This document shows positions 1 to 64,000 of a stretch of 64,000 nucleotides of DNA, piece after piece. The stretch's first letter is position 1, and the number at the start of each line of letters is the position of its first letter. The stretch covers positions 1 to 64,000 of the forward strand of contig JAKSRY010000011.1 of NCBI GenBank assembly GCA_024403415.1, read 5' to 3'. A program made the position numbers and the translations under genes. The notes under the pieces are model-generated. The model saw only the letters and a list, made by a program, of their open reading frames with translations, was not told the DNA's origin and did not search any database. This DNA is from Lachnospiraceae bacterium. Lineage in GTDB: Bacteria > Bacillota > Clostridia > Lachnospirales > Lachnospiraceae.

Positions 1-84
1 GAGTACAGCCGACAGGATATCCGGGACCTATTCCCGGAAACGGAGTACAGCCGACAGGATATCCTGGACCTAAACCTGGACAGG
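1..84 (+). repeat. Two tandem 42-bp direct repeats
   Basis: Copy 1 (1-42) and copy 2 (43-84) share the start gagtacagccgacaggatat and diverge towards their ends. Each encodes a 14-residue Pro/Gly unit in the partial gene. More copies may lie to the left of the window. Confidence 0.8.
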
Positions 85-209
85 GAATGACACCTGTAGG
101 TGTTAACGTACCGGGAAGAGCAGGTACTGATACTCAGAATATGCTGAATAATAAGCCCTTTGATCCCAGTAGTATGATTCCATCAGATATTAATGATGAT
201 TTAGATTGA
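1..209 (+). CDS. C-terminal end of a Pro/Gly-rich protein (partial)
   Basis: An open frame runs in from the left edge (codons from base 3) and stops with TGA at 207-209. The visible 68 residues are rich in Pro, Gly, Gln and Asn and begin with two copies of a 14-residue unit of the form VQPTGYPGP-x-PG. The tail is acidic and ends in DINDDLD. No catalytic motif or membrane segment is visible, and the family cannot be named because the body of the protein lies outside the window. A Pro/Gly-rich low-complexity tail is common at the end of membrane-associated or secreted proteins, but that is only a suggestion. It is 51 bp upstream of the next gene on the same strand. Confidence 0.6.
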   Translation, partial: VQPTGYPGPIPGNGVQPTGYPGPKPGQGMTPVGVNVPGRAGTDTQNMLNNKPFDPSSMIPSDINDDLD

Positions 210-260
210 GATTAATAAATATAAGTTGAGGACTAAAAATTCAGTCAGAAAGGAAGAGCA

Positions 261-653
261 ATGCAGAGAGTATATGATTTTATTAAAAATGCAGAGGTAT
301 ATTACCTTGCGACAGTTGATGGAGATCAGCCAAGAGTAAGACCTTTTGGAACAATACATATTTTTGAAGGAAAATTGTACATTCAGACGGGAAAGAGCAA
401 GGATGTATCAAAGCAGCTTGCAGCAAATCCGAAGGCTGAAATATGTGCCTTTAAGGGAACTGACTGGATAAGAGTTGCAGGAGAACTTGTTGATGATGAC
501 AGAGTTGAAGCTAAGGCTTCAATGCTTGATGCATATCCCAATCTCAAGGACAGATATGATGCCAATGATCCTAATACACAGGTTCTCTACTTTAAGAATG
601 CCACAGCTACGATTTCTTCATTTATGAAGGGACCTGAGGTTATTACATTCTAG
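261..653 (+). CDS. Pyridoxamine 5'-phosphate oxidase-family (FMN-binding split-barrel) protein
   Basis: This 130-residue protein matches the small single-domain flavin split-barrel family. It opens with a short helix and the strand pattern VYYLATVDGDQPRVRPFG, typical of this family, followed by a Lys/Ser-rich loop (GKSKDVSKQL) where FMN phosphate is usually held. Relatives bind FMN or F420 and act as oxidoreductases or as general stress flavoproteins; the substrate cannot be read from the sequence. Length is normal for the short form. AGGAAG at 250-255 supports the ATG at 261. It lies 34 bp before dtd on the same strand, so the two may be co-transcribed. Confidence 0.85.
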   Translation: MQRVYDFIKNAEVYYLATVDGDQPRVRPFGTIHIFEGKLYIQTGKSKDVSKQLAANPKAEICAFKGTDWIRVAGELVDDDRVEAKASMLDAYPNLKDRYDANDPNTQVLYFKNATATISSFMKGPEVITF

Positions 654-687
654 TGAAATTATGATTAAATGGAGCAAATAAAGTAAA

Positions 688-1140
688 ATGAAATTTGTAA
701 TTCAGCGTGTGCAGAACGCATCCTGTACTGTAGAGGATGTTGTTACGGGACAAATTGAAAAAGGTTTTTTGGTATTAATCGGTGTTGCTGAAACGGACAG
801 TAAAGAAATTGCCGACAAAATGATTAAGAAGCTTATCGGTCTTAGAATATTTGAAGATGAAAATGGTAAGACCAATTTATCTTTGGCAGACGTTGGAGGA
901 AGTCTCCTTCTTATTTCTCAGTTTACTTTATATGCAGACTGCAGGAAAGGTAACAGACCATCCTTTGTTAAGGCAGGTAATCCGATTCTTGCTAATGACT
1001 TATATGAATATATTATTTCAGAGTGTGAAAAATCCGTTCCGAATGTTCAGAAAGGAATATTCGGAGCGGATATGAAAATTTCATTATTAAATGATGGTCC
1101 CTTTACCATTATTTTTGATTCTGATGAAATGTTTGGATAG
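688..1140 (+). CDS. dtd: D-aminoacyl-tRNA deacylase
   Basis: At 150 residues this is the usual size for DTD, which cleaves D-amino acids (and glycine) from mischarged tRNA and so proofreads translation in the cytoplasm. The diagnostic SQFTLYADCRKGNRPSF motif lies near residues 76-92, and the C-terminal NDGPFT motif near 134-139 carries the Gly-cisPro dipeptide that reaches into the partner active site in the dimer. It opens with MKFVIQRVQNASCTV, as in the family. It converges with the lipase-like gene, with only 42 bp between the stops and no evident hairpin. Confidence 0.95.
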   Translation: MKFVIQRVQNASCTVEDVVTGQIEKGFLVLIGVAETDSKEIADKMIKKLIGLRIFEDENGKTNLSLADVGGSLLLISQFTLYADCRKGNRPSFVKAGNPILANDLYEYIISECEKSVPNVQKGIFGADMKISLLNDGPFTIIFDSDEMFG

Positions 1141-1182
1141 AATCTATTTCTGTCAGGTTTTGAAATATCTGTTTGATGAGGC

Positions 1183-1965
1183 CTAAAATCCCATTCCTGC
1201 AAGTTCTTCACATAAGTTTGAATAGAAGGAATAGATTTTGGCTTTTTTTCTTTTATTCGCCATAAAATCTATTATCTCACTGTGAGAGATGGATTCATCA
1301 GCCAATGCGCGGCCACGATAGTTTCCGTATTTTGCTGACTCGTTAGATACGAGACCATCGCTTTCCTTCTTTTCAAAGTGATGCGAAAATGCCAAAGGAA
1401 TACTCATTGCCAGGTCATCACTTACCCTTTCCATAGTAGTTGAATAACTTTGGGTATAAACATATGGTGAGGTTGCAAGAATGTTATCGTGGATTTCGGT
1501 AACGGTCGAGAGTTCTTTACATACCTTTAAGGAATCAGGATGCTTATCACCTAAAAAACGATACCAGGAATCAAGGCTGAATGCTATCATATTTAGGAGC
1601 CATTTAGGAGAACGAAGTATATTTTCAGCAATGGGGCTTCCTAAATGCGGTGTGCACAAAGTGGTAAGAGAAGCCACATGTTTTTCCATTCCAAGCTTTT
1701 GAATCATATACTTTGAGTCGAGTCCGCCTTTAGAATGTCCAATAATATTTACCTTGTTTACGCCTTCTTTTTTCATGATTTTTCTGATTTCGGCTTTGAG
1801 CTGTTTTGCGTTGTTTTCGATTGTTCCAAAACCGTCAACATTTGATTTGTACACATGAAAGCCCTGTATCTTTAATAAATAGTCTATTTTTCCAAAACAC
1901 TTAAAGATTCTGGAATCTTTTGCAATTATTCCATGTACAAGTATTATAGGATATTTGGTTCTCAT
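1183..1965 (-). CDS. Alpha/beta-hydrolase, lipase/esterase-like
   Basis: This 260-residue protein has the N-terminal YPIILVHG strand and oxyanion loop of triacylglycerol lipase-type alpha/beta hydrolases, then the nucleophile elbow GHSKGG (Ser near residue 78) and the following LTTLCTPHLGSP strand. The acid and His come later; candidates are DG in ESDGLVS and the His of SHSEI near the end. No signal peptide is seen, so it probably works in the cytoplasm on acyl esters, with unknown natural substrate. AGGAGG precedes the ATG by 8 bases. It has no close same-strand neighbours and looks monocistronic. Confidence 0.8.
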   Translation of the reverse strand: MRTKYPIILVHGIIAKDSRIFKCFGKIDYLLKIQGFHVYKSNVDGFGTIENNAKQLKAEIRKIMKKEGVNKVNIIGHSKGGLDSKYMIQKLGMEKHVASLTTLCTPHLGSPIAENILRSPKWLLNMIAFSLDSWYRFLGDKHPDSLKVCKELSTVTEIHDNILATSPYVYTQSYSTTMERVSDDLAMSIPLAFSHHFEKKESDGLVSNESAKYGNYRGRALADESISHSEIIDFMANKRKKAKIYSFYSNLCEELAGMGF

Positions 1966-2104
1966 AGGTTTTCCTCCTGAAATATATATTGAAAAAGGTT
2001 TTGAAATGTCGTTCTAATCTATATACAAACCGGAGAGTAAAAAGGGTTTAAATTTTTGATATTTTTATTTATTTATTTCACTAAGCATTTTTAAGTAAAT
2101 TTGA

Positions 2105-2133
2105 TTGACATTCTTATAACACAGGAATATGAT
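2105..2133 (+). promoter_or_regulatory. SigA-type promoter for the first MATE gene
   Basis: A consensus -35 TTGACA (2105-2110) is followed after exactly 17 bp by TATGAT (2128-2133). It would give a leader of about 130 nt before the preferred start at 2274. I saw no clear riboswitch fold in the leader. Confidence 0.65.
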
Positions 2134-2273
2134 GTGGATATTCTGAAATAGTGGTTGGTTTTATTAAGGTGCTATTTACAGATGTCAGTTTTTATTGAAT
2201 AAATAAAACGTGATTGATTGGTTCGGGTATTGACTCGGGCTTTTATTTTGGAATTAAAAAAACAGGTCATTTG

Positions 2274-3662
2274 ATGTCGGGTAAACGTATGAAGACTAAA
2301 GAAAAAACAACCAGAATAATAAATGAAAAAACACCATTACTTGTATTGGCAGGTCCAATGTTTGTGGAATTGTTTTTGAACATATTCCTTAATAATGTTG
2401 ATACGCTTATGTTAAGTCACTATAACGAAAATGATGTTGGCTCGGTTGGGAATGCAAATCAGGTTATGTTTTTCCTGATATTGATGTTCAATATAATAGC
2501 AACATCTACGTCAGTAGTTGTTGCACAGTATCTTGGTGCGAAGAAGACGGATAAGATGAACAGGATATATTCGCTTGCTGTAATTGTGAATCTGTTCTTT
2601 GGAATAATCTTAAGTGGCATGCTGGTGTTGTTCAAGTATCAGGTTTTGGGATTCTTGAATGTATCTGAAGAAATGCTGCCCGGAGCTGCGCTATATATCG
2701 ATATAGTAGGTGGAGGTCTGTTTTTGCAGGCTGTATATAATGTTATGCTTCAGATTCTCAGATGTAATGGATATTCCAAGGTCGGAATGTATGTATCTGT
2801 TGTCATCAATCTGATAAATATAGGAGGTAATTATCTGTTCCTGTACGGCCCTCTTAAGTTCCTGAATCTTGGAATCGGAGGCGTTGCCATTTCAACGGTA
2901 ACTGCCCGCCTGATTGCTGTAATTATTGCAATCGCATTCTTCTATAGGGCAAAAATAGGAAAACTTTCAATAAGAGAGCTAATTCCATTCCCAGGCAAGC
3001 TTTTGGGCCAGATGATAAAGATAGGCCTTCCGTCAGCCGGAGAAAACCTTTCCTACAATATGTACCAGATAGTATTATTGTCATTCATTAATTCAATGGG
3101 TAATGATTCTGTTAATGCAAGGGTTTACTGTAATTCGCTGATATCTTTTGCAATGGTATTTTCAAATGCATCAGCTATGGCAACACAGATTATCACGGGA
3201 CATCTGGTTGGTGCAGGAAAGCAGGATGTTGCATATAAACGAGTATTCAAGACACTTAGTGTGTCCATGCCGATAACCGTTGGCCTTGCAACGTTGAATT
3301 TTATATTCTGTCCGTATACATTAAGTATTTTTACATCGAATCAGGCGATTATTGAGCTTGGTCGTGGTATAATGTTAGTTGATATATTTATCGAGGCAGG
3401 ACGATGCCTTAATATGACCTTTGTAAATTCTCTTAAAGCAGCGGGAGCATATATATTCCCGTTAATTGTAGGACTTATCACAATGTGGGGACTGGGGGCA
3501 ACAGTAGGTTATACGCTGGGTGTGGCTCTTGGATTTGGAGTTGCGGGAGTGTTTGCAGGAACTGCCACGGATGAGTGTCTGAGAGGACTTATAGTTCTCT
3601 GGTACTGGGCAAAGAAAAAATGGTATGGAAAATCCCTTGTTAAGGAAAACAATGCGGATTAG
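2274..3662 (+). CDS. MATE-family multidrug/toxin efflux transporter
   Basis: The product (462 residues) has about twelve hydrophobic segments in two related halves, the MATE architecture: cation-driven export of drugs or metabolites across the cytoplasmic membrane. The N-terminal half opens with LLVLAGPMFVELFLNIFLN and has the acidic NNVDTLMLS segment, as in DinF/NorM-type members. The frame is open back to a TTG at 2214, but that start has no ribosome site and adds a non-family N-terminus. I prefer ATG 2274; ATG 2289 is also possible. A strong promoter lies upstream. A second MATE gene lies at 10322. Substrate unknown. Confidence 0.88.
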   Translation: MSGKRMKTKEKTTRIINEKTPLLVLAGPMFVELFLNIFLNNVDTLMLSHYNENDVGSVGNANQVMFFLILMFNIIATSTSVVVAQYLGAKKTDKMNRIYSLAVIVNLFFGIILSGMLVLFKYQVLGFLNVSEEMLPGAALYIDIVGGGLFLQAVYNVMLQILRCNGYSKVGMYVSVVINLINIGGNYLFLYGPLKFLNLGIGGVAISTVTARLIAVIIAIAFFYRAKIGKLSIRELIPFPGKLLGQMIKIGLPSAGENLSYNMYQIVLLSFINSMGNDSVNARVYCNSLISFAMVFSNASAMATQIITGHLVGAGKQDVAYKRVFKTLSVSMPITVGLATLNFIFCPYTLSIFTSNQAIIELGRGIMLVDIFIEAGRCLNMTFVNSLKAAGAYIFPLIVGLITMWGLGATVGYTLGVALGFGVAGVFAGTATDECLRGLIVLWYWAKKKWYGKSLVKENNAD

Positions 3663-3688
3663 TATGTCAGATGACCGGAGGAATGAAT

Positions 3689-3862
3689 ATGTTTGAAACT
3701 ATGCATTATATTGTTGAAAGTATAGATGGAGATTATGCCAATCTTAAGAAGGTAGAGGAACCTGACGGAGAACCTAAGCTTGTGGCAAGAGCGTTGCTGC
3801 CTGCAGAAATTCAAGAAGGCAGTAAGGTTAAGTATGAAATGCTTTCTTATTATATGGAATAG
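3689..3862 (+). CDS. Small DUF3006-like protein
   Basis: A 57-residue acidic protein with the pattern YIVESIDGDYANL followed by ALLPAEIQEGSKV. This resembles DUF3006, a family of tiny cytoplasmic proteins (IDRFEGDYAVVE... LP...KEGDVL) of unknown role, often located beside metallo-hydrolases or secreted proteins. The frame is open from ATG 3671, but GGAGGA at 3677-3682 is ideally spaced for ATG 3689, so I chose that start. It begins 26 bp after the MATE stop and precedes the DUF3048 gene by 80 bp; all are on the same strand. Confidence 0.65.
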   Translation: MFETMHYIVESIDGDYANLKKVEEPDGEPKLVARALLPAEIQEGSKVKYEMLSYYME

Positions 3863-3942
3863 GAATTATAATGTTATTGCAACGAGAGGGACAACGAAAC
3901 GTTTATTACAGAACGGATTTATTATAGAAAGAGGAAATAAAA

Positions 3943-4995
3943 TTGAAGAAATTAGTATCAGTCTTTTTAACAACGATAATGACTATCGCAAGTGTAGCTG
4001 CATTTGGAGGAAATGCCGGTTCGGTTAATGCCAATGCCGCTACTACGGTAAGTGTATATACAGGTGAAAATATATCGTCTACTCAGGGCGAAGTTCGTCC
4101 GATAGCGGTGATGATGCCTACAGATCTTGCTGCACAGCCAAGCTACGGAATAGGAAGTGCTTCTGTTCTATATGAAATAATGGAAGAGGGTAATATATCA
4201 AGACAGATGGCAATTATCGATGACTGGCAGAATCTTGAGAAAATCGGAAATATAAGAAGCTGTAGAGAGTATTATATTCATATAGCTGCTGAATGGGATC
4301 CGATTCTTATCCATTTTGGTGGTGTTGTATATATGAAGGATCGTATTACCGCCAAGGATATTGATAATATTTCAGGTGCTGCAGAATATGGTGTTGGCGG
4401 AAAAGCGCATGGTTCGGAGTTCTTCTTCAGAACCAAGGACAGAAAAGTTCCACACAATGCATATATTTCTGCAGAAGGAATTAAGAAGGCAGCAGATAAG
4501 CTCGGTTATTCTACAAAAATAAGACCTGAATATTACTGCAATTCGCATTTTGCATTTACTCCTGCTGAAATGCCGAATCTTCTAGATCAGTATCCGGATG
4601 CCCAAAGTGCACTTAATATTGACCTTTCAAATGTATTCTCATATACGAAGAGTTCATTGGAGTATAATGAAGCAACAGGCAAATATATGAAAAATATACA
4701 TGGTAAGGCACAGGTTGATGGACTTACTAATGAGCAGATTTCTTTTGATAATGTAGTTATTCAGTATACTAATTGGAAAAAGCTTGATAAAAAAGGTTAT
4801 CTGAGCTTTGATGTTGTAGGCAGCGGAGAAGGATATTTCTGTACAAGAGGAAAAGCAATTCATTGTACCTGGACCAAAACATCAGATCATCAGCCCACCA
4901 AGTATTATGATGATTTTGGTCAGGAAATTGTATTCAATACAGGAAAAACATATATTGCTGTTGCACAGACAGGCAAAGAGGCTAAAATTCAGTAG
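3943..4995 (+). CDS. Secreted DUF3048-domain protein (YerB-like)
   Basis: The 350-residue product starts at TTG 3943, supported by GAGGAAATAAAA just upstream. A signal peptide covers residues 1 to about 33 (Lys-Lys, hydrophobic core, Ala-rich end) with no lipobox, so it is exported rather than lipid-anchored. The rest matches DUF3048: RPIAVMMPTDLAAQPSYGIG, then YEIMEEGNISRQMAI, the IGNIRSCREYYIHIA segment and a C-terminal beta domain with FNTGKTYIAVAQTG. Bacillus YerB is the known relative; its function is not established. It ends 5 bp before a large membrane-protein gene, so the two are probably one operon. Confidence 0.88.
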   Translation: MKKLVSVFLTTIMTIASVAAFGGNAGSVNANAATTVSVYTGENISSTQGEVRPIAVMMPTDLAAQPSYGIGSASVLYEIMEEGNISRQMAIIDDWQNLEKIGNIRSCREYYIHIAAEWDPILIHFGGVVYMKDRITAKDIDNISGAAEYGVGGKAHGSEFFFRTKDRKVPHNAYISAEGIKKAADKLGYSTKIRPEYYCNSHFAFTPAEMPNLLDQYPDAQSALNIDLSNVFSYTKSSLEYNEATGKYMKNIHGKAQVDGLTNEQISFDNVVIQYTNWKKLDKKGYLSFDVVGSGEGYFCTRGKAIHCTWTKTSDHQPTKYYDDFGQEIVFNTGKTYIAVAQTGKEAKIQ

Positions 4996-5000
4996 ATTTG

Positions 5001-6773
5001 ATGAAAAAAGTTTTGTTGTATATTAAACCATTCATAATGACCTGGGCACTGATTCTTGTTTTAGGGCTCAGTATTGCAAGTATATGGACCCTTCCCATTT
5101 TGGGAGGGGTTATTTTCGTGTGTCGTAAAGTCAGTATGTGTCTCGAAGACACCAATGATGATATTTATAAGAAAAAGGTTTTGAAAGTTACGTTGGCAAT
5201 ATCCGTATTTCTGGGATTCTTTGTTACTTTCGGTGATAACGGAAAGATGCTTGAAAATTTGGAAAACGCGCTGTTTCGAATTATAATTTTAGTCATTGCT
5301 TATCTTGGTATGGTTTTGTTAATCAGAAGCCTGCTTATTTTACTATATGTATACATGAACAGGGTTAAGCCGGAGCCTGTACAGAAAAGTACTGAGTCTT
5401 TCTTTTGTCGACACATTTTTTCATTAAGTGCCGGTGTTTCATTTCTTTGTTATCTTCCGTTCTTTTTGTATGAATATCCTGGAATACTGACGCCTGACAG
5501 TATCAATCAGTTGGAACAGGCGATGGGAGTAATAGAGTACAGCAATCATCATCCCTGGATGCATACTTTATGTATAGAAGCAATCGTAAGACCGATTTTT
5601 AATTTGACCGGAAATATGAATCTTTCAGTTGCCTGTTATACGTTATTCCAGATGATCCTGTTTTCGCTGGCAGTAGGTTATTTTGTTTCCACGTTATATA
5701 AGGTTACCAAAAGCAGAAAGGCAGGAGTGATTGCACTCATTTTCTTTGCGGTAGTACCATTTAATGCAATTATGGCAATAACAATGTGGAAAGATATAAT
5801 CTTTTCTCTTGCTGTGGTTACGCTTATCTGTTCGTTAATCAGGCTTGTAGCTACAAATATAAAAACTCAAATATCAGATTATATTCTGTTTTCGCTGGCG
5901 ATAGTTGTAATGTCTTTGTTTAGGTCAAATGGCTGGTTCGCTTTCCTTGGAACAGCGCCGTTTATTTTATATTTATTCAGGAAAAAGAAGCTTCCCATAT
6001 GGATTATTGTAATTGGTGGGATAATAGTATCGCTTGTTGTCAAAGGCCCCGTTATGAACTATTTCAACGTGTCTCAACCCGACTTTGTCGAGTCTGTTGC
6101 CATGCCGATTCAAATGGTATCGAGAGTTTTGGTTGAGAATAAGGAAGTTCCAAAGGAGCAGCTTGAAGAAATTGAGAAAGTAATGGATTTGACCTATATC
6201 TCTGATATATACTGTGAGTTCTGTGCAGATAATATGAAGGAACTGGTAAGAGCCGGACATCCGCAGTATCTTGCAGAGCATAAGGGAGATTTTCTTAAAA
6301 TATGGTTTTCACTTGGAATGAAATATCCCGGAACTTACTTTGACGCCTGGGTGGGACAGACAAGAGCCTACTGGTATCCTGAGGTATATTATACAATTGC
6401 TGAGGCTGAGGGTGTGAGTCGGAATGAACTCGGTATTTATTCTGATCCGATTCTCAGGGGCTCGTTCTTTGTGAAATTAAGAGAAATATGGGTGAAGCTT
6501 GGAAATATGATACCGGGTTATGGAATGTTATGGGGACTTGGAAGTACTTTCTGGCTGATACTTATAGCACTTGGATACTCTTTGACCAAATCAAATAAGG
6601 AGTGGATTCTCTACGTACCGCTGCTTATGCTTTTTGGTACGTTGATGATAGCCACTCCTTTGGGTTTGGAATTTAGATATGTTTATTATAATTCACTGGC
6701 ATTGCCGGTTCTGTTAATCTACTCGTTTGTCTCCCCAAAAGAAGAGAGCAACGGTTCCGGGACCTGTGTGTGA
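5001..6773 (+). CDS. DUF6020-type polytopic membrane protein
   Basis: This is a 590-residue protein with about 11-13 hydrophobic segments and a conserved loop after the fourth (YPGILTPDSINQLEQ ... YSNHHPWMHT) that recalls the extracytoplasmic acidic/His loop of GT-C-fold glycosyltransferases and matches the DUF6020 family. A second conserved stretch is TMWKDIIFS. A role in surface glycan transfer is inference from the fold. ATG 5001 directly follows an alternative TTG at 4998. It is 5 bp after the DUF3048 stop. Its last 60 bp overlap, tail to tail, the end of the DegV gene on the other strand. Confidence 0.75.
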   Translation: MKKVLLYIKPFIMTWALILVLGLSIASIWTLPILGGVIFVCRKVSMCLEDTNDDIYKKKVLKVTLAISVFLGFFVTFGDNGKMLENLENALFRIIILVIAYLGMVLLIRSLLILLYVYMNRVKPEPVQKSTESFFCRHIFSLSAGVSFLCYLPFFLYEYPGILTPDSINQLEQAMGVIEYSNHHPWMHTLCIEAIVRPIFNLTGNMNLSVACYTLFQMILFSLAVGYFVSTLYKVTKSRKAGVIALIFFAVVPFNAIMAITMWKDIIFSLAVVTLICSLIRLVATNIKTQISDYILFSLAIVVMSLFRSNGWFAFLGTAPFILYLFRKKKLPIWIIVIGGIIVSLVVKGPVMNYFNVSQPDFVESVAMPIQMVSRVLVENKEVPKEQLEEIEKVMDLTYISDIYCEFCADNMKELVRAGHPQYLAEHKGDFLKIWFSLGMKYPGTYFDAWVGQTRAYWYPEVYYTIAEAEGVSRNELGIYSDPILRGSFFVKLREIWVKLGNMIPGYGMLWGLGSTFWLILIALGYSLTKSNKEWILYVPLLMLFGTLMIATPLGLEFRYVYYNSLALPVLLIYSFVSPKEESNGSGTCV

Positions 6774-7604
6774 ACCGATTGTTGTTCCGATATAAGCTAT
6801 TTCGACAGGGCCATTCAGTGACTTAAATGTTTTTTCAATCATATCAGCTACTTCACGGGCATCTTCATAGCAATCAGAATGTGTGATGAAGCACTTTCCT
6901 GAGTAATCAAGTCCATTATCGGCATGATCTATCATTCGGTTAAGCAATTCAAGCTTAACCTTCTTTTTTGTTCTTACCTTGGCTCTTGGAATGAGGCGTC
7001 CTGCTACGTCAACATTCATAAGAGGGCAGATGTTAAGAAGTGTTCCTACAAAACCGGAAGATTTTGAAATACGTCCTCCTTTTACAAAATACTTAAGATC
7101 TGTAGAGAAGAACCAGTGATGAAGATATAATTTTTTCTCTTCTGCAAAACTATAAAGCTCGTCAACTGTTTTTCCTTCATCTCTCATATCAGCCAGTGTT
7201 TCCATGAATAATCCCTGACCACCTGAAGCACAAAGTCCATCAACAACATATATCTTTCTGTCAGGATACTTGGGGCGAAGCTCTTCAGCAGCAATTCTTG
7301 CTGAATTAAATACTCCGGAAATACCTGTAGACAGGGATATGTGAAGAATATCGAGTCCCTGATCAAGAAATGGTGTAAAGAATTCTTCAAATTCGGCCGC
7401 ATTCAGCTGACTGGTTTTGGTATCAGATCCGTTTGCCATTGCAGCATAGAAATCTTTGTATGGAATTGTTTCACCAAAGTCATCGGAATACTGTTTACCA
7501 TCAATTTCGTAGTGGAAACGAATGTATTTGATATCACGTGCCTTAGCTCTTTCGAGATTCAGGTCCATGGTTGTGCAAGCACTTAAAATATAACCGTTAC
7601 TCAT
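6714..7604 (-). CDS. DegV-family fatty-acid-binding protein
   Basis: The 296-residue product has the DegV layout. An N-terminal alpha/beta domain opens with ILSACTTMDL and carries TKTSQLN near residue 68, a loop that binds the fatty-acid carboxylate. The LSTGISGVFNSA motif follows at about 107, and the family C-terminal IGTTIGSHTGPGTVALFF ends only a few residues before the stop. FakB proteins of this family present fatty acids to FakA for phosphorylation; FakA is not in this window. AAGGAG precedes ATG 7604 by about 6 bases. The 3' end overlaps the DUF6020 gene by 60 bp, yet the protein ends where the family normally ends. Confidence 0.9.
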   Translation of the reverse strand: MSNGYILSACTTMDLNLERAKARDIKYIRFHYEIDGKQYSDDFGETIPYKDFYAAMANGSDTKTSQLNAAEFEEFFTPFLDQGLDILHISLSTGISGVFNSARIAAEELRPKYPDRKIYVVDGLCASGGQGLFMETLADMRDEGKTVDELYSFAEEKKLYLHHWFFSTDLKYFVKGGRISKSSGFVGTLLNICPLMNVDVAGRLIPRAKVRTKKKVKLELLNRMIDHADNGLDYSGKCFITHSDCYEDAREVADMIEKTFKSLNGPVEIAYIGTTIGSHTGPGTVALFFWGDKRVD

Positions 7605-7792
7605 TTTTTTCTCCTTTATTTGATGTTTGGATTATTTACAAAGGTTTTTAAAAACCCGATATAGAGTTATGATAACCACAAATTCAAGATTACCACATTA
7701 GTTGCATAATGACAACCATATTGGGGATAGAATTGCAGTAAGAAAAATTTTCATTTTAAATGTGAAAAAACAATGAAATAATATGTACTTAA

Positions 7793-7821
7793 TTGCATTG
7801 TTTATTCATGTATAATAATAT
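7793..7821 (+). promoter_or_regulatory. Candidate promoter of the lipoprotein gene
   Basis: TTGCAT (7793-7798) and TAATAT (7816-7821) are separated by 17 bp. A perfect TATAAT at 7811-7816 overlaps but lacks a -35 at normal spacing. The leader would be about 30 nt and contains AGGAGG. Confidence 0.4.
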
Positions 7822-7860
7822 ATGTATTTATATTCAGGATTGTTTTAGGAGGATTATATT

Positions 7861-8403
7861 ATGAAGAAAAAAGGATTGATAAAAATATTTGCACTTATGC
7901 TCATCGTATGCCTGAGTATGACAGGATGCTCCGAGAATGAAGGTGCAGAGAGTGCAAATACAGAGAATACCAGTCAGGAAGTTGAAAATCAGGGGGATAC
8001 TTCAAATGAGGAAGTGTCAAATACAGTAGCAGGGAAACTTGTTGCGGCATTTAAGGAAGAAATCGCTAAAAACACCAATATAGAAGAAGTGGCCGGTGTT
8101 TTGGCACAGAACGAAGTACTGAGCGAACAGAATATGGTTACAATGCCTGTTGAAACGGGTTATCTGGATGGATTTGACTGTGAAGTAATTGGATTTAATA
8201 ACGGTGTCAAATTCTCTCCGATGATTGGAAGCATTCCTTTTGTCGCTTATATTTTTGAAACGGACAATGCCGGAAGGCTCGGAAGACTTCTGGAAGAACA
8301 TTCAATGCTTAACTGGAATATTTGTACCGCAGCAGATGAGATGCAGTGTGTTATTATGGATAACTATGTGTTCTTTGTAATGGCGCCCAATTCTTTTGAA
8401 TAA
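7861..8403 (+). CDS. Putative lipoprotein, DUF4358-like
   Basis: A 180-residue protein with a lipoprotein signal: basic start, hydrophobic core and lipobox LSMTGC (Cys near residue 23). A Ser/Glu/Asn-rich linker to about residue 55 follows, then a compact alpha/beta domain. The domain ends in a strand pair (AYIFETDNA ... NYVFFVMAP) that resembles DUF4358 lipoproteins of Clostridia; this match is by eye and uncertain. It would be anchored on the outer face of the membrane. TTTAGGAGGATT gives a strong ribosome site. The following acyltransferase begins at or within 8 bp of its stop, so the pair is co-transcribed. Confidence 0.7.
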   Translation: MKKKGLIKIFALMLIVCLSMTGCSENEGAESANTENTSQEVENQGDTSNEEVSNTVAGKLVAAFKEEIAKNTNIEEVAGVLAQNEVLSEQNMVTMPVETGYLDGFDCEVIGFNNGVKFSPMIGSIPFVAYIFETDNAGRLGRLLEEHSMLNWNICTAADEMQCVIMDNYVFFVMAPNSFE

Positions 8404-8410
8404 GAAAGAT

Positions 8411-9364
8411 ATGTTGAACAAAAAATCGTTAATGATGCTTTCAGCCTTTGCGATACTTATTTTTCATTTATGGGTTAATCTCTCATATCCGATGAGTAGG
8501 GCTGAGGGCTTTCTAACTAAAACTACATATTGGGGAGTGGATATATTTTTCTTTTTGTCTGCCTATTCGATTGGAGGAAGAAAAGTAGAAAAGTATGGAA
8601 GTTTCATTCTTGGGCGAATAAAGCAGGTGTATGTCAAATATATTATTTTTGCCATCATCGCCTGTATATATGCAAAATGGCCACTGATACGATTGTTTAA
8701 GGTGATTTTTGCAGTTGAGTTTTTGGAAAAGGGTGGAGGAAGCTTTTTGTGGTTTTTGCCTGGAATTATGCTGGTATATATTTTCCTTCCGATATATCAA
8801 AAACTGGACATAAAGAATAGAAAACTTACATTGTTATCAGCCGTGGCAGTCTGGCTCCTGGTTGCATTCCTTTTTACCTACTGTACGAAATATCATACAC
8901 TTTTTATATTTTGGAACAGAGTCCCGATTATTCTGACAGGTTTTTATCTGGGGCAAAGTGAGAAGTTTAAGTCCCTGCTTAACAGGAAGATTGCCAGAGT
9001 ATTGACGGGTGTTGGATTGCTGATAATCGGATATGTGCTGCTTTATTATTTTGGATACAGACCACAGCTGCAGACTCCGATTAAGGATATGTTTTATCTT
9101 ATGGCAATACCGGCAGACCTTGGAATAATTCTGCTTGTAGGTATGATACCGGAGTTTAAGGCGATCAGATGGATTGGGAATGCAACTCTTGAAATGTATG
9201 CTCTTCAGATGATTTTTGGATACAGAATTATGAATATTCTTATCAAAGCAGATATTAATGCGATGCTGATAAATATATGCACTATGATTATTATTATCCT
9301 GCCTGCGATTGTTTTTAGTTTCTTTTATAGGAAATGTCTTAGGGTAATTGGCTTTGAGAAATAA
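8411..9364 (+). CDS. Acyltransferase-3 family membrane protein
   Basis: The product (317 residues from ATG 8411) is a ten-helix-type integral membrane acyltransferase of the OafA/WecH class. It has the conserved early His (FHLW) and the GVDIFFFLSAYSIGG motif after the second segment. Such enzymes O-acetylate sugars or other surface molecules using cytoplasmic acyl donors. A TTG at 8396 in the same frame would overlap the lipoprotein gene by 8 bp; neither start has a strong ribosome site. Its coupling to the lipoprotein suggests a joint cell-envelope role, which is inference. Confidence 0.8.
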   Translation: MLNKKSLMMLSAFAILIFHLWVNLSYPMSRAEGFLTKTTYWGVDIFFFLSAYSIGGRKVEKYGSFILGRIKQVYVKYIIFAIIACIYAKWPLIRLFKVIFAVEFLEKGGGSFLWFLPGIMLVYIFLPIYQKLDIKNRKLTLLSAVAVWLLVAFLFTYCTKYHTLFIFWNRVPIILTGFYLGQSEKFKSLLNRKIARVLTGVGLLIIGYVLLYYFGYRPQLQTPIKDMFYLMAIPADLGIILLVGMIPEFKAIRWIGNATLEMYALQMIFGYRIMNILIKADINAMLINICTMIIIILPAIVFSFFYRKCLRVIGFEK

Positions 9365-9394
9365 AATTATGTCAACTATTTTCTTGTTTTACTA

Positions 9395-9424
9395 TTGACA
9401 TGTAACCACAATATATTGTATAGT
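9395..9424 (+). promoter_or_regulatory. Promoter of the three-repeat secreted protein
   Basis: TTGACA at 9395-9400, an 18-bp spacer, then TATAGT at 9419-9424. A transcript would start about 40 nt before the gene. Confidence 0.6.
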
Positions 9425-9471
9425 TTTGTCGTAACAAATGTTATGTTAATCTAATTACAAGGGTGATTATT

Positions 9472-10260
9472 ATGAAGAAAATATTGTCAGTTATATTGGT
9501 TGCAGCGCTTGTTGTGCTTGCTGCTCTGACCACAGGTGCGGTAAATGCAAAAGCGGATAATATTAAAGTTACAGGTACTGTAGAAGCAGGAACGACCACA
9601 AGCCTTATCAAGCTTAATACTTCAGGCGGTATTATGGAAATAAAGATTGATGGTGATACGGATATGAGTGGATGTAAGAGTCTGCTGCCGGGCCAGAGTC
9701 TTAATATTGATATCAAATATGGTCAGGATGCTTTCTGGCATGCAGTTAAGGTAAACGAAGCAGGAAAATCTCTTGCAGTTACAATTGACACATCAAATGT
9801 AAACACTGTTTATGGTATAATTAAGTCAGTTAAGTCTACAGATACTTTAGAGATTCAGCTTGATAAGGGAGATATGCTGCTTAAACTTGATCCTACTACT
9901 GATTATAGCAGGTTATCTTTACTGATGCTTGGTAAGACATATGAGATTAAGGTAGCACGTGGTTCTGATGCTTATATGCATGCAGTTTCAATGGCAGATA
10001 CCAATTACAGTATATCAACAGGATATACTGCTCAGACTACAACTGTAGCTGCTCCAACGCTTGAAGCAACAAACACTGTTACCGGTACTGTTGGTGATAA
10101 ATCAAACAGTGATATCATTTATTTATCAACAGCTCAGGGTGAAATTCAGCTCAAGCTTGATTACCTGACTAAGAGTTATGTTCTCTACAGGGGACAGAAG
10201 ATTACTGCAAAGATAGGCTGTAAAGACGGATATTGGCACGCAGTAACAATTACTTATTAA
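9472..10260 (+). CDS. Secreted protein with three beta-rich repeats
   Basis: The 262-residue product has a signal peptide (MKKILSVILVAALVVLAALT, cleaved after an Ala near residue 28) and then three related units of about 80 residues. Each opens with V-x-G-x-(V/I) (near residues 33, 107 and 200), continues with alternating strands, and closes with an aromatic HAV signature: FWHAV, YMHAV and YWHAV near residues 87, 167 and 253. The regular strands suggest small beta-barrels or an OB-like fold. I do not recognise the family and assign no function. The frame is open from GTG 9463, but AAGGGTG at 9459-9465 fits ATG 9472. It has its own promoter and terminator, so it is monocistronic. Confidence 0.75.
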   Translation: MKKILSVILVAALVVLAALTTGAVNAKADNIKVTGTVEAGTTTSLIKLNTSGGIMEIKIDGDTDMSGCKSLLPGQSLNIDIKYGQDAFWHAVKVNEAGKSLAVTIDTSNVNTVYGIIKSVKSTDTLEIQLDKGDMLLKLDPTTDYSRLSLLMLGKTYEIKVARGSDAYMHAVSMADTNYSISTGYTAQTTTVAAPTLEATNTVTGTVGDKSNSDIIYLSTAQGEIQLKLDYLTKSYVLYRGQKITAKIGCKDGYWHAVTITY

Positions 10261-10275
10261 TTAAGATGAGTTTTG

Positions 10276-10306
10276 GGGCCGGGTGAGTAATCATCCGGCC
10301 CTTTGT
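10276..10306 (+). terminator. Rho-independent terminator after the three-repeat protein
   Basis: Arms GGGCCGGGTGA (10276-10286) and TCATCCGGCCC (10291-10301) pair over 11 positions with one G-T wobble and a GTAA loop, followed by TTTGTT. It starts 16 bp after the stop at 10260. Confidence 0.8.
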
Positions 10307-10321
10307 TATGGGAATAAACTT

Positions 10322-11674
10322 ATGAAAATTTTTTCAAACAGTAAAGACAGAATCAGTGACACAATAAAAATGGCATGGCCCGCTGTGGTAGAGTCATTTT
10401 TTGTTGCTGCAGCAGGATTGATTGACTCTTTTATGGTTTCGTCAATGGGTCCGGAGTCAGTTGCGGCAGTTGGACTTACCACACAGCCTAAATTTGTCGG
10501 TCTTTCTTTATTTTTTGCAATAAATATCGCCGTGTCGGCACTGGTTGCAAGACGCCGTGGTGAAAAGGATGTAAAAGAAGCCAACCACATAATGATAACA
10601 GCAATTATGACAGTCATTATTGCAGCCGTGGCTATCAGCATTTTGTGCGTATTTTTGGCAGGTCCGTTCATCAGATTGTGCGGTTCTACGGATGAAACGC
10701 ATGATCTGGCTGTTCTTTATTTTAGAATAATCATGGGCGGAATGATTTTTAACTGTCTGCAGATGGTTATAAACTCAGCTCAGAGAGGGGCAGGCAATAC
10801 CAAAATAACGATGCGTACGAATATTACTTCAAGCATCGTTAATGTGTTATTCAATTACCTTCTTATAAATGGAAATTGGGGATTTCCCAAACTTGGAATG
10901 ACTGGTGCGGCACTTGCAACGGTAATTGGAACTGTTGTTGCAAGTATTATGAGTATTATCTCTATAATGAAGAAGGATAACTTTGTCAGCATTCCATATA
11001 TTCTGAAAAATAAAATCAAGCCAAAGTGGAAGTCTTTTACAAGTATTTTGAGACTTGGCTATTCTGTATTCTTTGAGCAGATTCTTATGCGTGTGGGATT
11101 TATGATGACCGCAATTATGGCAGCAGATAAAGGAACCTATGCGATGGCGGCACATCAGGTTGGTATGAATATTATGGGTTTGACCTTCTCGTTTGGAGAT
11201 GGACTACAATCGGCTGCGGTTGCGCTTATCGGGCGTTCACTTGGCGAGGGAGATCCGGATAAGGCTAAGGAATACGGCGGTATATGTAAAAAGTTTGCCA
11301 TAATAATAGCGCTGATACTTTCAGTATTATATTATTTTGGCGCGAATCCAATGATGAGTATGTTCTTTGATGAAAAAGAAATAGTTGATATTGGCGTAAG
11401 CATAATGAGAGTCATTATTTTTGTTGTTCTTTTCCAGGTAATTCAGGTTGTATACATGGGCTGCCTGAGAGGTGCCGGAGATACTCTTTATACTGCGATA
11501 GCTTCCACGATAAGTGTGACTATAATAAGGACTGCAGTTTCTTATATCTTTGGATATATAGTCGGATGGGGAATTGTTGGAATATGGCTTGGAGTCCTTG
11601 CCGATCAGGTATCAAGATTTGCTTTTGGAACAATAAGATTTAAGCAGGGAAAATGGGTTAATATAAAGATATAG
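10322..11674 (+). CDS. MATE-family efflux transporter (second copy)
   Basis: A 450-residue, twelve-helix-type MATE transporter that differs clearly from the copy at 2274. It opens IKMAWPAVVESFFVAAAGLIDSF and carries the NSAQRGAGNTK and GCLRGAGDT loops seen in NorM/DinF-type members, one in each half. It should export organic cations or toxins in exchange for sodium or protons; the substrate is unknown. A GTG at 10283 is in frame but lies inside the upstream terminator hairpin, so I chose ATG 10322, which follows TGGGAATAAACTT. No promoter is obvious in the short gap after the terminator. Confidence 0.9.
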   Translation: MKIFSNSKDRISDTIKMAWPAVVESFFVAAAGLIDSFMVSSMGPESVAAVGLTTQPKFVGLSLFFAINIAVSALVARRRGEKDVKEANHIMITAIMTVIIAAVAISILCVFLAGPFIRLCGSTDETHDLAVLYFRIIMGGMIFNCLQMVINSAQRGAGNTKITMRTNITSSIVNVLFNYLLINGNWGFPKLGMTGAALATVIGTVVASIMSIISIMKKDNFVSIPYILKNKIKPKWKSFTSILRLGYSVFFEQILMRVGFMMTAIMAADKGTYAMAAHQVGMNIMGLTFSFGDGLQSAAVALIGRSLGEGDPDKAKEYGGICKKFAIIIALILSVLYYFGANPMMSMFFDEKEIVDIGVSIMRVIIFVVLFQVIQVVYMGCLRGAGDTLYTAIASTISVTIIRTAVSYIFGYIVGWGIVGIWLGVLADQVSRFAFGTIRFKQGKWVNIKI

Positions 11675-11712
11675 TTTGGTGATATTCGGTGTGTTTAGTG
11701 CAGTTCATTGTC

Positions 11713-11741
11713 TTGAAATGAGTGTATTTTTCGGATATGAT
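11713..11741 (+). promoter_or_regulatory. Promoter of the antiporter/O-acylation unit
   Basis: TTGAAA (11713-11718), a 17-bp spacer and TATGAT (11736-11741) stand about 50 bp before the antiporter start. Confidence 0.6.
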
Positions 11742-11789
11742 TACAGAGGATATAATTTAACTCATTGTATTATGAAAGAGGTGTCATAA

Positions 11790-12830
11790 ATGACAGGAAG
11801 TAATATGATTATAGCAGTTTTGCTTTTTATAGTTGGTCTTGTATGCCTTATTAAAGGTGGCGACTGGTTCGTGGATGGGGCAACGGGAATTGCCAAGAAG
11901 TTCAATATACCGGATATAATTATCGGAGCGACGGTTGTATCGATCGGAACAACCCTGCCGGAGGTAATGGTATCTGCTTCATCAGCTCTTAAAGGTTCCG
12001 GCCAGATGGCGTTTGGTAATGCAATAGGATCCATTATCTGTAATACGGCTCTTGTTCTTGCAATTACAATTGCATTTAAGCCTTCAAAGTGTGAAAGAAA
12101 GCCGCTTATCGTTCCGGTTACGGCATTTTTCATAGCAGCATTATTTTATGCAGGTGTTGCATATACAACAGGTAATTTTTCAAGACCGGTCGGTATAATT
12201 CTTCTGCTGATTTTTGTAGCATATATGGCAATTGTCATAGTTAATGCCATGAAAGATATGAAGTCCGGTAAAAATGCAAAAGAAGCGGTAGCGGAACCCG
12301 CTAAGGAAGAGGCAGAGAAGGAAAAAGAAAAGCCGGTCTGGCTTATGATAGTACTGCTTATAATTGGTGCTGCTCTTATTGCTGTCGGCGCGCGTCTCCT
12401 TGTAGATAATGGTATATACATTGCCGGAGAACTTGGTGTTCCGGAGTCGGTAATAGCATTAACCTTTGTTGCTCTCGGTACTTCGCTTCCGGAATTGGTT
12501 ACAGCGATAACCGCACTTGCAAAAGGACACGCATCGCTTTCTCTTGGAAATGTTATCGGTGCCAATCTGTTTAATATAGTTTTGGTTTCGGGATTTTCGG
12601 TTCTGCTTGGACCATTCAGCTTTGAAAATGCAGGTTTTTCGAAGATAAACGTTGGCGGACACGAGGTGTTCTCATCTTTGCTTGTTGATACACCGCTTAT
12701 GCTGATTGTAATGCTTATACTGACAATTCCGGCAATAGTTAAACAGAAATTATCAAGAGCACAGGGTATTATTCTGTTGTGCTTATATGTAGGATTTTTG
12801 GTATTCCAGTTTGTGACTGCTGCTGCATAA
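11790..12830 (+). CDS. CaCA-family calcium/sodium-type antiporter (YrbG-like)
   Basis: The 346-residue protein shows the two inverted alpha repeats of the cation/calcium exchanger superfamily. The first is VVSIGTTLPEVMVSASSA followed by GNAIGSIICN; the second is FVALGTSLPELVTAITAL followed by GNVIGANLFN. The Glu and Asn residues in these repeats bind the cations. Ten hydrophobic segments are divided by a charged Lys/Glu-rich cytoplasmic loop near residues 150-185. It exchanges calcium (or another cation) for sodium or protons in the membrane. GAGGTG precedes ATG 11790. The MBOAT gene begins 19 bp after its stop, so the two share the promoter at 11713. Confidence 0.92.
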   Translation: MTGSNMIIAVLLFIVGLVCLIKGGDWFVDGATGIAKKFNIPDIIIGATVVSIGTTLPEVMVSASSALKGSGQMAFGNAIGSIICNTALVLAITIAFKPSKCERKPLIVPVTAFFIAALFYAGVAYTTGNFSRPVGIILLLIFVAYMAIVIVNAMKDMKSGKNAKEAVAEPAKEEAEKEKEKPVWLMIVLLIIGAALIAVGARLLVDNGIYIAGELGVPESVIALTFVALGTSLPELVTAITALAKGHASLSLGNVIGANLFNIVLVSGFSVLLGPFSFENAGFSKINVGGHEVFSSLLVDTPLMLIVMLILTIPAIVKQKLSRAQGIILLCLYVGFLVFQFVTAAA

Positions 12831-12849
12831 TATCCGGAGTTGCTGATTT

Positions 12850-14247
12850 ATGATATTGAACTTGATTTCAATTTTATATTTGATTTTAGTGTGTCTGGGG
12901 TTCTGGGTGGCTCCGGGCAGAATAAGACCCGCACTCCTTACGATTGCGGGTTATATTTATGTATTTATATTGGATATTCCGGCGGGAGTGACACTTGTTG
13001 TGACTTCACTGCTAGTGTATCTTAGCGCTTTGGCTATCGAAAAAATGAAAAGCAAAAAGCAAATTCATAAGGCTAAGGCAATCTTTATATTTACCATTGT
13101 GCTTATTGTTGCCGCAATGATTGTGCAGAAAATACCTGCGATGTCTTTTGTTGCGATGATAGGTTTTTCTTTTTACGGGTTTTCGGCAATATCATATCTT
13201 GCAGATGTTCTTAAAGCTGATATCAGGGCGGATAAAAATATAATCGCTGTTCTGTTGTTTCTTTCATATTTCCCCAAATTTATCAGTGGTCCAATAGAAA
13301 GAAAAGGCCATTTTGATGCAGAAGTGAAGAAGGCTGAAAAGTTAAAATTCTTCGATACAAAAAGGCTTTCAAACGCACTGATGTTTATTATTGTTGGCGC
13401 ATTCATGAAGATTGTCATAGCAGACAGACTGAATATTTATACAACGGATATATTTAACGGCTATGATGTATATGAAACACTTGGACTGCTGTTTGGTTCT
13501 CTTTCCTATACAATACAGATTTATGCTGATTTTGCGGGATATTCATATATAGCAGTAGGCGTATCGCTTTTGTTTGGCATTGGCATTAATAAGAATTTTG
13601 ATACTCCGTATATGGCAGCCAATATAACAGAATTCTGGAGAAGGTGGCATATTTCACTCAGTAATTTTCTAAAGGACTACATATACATTCCGCTTGGAGG
13701 ATCACGAAAGGGAAATCTTAGGAGATATATTAATGTAGGAATTGTATTTTTGTGCTGTGGAATATGGCATGGATATGGTCTGAGCTTCATTATCTGGGGA
13801 GGCCTTCATGCGGCGTATTCTGTTTTAGACAATATTCTTAAGGACAAAAATATAAGCAGGCTAAGGTCCGGGGCTGTCGGAAGGGTATTAACATTTCTTG
13901 CCGTATCATTTGCATGGATATTCTTCAGGGCACCATCAACAACTGAAGGCCTGAGATTTCTTAAAACAATGTTCACTGCGGGAATCGACTTTAAGGCTTT
14001 TACGGGCAGATTTCTTGCAGACAGGAGAAATATTACCGAAATGGTGATTGTTCTCATGACAATTATTGTAATTTTTACAGCAGACTATATATGTTACAGA
14101 AGAAAGCAGATATTACCTGAACTTTTACAGTCAAAGGGTACATTTGCAAAATGTGCTGCAGTATATATTGTTATAGTTCTTATTGTAGTTATAGGTGTTT
14201 ATGGGCCGGAATTCAATTCGGCGAATTACATTTATATGCAGTTTTAA
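12850..14247 (+). CDS. MBOAT-family O-acyltransferase (AlgI/DltB-like)
   Basis: This 465-residue polytopic enzyme has the MBOAT hallmarks: FISGPIERKGHF near residue 140, FWRRWHISLSNFLKDY with its conserved His, the YIPLGGSRKG loop, and the second catalytic His in GIWHGYGLSF. AlgI and DltB relatives move acetyl or D-alanyl groups across the membrane onto surface polymers. The next gene encodes an SGNH-type extracytoplasmic partner, 6 bp downstream of the stop, so together they probably acylate an exopolysaccharide or wall polymer. No dltA or dltC homologue is nearby, which favours acetate over D-alanine. Substrate is unknown. Confidence 0.92.
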   Translation: MILNLISILYLILVCLGFWVAPGRIRPALLTIAGYIYVFILDIPAGVTLVVTSLLVYLSALAIEKMKSKKQIHKAKAIFIFTIVLIVAAMIVQKIPAMSFVAMIGFSFYGFSAISYLADVLKADIRADKNIIAVLLFLSYFPKFISGPIERKGHFDAEVKKAEKLKFFDTKRLSNALMFIIVGAFMKIVIADRLNIYTTDIFNGYDVYETLGLLFGSLSYTIQIYADFAGYSYIAVGVSLLFGIGINKNFDTPYMAANITEFWRRWHISLSNFLKDYIYIPLGGSRKGNLRRYINVGIVFLCCGIWHGYGLSFIIWGGLHAAYSVLDNILKDKNISRLRSGAVGRVLTFLAVSFAWIFFRAPSTTEGLRFLKTMFTAGIDFKAFTGRFLADRRNITEMVIVLMTIIVIFTADYICYRRKQILPELLQSKGTFAKCAAVYIVIVLIVVIGVYGPEFNSANYIYMQF

Positions 14248-14253
14248 TTGTTT

Positions 14254-15222
14254 ATGAAGAAAAAGATACCGGTTTTATTTACAATTATTATATTGATACT
14301 TACGGTAATGATTTTGGATGCTTTGCTGGTACCAAAGACAGAGGATGGAATACGACAGGCAAAGTGTTTTTATGAGCAACCTGAAAATTCTATCGATGTA
14401 GCTTTTATGGGCTCAAGTCACATTCACTGTAACATTAATCCTTATGAACTTTATGAGCAGTTCGGAATTGCTTCTTATGATTTCAGTGCGGCAGAGCAGC
14501 CCTTATGGATAACCTACTATTATGTGCTCGAACTTCTTAAATATCAGCACCCAAAGGTTATTGTTCTGGATATGTATGCTCCTGCACGATTTAGGGATGA
14601 CTATCAGTACAGATGGCTTAATGATAATCTTGCAGGACTTAAACTTTCAAAAAATAAGCTGGATATACTTGAGGTTGCCGCCGAACCCGACAGAAGAGGG
14701 GACTATTTCCCGGCAATTACCTTTTACCATACAAGGTATAAGGAAATCGGTATGGCAGACATTAAAGCATTGTTTGAAAGCAGTGCCGATAAGGAAAAAT
14801 ATAAAGGCTATACACCTTATGAAAATGTTTCTCCACAAGAACGCCCTGCATTAGATATGGATTCAATACGCGCCCTCACATCAAAATCAGAGGAATATCT
14901 GAACAAAATTATAGAGCTTACAAAGAGTGAGGGAATTGAATTATATCTTCTGGCTACACCATATCCTGTGAAGCCGGAGGAGCAGGCAAGCTATAATTAC
15001 ATTAGTGAATTGGCCGATAAGGCAGGCATTATTTTTGATAATACTAACTTAAAATATGATTCCATAGGGATAGATTTTGACGAAGATTTCAGTGACTTTT
15101 CACATCTTAATGTTAAAGGCAGTCACAAGTTTACGGAATATATTGGCAAGGAACTTCTGATTCATTATGATCTGCCTGACAGACGAGGTATGGAAGGTTG
15201 GGAATCCTGGGAAAATAGATAG
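14254..15222 (+). CDS. SGNH-hydrolase-like partner of the MBOAT enzyme
   Basis: A 322-residue protein with an N-terminal signal anchor (residues 5-25) and an extracytoplasmic SGNH-like domain. FMGSSHIHCNINP near residue 49 carries the block-I Ser, and DFSHLNVKGSHKF near the C-terminus supplies the Asp and His of the catalytic triad. This arrangement recalls AlgJ/AlgX and DltD, which complete O-acylation outside the membrane. It starts at ATG 14254 (or TTG 14248), right after the MBOAT stop, so translation is probably coupled. No terminator is visible behind it. Confidence 0.82.
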   Translation: MKKKIPVLFTIIILILTVMILDALLVPKTEDGIRQAKCFYEQPENSIDVAFMGSSHIHCNINPYELYEQFGIASYDFSAAEQPLWITYYYVLELLKYQHPKVIVLDMYAPARFRDDYQYRWLNDNLAGLKLSKNKLDILEVAAEPDRRGDYFPAITFYHTRYKEIGMADIKALFESSADKEKYKGYTPYENVSPQERPALDMDSIRALTSKSEEYLNKIIELTKSEGIELYLLATPYPVKPEEQASYNYISELADKAGIIFDNTNLKYDSIGIDFDEDFSDFSHLNVKGSHKFTEYIGKELLIHYDLPDRRGMEGWESWENR

Positions 15223-15242
15223 GGTATACCTCTCCTTTTTCC

Positions 15243-15271
15243 TTGATAGAATGTGGATATTTTAGTAAAAT
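15243..15271 (+). promoter_or_regulatory. Promoter of the CheX-like/CheY pair
   Basis: TTGATA (15243-15248), a 17-bp spacer and TAAAAT (15266-15271). The leader of about 55 nt can form a short hairpin (AGCGATG with CATCGTT, around 15281-15299) before the AGAGGA ribosome site. Confidence 0.6.
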
Positions 15272-15332
15272 ATATACGTTAGCGATGATAAGCATCGTTG
15301 ACAATCATTGTTGATAATCCAGAGGAATAAAA

Positions 15333-16220
15333 ATGATAGCGAATATTGTCGCAAATTATCTTGTTAATAAAGGGAAGATTTCTGTTGAACAGTACTCCCG
15401 GCTTTTTGACGAACTCACAAGAGTAAGGGCCAAGCTTGGACTTATTGCTGTGCATGAAGGCTTTATGACAGAATATCAGGCAGATTCCATTAATCTTCTT
15501 CAGTCAACAATCGACATGAGATTTGGCGATTTGGCAGTTGAGAAGGGACTGCTTACGGCAAGTCAGGTACAGGAACTTTTGAAGCATCAGGGAGATCCGT
15601 ATCTGTCACTGGCGCAGGCGCTTGAGAATATGGGCATCATGAAGCTTACGGATCTTGATCTTATGATGAAGAAATATCAGGCTGAGAATGAACTTTCATC
15701 TTCTAATCTTGAAGCCTTAAAATCAGATGAGATAGACAGAATTGTTCCTTTGTTTTTACCTCCGGATGCGGATGACTATGTAGATGTCATGCTTCTTGCG
15801 GTGAAAACTATCAGCAGATGCGTAGATGGAAATATAATACCCATTAAAGCATACTATACTGACAGATTAGAAGTTCAAAACGGTGCACTTCAGTTCGCAG
15901 ACGGCAATCCGTGTGTTACTATTGCAATGTGTGGTGATGGTAATTCACTTCTTAAAATGGCAAGCACTTATGGAAGAGAAGAGTTCCCCTGTGTGAATAT
16001 GGATGCCTTGGATGCAATTGCTGAGCTTATTAACTGTATTACAGGAATGTATGCTACAGCACTTAGTGCAAATCGAATTGATATGGAATTATATCCACCT
16101 GAATTTGATGATTCCGTTGAAAGCATTGGCGGGGCTGAGATGCTGGTGTTACCGCTTGTTGTTGGCAGCAAGTCTGTTAATTTGTGTGTATGTCTTGGTG
16201 AGAGACTGGAATTTGAATAG
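15333..16220 (+). CDS. MshEN-like repeat protein fused to a CheX-type phosphatase domain
   Basis: The 295-residue soluble protein has two parts. Residues 1-117 hold four tandem units whose key glycines (14, 43, 72, 101) are exactly 29 residues apart. Unit 3, RFGDLAVEKGLLTASQ, fits the MshEN/GspE-N motif RLGxxLVxxGxIxxxxLxxxLxxQ, which in other proteins binds cyclic-di-GMP. Residues from about 140 to 295 resemble CheX/CheC phosphatases and contain their E-x-x-N active-site signature (Glu231, Asn234). Members of that family dephosphorylate CheY-P. A cheY starts 9 bp downstream, a fitting substrate. Ligand binding by the repeats is inference. AGAGGA precedes ATG 15333. Confidence 0.75.
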   Translation: MIANIVANYLVNKGKISVEQYSRLFDELTRVRAKLGLIAVHEGFMTEYQADSINLLQSTIDMRFGDLAVEKGLLTASQVQELLKHQGDPYLSLAQALENMGIMKLTDLDLMMKKYQAENELSSSNLEALKSDEIDRIVPLFLPPDADDYVDVMLLAVKTISRCVDGNIIPIKAYYTDRLEVQNGALQFADGNPCVTIAMCGDGNSLLKMASTYGREEFPCVNMDALDAIAELINCITGMYATALSANRIDMELYPPEFDDSVESIGGAEMLVLPLVVGSKSVNLCVCLGERLEFE

Positions 16221-16229
16221 AGGTTTATT

Positions 16230-16589
16230 ATGGCAAAGATACTGATTGTTGATGATTCAAGAACTTCGAGAAGAATGTTAAGGGCTGTTCTTGAGGAAAT
16301 CGGATATACGGAAATAGAAGAAGCGGTTAATGGTGAAGACGGGTTTATCAAATATAAGGAAATTAAACCTGATCTTGTTACTATGGACATTACAATGCCA
16401 AAACTTGATGGAATTGAGGCTCTTGAACTCATTAAAAAGTATGATGCAGACGCGAAGGTTGTTATGATTTCGGCAGCAGGGCAAAGAGAAAAGATGTTCA
16501 AGGCAATTAAGTATGGAGCGGCAGAGTTTATCACTAAACCATATGAAAAGAATGAGGTCGAAAAGATTGTAAAAGGACTTTTAGATTAA
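16230..16589 (+). CDS. CheY-like single-domain response regulator
   Basis: A 119-residue receiver domain with every key residue: the acidic pair Asp8-Asp9, phospho-acceptor Asp53 (LVTMDITMP), Ser81 (VMISAAG) and Lys103 in FITKPY. There is no output domain, so it acts by protein contact, like CheY at the flagellar switch or another target. It follows the CheX-like gene by 9 bp and ends before a strong terminator, giving a two-gene unit of regulator and probable phosphatase. No kinase, receptor or flagellar gene is in the window, so its target is unknown. Confidence 0.93.
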   Translation: MAKILIVDDSRTSRRMLRAVLEEIGYTEIEEAVNGEDGFIKYKEIKPDLVTMDITMPKLDGIEALELIKKYDADAKVVMISAAGQREKMFKAIKYGAAEFITKPYEKNEVEKIVKGLLD

Positions 16590-16638
16590 TATAGTTTTTA
16601 GACATTGAAAATTATTTATTATATGTTAAATAGGAATG

Positions 16639-16669
16639 GGACATTATCATTTTGATAATGTCCTTTTTT
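16639..16669 (+). terminator. Rho-independent terminator after cheY
   Basis: GGACATTATCA (16639-16649) pairs perfectly with TGATAATGTCC (16653-16663) around a TTT loop, and is followed by six Ts. It separates the CheX/CheY unit from the giant gene. Confidence 0.9.
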
Positions 16670-16748
16670 GTGCATTTTTTATATTTTTACCACTCATAAA
16701 TTGTATAAATTATTGCAAAAAAGTAATGTTTTTAACTGATGATGGCGA

Positions 16749-16754
16749 TATAAT
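16749..16754 (+). promoter_or_regulatory. Possible -10 element of the giant gene
   Basis: A perfect TATAAT lies 72 bp before the preferred start. No -35 close to consensus is found at 16-18 bp upstream, so this is a weak call, though the terminator just upstream means a promoter must lie between 16670 and about 16800 if the gene is transcribed independently. Confidence 0.35.
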
Positions 16755-16825
16755 ACTTTGGTACTATGTTAGGGAGGGGGAAGGTGTACCCTTCTTACAT
16801 TTTAATTATAGTCGAGGACAAACAG

Positions 16826-19800
16826 ATGAATAAGAAATCGAGAGTTAATAACTTAATTAATAGATCAATAAGTTTCCTGATGTCACTTGTAATGACTTTT
16901 GGAATGATGACATCAAATCTTGCTGTTATACAGGCAAATTCAGTGGAAGATCATGAGCATATATTTTCATATATATCTAACGGAGATGGAACTCATCTGG
17001 CCCAATGTAACCAGGAAACTGAATGTGATTATGAAGAATCTGAAGAATGCAGTTATGAAGAAGGAATCTGCACAAAGTGTGGATATGAAAATTATGAAGC
17101 AGCGCTGTTTTCGGATGGAGTTATTAATATATATGTCAAGGGCGAATCTGACAGTGCAGCCCAAAATGCATTTAAGGATAATGGAGCCAGCGTTGAATAT
17201 GGTCAAAAACTTATACTGTCGAGTGACGGAGTAGATGAAGAGCTTAATTTTACAATCAAGAAAAGTGGAAGTGATGAAGACGATTCTTTGTTTGATAATA
17301 ATGCGATATATTCTCCCGGAAGGTACTATATAGGCTGGACCTGCGATGAGAACGAAACTATTTATTATAATGGTTTTGAAGATTACTATTTCGATATCGT
17401 TCCTGCTAAACTTGCTGAACCTGAGGTCTCTTCTTTTGATTGGAATGGAGCAGAGGCAACCTTTGCTTCGGTAAGTAAGGATAGCAACGGAAATGATATA
17501 ACAGGAGATTCAGGCATTTCAGTTTCCTATATTGTAAAGATATATAAAGATAATGTTCTGGTAAAGACTTCAGAAGCAATAGAAGGTGTGGCTTCGGATG
17601 CGCATACATATTCTCTTCTTTCGCTTATTAATTCTCCGGAAGGCGGGGCAGGAAAATACGCATTTTCTGTAACGGCTATTAGCTCTGATGAAAGTTTCTA
17701 TACTGATTCCTCAGAGAGCAGTATATCAGACAGTGTTTTATATGTAACAAAAGTGACTCTGGACAAAGAGTCAGGTATTTCTTCAGCAAATGACAAAGCA
17801 TCTTCTGAAAACACATTTCTTCTTATTTCAGGTGATTCAACATACTCACAAAAGAACATTATTGCAACTCCGGATACTGAATGGCAGTTTCTGAAATGGG
17901 ATAATGATAATTCCAACATAACAATTGAAAACGAAAATTTAAGTGATACTACTATTACATATGGTGTAGTGAATGCCGAGGATTATAATTCGGAAATTAC
18001 AGTGACAGCAAAGGCGACAGAAAACAATGCACCTACTATTGTTACAGACAGCTTTGCAAAAGGTGAAGGTATTGACGAGGGAAAGATTGTAGCCAAGTCG
18101 TATGACAGACAAACAGGTGTTAAGTCTTATGCATTTGCAACAGAGGAACCCGTTGCTGATTCTGCCGCTTGGACTATCCTGGCTGAATCTGTAATTACGG
18201 GAGTTGAGGTGGCTGAAGAAGAGAGTCCGATTTACCGATTTGCTCCTACAGATTCCGGTGCATATAAATTTTACGTTAAAGATGAAGCGGGCAATATGGC
18301 CGTATCTGACAACACGGTAAATGTTTCTAAAATAAATCTTGATTCTTATTATGTGAATGATGCGAAAAAGACCGGAAGTGACAGTACAATTCTTCAAATA
18401 GGAGATAGTGAGATTGTACTTCCTACCGACGATATAAGCAGGAAAGGCTACGAGTTTAAGGGATGGTATGAAGATCCGGAATGTACCAGAAAGATTACAA
18501 GCATTACGACGAATTCCGGTGCTGATACGATGGTTTATGCCAAGTGGGAGTTCGTAACACCAACCTGGAGCAAAAACCTAAACTCTGAAGGATATAATTA
18601 TACCTATAATGGTCAGAACAGGGAGTTGACTGTAGAAGTCAATACATCTGCAGATGTTACATATGAATGGTTCTGCAAGAAAGATGGAGATTCAGAATAT
18701 GAACAGCTTGCCGAATCGTCAGATACGTTAACTGTTAGAAACGTTTCTGATTCAGGAAATTATTATGTTAAGGCAACAATCAGGTACACAGATAATGAAG
18801 GTGTTGAACAGATCTTTGAATTAGATAGTAACAATTCAGATATAACAATAGCGCCCAAGGATCTTACAGTTAAGGCAGATAGTAAGATAATCGGTTATCT
18901 TGGCAACATACCTGAATACACATATACCTATTATGGTCTTGTTGGAGATGATGCAGATAATGGATCATTGACAGCAAAAGGAAGGGAGAGCATCACAGAG
19001 GGAACTCTTAAGTGCAGTTATGCCAAGGGAGATGTGCCGGATTCATATGACATTGAGTTTGATGAGCATTTTGCTTCAAATGGAAACTATGCAATAACAG
19101 AAGAAGCTGGGCTGCTTACCGTTAAGGTGCTTAATGTCGGTGAAATTGGTGCAGTCATCAATCTTGAACAGACATCCTATGAATATACAGGTGAGGCCAT
19201 AGTGCCTGTATTTACGGTGACATATGAAGATGAGGATGGTAATACTGTAGCTATAGAGGCTGAAGACTTTGATATCTCATATGATGCAGAGGGAAATATC
19301 AAAGCCGGAACTCATACTATGAGTCTGACCTTTAAGCGTTATTATGAGGGTTCACTCGATACTGAATTTACAATTACTAAGGGTGTATTCGATGGAGAGG
19401 CTGAGGTTGAGATAGCTGATTGGAATTATGGAGAAAGCAAATCAGTACCCGATATAGTGACATCTACTCTGCCATCTGATTTGACAAATTATGATAAGAC
19501 ATACTACTACGTTCCCGGAGAATTAGAGGAAGCCAATTCATCAACAGGTGGAAGTACTGCAATACCAACTAATGCAGGAACATATTCAGTATACGCCCTA
19601 ATTCATGATAAAGACGGAAACTATCAGGATTTTTATACTAAGCCAACAACGTTTGAAATTGGTAAGAGAAAAATATTCATAAAAGCTAAAGATTATTCCT
19701 GGACTTATGATGGTAACTCTCACAGCTATCCGGTAACTGAAGAAGATCCTGGTTACACATTTGAACTTGCTGATGGAACTGTCATAACCGAGCATGATGT

Positions 19801-22800
19801 ATTTATTCTTCCATCAGAATCTTTTGCAAGTCTTGAACTTAGTGGATCTGTTAAGGATGTTGTTCTTGATTCAGAAGGTAATAATATTGGCGTTGACAAT
19901 ACAGTTATTTTCAACATGAAGGCAAATGCCGATAATTATGATATTGAATGTATTCCAGGAGTTTTGAAGGTTAATCCTGCAAAGCTTAATGTTCCTGCTA
20001 TGCCCAAATGGGATGATACAAAGCCCGGTCAGGCAACCTGGGTTGCTATTACGAAGAGAGATCTTTCTGTAGAATATCAGCTTCAGCTCTTTGTACAGGA
20101 TCCGGATGCAGGTACGACTACAATAATTAAAAATGGGGAATCAGATTATTTTGTGACTTCTGATACCCATTATGATTTCAGTGAGATTATTCATTCACAG
20201 ATTTCAACTAATTCTAAAAAATCATTTTATTTCACCATAAAAACACTGGTCAAAGATTCATCAGACCCGGATAAACTGATTAAAAATGACTACGCGAATT
20301 CAGATGTCTCAGCACCGAGTGCACCTATCTGTACAGTAACAGTATCCCTTACCAAACAGAAGGTATCTGATGAGACTGATAATCCGGGAATTGAATCAAT
20401 TGTATTCACAGATGAACAGTATAGGGGAAGGAATACAATTACGCTCATTTCCGGTGAATCTTTCAATATAAGAGTAGATGCAGCACTTGGATATAACCTT
20501 AATGAATTAGCGACGATTAATTCAGATGATTATAGTAAATTCATTGTCTCTTCGCATAAATATATCCATGATTTGAGAAGATATTATATAGAGGCAGAAC
20601 TTACAGTTAAATCGGATATTGCTGAGTCACTACCGGATGTCAGATTAACCTGTAATACAGAAGATGATTATCCTACCACAAGAAATCTGACATATGTAAA
20701 CTGTGAGAACCATGCAGAAGGTGTTAAGGTTAGCGCAGAACTATACGATGGGCTTTCGCTTAAGGACTGGATTATTGAAAAGGTTACAGAAAGACAGGAC
20801 ATAGTTGATGGAAAGAAGGTTACAACATATGAGCATGATTCCTATGTGGGCGACTGGCACAATGTTTCTGAGGATGGAAGTACAATAGGTAATAAGTGGG
20901 TCAGAATTGATACCATAGTAACAACTCCCGGAATATTAAGAATTCGTTGTCGAGATGCTGAAAATAACTGGTCAACCACAGGGGTATTTACAGTATATGA
21001 AATAAGCTTTGATAAAGGTGATACAGACGATACAGAACATGTAATGCAACCGATTTATAAGCTTGCCAATACAGAGATTTCTCTTCCAAAGCATACTTAT
21101 GTAAAGACCGGATATGCTTTTCAGAACTGGAAGGGAGAACATTCGGGAACAAGCGTAGATGAGGCAGTATACAAGGCTAATGTAAGCGATGTTTTGGTTG
21201 CACAGTGGACTAATAAACAGTATAAATATACAGTTAATTATTTCTATATGGATACAGAAGGGAATTATTCTGATGAGCCTGAATCTTCAGAAGAGTTTTT
21301 TGGAAGGTATGGAGAGGTTATAGTCGCTTCCGATAGTGGAGAGGATATTCAAACAGAGGCTATCCAAAAGCCACGAAAGAATTATAGGAATGATCCGGCC
21401 CCTAATGTTGATGAATATGTAAATTCTATTACACTGACTGAGAATGGCCAGGTATTGAATATATATTATAGTTCAGGAAACTATAAAATAACCTATGCCT
21501 ATAAAATACCGGGAACGGCCGAATTAACATATGAGATTGATACTGTAAGATATGGGGCTGAGGTTCCGGAACATATAAAGCCATCTGTACCGGGATATGA
21601 TTTCGTGGGCTGGGTATATGAAGGATATGGAACTGCACCTGATAAAATGCCGGCAGAAGATCTTAAAGCAAGCGGAAGCTTCATACCAAAGCAGGCAAAC
21701 TATAAGGTTGTCTACCATATGGAGACTTTGGGAGAAGGAGATTCTAAAACAGGTAAATATGTGATAGAGGACTCTCTTACACAGACTCTCAGAGGAAAAC
21801 ATGATGATTTAATAACTGCATATTTAACTAAAGATTCAGCCACAACTGCCAATGAGGTTGTAGCTAAAGAGCAGACGGGCTTCACAATTAATGGAATGAT
21901 TATAACAAGAGGTGGCGCCTATACTGAAAGTGATGAACTTCCTACCGTGGAAGGTTATTATGGCGCAGGTACCATCGTAGATAAGGTAAGCAGTATTGAT
22001 GGTGATATGATGTACATCAATTACTATTTTGAACGAAATGTCTATGATTATACCTTAAATGTATGGAAAGACAACAGAGAAAGCGAAGCTAACAAAAAAT
22101 ATACAAGAACTGTCAGAAAACAATTTGGGGAGGATGTTTCGGACCTCTCTACAGCGTATGCGAAGGATGAAACATATATAGGAAATGAAGAAACGGGAAC
22201 TGAACCTTCACTTCCGGGATTTGAAATGCCGGAAGGTTATATTTTTACGTCCTACACAGACTATTCAACCGGTAATCCGCCAAGCAGCATGCCGGGAAGT
22301 GATGTCATTGTAACAAGGGATATCATTTCAAATGAGAATATTGAATATACAGTAGAAATATATTTTGAGAAGTCGGAAATAGGTTCATATGACAAGATGA
22401 GCACTATCACCTATTCTGCGCCTGCAGGAAGTAGGCTTCATGTAGTTAAAGAAGAAACTCCTGATACAAGGGATTCGGGTGATGATAAATATATATACTA
22501 TGACATCGTTAAAAAGACAGTTAATAACAGTGATTATTATCAATATATAAATATCGAAAACACTTCGGTAGAAGAGGGAGTACTTACCAAGGGTGGAGAA
22601 CCTGTGGTGCTCAAACTGTATTTCGAGAGAATATATACAGATGTAATTGTCAAATACAGATATGGAAATACTCACTCAAGCACTCAGGCTGAAGAAATGG
22701 CATCCTTCACTTTGAGAGGAAAGTGGGGAACTACCTATGAATTTGATCCCGATGCATTGTTCTATGCTAATACAGATTCAGATTGGATTCAGAATTTCTA

Positions 22801-25800
22801 TGGTGATCAGCTTAAAGAAGGAGCAACGATTAAAAATGGAAGTACTGTTAATATAGCTGGAACAGAGCCTTCTGCAAATGCCCTGCAGAAAAATTTCTAT
22901 GAGGACTATATTGTGTCCTATGCATGTTATTATGAATATTTTGATGAGAATGGAAATCTAAGCAGAACGTGGCCTAATCAGACTATATCCTATAAAGGTA
23001 TAGGAGAAAAAGTTGCTGCTTCTACGCTTACTCCTTCAGGTTCAGGTTATAAAGTTTCAAATAATTCAAATGTTAAATTGAATAATACTGTGACCTGTTA
23101 CTTCAGTCCTACAAAAGTTTATAGTACCGCATATTGTTATATTAACTACAATCAGATCGAAGACACTACTAACTGGTATCTTAATCTGAAGGTTAATACT
23201 GATGAAAAAGCTTTTCCTAACAGATATGCCGAAATGAATGAGGATGGAACTCCTGCAAAAGATGGTGAAGAAAAAGAAATCAAATATGCTTCTTCCAAAG
23301 ATATAACTTTCAGCTATGATGGCAATAATTATCCGGTAAAGGCTCTTAATATTTGTGACATTCTGAATCATACACCGGGTGAGACAGCCGGAGAAGAGGA
23401 TGAATATCCGGCGGTAATTACTAAGAAGAGACGTTATCATTATTCGTCATTAACAGATACCAAAGCTGGATTTACGCATATTGCAGCAGGCGATCTTGGG
23501 GACGATTATTTCTATTATGATGGAACAGGTTCCCTGGGAAGTACTCCCTTTGTGGCTATAGCGGTTACAGACAACAGATTTATGTTTGGGGCATATACGA
23601 GCTTTAGTCATAATTATGCGGTTAAATTAACTATAGTGGATGGCGTTCTTACAGCTGAGACAACAAAAGTAAAATCTAATGAATATAAGCAGGTTGAAGA
23701 TATTATGCAGGATTATCAGAACCTGCATAGTGATAGTGGTAATGAAAACTTTTATGATTCAACCAATACTGCATTGTATATATATAATACAAGCTGGGGT
23801 TCTGCTTATGTTGCCGGTTCATGTGGAGACCTTGTTTATTCATATGCACATCGGGATGAACAGCGAATTACATATATGTTCGATGGCAGATTATGTACAA
23901 ACAGTGAGCATGTATATCCTTATGCAACAGTAGTACCTAAGGAAAGCGTGAACTGCCCTGAACTTAGTGCAGGAATACAGGATGGCTATGAGGTGGTGTG
24001 GTATACCGATGGTGCACATACCAACCATATTCCTGATGAGGGATTAATCATGAATCGTAATTACACGATTTATGGTCAGCTCGAAAAAACGGTTATATAC
24101 AATAAGGAATATATTTATTATGAACTTGCAGATGAACTTAATGGCCTGAACTATGTAACAATAAGTGATGTGAGTGATCCTGCGATTGAAGAGCATATTA
24201 CATCAAACGTTGTAGATACATCGGAAGTTTCTGTTCCGATATCGACTACTCAGACAGTCACCAAAACTGCTAAAACAACGGAATATTATTGTGATGGAGT
24301 TCTTGTCATAGTTGAAAAGGAACGACCGACATGCAGCTATACCGAGCTTCATCTGACAAAGGATACACAGGAACCAGCAAAATCATATGAAGAGGCATAT
24401 GGAAGAGAAGGATTTTTCTACGACGAAGCAAATAAAAATAACAGATCCTATGGATATGTAAATAACACAGCTCTTGAACTGAGGGTATTCTTTGAACGTG
24501 ACAGATATCAGGTTGAAATAATAGCTAATCATTCAGATACAAGTAATGCGGAATATAAGCAATTCTCAATAGATCATGCAGTTCGCCTTGGAGAATATAA
24601 CAAGGATGGTTATACTCTTGCCGGATGGGAATGGGAGAAGTTTGATAAGGCTACAGGAGAGTATGTGCCTTATACACCTTCGTTTGAACCCGGGCATGAC
24701 TATTTCAGAATGCCTGCATTTGACTTGAGAGCTACTGCGGTGTGGGAACCTGCAGAGTTTGAACAGCCTGTCACACATTATTTTCAGACTTCTTCACAGG
24801 CATATAATACGACATTTATTGCTTCTCTTGAAGGAAAGGAACCTGATGCCGTATTAAATAAAGCAGCCTTTAATGGCTTACTATATGATGCTTCAATATA
24901 TAAGTCAGGAGCAATAGAAGGAGTAGCTGTCAAAATAGATGACAATACTGTGTATTATTTCTCAACCGGAGAAATAAAGACTTCTTCAACGGTTGAGGTT
25001 AAAGAAAATGACCTTGTTGCAGCAACGACAATTATAACAGTTGAGAGTGAGGCAGAAACAGATCCCTCAGAAGGTGCTATTGAAGACTTTGGAATGTATT
25101 CATATTCATATACATCCTGTCATTCAGGCACTGAAGTAAATAAATATACTGCAGAAGACAAATATATACCTAAGTATGGAATGACACTTGAATATTTTTA
25201 TCAAAGATCGGCGGACTTAATGGTTCGTCTGTTAGCTGTGTCATCAGATGGTGGAGAGAGTGGTCTTGTATTAACAGGTGGTGGACATCATATGTTTGGT
25301 GAGAATGTTAATATTAAGGCAAACATAGCCTCAGGATACTCATTTATGGGATGGTACAGGCCTGAAGACATATTTAAGGATTCTGATGGAAATGATGTTT
25401 ACGATAAGGATTCAGATACAGAACTTGGTTCATATCCGATAAGAAAAGATATTGAAAGTGTTATTAAAGATGGCACAATCAGTCCGGTATTGACCGGTCT
25501 GATTCAGTCAGTTACTGTAACTGAAAATATCGATCTGGTTGCGGTTTCTGTGCCGGATGAAACAATTGCTCCTACACTCAGCATAACAGGTAATCAGAGC
25601 TATGATTATGGTTATCCTGCTTCTTCGAGCAACGCATTCATGGCAATAGCAGGAAAGCAGACATATACATCAGCAGAGGATCCTGACGGATCACTTGCTG
25701 TTCTCGCATCTAAAACAACAATTACAGGATATCAGTGGTACAGAGTTCCGGCCGAATTGTCTGAAGATGGAACTGAGGCCGTACCAACCGGTGAGGAAGA

Positions 25801-28800
25801 GGAGATAATTGAAGGTCAGACTTCATCAACTCTTCTTATTGAACGTGGAAAATCTGCCGGAGCATATATATACAGATGTAAGGTAAGCTATGTAAATAGT
25901 GATACCGGAAGAACCGGAACCATTGAAAAAGACAGAGGTCTTGTAGTAAATAAGGCTAAGATGTCTGTGGAAATAACTAATGTCGAAAAAATCTTCGACA
26001 ATAACTATTATCATATAACGCTTAATGTTATAGATCCTTTTGGAGATTCGGATACTACTATCTATTATCATGCGGATACTCCTCTTGATAAGGATAATTA
26101 TAGCACTATAGGAACTACAGAACTTCCTCAGTATAAGGATGTTAATCATGACAGTACAGGAGCCTGTGCCAACAAAACTTATATTTATATCAAAGATAAT
26201 ACAGGCAATTATGAGGATTATGTAGGTTATGGACTTGTAAATATTATTCCTAAGACAATTAGTATTAAGGCCAAAAATCAGATTTTTTCAAAGATTTATG
26301 ACGCCTCTGATGTAGTAACAGGTGATGTGACTGATTCATCAACCGATCTTGGTAAATTAGCAGCAGGCGTAGGCTCAATATATGAGCTTGTGGGCTTTGT
26401 AGACGGAGACACGGCTGTAGATTCATATATTCTTTCCTGCGATGCAAGATTTAATTCGATGCATGTTTCAAAGGCTAACAGCTTTACTGTCTCAAATATG
26501 AAGCTTGCATTTAAGACAAATGGAGACACTGCTTATAACTATGCTTTCCAGGCTACGGATACCCTGACATTTTCGGGTCACATAGAGCCTCGTTCTTTGG
26601 ATATTGAGTGGGAGGACAAAGAAGAATTTGTCTATAACGGAGAATTGCAGGCACCGGTTGTATCGTGGGCAGATACAGATAATAACAAAAATATTCCGGA
26701 AAGTGATAAAGGAAAAATCATCCTGACTACAACAGGAAAGCAGACCAATGTTACTGAGGATGGAAAAACATATACTGCATATGCACAGGCAATACATACA
26801 GTTGATGCACCATTTGAATCAGGGGATTATACATTCAATGATTTGAGTAAGAATTACAGAATTGTTCAGAGAAATATCTTTATTAAGCCTGTAGACACTG
26901 AGATTACATATAATGGAGAGAATCACACAATCACTGAATATAAGATTGTAGATGAAGATGGAAACGAAGATCTTGTTGCCAATGCTGATAAATACATAAA
27001 AAGTATAAGTGAACCGGACACCAAGGTTAATGCAGGCATCTACGATGAAATGGAATTTAAACATGATTTCAAAATCACATCAACAATAGGAAGAGACCTT
27101 ACTTATAACTATAATATCTCATATGAAAAAGGTACGCTTACAATCAAAAAGGCTAAGGTTACTGTAACGGGAATTGTGGCAGATGATAAGCCGTATGATG
27201 GTACCACAGATGCTGTTATACATATTAATAATCCGACAACCGGAGATTCATATCTTACATTTACTCCGTTATATTCTCAGAATGGAGTTGTGGATAAGCT
27301 GGATATTGATGTTTCAAAGATCGACGCAGTATTCGAGGATAAAGCAGCGGGAACAAACAAAGTCAATATTACTATCCCTGCAGACGCCCTTATTGGAGAT
27401 TCGGCAGATAACTATGAGCTTATTCCATCAACAGAGGTGTCAGGCAGCCAGAATTTTGCTACAGCAACAATAAGTCAGAATACCATTAAAGTTAAGGCTG
27501 TTCCTAAAACTGTTGTATATGGTGAAAGTGTCGACTTTGAATGTGAATACGAGAATATTATTAAGGAGGACGGAACATCCGGATGCTACGAAGATATCAA
27601 AGATAAAGTAACAGGTTCAGTGTCTTATTATATTAATACAGGAACGGATGAAGTACCTGTCTGGACCGGTTATACGGCAGGAGATATTAATGTCGGAGAA
27701 TATGAAATCAAGGTTGATGTTTCAAGTCTTTCGCACCCGGACTTTACATTCGAATGGGATGAGGACGAAGATATTAAGCTTGAAGTTACTAAACGTCCGG
27801 TAATGCTTGCAGCTATGAGTGCCACAATCAGCAAGGAATATGATGGAACAACCGATGTGGTGACAGTACCTGCTAAAAATACACATTATGAGTTTAAGAA
27901 GACAGAAGATATCGGAGGCAGTGAGGTTTCAGCATCGGGTGTTCTCTCAAAAGATGCCACAGACTTTGATCTTAGTTCAAAAGAATATGTTTATAATTCA
28001 AAGGATGTTGCAGATGCTGATAAGGTATTACTGACGGACGCTGTTATTAATAATGATAATTATGAACTTATTAATGATAATGTGGAAATTCCGGGTGAGA
28101 TAACTCCAATAGCATTAACTATCAGGGCTAAAGCTACAGAAATCACATATGGTGATACTTCACCTTCTTATGAAGCGGAATATGATGGATTTATTGATGG
28201 TGAAACCGAGTCTGTTTTAGATGGTGAGCTTACTTTTTCGAATAATGAATATGATCCTTCGGATTCCAATAAACGCCATGTTGGAACGTACACAGCAGAT
28301 ATTATACCTACAGGATTTGGCGCTGAAGATTCTGTAAATAATAACTATATTATTCATTATGTTCCGGCAGATATGACAGTTGAGCCGGCTGTAGTATATT
28401 TCACAGCAGATGATAAGGTTATGAGATATAAGGTCGGCAACGAAGAAGCCGGAATGACAGGCCAGGTTCCTACGTATACCTATACACAACCGGAATGGAA
28501 GTATGAAGGAGATGCGGCACGATATTCACTGACACTTACAATGCCACAGACCGAGACAGGACTGGAAGGTGATACGGCCATATCATGCTATACACTGCCC
28601 AAGGATTATCCAATTAAGATAAAGACTGATAGTTCAGGAAATGTCTTGGGAATTGAAAAGGTATCTGAAGAAGATACTCATACGGACTATATCTTTAAGG
28701 CAAAGGACGGCAAACTGACAGTTCAAAAGTTCCTGGTAAAGGTCACCGGTTCAATCACAATTGCTGACAGATACTATGACGGAACTGACAAAATATATAA

Positions 28801-31800
28801 TGAACAGCTGCCGGCAGATTATTCTACGTTAACCTTTGATGGAATTGATGATGTAGATAAATCTTATTCGGGAATTGATGTCGATAAACTTATAGCAGAT
28901 AGCAGATATGCAGGTACGAATGCAGGCGATAGTGTAACTATAACCCTTGATATAGCATTAAATGATTATCTTGCTGCAAGATATGAACTTGATTCTCAAA
29001 ATACAAATGTTACAGCAAGCTCTTCTATTAAAAAGCGGCCTGTAGAAATTAAGGCTAAGGATAAAACTATTAGATATGGTAGTCCGATTCCAAATGATTA
29101 TGGAATTGAGACTGTTCCGGTTGAGAGTCCATTGACATCAACTAACATGGGACTTGTAGAAGGCGATACTATAAGTGTATTTACTGCACCTACAGGCTAT
29201 ACCTGTGCTTATGCAGTAACCCCTGAATATTCAGCAACCGGAAGCTATGATGTCACACCGGTTGGTGTTACTGCAGATAATTATGAAGTTAATCCCGTAT
29301 CAACCGGAAGTTTGACGGTTACAGCCAATAAGCTTGCAACACCGGTGCCACAATGGAATGCTGAGGCACCCGGAACCGTAACCTGGACAGATATTCCTTC
29401 AATCGGAGATGTTACAGTTGCAGGTTATATTATTGAATTATATAAAGAAGGTGAAGCGACAGCAGTTGATGTCGAAGGAACAAAAGAGTCTCCGATAGAT
29501 GCTACAACCTATGATTTTGCATCTAAAATACGTGAAAATGATGGTGGTATATATAAAGTTAAGGTCAAGGCCATAGCCTCCTTGGTTATGAATGATGCTA
29601 ATTGTAATGTCACTGACTCTGATTTTGGAGAAACAGTTAAAGGTCTGTATGCCACAAGAGTAACGCCTGTATTTGACGGTAGTTCAGATGGAATAGGCGC
29701 TAAAGACGGAGGAAATAATCCGGTTTATATTAATAACCTTGGAGCTTCGGAATCGTATGTCATTATTGAAGGGGAAAGTCCTGTTGATCTGGTTGGAATG
29801 CTTAAAAATGATACAGGATACATTGCTTCATTAAGTGCTGATACCGGTATTACTCTAGGTACTACAGGAGAAGTTACTGTAAGTAAAGATGGAACTCAGG
29901 GAAAAGCAACAAGTACTATATGTGTTGAAAAAGATGCTGCTCCGGCTGCTGAAACCAATGTTATCATAACACTTACAGCAAGACCCGCTACATTAAAAGC
30001 AACTATATCTACAACGGATAATACATCGCTTACTTATGGATATACAGCAGTTCCGACATTCACAGTAACACCTTCTGTGGTTTCGGATAATATAGATACA
30101 GACGGATATGACTATACCTATGACTGGTATATTTTAATGAATAAGGCAGCTGCGTATACTCTGATGCATTCAGGAACTGAAAGCAGTTATTCATTCCCTT
30201 CAGGCTACAATGTTGGTGCGGATTACAGAGTACAATGTAAGGTTACTGCAACAAGAAAAGATAATGGACAGAAGAAAGAAGCGGTTATTGCAACAACAGG
30301 TTCGGCTGAACGATATATTAAGGTTGTGATTAAGAGGGGAACCTATGCTCCATATCTTACATATCATACAGTAGATGGTAACTGGGTATATGGAGAGACG
30401 AGAGAATATCCGACAATAGAAGGTCTGATGGAAGAAGTAACAGAGCATGCCGTTAAGACATTTAAGTATTCGACACAGATTTCAGGACCGTTTGATACAG
30501 ATAAAATGTATACAGATGTAGGAACCTACTATGTAATTGCTGAGTTGTCAGCAACTGAGAATTACGAATCGACAGCCACGGAGCCTATTTCTTATACTAT
30601 AACTCAGAATAAGCTTCCCAATCCTGCAAACGTTAAGATGGAGGCTTCTTCAACTGCGCCTTATGGTAAATTTACCTGGGATGCAGTTGACGGATACAAG
30701 GAAAATGCAGGCGCTGTGGGAAAATCAGACTCTGATATTAAGGTTAAATATGAATTGAGGCTTTCATATAATCCTATTGGTGAAAGTGATCCTGTATTTA
30801 TTGGTGATCCTGTAATAACTACAGACTGCTATTATGATTTTACCAGTCTTATTAAGGAACCGGGAACCTATCATGTATCTGTTAAAGCGATAGTAGATGA
30901 AAAGCGTGGTGGTAAGGATGCCCTGAACTGCCTTGATAGTGATGCTGTATCAATTGATGCAGTTATCACAATTGGTGCAGATGTGATCTCAGACACAGGA
31001 GAAGCAGATACTACAGGCTTTAGAAGAGTATATGATGGTACTCCTCTTAAACTGAAGGTAAATTATTCTGCAGGTTCAGATCCTGGAATCACATATACTT
31101 ATCAGTGGAAGAAAAATGGTGTGAATTATACCGGCGATGGAGCTAATACTGATGAAATATCGATTACTTATGTGGATGAGAACGCAGTATTTGTCTGTGA
31201 GGTTATTCCGTCAACCGATCATAAGCCGGTATATACCAAAGCTGTAACTGCAACAATTATTCCAAGAAAGATTACTGTTTCTACTGATAGTAATGTAAAG
31301 ACTTACGATGGTACACCATTAACAGACGGTGATTACAGTATTAAGCTTACAGGTTATGATGCTGCCGGACTTGCAGCCGGGGATACTGATTCAATTAATG
31401 TAAAGGGCCAAGCTACAGAGGTTGCTGATACTGCTACCGGAAATAACACATATGATAATCTTGTTATTAAACGTGGAGATAAGGTTGTTTATAAGGCGGG
31501 TGAAGCAAACAACAACTATGAAGTTACAGACAATCTTGGAACTTTAACAATTAATAAAAGACAGATTACTCTTAAGCCTAAAAATATTAATGCAGAATAC
31601 AAGGGAAGTGCTTATACTCCTTCAGATTATGAAATAGTATCAGGAACTCTTGTATCAGGAGACAATATAGACAATGTAACCTACACAGGAAGTAGAAGAG
31701 ATGTTGGAGAGAGTACATCAAACATAAATACCGGTGTTAAAATCATGAAGAGCGGTGAGCCTGCTACTGATAATACTGCCAATTATGATATAACACTTAA

Positions 31801-34800
31801 CACTGGAATAATTACTGTTACGGCTAAGACAATACTTATTAATACAGAATCGGATTCTAAGGATTATGATGGTACTGCACTTACTAAGCATAGTGCGTCT
31901 TTAGCCGGTACCACACCATTAGCAGATGGGGATAGCATTGATTTTGAAAATGACATAACCTGGACCGGAATCCAGACCAATGCCGGAGAATCTGATAACA
32001 GTATATCTTCGGTTGTGGTTCGTCAGGGAACTGAGGATGTAACAAAGAACTATATTGTAACTTATAACTTTGGAAAACTTACAGTAAATAAGCTTGAGCG
32101 TATTATTACAGCTTCGGATACCACTGTTGATTATGATGGAAATTCTCATACCATTACTGCTACAGCAACGGGAATTTTGGATTCAGATAATGCAACTACA
32201 CTTTTGAAGTATCAGGTTAATGGTGAAGACTTTGCAGGAGCTATAGAGCGTGGAGAATATGTAATAACGATTACTGCTCCTGAAACTACTAATTATACTT
32301 TGGCTACCAAGGATGTGAAGCTTACAATTAAGCGAAAAATCAAGATTACAGCCGCTTCAGACAGCAAAGATTATGATGGTACTGCTTTGACTAACAGTAA
32401 TTATACTGTAGCTTTCAGTAATTCACTGCTTACAGGTGATGCTTTGGCATCAGGAGATAATATCACAGATATCACTATAACCGGAACGCAGACTGTGAAG
32501 GGAAGCTCAGGTAATGTTCCTTCAGGTGCAGTTATAAAGGATAGTGACAGTAATGATGTTACTAAGTTCTATGAGATAGCATATGTTGATGGAACCCTGA
32601 CAATAGGTCAGAAAACACTTACGGTTACTGCTAAATCAGCAGAATGGGATTATGATGCCACCGAGCACAAACTTAATGAATATGAGCAGGAAGGCTTGGC
32701 TGATGGAGAAACTCTGACAGTAACCTTTAAGGATAGCTCAAAGATTACAGATTACGGAACCGTGACTAATGAAATAGATACTGTTAAAGTATTTAAGGGT
32801 GATGAAGAGGTAACGGGCAACTACTCTATTATCACGAAGTCTGGTGAATTGAAAGTAAAGAAGATTAATCTTAAGTTTAAGCCGGTAAATGTAACGGCAG
32901 TATATGATGGTAATGCCCATGTTCCGGTAGCATTTGAAATAACAGAAGGCAGCCTTAAGGGTTCTGACGCTATAGGTGAAGTTGTATATGCAGGAACCAG
33001 AACCGATGTTGGTAATACTGCTTCCGGAATTTCCTCTTATAAGATTAAAAATGGGGCAAAGGATGTCACAAATAACTATAATGTTATAACTGATATTGGG
33101 AATATAGAGATTACGCCGTACATTTTGACAGATGGAGATCTGACTATCAGCCCCGAAGCTTTTGAGTATACAGGAGCTGATGTAGGTCCTTCTATGATTA
33201 AAGTGGCTGTTGACCTCATTAATGCTGATAAGCATGATCGATCGACAGTAATAACTGAGGGAAGTGATTATACAGTAACCTCAGATGATAATAAACGAAA
33301 AACTGCAAGTCAGGTTGGAACATATACTATAGAAATCACCGGTACAGGAAACTATTCGGGAACTCTTTCAAAGATTTATACTATAACGGATAATAGCAGT
33401 GCTGTTATTAAGGATGGAAAAGAAAACGTTCTTGCGGATGCAAGTATAAATATATACTGTAAAGAAGCTAAGATAGTTGTTACTGATCCTAATCTTTATT
33501 CTGTAGTTATAACCAATTCAACCGGTGAAGAGGTTGCTAAGCAGGAAAATATAACTGAAGGAACTTATTCATATACCCTTGAAGGTCAGGGAGAGGATAT
33601 AGATACTCCGGCTGATTATACTGTTACAGTCAAGGATGTAAAGGGAAAAGCTATGGACGGAACCCTTTCATATAATGAACAGACAGTATATATCAAGTTG
33701 TACCCGGATCATCATTTTGACAATTACACGGTATGCGACAAAGCACCTATTGGTGAGGTGTATGAAGGAACATGTATTCATGATCCTTGTGATGCTAAGG
33801 ATTATATTATTAAGCCATCAGGAACGGTTAGATGGGATTATAATTATAGTTATTCCACAACAACAGGAACCCAGGAAGGAACGAAGGCGCATGACCAAAG
33901 GGCAACCTATGCAAGAGTAGATCTGTACATGAATAATCAGATTGTTGCCAGTAAGATTGTTGACTGCGATAGTCAGTGCGGGATCTCGGGAGCATACGAC
34001 GAGGGAAGCTGTACATATACTTTTGAAGGTTATAATCCCTATGATGCGGCTTCAGATACAGGACTTAGCTATCTCCCATATTACAATAACGAAGGTTCAG
34101 TTAATAATTTCCATATAAGGGTTGTGCCATTGACTAAACTGGGAGATGGAAGCTATGAAAATGTAGTTGATTATACAGTTACTTATAGTATGGATAATCT
34201 GCCTGAAGATAATGCCCTTATTGAATATAAGCCCGGTTGTTTCGAAGTGCCTTGGATGGTAACACTTAAAGATGTTCCAGAGGGAATGGTTCCGGAAGAA
34301 ATATATGTAAAAATACTTTATGCATCCTCTGAGGATGATGAAGATGAGGATTATCGTATAATTACTCAGCAGATAAGCCCTGACAATAAGGGATTCCTGT
34401 GTGATGCTATTGATAATGGTGATGGTACTTATTCTTATAGTGGAGAGTATCCTTGCTGGAAATATATAAGTGGTACAACTAAAACTTATTATCATAGGAT
34501 TCAGATTACAGGCTATGTGGTTGATGGACATTATGTTGATACTTCTTCAAAGCGCTTTATGTCTGCATGTGATAGGGATCATATTAATCATACAGTGACC
34601 TATGATCCAGCAACAGATGCCTCTACAGGTACAATTCAATATACGCTTAACGGTCTTGTACCAACACTTATATTTGATGTCAACTATGGTAGCGAGGACA
34701 GGGATGTTTATGCCATACTTGCAGCCGGAATCGATGCCTTTGGTAATGGTGGGGAAATAACTAACGCTGATTTTAATTCAGTGCATAATCCATCAAGACC

Positions 34801-36082
34801 CGGTTATACTTTCCAGGGATGGTTTACCTCACCTACAGGCGGAACAAGAGTAACAGGAGATGTTAGTCTTGCGGAGGGAACTGTAAGACTTTATGCTCAC
34901 TGGATGATAACAAAACCTGCTGGGGCTCCAAACGAAATCCCTTCTGAAGATGAAGGTTCACCTAATATTACATTATCACCCAAAACCAGTACTTCGCCTA
35001 CACCTATAGTAGTTCCAAATCCAGTGGAAAGCCCTACTAATAAGCCGACGGATAACGGCGGTAAGCCAACAAATGATGATGTTGTTGAGAATAGTGGTAA
35101 AGAATCTCCGGCGCCTGTTCCTTCAAACAAGCCTAATGACAGTGAAGGAGAGGACTCAAAGAGTGGATCACTGAAGGTATATGTTGAAAATACTGGTGAT
35201 GATACATCAGATGGTAATACTAATACTGATAGCCCTGATGCCGGTGAAGATAAGGTTAAAGACAGAATCACAGGAGATTTGCCGGATACTGAAGCTGTTG
35301 CAGAGGCAGTGCTTACAGATGAGGAGAGAAAAATCCTCGAAGAGGGTGGAAATATTGTTATAAGGCTTACAGTAGATGACAGTAGAAAGAATAAGCCTTC
35401 TGAAGAAGAAGATCCGGCGCTCTATATTGTATTAGATCAGTATGAAAAGGAGAGTCAGGAGAATATTCCGGGAGGAAAGGCTGTATTCATCTCCTTTGTA
35501 GATTTGAAGCTCGAGAAGAGTATAAATGCTGCTGACTGGGAGCGAATTCTTGAAAGTGGTATGGAGATTCCGGTTGTAATCGATTTGCCGGATGGAAGTG
35601 TTTTAGGTGCAAGGCGTCTTGTTCTTGCTAGAAGAGAGGGAGATCATTTTGTTATTCTGGAAGACCTTGATGATGATCCTAATACAATCACTTTTATGAC
35701 GAATGATTTTGAGAGTGATTATGTATTACTTGGAATAGAAGAAATTGAAGAGCTTACAGAGGATAACGATTGCTTCTGGCACTGGTTGATTCTGCTTACA
35801 GGTATTATTGAGCTCATGATACTTCTTATAACTAAATCAAGGAAAAAGATAGAGGAAAAAGATGATCCTGAAATAACTCCGGAAGAGATAGAAAAGAAGC
35901 GAAAGAGAGTACGTAATATCAGAATAGCTGATTATGTACTGGGCACAAACATTTCCCTTATCTTTGCAATATTTGGAACCTGCTGGTTGGATTGGCCGGT
36001 ATTTGCAGTTCAGGTAGTTGTATGTACAATTGCAGAATATCTTAAGGAAAAGAAAAAGAAGGAAGATGAACAGGCAGGTTAA
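16826..36082 (+). CDS. Giant 6418-residue modular surface protein
   Basis: A single frame of 19,257 bp without interruption. A signal peptide (1 to about 38) is followed by a short His/Cys segment (45-90), FN3-like modules (about 194-309, 1052-1175, 4166-4286, 4596-4716), InlB B-repeat/MucBP-like units (529-577, 1392-2025, 2562-2652, 5926-6029) and many Ig-like modules with an xYDGT/xYNG start (YDG/MBG type; dense at 3045-4166 and 4722-5522). A non-repetitive region covers about 2025-2552 and a ten-cysteine region 5635-5922. A Pro/Thr/Asn linker (6030-6146), a membrane-proximal domain and three hydrophobic segments (6317-6336, 6370-6407) with a Lys-rich end close the protein. No LPXTG anchor. 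GAGGA at 16814 supports ATG 16826; GTG 16784 behind AGGGAGG is a rival start. Likely an adhesin or stalk (inference). Confidence 0.9.
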   Translation: MNKKSRVNNLINRSISFLMSLVMTFGMMTSNLAVIQANSVEDHEHIFSYISNGDGTHLAQCNQETECDYEESEECSYEEGICTKCGYENYEAALFSDGVINIYVKGESDSAAQNAFKDNGASVEYGQKLILSSDGVDEELNFTIKKSGSDEDDSLFDNNAIYSPGRYYIGWTCDENETIYYNGFEDYYFDIVPAKLAEPEVSSFDWNGAEATFASVSKDSNGNDITGDSGISVSYIVKIYKDNVLVKTSEAIEGVASDAHTYSLLSLINSPEGGAGKYAFSVTAISSDESFYTDSSESSISDSVLYVTKVTLDKESGISSANDKASSENTFLLISGDSTYSQKNIIATPDTEWQFLKWDNDNSNITIENENLSDTTITYGVVNAEDYNSEITVTAKATENNAPTIVTDSFAKGEGIDEGKIVAKSYDRQTGVKSYAFATEEPVADSAAWTILAESVITGVEVAEEESPIYRFAPTDSGAYKFYVKDEAGNMAVSDNTVNVSKINLDSYYVNDAKKTGSDSTILQIGDSEIVLPTDDISRKGYEFKGWYEDPECTRKITSITTNSGADTMVYAKWEFVTPTWSKNLNSEGYNYTYNGQNRELTVEVNTSADVTYEWFCKKDGDSEYEQLAESSDTLTVRNVSDSGNYYVKATIRYTDNEGVEQIFELDSNNSDITIAPKDLTVKADSKIIGYLGNIPEYTYTYYGLVGDDADNGSLTAKGRESITEGTLKCSYAKGDVPDSYDIEFDEHFASNGNYAITEEAGLLTVKVLNVGEIGAVINLEQTSYEYTGEAIVPVFTVTYEDEDGNTVAIEAEDFDISYDAEGNIKAGTHTMSLTFKRYYEGSLDTEFTITKGVFDGEAEVEIADWNYGESKSVPDIVTSTLPSDLTNYDKTYYYVPGELEEANSSTGGSTAIPTNAGTYSVYALIHDKDGNYQDFYTKPTTFEIGKRKIFIKAKDYSWTYDGNSHSYPVTEEDPGYTFELADGTVITEHDVFILPSESFASLELSGSVKDVVLDSEGNNIGVDNTVIFNMKANADNYDIECIPGVLKVNPAKLNVPAMPKWDDTKPGQATWVAITKRDLSVEYQLQLFVQDPDAGTTTIIKNGESDYFVTSDTHYDFSEIIHSQISTNSKKSFYFTIKTLVKDSSDPDKLIKNDYANSDVSAPSAPICTVTVSLTKQKVSDETDNPGIESIVFTDEQYRGRNTITLISGESFNIRVDAALGYNLNELATINSDDYSKFIVSSHKYIHDLRRYYIEAELTVKSDIAESLPDVRLTCNTEDDYPTTRNLTYVNCENHAEGVKVSAELYDGLSLKDWIIEKVTERQDIVDGKKVTTYEHDSYVGDWHNVSEDGSTIGNKWVRIDTIVTTPGILRIRCRDAENNWSTTGVFTVYEISFDKGDTDDTEHVMQPIYKLANTEISLPKHTYVKTGYAFQNWKGEHSGTSVDEAVYKANVSDVLVAQWTNKQYKYTVNYFYMDTEGNYSDEPESSEEFFGRYGEVIVASDSGEDIQTEAIQKPRKNYRNDPAPNVDEYVNSITLTENGQVLNIYYSSGNYKITYAYKIPGTAELTYEIDTVRYGAEVPEHIKPSVPGYDFVGWVYEGYGTAPDKMPAEDLKASGSFIPKQANYKVVYHMETLGEGDSKTGKYVIEDSLTQTLRGKHDDLITAYLTKDSATTANEVVAKEQTGFTINGMIITRGGAYTESDELPTVEGYYGAGTIVDKVSSIDGDMMYINYYFERNVYDYTLNVWKDNRESEANKKYTRTVRKQFGEDVSDLSTAYAKDETYIGNEETGTEPSLPGFEMPEGYIFTSYTDYSTGNPPSSMPGSDVIVTRDIISNENIEYTVEIYFEKSEIGSYDKMSTITYSAPAGSRLHVVKEETPDTRDSGDDKYIYYDIVKKTVNNSDYYQYINIENTSVEEGVLTKGGEPVVLKLYFERIYTDVIVKYRYGNTHSSTQAEEMASFTLRGKWGTTYEFDPDALFYANTDSDWIQNFYGDQLKEGATIKNGSTVNIAGTEPSANALQKNFYEDYIVSYACYYEYFDENGNLSRTWPNQTISYKGIGEKVAASTLTPSGSGYKVSNNSNVKLNNTVTCYFSPTKVYSTAYCYINYNQIEDTTNWYLNLKVNTDEKAFPNRYAEMNEDGTPAKDGEEKEIKYASSKDITFSYDGNNYPVKALNICDILNHTPGETAGEEDEYPAVITKKRRYHYSSLTDTKAGFTHIAAGDLGDDYFYYDGTGSLGSTPFVAIAVTDNRFMFGAYTSFSHNYAVKLTIVDGVLTAETTKVKSNEYKQVEDIMQDYQNLHSDSGNENFYDSTNTALYIYNTSWGSAYVAGSCGDLVYSYAHRDEQRITYMFDGRLCTNSEHVYPYATVVPKESVNCPELSAGIQDGYEVVWYTDGAHTNHIPDEGLIMNRNYTIYGQLEKTVIYNKEYIYYELADELNGLNYVTISDVSDPAIEEHITSNVVDTSEVSVPISTTQTVTKTAKTTEYYCDGVLVIVEKERPTCSYTELHLTKDTQEPAKSYEEAYGREGFFYDEANKNNRSYGYVNNTALELRVFFERDRYQVEIIANHSDTSNAEYKQFSIDHAVRLGEYNKDGYTLAGWEWEKFDKATGEYVPYTPSFEPGHDYFRMPAFDLRATAVWEPAEFEQPVTHYFQTSSQAYNTTFIASLEGKEPDAVLNKAAFNGLLYDASIYKSGAIEGVAVKIDDNTVYYFSTGEIKTSSTVEVKENDLVAATTIITVESEAETDPSEGAIEDFGMYSYSYTSCHSGTEVNKYTAEDKYIPKYGMTLEYFYQRSADLMVRLLAVSSDGGESGLVLTGGGHHMFGENVNIKANIASGYSFMGWYRPEDIFKDSDGNDVYDKDSDTELGSYPIRKDIESVIKDGTISPVLTGLIQSVTVTENIDLVAVSVPDETIAPTLSITGNQSYDYGYPASSSNAFMAIAGKQTYTSAEDPDGSLAVLASKTTITGYQWYRVPAELSEDGTEAVPTGEEEEIIEGQTSSTLLIERGKSAGAYIYRCKVSYVNSDTGRTGTIEKDRGLVVNKAKMSVEITNVEKIFDNNYYHITLNVIDPFGDSDTTIYYHADTPLDKDNYSTIGTTELPQYKDVNHDSTGACANKTYIYIKDNTGNYEDYVGYGLVNIIPKTISIKAKNQIFSKIYDASDVVTGDVTDSSTDLGKLAAGVGSIYELVGFVDGDTAVDSYILSCDARFNSMHVSKANSFTVSNMKLAFKTNGDTAYNYAFQATDTLTFSGHIEPRSLDIEWEDKEEFVYNGELQAPVVSWADTDNNKNIPESDKGKIILTTTGKQTNVTEDGKTYTAYAQAIHTVDAPFESGDYTFNDLSKNYRIVQRNIFIKPVDTEITYNGENHTITEYKIVDEDGNEDLVANADKYIKSISEPDTKVNAGIYDEMEFKHDFKITSTIGRDLTYNYNISYEKGTLTIKKAKVTVTGIVADDKPYDGTTDAVIHINNPTTGDSYLTFTPLYSQNGVVDKLDIDVSKIDAVFEDKAAGTNKVNITIPADALIGDSADNYELIPSTEVSGSQNFATATISQNTIKVKAVPKTVVYGESVDFECEYENIIKEDGTSGCYEDIKDKVTGSVSYYINTGTDEVPVWTGYTAGDINVGEYEIKVDVSSLSHPDFTFEWDEDEDIKLEVTKRPVMLAAMSATISKEYDGTTDVVTVPAKNTHYEFKKTEDIGGSEVSASGVLSKDATDFDLSSKEYVYNSKDVADADKVLLTDAVINNDNYELINDNVEIPGEITPIALTIRAKATEITYGDTSPSYEAEYDGFIDGETESVLDGELTFSNNEYDPSDSNKRHVGTYTADIIPTGFGAEDSVNNNYIIHYVPADMTVEPAVVYFTADDKVMRYKVGNEEAGMTGQVPTYTYTQPEWKYEGDAARYSLTLTMPQTETGLEGDTAISCYTLPKDYPIKIKTDSSGNVLGIEKVSEEDTHTDYIFKAKDGKLTVQKFLVKVTGSITIADRYYDGTDKIYNEQLPADYSTLTFDGIDDVDKSYSGIDVDKLIADSRYAGTNAGDSVTITLDIALNDYLAARYELDSQNTNVTASSSIKKRPVEIKAKDKTIRYGSPIPNDYGIETVPVESPLTSTNMGLVEGDTISVFTAPTGYTCAYAVTPEYSATGSYDVTPVGVTADNYEVNPVSTGSLTVTANKLATPVPQWNAEAPGTVTWTDIPSIGDVTVAGYIIELYKEGEATAVDVEGTKESPIDATTYDFASKIRENDGGIYKVKVKAIASLVMNDANCNVTDSDFGETVKGLYATRVTPVFDGSSDGIGAKDGGNNPVYINNLGASESYVIIEGESPVDLVGMLKNDTGYIASLSADTGITLGTTGEVTVSKDGTQGKATSTICVEKDAAPAAETNVIITLTARPATLKATISTTDNTSLTYGYTAVPTFTVTPSVVSDNIDTDGYDYTYDWYILMNKAAAYTLMHSGTESSYSFPSGYNVGADYRVQCKVTATRKDNGQKKEAVIATTGSAERYIKVVIKRGTYAPYLTYHTVDGNWVYGETREYPTIEGLMEEVTEHAVKTFKYSTQISGPFDTDKMYTDVGTYYVIAELSATENYESTATEPISYTITQNKLPNPANVKMEASSTAPYGKFTWDAVDGYKENAGAVGKSDSDIKVKYELRLSYNPIGESDPVFIGDPVITTDCYYDFTSLIKEPGTYHVSVKAIVDEKRGGKDALNCLDSDAVSIDAVITIGADVISDTGEADTTGFRRVYDGTPLKLKVNYSAGSDPGITYTYQWKKNGVNYTGDGANTDEISITYVDENAVFVCEVIPSTDHKPVYTKAVTATIIPRKITVSTDSNVKTYDGTPLTDGDYSIKLTGYDAAGLAAGDTDSINVKGQATEVADTATGNNTYDNLVIKRGDKVVYKAGEANNNYEVTDNLGTLTINKRQITLKPKNINAEYKGSAYTPSDYEIVSGTLVSGDNIDNVTYTGSRRDVGESTSNINTGVKIMKSGEPATDNTANYDITLNTGIITVTAKTILINTESDSKDYDGTALTKHSASLAGTTPLADGDSIDFENDITWTGIQTNAGESDNSISSVVVRQGTEDVTKNYIVTYNFGKLTVNKLERIITASDTTVDYDGNSHTITATATGILDSDNATTLLKYQVNGEDFAGAIERGEYVITITAPETTNYTLATKDVKLTIKRKIKITAASDSKDYDGTALTNSNYTVAFSNSLLTGDALASGDNITDITITGTQTVKGSSGNVPSGAVIKDSDSNDVTKFYEIAYVDGTLTIGQKTLTVTAKSAEWDYDATEHKLNEYEQEGLADGETLTVTFKDSSKITDYGTVTNEIDTVKVFKGDEEVTGNYSIITKSGELKVKKINLKFKPVNVTAVYDGNAHVPVAFEITEGSLKGSDAIGEVVYAGTRTDVGNTASGISSYKIKNGAKDVTNNYNVITDIGNIEITPYILTDGDLTISPEAFEYTGADVGPSMIKVAVDLINADKHDRSTVITEGSDYTVTSDDNKRKTASQVGTYTIEITGTGNYSGTLSKIYTITDNSSAVIKDGKENVLADASINIYCKEAKIVVTDPNLYSVVITNSTGEEVAKQENITEGTYSYTLEGQGEDIDTPADYTVTVKDVKGKAMDGTLSYNEQTVYIKLYPDHHFDNYTVCDKAPIGEVYEGTCIHDPCDAKDYIIKPSGTVRWDYNYSYSTTTGTQEGTKAHDQRATYARVDLYMNNQIVASKIVDCDSQCGISGAYDEGSCTYTFEGYNPYDAASDTGLSYLPYYNNEGSVNNFHIRVVPLTKLGDGSYENVVDYTVTYSMDNLPEDNALIEYKPGCFEVPWMVTLKDVPEGMVPEEIYVKILYASSEDDEDEDYRIITQQISPDNKGFLCDAIDNGDGTYSYSGEYPCWKYISGTTKTYYHRIQITGYVVDGHYVDTSSKRFMSACDRDHINHTVTYDPATDASTGTIQYTLNGLVPTLIFDVNYGSEDRDVYAILAAGIDAFGNGGEITNADFNSVHNPSRPGYTFQGWFTSPTGGTRVTGDVSLAEGTVRLYAHWMITKPAGAPNEIPSEDEGSPNITLSPKTSTSPTPIVVPNPVESPTNKPTDNGGKPTNDDVVENSGKESPAPVPSNKPNDSEGEDSKSGSLKVYVENTGDDTSDGNTNTDSPDAGEDKVKDRITGDLPDTEAVAEAVLTDEERKILEEGGNIVIRLTVDDSRKNKPSEEEDPALYIVLDQYEKESQENIPGGKAVFISFVDLKLEKSINAADWERILESGMEIPVVIDLPDGSVLGARRLVLARREGDHFVILEDLDDDPNTITFMTNDFESDYVLLGIEEIEELTEDNDCFWHWLILLTGIIELMILLITKSRKKIEEKDDPEITPEEIEKKRKRVRNIRIADYVLGTNISLIFAIFGTCWLDWPVFAVQVVVCTIAEYLKEKKKKEDEQAG
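30990..33390 (+). repeat. Dense array of YDG/MBG-type Ig-like modules inside the giant gene
   Basis: About nine consecutive modules of 80-95 residues each open with a Lys/Thr-rich strand and a Y-(D/K/T)-G signature, for example near 31027, 31305, 31590, 31860, 32130, 32370, 32650, 32900 and 33166. Two modules share the exact 17-mer gattatgatggtactgc (31862-31878 and 32369-32385), a trace of recent duplication. The rest differ strongly at DNA level, so most copies are old. Confidence 0.8.
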
Positions 36083-36103
36083 CAGCTATATTAGGTATTT
36101 TTA

Positions 36104-36132
36104 CTGAAAATCAATTTTGTTTTTGGTATAAT
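36104..36132 (+). promoter_or_regulatory. Extended -10 promoter of glgP
   Basis: CTGAAA (36104-36109), a 17-bp spacer and TATAAT (36127-36132) preceded by TGG, an extended -10. It gives glgP its own start point after the giant gene, between which no terminator hairpin is visible. Confidence 0.6.
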
Positions 36133-36182
36133 AGTAATAAATTGCAACATTGTTCTTATAATAATAGAGGGAGAATAGATTA

Positions 36183-38489
36183 ATGGCACAGAGCAACTTA
36201 AAAAGAGACATTTTAGTTCTTAATATGGAATTACAGCTTAATGAGATAGCTAATACCATGTTTGGTAAGGAGCTTAAGGATCTGGGTGATAAAGAGCTTT
36301 ATTACGTAATTCTTACTTATACCAAGCGTATAATGAAGTGTTCAGATACAAATGATGGAAAGAAGAAGGTATACTATATTTCCGCAGAATTCCTTATTGG
36401 AAAGCTTCTTTCTAATAATCTTATTAATCTTGGCGTATATGACCAGATGAACAGTATTCTTCAGAAATACGGAAAGAATATCAGCCTTATAGAAGAAATA
36501 GAACCGGAACCTTCATTGGGAAATGGTGGACTTGGAAGATTAGCTGCATGTTTCCTTGATTCAATTGCAACTCTTGGACTCCCTGGAGAAGGTATTGGAC
36601 TTAACTACCATTTTGGATTGTTTAAGCAGGAATTCAGAGATTATCTTCAGTGCGCTGAGAAGAATGAGTGGATAGAAGAACATGGCTGGCTTACCAAGAC
36701 AGATGTGACCTTTGATGTATTCTTTGGTAAGAAGAAAGTAACATCAAGATTATATGACATTGATGTTGCAGGCTATGATAGTGGAATTAATAAGTTAAGA
36801 TTATTCGATATAGAGTCAGTAGATGAAAGCCTTGTTGAAGAGGGCATTGACTTTGATAAAGAAGCAATTGCCAAGAATCTTACATTGTTCCTTTATCCTG
36901 ATGATTCTGATGAGGCAGGAAATCTTCTTAGAATATATCAGCAGTATTTCATGGTTAGTAATGCAGCACAGCTCATTTTACGTGAAATGAAGGAAAATAA
37001 ATGTGATCTTCGTAAGTTTAATGAATATGCAGTGATTCAGATTAATGATACACATCCTACAATGGTTATTCCTGAACTTATCAGAATACTTGTAGAAGAG
37101 AAAGCATTCACTATTGATGAGGCAATTGATGTAGTATCAAAGACATGTGCATACACAAATCATACAATTCTTGCAGAAGCACTGGAGAAATGGCCACTTG
37201 CTTACCTCAAGAAGGTTGTTCCTCAATTGATTCCATATATTGAGGCACTTGATAAGAAAGTAAGAGCAAAGTATAAGGATCCATCAGTTCAGATTATTGA
37301 CAAAGATAAGCGTGTTCACATGGCGCATATCGATATCCATTATGGATTTTCAGTAAATGGTGTTGCTGCCATTCATACAGAAATTCTTAAGGACACAGAG
37401 CTTAACAATTTCTATAAATTATATCCAGAAAAATTCAATAACAAGACGAATGGAATTACATTTAGAAGATGGTTGCTTGGATGTAACAGAGAACTTGCAG
37501 CTTATCTTTCAGAGTTGATAGGCGATGGATATAAGAAAGATGCAAACAATTTAGAGAAGCTTCTGGAATATGCAGATAACCAGAAGGTATTGGATAGAAT
37601 TGCTGAAATTAAGGCAAACAAGAAGGTTGAGCTTGCTGAATACATCAAAGAAAAAGAAGGTGTTATATTAAATCCTGATTCGATTTTTGATATACAGGTC
37701 AAGAGACTTCATGAGTACAAGCGTCAGCAGATGAATGCTTTATATATCATTCATAAGTATCTTGAAATCAAGAGCGGCAAGAAGCCTTCCCGTCCTGTTA
37801 CATTTATCTTTGGAGCTAAGGCAGCACCTGCATATGTTATTGCAAGAGATATTATTCATCTCATTCTTGTTCTTCAGGAGATTATTAATAATGATCCTGA
37901 TGTTAATAAGTATATGACTGTTCTTATGGTTGAGAACTACAATGTAAGCTATGCCGAAAAGCTTATACCTGCCTGCGACATATCAGAGCAGATATCTTTA
38001 GCATCAAAAGAAGCATCAGGAACTGGTAACATGAAGTTTATGTTGAATGGTGCCGTAACTCTTGGAACTTCAGATGGTGCCAATGTGGAAATCAATAATC
38101 TTGTTGGTGATGAGAATATCTATATCTTTGGTGCAAAGGCAGATGTGGTAATTGATCATTACGCAAAGGCTGATTATGTTTCAAAAGATATTTACAAATC
38201 TTCCAAGGTTGTTAAAGAAGCTGTTGATTTTATCGTAAGCAAACAGTGTTTGAAGATTGGACATAAGGAAAATCTTGAAAGACTTTATAATGACATACTC
38301 GGTAAGGACTGGTTCATGGCATTGCTTGATCTTGAAGACTATATCAAGGTTAAGGATCAGATGCTTGCAGACTATGAAAACCGTGATAAATGGAAGAAGA
38401 TGGCACTTGTAAATATCGCAAAAGCAGGATTCTTCTCATCTGACAGAACAATTAACGAGTACAATAAAGATATCTGGCATTTGAATTAG
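36183..38489 (+). CDS. glgP: Glycogen/maltodextrin phosphorylase
   Basis: This GT35 enzyme removes glucose-1-phosphate from alpha-1,4-glucan ends. All major family blocks are present: [20 protein letters not shown] near residue 102, [38 protein letters not shown] near 503, and the PLP site [15 protein letters not shown] with its Schiff-base Lys near 619. At 768 residues it is slightly shorter than most relatives (about 800). GAGGGAGAATAG precedes ATG 36183. No other glycogen gene adjoins it, so it is probably a stand-alone unit for mobilising stored glycogen. Confidence 0.97.
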
Positions 38490-38509
38490 TTGAAATATTA
38501 ATCTTTGAG

Positions 38510-38535
38510 TATGCCGTCGGGAGACCGACGGCATA
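38510..38535 (+). terminator. Strong hairpin after glgP, without a T-tract
   Basis: TATGCCGTCGG (38510-38520) pairs perfectly with CCGACGGCATA (38525-38535) around a GAGA loop, a GNRA-type tetraloop. The following bases are TGTATATAATGA rather than a T run. It may protect the glgP 3' end or terminate weakly; it precedes the CPBP gene by 50 bp. Confidence 0.55.
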
Positions 38536-38584
38536 TGTATATAATGACTGTATTGTAGATAATAATAGATTTTTGGATAAAAAA

Positions 38585-39352
38585 ATGAATTTTTGGACAC
38601 GAATTAATACCAGGTGGTCGGCTAAGGATCTGGATTCCTGGTCTTCAATAAGTAAATCTTTATATGTATTATTTCCTGTGGTAATCTATTTTCTTGCAGG
38701 TGAAGTGGTTCAGATAGTGCTGTTGACAATTGTGAATAATTACTTTGCCGCTTCGACTGCTGAATCACAGATGTGGGCGCAAAACAGCAGCTATACCATT
38801 TGGGCCATGATTTATGGATTGGGAATTGTTGTAAGTCTGGCATTGATTTTTAAGGCGGCAAAAAGCGAAATAATATTCGCATTTAGTGGAGAAGAAATTG
38901 AAGGTGGTAAAAAATCACTGTTTCTTCCACTGCTTGGATGCTCGGTAATTTCAGTAGCCTTTGCCATAGGACTTAATTATCTCTTCTTCTTTATTGGAGC
39001 CAATGAGCTCTCTAAAACTTTTGGAGAAGTTCAGAAAGCACAATATGGTGTGGATTTTACTGTTGGAGTTATTTTGTTTGGAATTTTGTCCCCTGTAGTT
39101 GAAGAGGTTATGTTCAGGGGAATGTTATATAACAGACTGAAACGAATGTTCTCAATGTATTTGGCTATGGGAATTTCCTCTCTCTTATTTGGCGTATTCC
39201 ATGGAGATATTGTTCAGGGAGTATATGGTTTTCTCATGGGGCTGCTTATAGTTTTTTGTTACGAAAGATTTAAGAGCTTTTGGATTCCGGTAGCAATGCA
39301 CATAGTTGCCAATGTCTGTGTTTTTGTGTTAAATTATACAGTATGGAAATAA
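38585..39352 (+). CDS. CPBP-family intramembrane metalloprotease
   Basis: A 255-residue polytopic protein with the Abi/CaaX-protease-like (CPBP) motifs: EEVMFRGML near residue 178 (EExxxR), FGVFHGD with its His near 212, and a last-helix MHIVANVCVF with His and Asn. These residues bind the metal in Rce1-type proteases. Possible roles are prenyl-type processing or bacteriocin self-immunity, neither indicated here. A TTG at 38573 is also in frame; neither start has a good ribosome site. Its last 10 bp overlap the start of the helicase gene. Confidence 0.85.
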   Translation: MNFWTRINTRWSAKDLDSWSSISKSLYVLFPVVIYFLAGEVVQIVLLTIVNNYFAASTAESQMWAQNSSYTIWAMIYGLGIVVSLALIFKAAKSEIIFAFSGEEIEGGKKSLFLPLLGCSVISVAFAIGLNYLFFFIGANELSKTFGEVQKAQYGVDFTVGVILFGILSPVVEEVMFRGMLYNRLKRMFSMYLAMGISSLLFGVFHGDIVQGVYGFLMGLLIVFCYERFKSFWIPVAMHIVANVCVFVLNYTVWK

Positions 39353-41835
39353 GAACATCTGTACGAAAATTAGTTGAATTTATACTGCGGTCCGGCGATA
39401 TTGATAATCGTAAAACGGTTTCGGCACCGGATGCCATGCAGGAAGGTGGGCGCATTCATCGCATGATACAGCGATCAATGGGCCCTAATTATTATTCAGA
39501 GGTGTCGCTTCGACACGTTATTCCAACATCTAAATATAATATTGTTATCGATGGACGGGCAGATGGCATAGTATTTACGACAGATACCCCAACAGTAGAT
39601 GCAGTGGGAAGACTTGAAGACAGTTCAATTACTAAAGCAATGAGGTCTTTGAGGAATAAGGACGAAGATTTTTCTGCGTACTCACTGCTTGAACTTAGCG
39701 GAGCTGAATTAAAGGCATTGTCTGAGTATCTTACTGTAACGATTGATGAAATAAAGGGAACTTACAGAGATGTTAACAGGATGAAGAAGGCTGAGGACAT
39801 TCATCTTGCCCAGGCAAAATGCTATGCCTATATTTATGCTCTTCAAAATGAACTTGATAATATCAGGGTTAGAATTACGTATTGTAATATGGAGACCGAA
39901 CAGATACGTTATTTCCATTTTGATTATACCTTTGAGGAACTGGGTGAGTGGTTTGGAGAATTGATTTCTGAATACAGAAAATGGACCGATTTTGAATTTG
40001 AGTGGAAAGAAAAGCGGCAGGCATCAATTAAAAAACTGGAATTTCCATTTGAATATAGAAAAGGCCAGAAAAATCTGGTTACCTATGTATACCAGACGAT
40101 ATATCATAAGCGAAAACTGTTTATTGAAGCTCCAACCGGTGTTGGTAAGACTATTTCGACAGTATTTCCCTCAATTAAAGCTATGGGTGAAAACCTAAGT
40201 GAAAAAATATTCTATTTAACAGCAAAAACTATAACGAGAACTGTTGCAGAACAGACGTTATCTACATTAAGAGAGCAGGATCTTTTCTTTAAAACAGTTA
40301 CATTGACTGCAAAAGATAAGATATGTTTTCTTGATGAGGCAGAATGCAATCCGGTTGCCTGTACGTTTGCAAAAGGTCACTTCGATCGCGTAAATGAAGC
40401 ACTTTTTGACATATTGACCAATGTGGATAATTTGTCTCGTGATGAAATTCTGAAATATTCGATTAAATATCAGGTGTGTCCTTTTGAATTGAGCCTGGAT
40501 ATTTCCCTGTTTGCGGATATGGTTATATGCGATTATAACTATCTCTTTGATCCACATGCATATTTGAGAAGATTTTTTACCGAAGGTGTAAGAGAAGACT
40601 ACACATTCCTTATAGATGAAGCTCATAATCTTGTCGAACGCGGACGGGATATGTATTCAGCCACACTTATCAAAGAAGATTTTTTACGTCTTAAGAATAT
40701 AGTCAAAGAGCATGATGAAAAAATAGCCCGTGCGCTTGAAGCCTGCAACAAGGAAATGCTCCTGCTAAAACGTGAATCAGAGGGAGAATACAGAATTCTT
40801 GAGGAGATGGATTATGCTCCGTTTATGCGAAGGGTATTACGTCTTTCGTCGCTTATGGAGGATTATCTTGAGGAGCATGAGGATGGACCGGTTCGAAAAC
40901 AGATTCTTCTGTTCTATTTTGAAATCTCACATTTTCTTTTAATGTATGAGAATCTGGATGAAAACTATGTGACATTTACGGATTTTACGCAGGATAACTC
41001 GTTCTTTATTAAATTATTCAATGTAAATCCGTCCAAGAATCTAAGGGAATGTATGATGCGTGGGAGATCCACAATTCTCTTTTCGGCAACTATGCTGCCG
41101 ATAGATTATCATAAGAATCTTCTTGGATATTCCGAGGGAGATTATGAAGTATATGCGGAAAGTGTATTTGATAATGAAAAGAGAGGTTTGTATCTGGCAA
41201 ATGATGTTACAAGTAAATATACAAGAAGAAACATAGCAGAATATGAATCGATATCTGAGTACATTTTCAGAGTAGTAAATGCCCGAGAAGGCAATTATAT
41301 GGTTTTCTTCCCTTCATTTGCCTTTCTTAATATGGTTTCCCAGATTTATGCTGAAAAGTATCCGGAACACAGACTTCTTATTCAAAACTCATCTATGAAA
41401 GAGGATGAAAGAGAAGAATTTATGTCCCAATTTAATGAAGAGCATGAAGGTTCTCTCATTGGTATGTGTGTTATGGGAGGTATTTTTGCAGAAGGTATTG
41501 ATCTTAAAGAGGACAGGCTTATAGGTGCATTGATTGTCGGAACCGGCCTTCCGATGGTTTGCAATGAGCGGGAAATCTTAAAGAAGCATTTTTCCAAGGC
41601 CGGATTTAATGGTTATGATTACGCATACAAATACCCGGGAATGAATAAGGTACTTCAGGCTGCCGGAAGAGTTGTGAGAACCGAAAAAGATATAGGAGTT
41701 GTGGCACTTTTGGACGAAAGATTTCTTGAAACGGGATATCTTAGAATGTTTCCAAGAGAGTGGAGCAATTATGAAATTGTATCAAAAGATATTATTTCAA
41801 AACGTGTTGAAACTTTCTGGAATTCGTGGCTTTAA
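39343..41835 (+). CDS. RecB-like nuclease fused to an XPD/DinG-type Fe-S helicase
   Basis: The 830-residue product joins two enzymes. The N-terminal part shows PD-(D/E)XK (Cas4/RecB-type) nuclease residues: GRIHR (His39), Asp74 in GRADG, Glu136-x-Lys138 in DEIKG and Gln157-x3-Tyr161. From about 240 on it is an SF2 XPD/DinG-type helicase with Walker A APTGVGKT (263-270), DEAH (425-428) and four cysteines (328, 335, 340, 379) placed to bind the 4Fe-4S cluster; VLQAAGRVVRTEKDIG is helicase motif VI. It likely unwinds and cleaves DNA in repair. ATG 39343 overlaps the CPBP stop by 10 bp; the frame is open further upstream. Confidence 0.88.
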   Translation: MEIRTSVRKLVEFILRSGDIDNRKTVSAPDAMQEGGRIHRMIQRSMGPNYYSEVSLRHVIPTSKYNIVIDGRADGIVFTTDTPTVDAVGRLEDSSITKAMRSLRNKDEDFSAYSLLELSGAELKALSEYLTVTIDEIKGTYRDVNRMKKAEDIHLAQAKCYAYIYALQNELDNIRVRITYCNMETEQIRYFHFDYTFEELGEWFGELISEYRKWTDFEFEWKEKRQASIKKLEFPFEYRKGQKNLVTYVYQTIYHKRKLFIEAPTGVGKTISTVFPSIKAMGENLSEKIFYLTAKTITRTVAEQTLSTLREQDLFFKTVTLTAKDKICFLDEAECNPVACTFAKGHFDRVNEALFDILTNVDNLSRDEILKYSIKYQVCPFELSLDISLFADMVICDYNYLFDPHAYLRRFFTEGVREDYTFLIDEAHNLVERGRDMYSATLIKEDFLRLKNIVKEHDEKIARALEACNKEMLLLKRESEGEYRILEEMDYAPFMRRVLRLSSLMEDYLEEHEDGPVRKQILLFYFEISHFLLMYENLDENYVTFTDFTQDNSFFIKLFNVNPSKNLRECMMRGRSTILFSATMLPIDYHKNLLGYSEGDYEVYAESVFDNEKRGLYLANDVTSKYTRRNIAEYESISEYIFRVVNAREGNYMVFFPSFAFLNMVSQIYAEKYPEHRLLIQNSSMKEDEREEFMSQFNEEHEGSLIGMCVMGGIFAEGIDLKEDRLIGALIVGTGLPMVCNEREILKKHFSKAGFNGYDYAYKYPGMNKVLQAAGRVVRTEKDIGVVALLDERFLETGYLRMFPREWSNYEIVSKDIISKRVETFWNSWL

Positions 41836-42116
41836 ATGAAAGAAACTTGCATTTTGACGAAAAATGACGCCATTTTCTTACATATATGACACATTGTTAA
41901 GCGAGTATGACAACCTTGTCATTGTGGATAACTATGTGGAGAATGTGTACTTCTCACCTATAAATCAAGCTTTTTCGGTGATTAACATAAGATATTTGCA
42001 TAATTATCCACCGAAAATTGATGCAATTAGTATGACGGAAGGCATTTGGTGTATAAGTTGGTCAATATGCAGGATAAAAATTGACTTGATTAGACAAAAA
42101 CCACTGACTAAAATAG
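41836..42116. other. 281-bp spacer with DnaA-box-like sites and a palindrome
   Basis: The gap between the helicase and the convergent GGDEF gene holds a perfect DnaA-box match TGTGGATAA (41923-41931), a near match TTATCCACC (42004-42012) and the palindrome TGACAACCTTGTCA (41908-41921). An 87-codon frame (41864-42127) crosses it, but it lacks a ribosome site and resembles nothing I know; I do not call it a gene. Confidence 0.4.
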
Positions 42117-43307
42117 TCAAAAGGTGAATTGCTTGTTATTTTTGTATCTTTTATTCTTCTTTTCGCGGTACATATCAAGATCGGCTGCGGCTATATCATC
42201 TATGATATTTGAGTTTTCAAAATTAATCTCGGTATATCCGAAGCTCAAAGAGAAAACGAAACCGTTAATCTTAGTATCAGAAAGCTTTCTTACTTTTACT
42301 TTAATCAGATTAATAAGTGAGGCAATGTCCTTTGCTGATTCCAGGGAACAAATAAGCATAAACTCATCACCGCCGTATCTAATGGGAATGATTGATGATC
42401 GAGATTCAAATTCGGAAGAAACTTCATTTAATATATCGGTTATCTGCAAAAGAACCTGGTTTCCTGTTTCCCTTCCGTATGTACGGTTAAGGTCATCAAG
42501 ATGATCTATGTCCATAAAGATTAAATAAGTAGGATTTGTAAGAGTTATGGTTGACGAATTAAATAAAGTCTCTATTTTCTTATAATTTTTATATAGCCAG
42601 TTCCTGTTGTACAGGAGAGTCAAGTCATCGACATCAATTTCGAAATCGGATATTTTCAGGACAAGTATAAGGACCGGAAGAGTAAAGCCAATGCTGTTAA
42701 CGGGGTAACCCGGGAACTTAAGCTGAAGAATTACACTTACCATTGCAAAGATGAAAAAGAAGCCGCAGGTCACGTATATGGACCTGTAGAGAACCTGTTT
42801 TTTGTTAAAGACACTTATCCATGAAATCAGTGAAGCGGTAAACATATAGCAAAGGGTTACAATCACCTGGATGATATAGAGAGATCCTCTTTGATACGCC
42901 CCGGTGGAGTCTATGCTGAATATCCAGCCCGTAACAGGGGTGAATAGTGAACATATTATAAGAAAAAGGGCAGGCACTGACATTATGAAGATAAGAAATT
43001 TACGTTTGTAAAGGGCAGATTTTTGAATGCTCGTACAATAAAGGAACCAAAAATAAACGGATAAAGAGGTGAATATAAAATATGCAATATTAACTGCATA
43101 GTTGATACTTCTCGACGAAGGTATTATATTGCCGTCAAGAAGAGCCCAGAGTGAATCGCAAATTGTAACCATGACATACATAGACAGTGTTAATATAAGT
43201 AATTTGTGTGTCTTTCTGGAAAACTCTTTTTTAACAATTCGCCATATTGAAATGATAAGAATAAAAATGCATATAGCGTTTAATTCGAAATATAAACCTG
43301 TAACCAT
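42117..43307 (-). CDS. Membrane diguanylate cyclase with intact GGDEF
   Basis: A 396-residue protein with six or seven membrane segments in the first 220 residues and a C-terminal GGDEF domain. The catalytic motif RYGGDEF is intact near residue 310, and the metal-binding Asp lies in MDIDHLDDL near 270. It should make cyclic-di-GMP from two GTP on the cytoplasmic face. There is no obvious RxxD inhibitory site before the motif. The N-terminal membrane part matches its upstream neighbour in length and in DSLWALLDG versus DCLWSLSDG, so the two are paralogues. It starts 21 bp after the neighbour's stop, so both share one transcript. Confidence 0.88.
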   Translation of the reverse strand: MVTGLYFELNAICIFILIISIWRIVKKEFSRKTHKLLILTLSMYVMVTICDSLWALLDGNIIPSSRSINYAVNIAYFIFTSLSVYFWFLYCTSIQKSALYKRKFLIFIMSVPALFLIICSLFTPVTGWIFSIDSTGAYQRGSLYIIQVIVTLCYMFTASLISWISVFNKKQVLYRSIYVTCGFFFIFAMVSVILQLKFPGYPVNSIGFTLPVLILVLKISDFEIDVDDLTLLYNRNWLYKNYKKIETLFNSSTITLTNPTYLIFMDIDHLDDLNRTYGRETGNQVLLQITDILNEVSSEFESRSSIIPIRYGGDEFMLICSLESAKDIASLINLIKVKVRKLSDTKINGFVFSLSFGYTEINFENSNIIDDIAAADLDMYREKKNKRYKNNKQFTF

Positions 43308-43328
43308 AAGTCTGTAGTTCCTTTTGTT

Positions 43329-44468
43329 TTAAGCAAGATTATTTTTAGCATTATTAAGATGCTTTCTTATGACAGGGACTTCCATATCTATTTCTGTATA
43401 ACCTGCCGAAATAGAAAAATCAAAATGCTGAGTGACGTTATCCTTGTTGGATAACTCATTTTTTATTTTGGAAACCAATTCTCCTGTGAAGGAGTCATTT
43501 TCAGTCGAAACGAAAATGGCAAACTCATTTTCACTGTAGCGAAGGTGAGAGATGGTACTGTGCTTTCTGAAAGTCAGTAATAGGGCCGACAGTTTATTTG
43601 AAATAGCGAGTACAAAGGAATTTACTGCCTTTGAACCATTGTTTTTTGTGATTTCAGAGAAATTATCGATTCTGACGAGTATCAGATAATACCTTGTCGA
43701 AGGGGAATAGGTTCCTTCGTGATAATGTTTTTGACAATTTTCAAAATATACATGAAGCCATGTGTCGTTATGCAGACCTGTAAGCTGATCGGTCATGGCC
43801 TGGCATTCATCCAGCTTGAGGAATGCCAAAAACAGAGGAATTGTTACTCCGATGGCTGCAAACGGATATCCGGGAAGAAAAAGCTGAAGACTAATTGCAA
43901 GAATGGCAAAAATGGCATAATTTCCCAGGGTATTATAGAGAGACTTCTTAAGTCTGTCCTCCTGAGAAAAAGCGTTCTTCCAGGACAAAAGGGAAGCCAT
44001 AAGAATATAACCGTTAACAACAATAAGCTGAACAATGTAAAAGTCGCCACGATGATATTTGCCTAAATCATCAATATAGAAGATCCATTTTCGAAGAGGT
44101 GAATTGATTGACATTATTGTAAGCACTATGGCAGGAATCATAAGCAGACCAAGTATTGTTCTGTTATGGTATATTTTTGAATCCTGCAGCTTAGCACAAT
44201 ATAAAAGCCAGCTGTATGCCGCAATTCCTGAAATGGAGAAATATACTATGTTTACAGTATAATTGAATACTATATTTGAAGGAATGGTACCGCCATCCGA
44301 CAATGACCAGAGGCAGTCGCTTATGAAGAATATCATCTGAGATAAGAGATTAAATATGAATACATCCTGCCCTTTTTTCTGATATGGATTTGTCTGTAGT
44401 TTGTACATAAAAATAAACAGTATGCATACGCATAAAAGGTTTATTTCCGCATAGATTCCTGCTGACAT
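43329..44468 (-). CDS. Membrane protein with degenerate GGDEF domain
   Basis: This 379-residue paralogue of the downstream cyclase keeps the same membrane part (about seven segments) and the same GGDEF-domain layout, including an Asp in LVRIDNFSEI. The catalytic signature, however, is SENEF in place of GGDEF near residue 312, so the two glycines and the first acidic residue needed for GTP binding and catalysis are lost. It probably cannot make cyclic-di-GMP and may act as a partner or regulator of the intact cyclase. It is first in the minus-strand pair. A structured leader of about 115 nt precedes it. Confidence 0.85.
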   Translation of the reverse strand: MSAGIYAEINLLCVCILFIFMYKLQTNPYQKKGQDVFIFNLLSQMIFFISDCLWSLSDGGTIPSNIVFNYTVNIVYFSISGIAAYSWLLYCAKLQDSKIYHNRTILGLLMIPAIVLTIMSINSPLRKWIFYIDDLGKYHRGDFYIVQLIVVNGYILMASLLSWKNAFSQEDRLKKSLYNTLGNYAIFAILAISLQLFLPGYPFAAIGVTIPLFLAFLKLDECQAMTDQLTGLHNDTWLHVYFENCQKHYHEGTYSPSTRYYLILVRIDNFSEITKNNGSKAVNSFVLAISNKLSALLLTFRKHSTISHLRYSENEFAIFVSTENDSFTGELVSKIKNELSNKDNVTQHFDFSISAGYTEIDMEVPVIRKHLNNAKNNLA

Positions 44469-44531
44469 ATGAGTTCTTTTTATTTCCTTTTTATGATTAT
44501 TTTTATACGGATGATAAAAGTAAAAGATTAT

Positions 44532-44578
44532 GTACCGCTGGGTACGTTTTGAGAGCTTTTACAAAAATACAGGCTCTC
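44532..44578 (-). other. Structured 5' leader of the GGDEF pair
   Basis: The minus-strand leader has two hairpins: GAGAGC/GCTCTC (44551-44556 with 44573-44578) and GTACC/GGTAC with a 4-base loop (44532-44545). I could not match it to cyclic-di-GMP-I or -II riboswitch consensus by eye. Confidence 0.4.
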
Positions 44579-44587
44579 TATCAATCC

Positions 44588-44596
44588 ATTATATCA
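44588..44596 (-). promoter_or_regulatory. Extended -10 promoter of the GGDEF pair
   Basis: On the minus strand TGATATAAT (TGn plus a perfect TATAAT) is present, with no good -35, as is usual for extended -10 promoters. Transcription would start near 44581. Confidence 0.5.
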
Positions 44597-44673
44597 TTGA
44601 ATATGCAGTTTCTCTATCTATACATATTAAATATATTTTATGGAAATTTAAGAAAATGCGTTTCCCGTATATG

Positions 44674-44702
44674 TTGACACTAAAAATCTGCTGAATTATC
44701 AT
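44674..44702 (+). promoter_or_regulatory. Promoter of the ABC exporter pair
   Basis: Consensus TTGACA (44674-44679), a 17-bp spacer and TATCAT (44697-44702), about 50 bp before the first ABC gene. Confidence 0.65.
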
Positions 44703-44752
44703 TTAATTTGATATGTTTTGCTCATTTGTAAAAATTATGGAGGCTTGTCGGA

Positions 44753-46492
44753 ATGAAGAAATACAGTAAGTATATAAGACCATATTTGAGCGCTTTTATA
44801 CTGGGACCGATTCTTATGATAGTTGAAGTAATCGGTGAAGTACTAATGCCAAAACTTATGGCTAATATTATAGATCTTGGTATTGTTAATGAAGATTATG
44901 CATATATCTGGGGCCATGGAATACTGATGGTAATTGTGGCGCTTCTTATGATGGTTGGAGGAGTCGGAGGCGCTTACTTTGCTGCAAAGGCAAGCGTCGG
45001 TTTCTCATCCGATATGAGAAGGGATATATTTGGTAAGGTTCAAAAGATGTCTTTTGCCAATCTGGATCAGTTCAGTACCGGTTCGCTTGTAACAAGAATG
45101 ACAAATGACACAACGCAGGTGCAGAATCTTCTTAATATGATGCTCAGAATGATGCTTAGAGCACCGGGAATGCTGATAGGCGGAATTATTATGGCAATTG
45201 TTTTGAATCCGGATCTTGCCAAGGTACTTCTTGTTGCACTTCCTATTATTATTATAGTTGTAGTGCTCAGTATTAAATTTGTGTTTCCCAAATTTAAGAT
45301 AATGCAGGATAAGCTTGACAAGCTGAATTCAAATGTGCAGGAAATAATGATCTCGATAAGAGTTATTAAGTCCTTTGTGCGTGAAGATTACGAGAACGTT
45401 AGATTTGAAGAGAGCAATTCAAATCTGAAGGAATCAACCTTAAAGGCAATGAAATTTATTATCCTTCTTATGCCTACAATGTCTCTTATTATGAATTTTA
45501 CAACACTCGCAGTTGTGTGGTTTGGAGGAAAAGAGATACTTGCAGGACGTATGGATGTGGGTAATCTTACAGCTTTCATTACATATATTACACAGATTCT
45601 GGGATCATTACTTATGGTGTCGTTTATGTTCCTTCAGAGTTCGAGAGCATTTGCATCTCTTGCAAGAATAAGAGAGGTATTGGACTGCAAAATCGATATT
45701 AATGATGATAATGCTGCTCAAAAAGAAAAACTTGTTAATTCAGGAAGCGTTGAATTTAAGGACGTTTCGTTTAAGTATTATAAAAATAATAGTGAATGGG
45801 TACTTGATCATATTTCATTTAAGATTGAATCCGGAAAAACGCTTGGAATTATCGGATCAACCGGTTCGGGAAAAACAACTCTCGTTTCGATGATACCAAG
45901 ACTGTATGATGCAGACGAGGGAACGATTCTTGTAGATGGAGTGGATACGAGAGAATATTCATTACATAACCTCAGAGAAGGCGTCGGAATGGTATTGCAG
46001 AAAAATGTGCTTTTCTCAGGCAGCATTTCAGAAAACTTACGATGGGGTAATGAAGAAGCAACACAGGAAGAACTGGAGCAGGCATCAAAGGATGCCGAAG
46101 CTTATGAGTTTATAAGCAATAAGCCCGAAAAATTTGAATCCGAGCTTGGACAGGGAGGCGTTAACGTATCAGGTGGACAGAAACAGAGACTTTGTATTGC
46201 AAGGGCCCTGCTCAAGAAGCCTAAAATACTTATACTGGATGATTCAACCTCAGCTGTTGATACTGCTACAGAGGCACGTATCCGTGAATGCTTTTACGGC
46301 ACTTTGAAGGATACGACAAAGATAATCATTGCACAGAGAATATCTTCAGTTAAGGAAGCTGATGTCATTATGGTATTGGATGACGGAAAAATTGCAGGTA
46401 TGGGAACTCATGATGAACTTCTCAAGAGCTGTGTTCCTTACGGTGAGATATATTATTCTCAGGTAGATAAAAACGAGGAGGTGGCTGAATAA
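44753..46492 (+). CDS. Heterodimeric ABC exporter, subunit with degenerate Walker B
   Basis: A 579-residue half-transporter with six membrane helices (to about 310) followed by an ATPase domain. Walker A is GSTGSGKTT near residue 368 and the signature is VSGGQKQR. Walker B reads LILDDSTSAVD, with Asp where the catalytic Glu normally sits, so this subunit's own ATP site should hydrolyse poorly, as in the BmrC/LmrC-type partner of heterodimeric multidrug exporters. The next gene starts at its stop codon (TAATG) and supplies the other half. GGAGG lies 9 bases before ATG 44753. Export of drugs, lipids or peptides is possible. Confidence 0.92.
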   Translation: MKKYSKYIRPYLSAFILGPILMIVEVIGEVLMPKLMANIIDLGIVNEDYAYIWGHGILMVIVALLMMVGGVGGAYFAAKASVGFSSDMRRDIFGKVQKMSFANLDQFSTGSLVTRMTNDTTQVQNLLNMMLRMMLRAPGMLIGGIIMAIVLNPDLAKVLLVALPIIIIVVVLSIKFVFPKFKIMQDKLDKLNSNVQEIMISIRVIKSFVREDYENVRFEESNSNLKESTLKAMKFIILLMPTMSLIMNFTTLAVVWFGGKEILAGRMDVGNLTAFITYITQILGSLLMVSFMFLQSSRAFASLARIREVLDCKIDINDDNAAQKEKLVNSGSVEFKDVSFKYYKNNSEWVLDHISFKIESGKTLGIIGSTGSGKTTLVSMIPRLYDADEGTILVDGVDTREYSLHNLREGVGMVLQKNVLFSGSISENLRWGNEEATQEELEQASKDAEAYEFISNKPEKFESELGQGGVNVSGGQKQRLCIARALLKKPKILILDDSTSAVDTATEARIRECFYGTLKDTTKIIIAQRISSVKEADVIMVLDDGKIAGMGTHDELLKSCVPYGEIYYSQVDKNEEVAE

Positions 46493-48474
46493 TGAAAGAA
46501 GAAAGACTTAACTTCCTCCAGGCAAAATATGAGAGTAAATTAAAGCCAAAGTCACTTGAAGAACTTACCAAAATGACCGGCACCAAGGGTGGACACGGGC
46601 CAAGGGGGGCCATGGCAGCAGGCAAACCCAAGAATACCAAAGATACAATTAAAAGGCTGCTTTCGTACATATCAGGTGAAAAACTGTTGCTTACAATAGT
46701 TTTTGTCTGTGTAATACTGCAGACAGTAACATCCTTGATTGCGGGATACATGTTAAGACCAATAATCAATGATCTTACAGGAGAAGATGCTTCTGTGTCA
46801 GGACTCTTAAAGGGTCTTATGGTTATGACCATTATTTATGTTGTTGGAATCTTTGCACAGTATCTGCAGCAGAGAATTATGATAGGAGTTTCACAGAATG
46901 CGCTGATGAAACTTAGAAATGATCTCTTTCAAAAGTTATCAAAGCTTCCGGTTAAGTATTTTGATACCAATTCAAACGGAGATATCATGAGCCGGTTTAC
47001 GAATGATGTAGATTCGGTTGGCCAGATGCTGAACAGTACTGTTATACAGTTATTTTCAGGAATAATTCAGATTGTCGGAACATTAGGCCTGATGATATAT
47101 ACCAACTGGATACTTACATTGATAACAATCGTTATGATACCTCTTATGATGAAGGCTCTCAAAGCAATAACCAAGAGGTCTCGTAAGTACTATAGTTCTC
47201 AGCAGGCAGCTATTGGAACTATGAACGGTTATATAGAAGAAACCATGACGGGACAGCGTGTTGTCAAGGTTTTTAACCATGAAGAGGAAGCGGAAGAAGA
47301 GTTTGAATACTTAAATGAAGATTTAAGAAATAAGCAGATTAAGGCACAATTCTTTGGGGGAATTATGGGACCTGTAATGGGAAATCTGAGTCAGGTTTCA
47401 TATGCGCTGACAGCCTGTATCGGAGGTGTGCTTTGTGTAGCCAACGGCTTTGATGTGGGAGGCTTAACCATCTTTGTAAACTATTCAAGACAGTTTTCAA
47501 TGCCAATAAACAATCTGGCAATGCAGGTAAATACTATTTTTGCAGCTTTGGCCGGTGCCGAAAGAGTATTTGCAGCAATGGATGCAGAACCTGAAACCAT
47601 GGACATAGAAGACTGTATTACAATTAAAGAAGAGAAAGACAGAAATCTTTATGTTATTCCAAAAGCAGGAGATTATGCAAAGAATTTGACTGACAGGAGC
47701 GATATAGTTTCTGAGGATGAACTTTATCTTTATAAAGAGGTTAAAGGAGCCGTTACACTTAATAATGTAACCTTCGGATATATTCCGGAGACTATTGTGT
47801 TAAAAGATATATCTTTGTATGCAAAGCCGGGTCAGAAGATAGCATTTGTAGGTTCTACAGGTGCCGGAAAAACTACCATTACCAATCTGATTAACAGATT
47901 TTACGATGTACAGAGCGGTGAAATTCTGATTGATGGCATTCCGGTTAAATCAATACGAAGAGATGATCTTAGACGAAATATTGCCATGGTATTGCAGGAT
48001 ACTCATCTGTTTACCGGCAGTGTAATGGAAAATATTCGATATGGTCGACTCGAGGCAACAGATGAAGAAGTTATTGAAGCTGCGAAAATAGCATCTGCCC
48101 ATTCATTTATTATAAGACTGGAGAATGGATATGATACTATTCTTGAAGGAGATGGTTCGAACCTTTCGCAGGGTCAGAGGCAGCTGATAAATATTGCAAG
48201 AGCGGCTATTTCAAAGGCTCCAATTCTTATTCTGGATGAAGCAACTTCTTCTGTAGATACCAGAACCGAGAAGCATATCGAACATGGAATGGACAGAATT
48301 ATGAGTTCAAGAACTACCCTTGTTATTGCTCACAGACTTTCGACGGTAAGGGATTCGAATGCCATTATGGTTTTGGAAAAGGGAAGCATTATAGAAAGAG
48401 GAGATCATAAGGAACTTCTTGAAGAAAAGGGTCGTTATTATGAACTGTACACAGGAAAGAGTGAGTTAACCTAA
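46492..48474 (+). CDS. Heterodimeric ABC exporter, subunit with canonical Walker B
   Basis: The 660-residue partner has a charged N-terminal extension of about 55 residues, six membrane helices and an ATPase domain with Walker A GSTGAGKTT and Walker B LILDEATSSVD, keeping the catalytic Glu. Its signature motif is LSQGQRQ rather than LSGGQ. In the heterodimer this weak signature faces the weak Walker B of the partner, giving one degenerate and one active ATP site. An insert near residues 370-420, rich in charged residues, precedes the ATPase domain. GAGGAGG lies 10 bases before the ATG, which shares one base with the upstream stop. Confidence 0.93.
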   Translation: MKEERLNFLQAKYESKLKPKSLEELTKMTGTKGGHGPRGAMAAGKPKNTKDTIKRLLSYISGEKLLLTIVFVCVILQTVTSLIAGYMLRPIINDLTGEDASVSGLLKGLMVMTIIYVVGIFAQYLQQRIMIGVSQNALMKLRNDLFQKLSKLPVKYFDTNSNGDIMSRFTNDVDSVGQMLNSTVIQLFSGIIQIVGTLGLMIYTNWILTLITIVMIPLMMKALKAITKRSRKYYSSQQAAIGTMNGYIEETMTGQRVVKVFNHEEEAEEEFEYLNEDLRNKQIKAQFFGGIMGPVMGNLSQVSYALTACIGGVLCVANGFDVGGLTIFVNYSRQFSMPINNLAMQVNTIFAALAGAERVFAAMDAEPETMDIEDCITIKEEKDRNLYVIPKAGDYAKNLTDRSDIVSEDELYLYKEVKGAVTLNNVTFGYIPETIVLKDISLYAKPGQKIAFVGSTGAGKTTITNLINRFYDVQSGEILIDGIPVKSIRRDDLRRNIAMVLQDTHLFTGSVMENIRYGRLEATDEEVIEAAKIASAHSFIIRLENGYDTILEGDGSNLSQGQRQLINIARAAISKAPILILDEATSSVDTRTEKHIEHGMDRIMSSRTTLVIAHRLSTVRDSNAIMVLEKGSIIERGDHKELLEEKGRYYELYTGKSELT

Positions 48475-48522
48475 TGTTATGATTTTTCACCCTTAAGGTT
48501 AAAAGGGTGCGAGGAAAAAGTA

Positions 48523-49461
48523 TTGAGAGACGATGTAAGACCACATTCGCCAAGAGGCAGAAGGAATCTTGATGAATTTTATAAAGAATGGGCAGATGAC
48601 GGAACGGAATACTTGAATGATGCAGAGCAGAACGAATGGGACGCGTCTGATTTTGCCTGGGATTATGCCGGGGAAGATAATGATTCAAACGGAATGCGTG
48701 CTTCAGAAGAAGGTTTAGGGGCGTTTGCACCGGGACAATATTCCGAGAGCAGAACGGCAAGAAAAAATATGTCTGAGGACGGTAAATCAGGTAATAGAGC
48801 CGGCAAAAGGAGGAAAAAGAAAACCTCCAAGGCAGGGATTATTATCCTGTCGCTTATTATTCTTCTGTGTGTTGCAGGCTTTGCATTTTACTATTTTCTT
48901 GGTAACTCATTCCTGATAAAAGGAAATTGGACGGGAAGCATCGATTATTCTGAATCAGTTTCAGAATCCATAAAGAATTATTTAAGAGATGTTGACGGTA
49001 GTGAAAATATTAATGTAGACGATGCCGTTGGAAATATAAATATTACAACCTCATTCCGGATAGAGACCTCCGATAAGTTTGAAAAAATAATAGATGAGGA
49101 ATCTTATAAGGTAGCATCCGATAACGCTGAAAATTCATTGAAAGCAGTTATGCAGGAGCTCCTTACTTCAAAGCTTCAGGCTATGGAGGTTCAGACAGAC
49201 GCCACTATCGATGAATTAATTCAGGAAATGCTGGGGATGAGCCTTGAAGAATACCTGAATCAGTATGGTCCTCAGCTTTTACCGTCATTTGAAGATATTG
49301 CCGCAGAGGAGAATCGGTCAGGAACCTATGAATATTCACGAAATTCATTGAAACTTAGCTGTCTGGACGGAACTATTTATGATGTCAGGTATCTTGTTTC
49401 TGATGAAATGCTTGTTCTTTCAATTGATGGAAAAGAATATATTTATAAAAAAGAAAAATAA
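48523..49461 (+). CDS. Single-pass membrane protein of unknown function
   Basis: The 312-residue product starts at TTG 48523 behind GCGAGGAAAAAG. It has a cytoplasmic, acidic and disordered N-terminus (1-90), a basic stop (KRRKKKTSK), one membrane helix (about 104-126) and an outer domain. The outer domain opens with GNWTGSIDYS and ends in a strand pair (GTYEYSRNSLKL ... LVLSIDGKEYIYKK), like a small lipocalin-type beta fold; this is a guess from pattern only. A small hairpin (CACCCTT/AAGGGTG, 48488-48509) lies directly before its ribosome site. It is 38 bp before the carboxypeptidase gene and may be co-transcribed with it. Confidence 0.7.
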   Translation: MRDDVRPHSPRGRRNLDEFYKEWADDGTEYLNDAEQNEWDASDFAWDYAGEDNDSNGMRASEEGLGAFAPGQYSESRTARKNMSEDGKSGNRAGKRRKKKTSKAGIIILSLIILLCVAGFAFYYFLGNSFLIKGNWTGSIDYSESVSESIKNYLRDVDGSENINVDDAVGNINITTSFRIETSDKFEKIIDEESYKVASDNAENSLKAVMQELLTSKLQAMEVQTDATIDELIQEMLGMSLEEYLNQYGPQLLPSFEDIAAEENRSGTYEYSRNSLKLSCLDGTIYDVRYLVSDEMLVLSIDGKEYIYKKEK

Positions 49462-49499
49462 TGTTGGATTGTTAAACATAGTTGGATGAAGGAATAAAA

Positions 49500-50978
49500 G
49501 TGCGAAAAAGATTATGCTCAATAATGCTTGCAATGGCATTGTTAATAGGGATGGTTATATCGGTAATGCCGGCATCGGTCATTGCGAAGGCGGCAGTATA
49601 TACCGAAAATGTTAAAGTTCATATAGATGGTAAAGAGGCTGCTGTTGTGAGGGCAATGCATTATGATTATCTTCACAATATGTATCTGTCTGTAAGAGAT
49701 CTTGCGGCTTTACTCTCCGGAACGGCCAAAAATTTTGAATTTTCAATCTCAAAAGCGAATGATGAAACCTGTTTTAAGATTGAGACCGGTAAGGATTACG
49801 GAGCAGTTGGCGGCGAAAATACGCCTTTTGAAAATACACTTGAAGCATTGTCAAATTCGCGTAAAAGACTGAGCGTTTTCGTTGATGATGTTGAGAATCG
49901 TTTTTACGTTATTCAGGGAAATAATGTTGAAGGTAAGTCTGACTGCTTTATGAGTGCGGGAGAGCTTGCCATATCGCTTAACTTAAACATGTACTTTGAA
50001 AATGGTGAACTGTATATTGATACACAAAAAGATTTCGATTTAACTATTGAGGACCCTTTCGGTAACGATTTCTTTTACTTTGCAAGCGGATGTGTGGTAG
50101 GAGATGCTACGACCGGGGAAATCTATTATGCTCTTGATGCGGATAAATCCGTTCCTATTGCAAGTACAACCAAACTTATGACATATCTTGTAATAATGGA
50201 TGCTGTATCAGCAGGAGAAATATCGGATAAAGATATGGTTTCCTTCTCAGCAGAAGCTGAGAGAATATCAAAGAGCGGAGATGGTGTCGTGCCTGTAACA
50301 GAGGGCCAGAAGGCTCCGTTTAAGGAAGTAGTCGCAGCTATGCTGATTAAATCAAGTAATGAGTGTGCGCTTGCACTGGCGGAACATTTGTCAGACTCTG
50401 AGGTTGAATTTGTTAAGAGAATGGGATTAAAAGCCAAGGAACTTGGCCTTTCTGACGGTGTCAGATTTTTTAATTCAAACGGATTGCCTGTATATCCTGA
50501 TGATGTTGTTAATACAAAGGTTCAGAACAGAATGACAGCAAATGATATGTTTATCATTGCTTCAGCCATTTTTGACAGACATCCTGAGGTGATTGAGATA
50601 ACCTCAGCTAAGGAAATGCGCCTGGAATCCCTGAACTTTACAGCTAAAAATACCAATGTACTTTTATATAATATGCCAAATACGGTTGGACTTAAAACAG
50701 GAACCACATCCAAGGCAAAATCCTGTCTGGTAAGCGCTATGGAAAAAACAGATGATAACGGAGAGATTCACTATCTTGTTTCTGTAGAGTTTGGGGCCGA
50801 AGATGCACAGGTTCAAAGCTTTGGTTCGACAATGCTGTTAAAGTATGCAGATACTGTTTTTGATGGTTCAAAGGATAAAAATAATACAGGGGACGAATCC
50901 CCTGTATTTCCGAATAATGCTTCAAAACTATACGATGCTTTGGTTAAGCAGGCCCTTGGTCACTTAAACTTCAACTGA
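49500..50978 (+). CDS. D-alanyl-D-alanine carboxypeptidase (S11/PBP5 family)
   Basis: A 492-residue secreted enzyme that trims the terminal D-Ala from peptidoglycan stem peptides. A signal peptide (1 to about 33) precedes a copper-amine-oxidase-N-like wall-binding/stalk domain (YLSVRDLAALLSG) and the catalytic domain. The latter has S-x-x-K in ASTTKLM (Ser near 219), S-x-N in SSNE and K-T-G in GLKTGTTSKAK. The family's C-terminal amphipathic anchor is not obvious. GAAGGAATAAAA supports GTG 49500; a TTG at 49482 is also in frame but lacks a site. Its final 19 bp overlap DUF4250 on the other strand, and its coding region contains a hairpin (50883-50908) that looks like the terminator of the opposing transcript. 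Confidence 0.93.
   Translation: MRKRLCSIMLAMALLIGMVISVMPASVIAKAAVYTENVKVHIDGKEAAVVRAMHYDYLHNMYLSVRDLAALLSGTAKNFEFSISKANDETCFKIETGKDYGAVGGENTPFENTLEALSNSRKRLSVFVDDVENRFYVIQGNNVEGKSDCFMSAGELAISLNLNMYFENGELYIDTQKDFDLTIEDPFGNDFFYFASGCVVGDATTGEIYYALDADKSVPIASTTKLMTYLVIMDAVSAGEISDKDMVSFSAEAERISKSGDGVVPVTEGQKAPFKEVVAAMLIKSSNECALALAEHLSDSEVEFVKRMGLKAKELGLSDGVRFFNSNGLPVYPDDVVNTKVQNRMTANDMFIIASAIFDRHPEVIEITSAKEMRLESLNFTAKNTNVLLYNMPNTVGLKTGTTSKAKSCLVSAMEKTDDNGEIHYLVSVEFGAEDAQVQSFGSTMLLKYADTVFDGSKDKNNTGDESPVFPNNASKLYDALVKQALGHLNFN
50875..50908 (-). terminator. Terminator of the clpB-DUF4250 transcript, inside the carboxypeptidase gene
   Basis: On the minus strand AATACAGGGGA and TCCCCTGTATT pair over 11 bp around a TTCG loop (50883-50908), followed by ATTATTTTTA. 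It begins 52 bp after the DUF4250 stop and lies in codons for a linker of the opposing carboxypeptidase. Confidence 0.75.
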
Positions 50979-51142
50979 TTCTGATCAGGATCGTATGTGA
51001 TTTTAGATGCGGCAAGAGTTGCGGCAAGTTCTGTGTAATCAATATCAAGATCGTCACACAAGTCCTGTAGAGACGAGTAGTTATCTCTTAATTTCAGATT
51101 GATAAAGCTTAACAGCATATTTGGTTCACTTGGAATCATCAT
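50960..51142 (-). CDS. DUF4250 small protein
   Basis: A 60-residue protein matching DUF4250 along its full length: MMIPSEPNMLLSFINLKLRD, then SSLQDLCDDLDIDYTEL and a C-terminal YDPDQNQLKF. The family is found in Firmicutes, with no known function; the helical middle part suggests a small helix-turn-helix-like fold. The frame runs 20 codons further upstream into the clpB gene, but AAGGAG nine bases before the ATG at 51142 fixes this start. It lies 13 bp after the clpB stop, so it is most likely read from the heat-shock promoter. Confidence 0.85.
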   Translation of the reverse strand: MMIPSEPNMLLSFINLKLRDNYSSLQDLCDDLDIDYTELAATLAASKITYDPDQNQLKFK

Positions 51143-51155
51143 AGTAGTATTCTCC

Positions 51156-53744
51156 TTAATTTTTTCTGACAGAAGCAGACAGCTTATTATCTGCAACATC
51201 AATCAGTATCACATCTCCTTCATCAACTTCTCCGCTTAATATAAGCTTGGCAGAGAGAGTTTCGACATGCTTTTGAATGTATCTTTTCAGAGGTCTTGCT
51301 CCGTATTGCGGATCATAGGCATTTTCTACGATGTATTTCTGTGCTTCTTCACTTATTTCTATCTTAAGTTCACGCTCTTTAAGGCGCTTGTTCAAGTCTT
51401 TAATAATAAGTGTTATTATTCCTGAAATGTTGTCCTTGTCAAGAGGCTTAAACATTACTATTTCGTCAAGTCTGTTGAGAAATTCAGGTCTGAAAGAACT
51501 CTGCAATTCTTCCATAACCAGTGACTCTGCCTGCTCAGATATCTTTCCTTCTTCTGTTATTCCGTCAAGCAGGATAGGGGCACCAAGGTTTGAGGTCATT
51601 ATAAGAATAGTATTCTTAAAATCAACTACTCTTCCTTGAGAATCTGTTACACGGCCATCATCGAGTACCTGGAGAAGGACATTAAAGACATCCGGGTGTG
51701 CTTTTTCCACTTCATCAAAGAGGACAACACTGTAAGGACGTCTTCTGACTGCCTCAGTCAATTGCCCGCCTTCTTCATAACCTACATATCCGGGAGGCGC
51801 TCCAATCAGACGGCTTACGGAATGCTTCTCCATATATTCGGACATATCAAGTCTTACCATATTGCTTTCATCATCAAATAATGAAGCGGCCAGAGCTTTT
51901 GCAAGTTCTGTTTTTCCAACACCTGTAGGGCCAAGGAAGAGGAATGAACCTATAGGCTTTTTTGGATCCTTGATTCCGGCTTTTGAACGAATAATTGCCT
52001 CGGCAACCCTTGTAACACCATCATCCTGACCGATAACTCTTTTATGCAGTTCATTTTCAAGATTAAGTGTTTTATTTCGCTCGGATTCATTAAGCTTGGC
52101 TACAGGTATTCCGGTCCATCTTGAGACTATCTTTGCTATCTCTTCATCTGTTACGGATTCGTGTACCAGCGCCATGTTTTTACTGTCTATCTTTTTTTCC
52201 TCATCTGCAAGTGCAGCCTGGAGTGAGGGGAGAGTACCGTGGGTAAGTTCGCCCGCTTTTTCATAATCGCCATTCTGCATTGCTATCTGGATGTCTGCAT
52301 TTGTCTTTTCAATCTGCTGACGTATTTCAGAAAGTTTTTCGACAGAGGCTTTTTCATTTTCCCAGGTAGCCATCATGGTATTGAACTCATCTGTAACTTC
52401 TGCAAGTTCACGCTGGAGAACTTCAAGACGTTCACGGCTTAAATTGTCATCTTCTTTCTTGAGAGCACCAATCTCTATTTCCATCTGTATCTTTTTTCTG
52501 TTAAGCTCGTCGAGCTCTGTCGGCATGGAATTGAGCTCAGTTTTGATAAGCGCGCAGGCCTCATCGACTAAGTCTATTGCTTTATCAGGCAGGAATCTGT
52601 CAGAAATGTATCTGTCTGACAGCATGGCAGCCGTAACAAGCGCATTATCAAGAATTGTAACATGGTGATAATTCTGATAACGCTCCTTAAGACCTCTCAA
52701 TATGGAAATGGTCTCTTCAACAGAGGGTTCATCAACCAGTACCGGCTGGAATCTACGTTCAAGGGCGGGATCCTTTTCGATATACATTCTGTATTCGTCA
52801 AGTGTTGTAGCCCCGATACAGTGAAGCTCACCACGTGCAAGCATAGGCTTTAACATGTTTCCGGCATCAAGGGCGCCGTCAGTCTTTCCGGCTCCGACGA
52901 TTGTATGAAGCTCATCGATGAAGAGAATAATCTGACCATCAGATTCTTTGACATCCTCAAGAACGGCTTTTAATCGTTCCTCGAACTCACCTCTGTATTT
53001 TGCGCCGGCAATAAGTGCTCCGATATCAAGAGAAAATATCTTTTTATCCTTCAGATTCTCAGGAACATCTGCCGAAGCGATACGCTGTGCAAGCCCTTCA
53101 ACAACAGCTGTCTTTCCGACACCGGGTTCACCGATAAGAACCGGATTGTTTTTGGTTTTACGGGACAGAATTCTGATGGCATTTCTTATTTCATCATCAC
53201 GTCCAATTACGGGATCGAGCTTCTGGCTGCGAGCCTTTTCGACAAGCTCCTGTCCGTATTTTGAAAGCGTGTCATAGGTTGCCTCAGGATTGTCTGAGGT
53301 TACACGCTGATTGCCTCTTACCGACTGAAGAGCGGTAAGGAAACCTTCACGGTTTATATCATATTCTGCAAAAAGATTTTTAAGTTCCCTATTTGGATAC
53401 TTAAGCAGTGTGAGGAAGAGATGTTCAACAGAAACATACTCATCACCCATGGCAGAAGCCTCTTTATCGGCGCTGATAAGTACTTTGTTCAGTTCTTCCG
53501 TACATATAAGCTTGCCACCTGATACTTTTGGTATTTTATTGATTGCTTTTTCACATGAGCTTTCAAACTCAGAGGGAGTTATTCCCATCTTGTCCAGAAG
53601 CTTGCTTATGAGGCTGTCCTCCTGCTTCATAAGAGCATACAGAAGGTGCTCTTCATCAAGCCGCTGATTGCCGTATTCGTATGCATAGGATTCGCATTTT
53701 TGAATGGCCTCAACGGATTTTTTAGTGAATTTATCTAATGTCAT
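51156..53744 (-). CDS. clpB: ATP-dependent disaggregase ClpB
   Basis: The 862-residue product is a full-length ClpB (Hsp100), which works with DnaK to extract proteins from aggregates. It has the N-terminal double repeat (to about 145), ATPase 1 with Walker A GEPGVGKT near residue 205 and [13 protein letters not shown], a long coiled-coil middle domain (about 400-525) that separates it from ClpC/ClpA, ATPase 2 with [14 protein letters not shown] near 603 and the C-terminal sensor motif [16 protein letters not shown] fits the ATG at 53744 better than the in-frame ATG at 53750, which touches it. A CIRCE operator and a near-consensus promoter lie upstream. Confidence 0.97.
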
Positions 53745-53818
53745 GACCATACCTCCTTATATAGTTACAGTAGTTAGTCACTTTCGTAAAGTGTGCTGCA
53801 TTTATGATTTATGACTGA

Positions 53819-53847
53819 ATGATATCACCACTTATTAGCACTGTCAA
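53819..53847 (-). promoter_or_regulatory. Promoter of clpB
   Basis: On the minus strand TTGACA (53842-53847), a 17-bp spacer and TATCAT (53819-53824) with an upstream TGA that makes an extended -10. The -35 lies inside the CIRCE operator. Confidence 0.75.
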
Positions 53848-53861
53848 TCGGTGAGTGCTAA
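53835..53861. promoter_or_regulatory. CIRCE operator (HrcA site)
   Basis: TTAGCACTG, a 9-bp spacer and GAGTGCTAA match the CIRCE consensus TTAGCACTC-N9-GAGTGCTAA with a single mismatch. It overlaps the clpB -35, so HrcA bound here would block transcription until heat stress. It lies between divergent clpB and rarA. Confidence 0.92.
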
Positions 53862-53942
53862 TGAAAATATAAACTTTTTATTAAAGAAGGATAGGGAGTA
53901 ATTCTATCAATTATCCGATTTCTATGGTAAAATTAAAAGGCT

Positions 53943-55265
53943 ATGGACATTTTTGAATATATGAGTCAAAAGAATAAAGATAAAGAGGCTCCGCTTGCCG
54001 CCAGAATGCGTCCAAGGACTCTGGATGAGGTAGTAGGACAGCAGCATATCATTGGCAAGGACAAGCTTCTTTACAGAGCCATTAAAGCTGATAAACTCAG
54101 TTCCATTATCTTTTATGGACCGCCGGGTACAGGAAAGACAACGCTTGCAAAAGTTATAGCCAATACTACTTCTGGTGAGTTTATGCAGATTAATGCAACC
54201 GTTGCCGGTAAAAAGGATATGGAAGAAGTTGTGGAAAAAGCCAAGAATATCCTTGCAATGTATAACAAGAGAACCATTCTGTTTATAGATGAGATTCACC
54301 GATTTAATAAGGGACAGCAGGATTATCTTTTGCCCTTTGTTGAAGACGGAACGGTGATTCTGATAGGTGCAACTACTGAAAATCCTTATTTTGAAGTGAA
54401 TGGAGCTCTTATTTCAAGATCGGTTATTTTTGAACTTAAGCCACTTGCTTTTGATGATATAAGAGAGCTGCTTAAGAGAGCAGTATATGATCCGGAAAGA
54501 GGAATGGGATCGTATGATGTGCATATAGATGAAGAAGCTCTGGATTTTCTTGCGGATATCTCCGGAGGAGATGCAAGGTCGGCATTAAATGCAATAGAAC
54601 TTGGAATAATGTCTACTGACAGGTCAGAGGATGGAAAAATACATATCACACTTGAAGTGGCTGAAGAATGTATCCAAAAACGAGCTGTTAGGTATGATAA
54701 GTCCGGAGATAACCATTATGATACTATTTCCGCGTTTATTAAAAGCATGAGAGGCTCTGACCCTGACGCAGCGGTTTATTACCTTTCACGAATGCTGTAT
54801 GCGGGAGAATCGGTTACATTCGTAGCAAGAAGAATCATGGTTCATGCGGCAGAGGATGTCGGACTTGCTGATCCTAATGCTCTGAATGTTGCGGTGTCAG
54901 CTTCTCTTGCTGCGGAAAGAGTCGGAATGCCGGAAGCCAGGATTATTCTGGCTGAAGCTGCGATGTATATTGCAACAGCACCTAAGTCGAATTCGGTTGT
55001 AGCTGCAATAGACGATGCGATGGCAGAGGTTTCAGCTACGGGAGATTTAACTATTCCATCGCCATTAAAGGATGCTCATTACAAAGGGGCAGCAAAACTT
55101 GGACACGGAACCGGATATCTGTATCCTCATGCATATGAAAATAATTATGTGGAACAGCAGTATTTACCGGATGAGATTAAAGATAAAGTGTTCTATCATC
55201 CATCAGATAACGGCCATGAGGCTGAGATAAAAGAACTATTCAGGAAGATTAAACCCAATAAATGA
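53943..55265 (+). CDS. rarA: Replication-associated recombination ATPase RarA (MgsA)
   Basis: A 440-residue clamp-loader-like AAA+ protein that acts at stalled replication forks. Motifs in order: LDEVVGQQHIIG near residue 20, Walker A GPPGTGKTTLAK (about 60), Walker B LFIDEIHRFNKGQQD (about 116), the sensor GATTENPYFEVN and the Arg finger in SRS. The C-terminal half has the tetramerisation region with MPEARIILAEAAMYIA. ATG 53943 follows AAAAGG. Its stop overlaps the start of the DUF5722 gene (ATGA), so translation is coupled. The divergent clpB promoter and CIRCE lie about 80 bp upstream. Confidence 0.96.
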   Translation: MDIFEYMSQKNKDKEAPLAARMRPRTLDEVVGQQHIIGKDKLLYRAIKADKLSSIIFYGPPGTGKTTLAKVIANTTSGEFMQINATVAGKKDMEEVVEKAKNILAMYNKRTILFIDEIHRFNKGQQDYLLPFVEDGTVILIGATTENPYFEVNGALISRSVIFELKPLAFDDIRELLKRAVYDPERGMGSYDVHIDEEALDFLADISGGDARSALNAIELGIMSTDRSEDGKIHITLEVAEECIQKRAVRYDKSGDNHYDTISAFIKSMRGSDPDAAVYYLSRMLYAGESVTFVARRIMVHAAEDVGLADPNALNVAVSASLAAERVGMPEARIILAEAAMYIATAPKSNSVVAAIDDAMAEVSATGDLTIPSPLKDAHYKGAAKLGHGTGYLYPHAYENNYVEQQYLPDEIKDKVFYHPSDNGHEAEIKELFRKIKPNK

Positions 55266-57193
55266 GTGACGATAAAGAATTACAATTTATACAAGTGAAT
55301 AGAAGAGCACAGATGCCTGAGGATGAGAATGTTCAGATACCGGCAGGTAATGGTGCAAGAAGGCCTGGCGACAGAAGGCGCAGAAGACGTAAGAAGTCCC
55401 GTAAGCCGTTATTTGTCCTTGCGCTGATTCTTATTGTGGGAATTATATTTGCAGGACTTGAACTAAGCGGAGTCATAGATCTGATTCCTTCAGAAAGTGA
55501 TAATCCTGCTGAAGCAATTATTAATGAAGAGGACCTGATTGATACCATTCCTGAGAAGATAGAGGGAAATGAAAATATAGGGGCCGGAATTATTAAGCAT
55601 ATTCTTACCGCTATGGCGTACACAGAAAATGCTTATGCCGAAAGACCTAAAACCATTGAACTTACGGATGAAAACAGAGCCGATTTTGCCAAGATTTCGC
55701 AATGCCTTATAGATCCTGAAACAAAAAACGTAAATCTTACCGTAACGTCGGAAGGCATACCGCAGTCAGATGACAAATATTACTACCTGTTTGAATTCCC
55801 GGGATATGTGGATGATCCTGTGCCGGGAGAAACATTTATAGCAAAAGCATATAAGAATGATAATTCAGAATTGACATTCCCTCTTGTAGAGGATGGAAAT
55901 ACAAGATTATATAAGAAATTCGGAGTGGCTGTTAAGGTTAATGGTGAGTTTTTGCTTGTAAGCAGACCATCCTTTGTGACCAATCCGGAAGATATATCAA
56001 AATATCCAAACGCCTACATGGAAGCAAGAAGTAAGAAGGGTATTTTGATTGACTATAACAGAGTTTTCACGGGCCAGCTAGAAGATCTTGGGGTAAACCA
56101 GGCCGCAATTAATATACCGCTTGCAAGTATTCTGGGACCTACAACTAATCCGCTGTTCCCATCAATCCATTATACATATAATGGAAAAACATATACATTT
56201 AACGGAGTTATTGTTGCAGGATTTGATTCGACGGTTCAGGCTCTGACACAAAAGGGTATTCAGACAACGGCGATAATCCTTAATAATTATACCTCTGCCT
56301 ACATTGATATAATACATCCTGACGCAAGGCAAAAGGGTGTATGTCCCTATTATATGTTTAACGGATCAACGCAAGAAGGTGTGGATATTCTTGCGGCAGT
56401 TGGTGCATTTCTTGCAGAAAGATATTCGGGTTCTGCACATGGAAGGATTTCAAACTGGGTTATTGCAAATGAAATAAATGCAAGAAAAGAATGGAATTAT
56501 CTGAAATATACAGATGTTGATACCTACGCAAGAGAATTTGCAAAAGGCTTCAGAGTGCTATATACGGCAATCAAGAGTATGAGCGGTTCTGCAAGAGTTT
56601 ATATTTCTCTTGATCAGACCTGGGATAAGAATGTAGCAAATTCCCCGGATTATGATGGAAAGGACCTGATTGATTCATTTAATGCTTATGTACGTGAAAC
56701 AGGAAATATAGACTGGTCTCTTGCATACCATCCTTATAATGTTCCGCTTACAAGCTGTAAGACCTGGGACAGTTCAAAATATGTTTCGCATAACAGCAAT
56801 ACCGGAGTTATCTCCATGCAGAATATCGAAGTTCTTGTGAATTATATGAATCAGGAGCATTTCCTTAATCCTGATGGTGAGTGCAGAAGCATTATGATAA
56901 CAGAACTTGGATATACATCGACTGCCGGCGAACAGCTTCAGGCAGCTGCAATTGCATATGCATATCTTAAGATAGACCATTATCAGGATATTGACGGACT
57001 TCTGCTAAACAGACAGACAGATGATGCTACAGAGATTGCTCAGAATCTGGCTACAGGTATAACCAAATCAAATGGTGCAGCCAAGTATTCATATAATGTA
57101 TTCAAATATATGGATACTGATCAGAGGGATAAATATTTAGACTTTGCAAAATCAATAATCGGAATTAATAACTGGAGTGAGATATATTATTAG
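55262..57193 (+). CDS. Membrane-anchored DUF5722 (glycoside-hydrolase-like) protein
   Basis: The 643-residue protein has a basic cytoplasmic start (RRPGDRRRRRRKKSRK), one membrane helix (about residues 45-63), a linker, and an outer region that ends in a DUF5722 domain from about 250. The domain looks like a clan-A TIM barrel: WVIANEINARKEW near residue 400 and MITELGYTS near 546 carry the Glu pair expected for acid/base and nucleophile. The substrate is unknown. It starts within the rarA stop codon (ATGA), an odd partner for a DNA-repair gene. A perfect terminator follows it. Confidence 0.82.
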   Translation: MSDDKELQFIQVNRRAQMPEDENVQIPAGNGARRPGDRRRRRRKKSRKPLFVLALILIVGIIFAGLELSGVIDLIPSESDNPAEAIINEEDLIDTIPEKIEGNENIGAGIIKHILTAMAYTENAYAERPKTIELTDENRADFAKISQCLIDPETKNVNLTVTSEGIPQSDDKYYYLFEFPGYVDDPVPGETFIAKAYKNDNSELTFPLVEDGNTRLYKKFGVAVKVNGEFLLVSRPSFVTNPEDISKYPNAYMEARSKKGILIDYNRVFTGQLEDLGVNQAAINIPLASILGPTTNPLFPSIHYTYNGKTYTFNGVIVAGFDSTVQALTQKGIQTTAIILNNYTSAYIDIIHPDARQKGVCPYYMFNGSTQEGVDILAAVGAFLAERYSGSAHGRISNWVIANEINARKEWNYLKYTDVDTYAREFAKGFRVLYTAIKSMSGSARVYISLDQTWDKNVANSPDYDGKDLIDSFNAYVRETGNIDWSLAYHPYNVPLTSCKTWDSSKYVSHNSNTGVISMQNIEVLVNYMNQEHFLNPDGECRSIMITELGYTSTAGEQLQAAAIAYAYLKIDHYQDIDGLLLNRQTDDATEIAQNLATGITKSNGAAKYSYNVFKYMDTDQRDKYLDFAKSIIGINNWSEIYY

Positions 57194-57250
57194 AAATAAT
57201 AGCAATTGAAGAGAATAGTTATACTATATTAAGATGTTAACAAAATCAGT

Positions 57251-57277
57251 AAAAGCTGCATCGTTGATGCAGCTTTT
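57251..57277 (+). terminator. Terminator between DUF5722 and DUF4364 genes
   Basis: AAAAGCTGCATC (57251-57262) pairs perfectly with GATGCAGCTTTT (57266-57277) around GTT. The A and T ends make it usable from both strands, serving both converging genes. Confidence 0.88.
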
Positions 57278-57336
57278 AAATATGTATATGCAAGAATTGC
57301 AGCGCACATCTTACAAATAATTGAATGTGCAGTGTA

Positions 57337-57849
57337 TTAGAACAGTTCTTTAATCAGATATCTGTATATACGCTGATTTTTCTTATTCCAGTTGTCGCAT
57401 ATGGAGATTGCATTCTCCTCAGTCGGAACAGAGAGGGTCATGTCTACAAGATTAATATTTTTATCCTTGGCAATAAGATGTGCTTCCCATTCACCGGTGG
57501 TAGATTTATAGTAGTCGGCAATGATTGATACTTCATTTCTGAACTTAAGAGAGTTCTCTTTCAAAAAAGCATCTATTTCATTTCTGATTTCGGGATTGAT
57601 TTCATTCACGAAATAGCCAATGGTCTGACGTCCTTCAGCAGTGATCTTAAGATGTGTTCTGTTTCGGTATGATTCTGCGATAACAAGCTTATCATCGACA
57701 AGGTCGCTCATTACGGCCTGGAGAGTCATAAAATTGGTATATTCCTTTTCTAATATAAAATCACCAATCTGAGCCTTGGTAAGCGGAAATTCTACCCTGT
57801 CCAACATAAATAAAACTATGAGTTTGTAAATTGCTAAGGTGTCTTTCAT
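57337..57849 (-). CDS. DUF4364 winged-helix protein
   Basis: A 170-residue protein matching DUF4364: KLIVLFMLDRVEFPLTKAQIGDFIL followed by LQAVMSDLVDDKLVI and the wing HLKITAEGRQTI, so a PadR/MarR-like winged-helix DNA-binding part, then an alpha/beta C-terminal domain. It is probably a transcription regulator in the cytoplasm; targets are unknown. The frame is open to a TTG at 57864, but GGAGAG seven bases before the ATG at 57849 decides the start. It lies 97 bp after the acyltransferase gene on the same strand and ends 60 bp from the shared terminator. Confidence 0.85.
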   Translation of the reverse strand: MKDTLAIYKLIVLFMLDRVEFPLTKAQIGDFILEKEYTNFMTLQAVMSDLVDDKLVIAESYRNRTHLKITAEGRQTIGYFVNEINPEIRNEIDAFLKENSLKFRNEVSIIADYYKSTTGEWEAHLIAKDKNINLVDMTLSVPTEENAISICDNWNKKNQRIYRYLIKELF

Positions 57850-57946
57850 ACTGAATCTCTCCAAAATAAAAATGAAAGTGACAAAATATAAAGATACGGA
57901 TCCTGTCAGGATACGTAAAGGTAATCCAATATCTTAAATGCTTAAT

Positions 57947-59038
57947 TTATGCTTTGGCACGACTGCGGCGCTTCTTTATAAAAGATGGAAGGCCCAAAAT
58001 GCACTTGACTAAAATAGTCAACACACTGATTATAACAAATTCCTTAATAAATAACATCAGTATCTGCGTGTTGCTGAAAGGAACACCCGAGTGCTGCAAA
58101 GTAATGTAATCAATTACAACATGATGTATCAGGAAGAACTCATATGAGAAGCCTGCCAGTATTGCAAGGGCTTTCATGAGTCGGGGTAGTTTACGGAATA
58201 CTTTTTCGAGTCCCATGAAAAGGAGGAAGAATCCTACATTCTGTACGAGAATCCAAACACTGTTATATGAAGGAAACAGTGCTATGGGACAAAATAAACT
58301 AACACATGTTATTGGTATTGAAACCACCAGACAAAACCATTGGGGAATACGGTCAACAATTGTAATCAAAAACATTCCCAGAACGAATTCATATATTTTA
58401 CACAGGAAGTTAGTGAAGCCGGGAACGTATCCGGGTCCTTCCTTTGCAAAAGGAAATAGTGGATAAATTATAACAATGATGATGAAATAAATCGTGGCTA
58501 TGAGAAGTGTTATCCATTTGTTCTTGAGCATAGCCTTTCGTATAAGCGGAAAAACAATATACATCATCACGAGAGCACCAAGAAACCATTCTCCAATACC
58601 AAGTGAAAAGGTATTTACGCCAAAGGTTGCAAGATATGCATCCATACCAAGCAGGGTATAAATAATACTGGTAACAGGAGTTCCGTGATTATATACGGCA
58701 GAAGGCCCCTGTTTTGTTAATATCATGAAGGTTATAAGCCAAAGAACATAAACCAGATAGAACGGAACAAGGATTTTGAGAACTCTTTTTTTATAATAGT
58801 CTTTCAGACTGAAGTTTTCCTTGTGCATGGATGAATACATAAGTCCGGCACCGGAAATCATAAAAAATAAACCGACACCGACAGTTGCTATGTGCATATT
58901 TTTAGTCTGGAACATAAAGGATACACTATCCAACTGACGTATTCCGGTCTGATACAAAGAAAAAAACATATGATAAAAGACGATAGCAAGCATGGACACA
59001 ATTCTGATTACATCCATAAAGTAATATCTTTTTTTCAT
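57947..59038 (-). CDS. Acyltransferase-3 family membrane protein
   Basis: The 363-residue protein has about ten membrane helices and the acyltransferase-3 signatures: MDVIRIVSMLAIVFYHMF with the conserved Arg and His near the start, and GVGLFFMISGAGLMYSS after the second helix. Related enzymes O-acetylate peptidoglycan, O-antigen or exopolysaccharide sugars. It is distinct from the shorter copy at 8411. A GTG-like longer frame reaches 59104, but GGAGATTGG before the ATG at 59038 and the typical N-terminus favour the shorter form. The malic-enzyme terminator separates it from the upstream gene, so it needs its own promoter. Confidence 0.87.
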   Translation of the reverse strand: MKKRYYFMDVIRIVSMLAIVFYHMFFSLYQTGIRQLDSVSFMFQTKNMHIATVGVGLFFMISGAGLMYSSMHKENFSLKDYYKKRVLKILVPFYLVYVLWLITFMILTKQGPSAVYNHGTPVTSIIYTLLGMDAYLATFGVNTFSLGIGEWFLGALVMMYIVFPLIRKAMLKNKWITLLIATIYFIIIVIIYPLFPFAKEGPGYVPGFTNFLCKIYEFVLGMFLITIVDRIPQWFCLVVSIPITCVSLFCPIALFPSYNSVWILVQNVGFFLLFMGLEKVFRKLPRLMKALAILAGFSYEFFLIHHVVIDYITLQHSGVPFSNTQILMLFIKEFVIISVLTILVKCILGLPSFIKKRRSRAKA

Positions 59039-59070
59039 CCAATCTCCATCCTGATTCAATCGTATAACAA

Positions 59071-59107
59071 ATATTGGGTAACTGCGAATAATGCAGTCAC
59101 CCAATAT
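59071..59107 (-). terminator. Terminator of the malic enzyme gene
   Basis: ATATTGGGT pairs with ACCCAATAT (9 bp), then one mismatch and a further 5 bp (ACTGC/GCAGT) around a 7-base loop; on the minus strand TTTGTTATA follows. It begins 43 bp after the malic enzyme stop. Confidence 0.75.
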
Positions 59108-59150
59108 ATTACAAATTTCATTATATTTTTACAAGTTTTACATCAAATTC

Positions 59151-60302
59151 CTATTTAATGTTAGCCTTAACAGCTTCGGCAACCTTAATTGCAACCTGAG
59201 GATTGAAAGCTTCAGGCATAATATTGTCAGGATTAAGTTCACTTTCAGGAACAAGATCTGCAATTGCCTTGGCAGCTGCAAGCTTCATGTCTTCGGTAAT
59301 CTGAGGAGCTCTTCCTTCAAGCGCACCCTTGAAAATACCGGGGAAAGCAACAACGTTGTTAATCTGGTTAGGGAAGTCAGAACGTCCTGTACCTACGATA
59401 AATGCACCGGCTTCCTTTGCAACGTCAGGCATAATTTCCGGAACGGGATTGGCCATTGCGAAGATGATAGGCTTATCATTCATAGACTTAACCATATCTG
59501 CAGTAACGATTCCGGGAGCACTTACACCGATGAAGATATCGGCACCTACGAGAGCATCTGCGAGTGAACCGGTCTGATTATCAAGGTTTGTAACTTCAAG
59601 CATCTTTTCCTGCATCCAGTTGAGTCTCTCGCAACCCTTTGAAACGATACCCTTTGAGTTACAAAGAATAATCTTTTTGAAACCATAACGAAGAAGGAGA
59701 TTACAGATAGCTATTCCTGCAGCACCTGCGCCTGAGATTACAATCTTACATTCTTCAATCTTCTTGTCGCTAAGTTTCATTGCGTTAATCAATGCTGAAA
59801 GAACTACGATGGCTGTACCATGCTGGTCATCATGGAATACAGGAATATCAAGAGTAGCCTTAAGTCTTTCTTCAATTTCGAAACATCTTGGAGCTGAAAT
59901 GTCTTCAAGATTAATGCCGCCAAATCCGGGAGCCATATATGTAACGGCTTTAATAATTTCTTCAGTATCCTGAGTGTCAAGACAGATGGGAACAGCGTTA
60001 ACACCGCCGAATTCCTTGAAAAGAACAGCCTTACCTTCCATAACCGGCATTGCTGCATAAGGTCCGATGTTACCAAGACCAAGAACTGCCGAACCATCGG
60101 ATACAACTGCAATTGTATTAGACTTAATTGTATATTTGTAAGCAGCTTCCTTGTCTTCAGCGATAATCTTACAGGGTTCTGCTACACCGGGAGTATAAGC
60201 AAGAGCCAAATCTTCACGGCTTTTAACAGGAGCCTTGGATTCTGTTGTGATTTTTCCTTTCCATTCTTCATGGAGCATAAGTGATTTTTCGTTAGTAGTC
60301 AT
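59151..60302 (-). CDS. NAD(P)-dependent malic enzyme
   Basis: The 383-residue short bacterial malic enzyme converts malate to pyruvate and CO2 with reduction of NAD(P). The LALAYTPGVAEPC motif near residue 33 carries the catalytic Tyr, SDGSAVLGLGNIGP follows, and IPVFHDDQHGTAIV near 149 provides metal ligands and the active-site Asp pair. The second half has the Rossmann loop GAGAAGIAI. The length fits the stand-alone form without a phosphotransacetylase domain. AAGGAG lies 10 bases before ATG 60302. The LytTR regulator gene ends 44 bp upstream on the same strand. Confidence 0.95.
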   Translation of the reverse strand: MTTNEKSLMLHEEWKGKITTESKAPVKSREDLALAYTPGVAEPCKIIAEDKEAAYKYTIKSNTIAVVSDGSAVLGLGNIGPYAAMPVMEGKAVLFKEFGGVNAVPICLDTQDTEEIIKAVTYMAPGFGGINLEDISAPRCFEIEERLKATLDIPVFHDDQHGTAIVVLSALINAMKLSDKKIEECKIVISGAGAAGIAICNLLLRYGFKKIILCNSKGIVSKGCERLNWMQEKMLEVTNLDNQTGSLADALVGADIFIGVSAPGIVTADMVKSMNDKPIIFAMANPVPEIMPDVAKEAGAFIVGTGRSDFPNQINNVVAFPGIFKGALEGRAPQITEDMKLAAAKAIADLVPESELNPDNIMPEAFNPQVAIKVAEAVKANIK

Positions 60303-60346
60303 TTTTATAAATCTCCTTTTTAATTTGACTTAAATTATGAGTATTA

Positions 60347-61111
60347 TCAATCTATCTGTATAGAAATTGAATTACCGTCCATAAGACCGGATGCTGAAGG
60401 CTCATGTGTAATGGCTTTTTTAATTTCAGCATGTCCGAGAGGACTGATTTTGGCCTCGAAACCATTCTTCAATCTTACTGAAAGCATATTCAGCTTCTCA
60501 ATGTACTTTGCATTAATAATTAAATTTTTGGATGCCTGAATAAAATATTTATATGTCGCCAGCGAACCTGTAAGGCTTGATATTGAATCAGTAACTTCAA
60601 CAGTTTCACCTGAACTTAGCGAAACAAGCAGCTGACCATGATCAAGTCTGACACAGATAATGTCATAAGGACGGACATACATGGTATCTTTGAGGTGTCT
60701 CAATTCGATTGTCGGTTCAAGTTTTGAAAATATAATTTCAGCTCTGTCCAGAATGTTGCTAAGGTCAGCTTTCAATACCGGCTTTTTGAGAAACAGAATG
60801 TTTGAAGGTACAGAACATTTGTCGCGAATTGAAATTTCATAGCCTTCTATCGCCGAACACAGAACAATAGGAGAGGTAACACCTCCGTTACATAATTCGA
60901 TGGCAAAATTGTATGCGCCGAGTTCGCTGTCGGAGCCATCAAGAAAGAACAAGTCATAACTCATTCTTTTAGGAAACAGACTCTGACCTTCTCCGAAAGA
61001 GTCCATATAATGAATCCCATTTTCGTCTTTTCGTTTGTCGGCTTCACGACCGAGCAGTCGCTCAAGCTGCTTTCTGTCGGCTACATTTTCGTCAAGTATA
61101 GCAATGTGCAT
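60347..61111 (-). CDS. LytTR-type response regulator
   Basis: A 254-residue transcription regulator with a receiver domain (acidic residues in ILDENVAD, phospho-acceptor Asp in LFFLDGSD near 58, Lys in LFLKKP near 108) and a C-terminal LytTR DNA-binding domain (IELRHLKDTMYVRPYDI, then FIQASKNLIINAKYIEKL). LytTR proteins bind direct repeats upstream of virulence, bacteriocin or wall genes. No sensor kinase adjoins it, so it is an orphan here. Its start lies 11 bp after the DUF1294 stop, and both should be read from the promoter near 61500. Confidence 0.88.
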   Translation of the reverse strand: MHIAILDENVADRKQLERLLGREADKRKDENGIHYMDSFGEGQSLFPKRMSYDLFFLDGSDSELGAYNFAIELCNGGVTSPIVLCSAIEGYEISIRDKCSVPSNILFLKKPVLKADLSNILDRAEIIFSKLEPTIELRHLKDTMYVRPYDIICVRLDHGQLLVSLSSGETVEVTDSISSLTGSLATYKYFIQASKNLIINAKYIEKLNMLSVRLKNGFEAKISPLGHAEIKKAITHEPSASGLMDGNSISIQID

Positions 61112-61122
61112 AAGAAAAATAC

Positions 61123-61428
61123 CTAAATAGTAACTACATCAACAAATGGGCCAAAGATAATCACAAGAGCAATGATAATCTGAACTGCCAGGATTACAGG
61201 CATACCGATTATAAATGATCTGTGCCTTGTCTTGTGGCGAAAAAGATACATGCCCAATATTGACCCAATACTTCCCCCAATAAAAGCAATAAGGAAAAGG
61301 GTTGCCTCGGGAATGCGAAAGCCCCTTTTCTTTGCTTTAAGTTTATCAATTCCCATTACAAGGAATCCTATTAAATTCATTAAAATGAAATAAAATAGCA
61401 AAAAAGTTGCAACTGAAGGTAATTCCAT
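61123..61428 (-). CDS. DUF1294 small membrane protein
   Basis: A 101-residue protein with about four short hydrophobic segments and the DUF1294 core: GIDKLKAKKRGFRIPEATL, GGSIGSILGMYLFRHKTRH and a final hydrophobic run. The family is common next to nucleic-acid-binding or cold-shock domains but its role is unknown. The frame is open to a GTG at 61473 without a ribosome site; ATG 61428 gives the usual N-terminus, with only a weak GGA. It is the first gene of the minus-strand unit with the LytTR regulator. Confidence 0.82.
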   Translation of the reverse strand: MELPSVATFLLFYFILMNLIGFLVMGIDKLKAKKRGFRIPEATLFLIAFIGGSIGSILGMYLFRHKTRHRSFIIGMPVILAVQIIIALVIIFGPFVDVVTI

Positions 61429-61499
61429 AAAAATCCATTTCAACAGGTCATTACATTTCGAGAACCTGCCCACATTAATTAACTTTAGTCAACAACGCT

Positions 61500-61528
61500 A
61501 TGATACAACAATATTGTGGGTTTTGCAA
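61500..61528 (-). promoter_or_regulatory. Promoter of the DUF1294-LytTR unit
   Basis: On the minus strand TTGCAA (61523-61528), a 17-bp spacer and TATCAT (61500-61505). It diverges from the argC promoter about 65 bp away. Confidence 0.55.
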
Positions 61529-61571
61529 CAAGGATTATATGCATAAATATATATTTTTATATAAAATTATA

Positions 61572-61627
61572 TGAATAAAATATGCAAAACACTTGATAAT
61601 TATGCATGATATATGTATAATTATTCA
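61572..61627. promoter_or_regulatory. ARG-box-like operators
   Basis: TGTATAATTATTCA (61614-61627) fits the ArgR/AhrC box TGnATwwwwATnCA exactly and covers the argC -10. A second, looser copy, TGAATAAAATATGCA (61572-61586, one extra base), lies about 41 bp upstream, near four helix turns; a third weak copy starts at 61540. Confidence 0.65.
61593..61621 (+). promoter_or_regulatory. Promoter of the arg genes
   Basis: TTGATA (61593-61598), a 17-bp spacer and a perfect TATAAT (61616-61621). The leader would be about 100 nt long. A weaker pair, TTGAGT (61659) and TAAACT (61682), lies nearer to argC. Confidence 0.7.
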
Positions 61628-61727
61628 AAAATATTTACAAAAATTTACCATTATGGCATTGAGTTTTTTCCTATTAAATAGTAAACTAATATGGATTGAC
61701 TAAAAACTTACCTTTGGAGGAGTTAAT

Positions 61728-62672
61728 ATGGCAGTTAAAGTTTTCATCGATGGTAGTGAAGGAACTACCGGATTAAGAATATACGAAAGATTTGAAGGAA
61801 GAGATGACATTCAGTTATTAAAGATAGATCCGGAATTGAGAAAGGATCCAGCCGAGAGAGCAAAGATGATAAATTCATCAGATATTACTTTTTTGTGCCT
61901 TCCCGATGCAGCAGCTATGGAATCGGTATCCTTGGTAACTAATGAGAATGTTCGTATTCTTGATACTTCAACCGCTCACAGAACCAATGAGGGATGGGCA
62001 TACGGATTTCCTGAACTCAAGGGTCAGAGAGAATTGATTAAAAATTCGAAGCGTGTTGCAGTTCCGGGATGTTATGCAACAGGATTTATTTCAATTATTC
62101 GTCCAATGGTTGAAATGGGAATTCTTCCTGCAGATTATCCGGTTAACTGTTCTGCATTTTCAGGATATTCAGGCGCAGGTAAAAAGGCTATTGCCGTATA
62201 TGAAGGTGATGAAAAGCCGGCTGATTTTGTTTCGCCAAGACAATATGCACTCACTCAGCAGCATAAGCATCTTAAAGAAATGAAGAAGATTTCTGGAATA
62301 GACAGAACCCCTATCTTTACACCTGTTGTTGATGATTATTATTCAGGAATGCTGGTAACACTTCCGTTCTATACAGATATGCTTAAAGGAATAGATGGCC
62401 CGGAACAGCTTCGTGACAAGATTGCCGAATATTATGAAGGTGAAAAATTCATTAAGGTTAATGAGTTTGGAGCTGAAGCCCAAAGTAATGGATTTTTGGC
62501 AGCGAATGTCAGATCGGGCTGGGATGGACTTGAAATATTTGTAACAGGAAACGAAGAGCGTGTTGTGGTAAATGCCCGCTTTGATAATTTAGGTAAAGGT
62601 GCTTCGGGAGCAGCTATTCAGTGTATGAATATACTTTTGGGTGCTGATGAAGCAAAAGGATTGAATTTATAA
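61728..62672 (+). CDS. argC: N-acetyl-gamma-glutamyl-phosphate reductase (short type)
   Basis: The 314-residue enzyme makes N-acetylglutamate semialdehyde from the acyl phosphate with NADPH, the third step of arginine synthesis. The N-terminal GSEGTTGLRIYERF is the NADP-binding loop, VAVPGCYATGF near residue 110 has the catalytic Cys, and FSGYSGAGKKA near 147 follows. The length and the early TFLCLPDAAAM block fit the short (type 2) form rather than the longer Bacillus form. GGAGGAG precedes ATG 61728. The stop shares one base with the next start (TAATG). Confidence 0.95.
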   Translation: MAVKVFIDGSEGTTGLRIYERFEGRDDIQLLKIDPELRKDPAERAKMINSSDITFLCLPDAAAMESVSLVTNENVRILDTSTAHRTNEGWAYGFPELKGQRELIKNSKRVAVPGCYATGFISIIRPMVEMGILPADYPVNCSAFSGYSGAGKKAIAVYEGDEKPADFVSPRQYALTQQHKHLKEMKKISGIDRTPIFTPVVDDYYSGMLVTLPFYTDMLKGIDGPEQLRDKIAEYYEGEKFIKVNEFGAEAQSNGFLAANVRSGWDGLEIFVTGNEERVVVNARFDNLGKGASGAAIQCMNILLGADEAKGLNL

Positions 62673-63130
62673 TGGAATATGAAGTAAGGACAATGACTAT
62701 AGAGGATTATCCGAAGGTAAAAGAGCTTTGGATGACAATTAAGGGATTTGCAATCAGAAGTATTGATGATTCAAGAGAAGGTGTGGAAAGATTCTTAAGA
62801 AGAAATCCAACGACTTCTGTTGTTGCTGTTTCAAATGGCGAGGTAATCGGCGCTATTTTGTGTGGACATGATGGAAGAAGAGGATGTCTTTATCATGTAT
62901 GCGTTCGTGAGGACAGCAGACTTCACGGAATCGGAAAGAACATGGTTATCAAATGCATGAATGAACTTAAGAAGGAAAAGATAAGTAAGGTAAGTCTTAT
63001 TGCTTTTTCAACCAATGACATAGGAAATGCATTCTGGAAACAGATTGGATGGACCAAACGAGAAGACCTAAACTATTATGATTTCACTCTTAATGAGGAA
63101 AATATAATCAGATTTAATGAGGGAAATTAA
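62672..63130 (+). CDS. GNAT-family N-acetyltransferase in the arg operon
   Basis: A 152-residue GNAT protein: N-terminal MTIEDYPKVKELW, then YHVCVREDSRLHGIGKNM, whose R-x-x-G-x-G pyrophosphate loop binds acetyl-CoA, and the late FWKQIGWTKREDLNYYDF. It is translationally coupled to argC (TAATG) and stands 36 bp before argJ, so it is very likely made with the arginine enzymes. It could be a minimal N-acetylglutamate synthase or a protein acetyltransferase; the sequence alone cannot decide. Confidence 0.88.
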   Translation: MEYEVRTMTIEDYPKVKELWMTIKGFAIRSIDDSREGVERFLRRNPTTSVVAVSNGEVIGAILCGHDGRRGCLYHVCVREDSRLHGIGKNMVIKCMNELKKEKISKVSLIAFSTNDIGNAFWKQIGWTKREDLNYYDFTLNEENIIRFNEGN

Positions 63131-63166
63131 TATATTATATACAGTTATTATGAAAGAAGGATTGTT

Positions 63167-64000
63167 ATGAAGATAATAGATGGCGGAATTAATGCACCAA
63201 TAGGATTTGAAGCAGCAGGAATCGAAGCTGAGGTTAAATACAAGAACAGAAAGGATATGGCTATAATTTATTCAAAGGAGCCGTGTACGGTTGCAGGAGC
63301 TTTTACTTCAAACGTGGTTAAGGCAGCACCGGTTCTCTGGGACAAAGATATAGTTGAAAATGAGCCCTTTGCGCAGGCGGTTATTGTCAATACCGGAATT
63401 GCCAATGCAGGAACCGGAAAAGAAGGAATGTCTTATTGTGAGGAAACTGCAAAGAAAGCTGCAGAGCTTCTTAACATTCCGGTTAAGGCTGTACTTGTAG
63501 GTTCTACAGGAGTAATCGGAGCACAGCTTCCTATTGATAGAATTAAAGCCGGGGTTGAAAAACTTGTTGTTGCAAAAGCGGAAGACAGAGAAAGTGGTAC
63601 CAATGCCTCAAAGGCTATAATGACTACAGATACAGTTAATAAGGAACTTGCAGTCGAAATCGAGATTGATGGTGTTAAGGTTACACTCGGCGCAATGTCA
63701 AAGGGTTCAGGAATGATTCATCCCAACATGTGTACAATGTTAGGCTATGTTACAACTGATGCTGATATTGATAAGGCAGCGCTGACAAAGATGGTCAAAG
63801 AAGATGTGGTTGATACCTATAACATGATATCTGTTGATGGAGATACATCAACTAATGACACATTACTTGTTATGGCTAACGGAATGGCCCAAAATAAGAA
63901 AATCGTTGAAGGAACCAAAGAGTATGAAATCTTTAAGGAAGCCCTTCATTTTATAAATGAGACACAGGCGAAGAGACTTGCAGGAGATGGAGAAGGCGCA
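63167..64000 (+). CDS. argJ: Glutamate N-acetyltransferase / ornithine acetyltransferase (partial)
   Basis: The first 278 residues of ArgJ are present; the window edge cuts the gene. The enzyme transfers acetyl from N-acetylornithine to glutamate, and in some bacteria also uses acetyl-CoA. Visible landmarks are the opening GGINAPIGFEAAGIEAEVK, the NTGIANAGTGKEG segment, GSTGVIGAQLP, and the self-cleavage and nucleophile site KAIMTTDT, where the second Thr starts the beta chain. MSKGSGMIHPNMCTMLG and NDTLLVMANG follow. GAAAGAAGGATTGTT supports ATG 63167. Confidence 0.95.
   Translation, partial: MKIIDGGINAPIGFEAAGIEAEVKYKNRKDMAIIYSKEPCTVAGAFTSNVVKAAPVLWDKDIVENEPFAQAVIVNTGIANAGTGKEGMSYCEETAKKAAELLNIPVKAVLVGSTGVIGAQLPIDRIKAGVEKLVVAKAEDRESGTNASKAIMTTDTVNKELAVEIEIDGVKVTLGAMSKGSGMIHPNMCTMLGYVTTDADIDKAALTKMVKEDVVDTYNMISVDGDTSTNDTLLVMANGMAQNKKIVEGTKEYEIFKEALHFINETQAKRLAGDGEGA

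Follow-up and report, generated by a model that had tools for sequence, protein, structure and literature searches.

The described proteins that come closest to the one reported here are the fibrillar adhesins, CdrA and the Periscope Proteins, and a set of giant proteins from Apilactobacillus kunkeei. We analyzed a window of 64,000 nucleotides from a Lachnospiraceae bacterium (contig JAKSRY010000011.1, positions 1 to 64,000), in which one gene encodes a protein that resembles each of these systems in part. As described in PMC8286594 and PMC9210967, fibrillar adhesins and fibrillar adhesin-like proteins are, like the giant, very long and threonine-rich and, as predicted for it, secreted and provided with a surface anchor, and they carry repeated stalk domains, MBG-type, YDG and Flg_new among them; YDG is given as a stalk domain in PMC9210967. 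The giant has 6,418 residues, against a mean of 1,196 in the positive training set of that paper, and its composition (Thr 10.3%, Leu 4.8%) deviates in the direction published for fibrillar adhesins. Unusual length and repeated stalk domains, two of the traits that define this class, are both present. In contrast to the proteins in these accounts, the giant gave no Pfam match to a known adhesive domain, although its orphan region might be a new one; its candidate binding region lies in mid-chain, it lacks a sortase motif, and its head, long and fixed, combines modules of several types.

CdrA and the Periscope Proteins, as presented in PMC8201768 and PMC7616799, share with the giant an MBG_2-type stalk (MBG_2 repeats make up the stalk region of CdrA; PMC8201768) and a module number that differs between relatives. 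CdrA differs in its size of 220 kDa, with a reach of 70 nm (PMC7616799, PMC8201768), and in its two-partner secretion across an outer membrane. Unlike the Periscope Proteins, the giant shows no near-identical repeats, TRF having found no DNA-level tandem repeats in the window, and its variation in module number is seen between genera. Giant1-5 of A. kunkeei are likewise extracellular proteins (3,000-8,000 residues) of a Gram-positive host, mostly rod-like and proposed to be adhesins (PMC12863079). That account gives them N-terminal β-solenoids (Giant1-4), an SH3b-like C-terminus, a five-gene cluster and no predicted transmembrane segment, whereas the window giant is a single, solitary gene whose product has a C-terminal hydrophobic anchor; no SH3b-like C-terminal Pfam domain was found in the giants scanned. 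Among the top-ranked open-access papers, we found no account of a corresponding giant family, some of our queries being broad. This is consistent with the original prediction of a possibly undescribed combination of modules, core and anchor, except that neither core nor anchor is a one-off.

A family of collinear giant proteins

The giant gene (16826..36082, forward strand) is a single frame of 6,418 codons plus a stop, open from 16766, and its product has a mass of 707 kDa and a pI of 4.4. The chance of so many stop-free codons is ~10^-213 at this base composition, and GC content by codon phase is uniform throughout. The ATG at 16826 is preceded, 7 nt upstream, by a Shine-Dalgarno-like sequence (Table 1). 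The leader also contains, at 16771-16796, a run rich in G and then a small hairpin, which may act as an untranslated control element. Collinear giant frames in five other assemblies make a chimera or missed stop improbable; the expectation of one uninterrupted giant gene is borne out.

These relatives were found by searching residues 2001-3000 against 200 genomes of the same family. Eight genomes matched, the source genome included: giant frames occur in four (here G011, G160, G103 and G129), and in three the match is confined to a short InlB-like stretch. When a profile of residues 4320-4640 (A2) was run over 397 family genomes, it added a giant in G575 and gave near-full matches (at least 320 of 332 positions) in six genomes, the source again included; the other 49 of the 55 genomes with an A2 match, covering 189 positions or fewer, were not counted as family. 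Twenty-six loci, matched by residues 5801-6418, were judged as a group, from the matched query residues, to be InlB B-repeats and not relatives. All counts from genome searches are lower bounds, since the initial search stage scores few candidates. Three of the five further giants are complete (G011, 6,940 aa; G103, 6,892 aa; G575, 6,062 aa) and two run off a contig end (G160, 5,405 aa; G129, 4,614 aa).

With each relative, the window protein gave one collinear BLASTP match of 4,825-5,994 columns at 25-28% identity and 1,233-1,587 bits, spanning the orphan core described below; the top out-of-register match scored 171. When the relatives were permuted as 250-residue blocks (20 shuffles each), the best score was 348. 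Because the collinear scores so exceed those of permuted blocks, the alignments indicate that module order, and not merely module kind, is conserved. The six giants are a real and apparently undescribed family, not a one-off or an assembly error. The core had been thought unique to the window gene; it instead belongs to a family present in six sampled genera, the searches for homologues having yielded five further giants.

Conservation is uneven along the chain. The head, up to the residue equivalent to window residue 4700, measures 4,204-4,700 residues and keeps its module order in all six giants. Variation is seen in the membrane-proximal MBG array and at the C-terminus; the tail past this point has 1,387-2,736 residues in the four complete giants. 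An HMM made here, which gave no match in 30 shuffled sequences, gives MBG-like module counts of 18 for the window protein, 35 for G011, 24 for G103 and 12 for G575; the two giants cut by a contig end have 20 and 9. These counts are approximate, since some HMM envelopes cover more than one module. Past residues ~4,560-4,790, the complete giants have 7 (window), 22 (G011), 14 (G103) and 4 (G575) such modules, so most of the difference in number is located there. An Fn3/Big_2-like tail closes the giants of G011 and G103, and the membrane anchor closes those of the window and G575.

Within the genus of the source organism, only its own genome (one of six) has the giant. No relative was found when the core was compared with plasmids and phages and A2 with viral contigs; there is thus no sign of a mobile element. 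The neighborhoods of the carriers differ, and by eye no conserved neighbors were seen around the giants. The G011 giant (L051/L052, 5407-26229 of the joined pieces) begins, by eye, ~90 bp after a ribosomal protein L1-like frame, a position within what is usually a ribosomal operon; close by are two further large frames that resemble surface proteins (1,565 and 1,212 aa).

Module layout and the central orphan region

Table 1. Features of the giant gene and its flanks (all on the forward strand; residues are those of the window protein)
Feature	Positions	Strand	Basis or remark
Terminator-like hairpin 3' of upstream response-regulator gene	16638..16664	+	Terminator-like site scan
Shine-Dalgarno-like GAGGA	16814..16818	+	Read directly
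Predicted Sec-type signal peptide, residues ~1-38	16826..16939	+	Positive start, hydrophobic 17-35; sequence, cleavage site inferred
Cys/His-rich stretch, residues ~43-90	16952..17095	+	Sequence
N-terminal module block, residues 181-1929	17366..22612	+	Fn3-like, InlB B-repeat, Ig-like, MBG_2
Central orphan region, residues 1930-2540	22613..24445	+	No Pfam, no PDB match; Tyr-rich
Residues 2541-2940, InlB-like stretches	24446..25645	+	Conserved in 6/6 giants
Residues 2941-4700, Ig-like, YDG, MBG_2 and Fn3-like modules	25646..30925	+	
Membrane-proximal MBG-like array, residues 4787-5499	31184..33322	+	Seven modules; HMM
InlB B-repeat (Flg_new), residues 5982-6025, near C-terminus	34769..34900	+	Pfam
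Pro/Ser/Asp-rich linker, residues ~6030-6109	34913..35152	+	Read directly
Juxta-anchor domain, residues ~6110-6300	35153..35725	+	Common to other surface proteins of the family
Membrane anchor, residues 6316-6418	35771..36079	+	Helix 3 and topology inferred by eye
Promoter-like site preceding phosphorylase gene (start 36183)	36104..36132	+	TATAAT with TG before it

The predicted mixture of extracellular module types was confirmed: Flg_new, Flg_new_2, MBG_2 and YDG (32.6 bits against a cut-off of 25) all score above the Pfam cut-off. Ig-like domains fall below it, and the label Fn3-like is our own reading. All four MBG_2 matches in the source genome fall within the giant gene; the best InlB B-repeat match of that genome lies in another frame, of 460 residues (G000:C10:42016-42216). 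At the extreme N-terminus (residues 1-180), the window protein has six cysteines, against 0-2 in the five relatives.

Internal repeats were traced by comparing a profile of the six giants against itself in tiles. An Fn3-like module recurs at residues ~190-300, 1047-1180, 4162-4285 and 4583-4700, and an Ig-like module at ~590-690, 2920-3050, 4380-4500 and 4730-4830; by HMM, MBG-like modules lie at 644-1199, 3210-4323 and 4787-5499. Residues 181-590 recur in the same order at ~1047-1472, a correspondence that we read as an old duplication. Tiles lacking an internal match run longest at residues 1831-2590; such tiles also occur at 2631-2990, within 3031-3190 and 4231-4440, and at the two protein ends. 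Residues 2640-2935 have no PDB match. The MBG block matched contactin-5 in the PDB only at E 0.053 and 0.47, which we judged to be chance.

The longest of these runs contains the central orphan region, for which neither Pfam (window protein) nor the PDB gave a match; two Pfam families, each in the core of one of the six giants (E 0.05 and 0.069), were dismissed as chance. Tyrosine makes up 9.7-13.3% of the core across the six giants, against 4.3-8.9% in other regions, and in every giant the core is richer in tyrosine than each of the remaining five regions. Core identity to the relatives is 22-29%, below the 29-33% of residues 2941-4700, which are the best conserved part, and the alignment holds 17 invariant columns, including nine Tyr and four Gly, among which no catalytic set is evident. 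The core is known only from the six giants in the samples searched: among 398 genomes of the phylum its profile matched the source genome only, as did residues 2159-3000 among 392 genomes of the order, both sample listings being silent on whether other carriers are included.

The C-terminal anchor and the surroundings of the gene

The C-terminus probably forms a three-helix element, with CFWHW at helix 1, a Lys/Arg-rich loop, helix 2, a GTCWLDWP turn, a short helix 3, and a Lys-rich tail. Hydropathy gives two clear hydrophobic stretches, and the third helix was recognized by eye. These C-terminal hydrophobic segments with their Lys-rich flanks are the kind of sequence evidence expected of a surface anchor, and direct reading of the last 260 residues revealed no LPxTG-like motif. 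The charge of the loop after helix 1 and of the tail suggests that both lie inside, in which case both invariant cysteines would be outside. The nearest named model is FILTED (NCBIfam NF052597), to which the anchor scores 18 bits against a cut-off of 40, placing it outside that family by this test. In the PDB, 12 sequences (receptors, kinases) at E 0.16 and above were judged to be chance matches.

The last hundred residues align with the C-terminus of the G575 giant and with a 389-residue frame of another genome, G171. An anchor search of 387 family genomes matched 28 at E 0.01 or better, five of them strongly (E 2.4e-12 or better), namely the three profile members, G660 and G037. The strict signature C-x-x-H-W ... 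G-x-C-x-L-D, in a scan of 116 loci (835 kb) that additionally required 45% hydrophobic residues, occurs in only those five genomes; the other 23 matches (E 3e-5 to 0.01) were dropped, the signature being missing in the loci examined. It sits on a giant in two of the five genomes. In G660 (L090:1459-1785) it makes up an independent 108-codon frame that lacks a large outer part, and in G037 (L091:634-1749) the anchor shares its frame with an outer domain but is cut off from it by a stop codon. The original prediction of an unusual membrane anchor therefore stands as regards a hydrophobic C-terminus without LPxTG; homologues of the C-terminal part do exist, so that the anchor is not peculiar to this protein. 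The last 418 residues matched 15 of 199 other genomes, and in 14 of these the match included at least part of residues 6101-6341, indicating that the domain before the anchor recurs. Of the C-terminal tails of 14 loci, all but those of L002, L012 and L014 were read.

The gene was predicted to stand alone between a terminator and the glgP promoter, with no sortase nearby. Upstream, there is a terminator-like hairpin (Table 1), and the interval 16200-16900 contains four terminator-like sites on both strands, against 0.2 expected; downstream, the gene at 36183 encodes a carbohydrate phosphorylase (PF00343), termed glgP in that prediction. Promoter-like sites number three against 1.7 expected, and the one before this gene is hence weak. 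Upstream of the giant are a CheX-like gene, which scores 27.1 bits against a cut-off of 27, and a response-regulator gene, neither with a demonstrated connection to it. The giant gene has no evident operon partner. No sortase is encoded among the ten window genes scanned with Pfam, but the genome has two, both on other contigs. Elsewhere in the window, next to an MBOAT O-acyltransferase gene, and after it, comes a frame of 324 residues that has no Pfam match (12850-15222 for the two) and that from its position we take to be DltD/AlgJ-like; the two are perhaps a cell-surface polymer acylation pair. An Rce1-like (CPBP) intramembrane protease gene (38573-39352) lies two genes 3' of the giant, with no evidence linking them.

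Proposed function and alternatives

We consider it reasonably probable that the giant is a very large fibrillar adhesin-like protein, composed of an orphan binding region, a rod of β-modules, and a sortase-independent anchor. Its signal peptide points to export by the Sec route, after which the three-helix element would hold it in the membrane. Of the two invariant cysteines, the first just precedes helix 1 and the second belongs to the turn that joins helices 2 and 3; both would be exposed on the outside, and a disulfide between them might clamp the anchor. The fixed head of ~4,200-4,700 residues, with its Fn3-, Ig-, InlB-, YDG- and MBG-type modules, would be raised off the cell by the membrane-proximal MBG array; we infer a fibre that, scaled by mass from CdrA, might be ~200 nm long. 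The likeliest site of contact with a ligand, perhaps a glycan or another polymer, is the orphan region at the center of the head, since it is the longest shared part without internal repeats and is rich in tyrosine.

Several observations count against this adhesin-like role. Pfam scans of the giants found no known adhesive domain, and the orphan region lies in mid-chain, whereas adhesive domains in Firmicutes, as PMC8286594 describes them, are usually N-terminal. No other stretch free of internal repeat matches is as long as this region, yet several exist. Two of the four complete giants (G011 and G103) are without the anchor, which argues against a uniform mode of attachment, and presence is patchy, with none of the five other genomes of the genus carrying a giant. 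Some of the same facts fit an envelope scaffold or matrix protein, whose chain would build a surface coat or a cell-cell matrix and whose core would be structural and bind no ligand. Module order is kept through the whole head and not at one tip only, head length is nearly constant, and the two anchorless relatives could be released into a matrix. We nevertheless regard a scaffold as unlikely: occurrence in 6 of 397 family genomes and in none of five other congeners ill suits a general part of the envelope, and the Tyr-rich central region differs in kind from the repeats.

Still less likely is that the core is an enzyme or substrate-processing domain, acting for example on polysaccharide, with the rest of the chain as a tether and spacer. 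Its location in the longest stretch without internal repeat matches, among binding-type modules, would suit such a domain, but the missing Pfam and PDB matches and the character of the invariant columns, chiefly Tyr and Gly, speak against it. An assembly artefact or a decaying gene, that is, modules of several genes joined together or a frame not expressed whole, might be suspected in a source genome of 77 contigs and 87% completeness, but is hardly credible given five other assemblies with collinear giant frames and an unbroken frame of even codon-phase GC.

Returning to the fibrillar adhesin-like reading, a bolder form of it, which we advance only as a speculation, is that the head is an order-dependent assembly and not a passive stalk, with the orphan region as a central receptor and a cysteine-clamped anchor that may sense tension or load on the fibre. 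The head is kept across six genera at 25-30% identity; the CxxHW...GxCxLD element, being found also as a small stand-alone frame, may have a role beyond anchoring.

A common view of giant surface proteins is that they are strings of repeats that shuffle rapidly. In the present family, unlike modules stay in one order across more than 4,000 residues in six genera, together with a shared orphan center, which suggests that module order itself is under selection. The core and the anchor are short, defined targets for structural and binding work, and the anchor signature may explain some of the fibrillar adhesins without a known anchor, of which PMC8286594 describes many.
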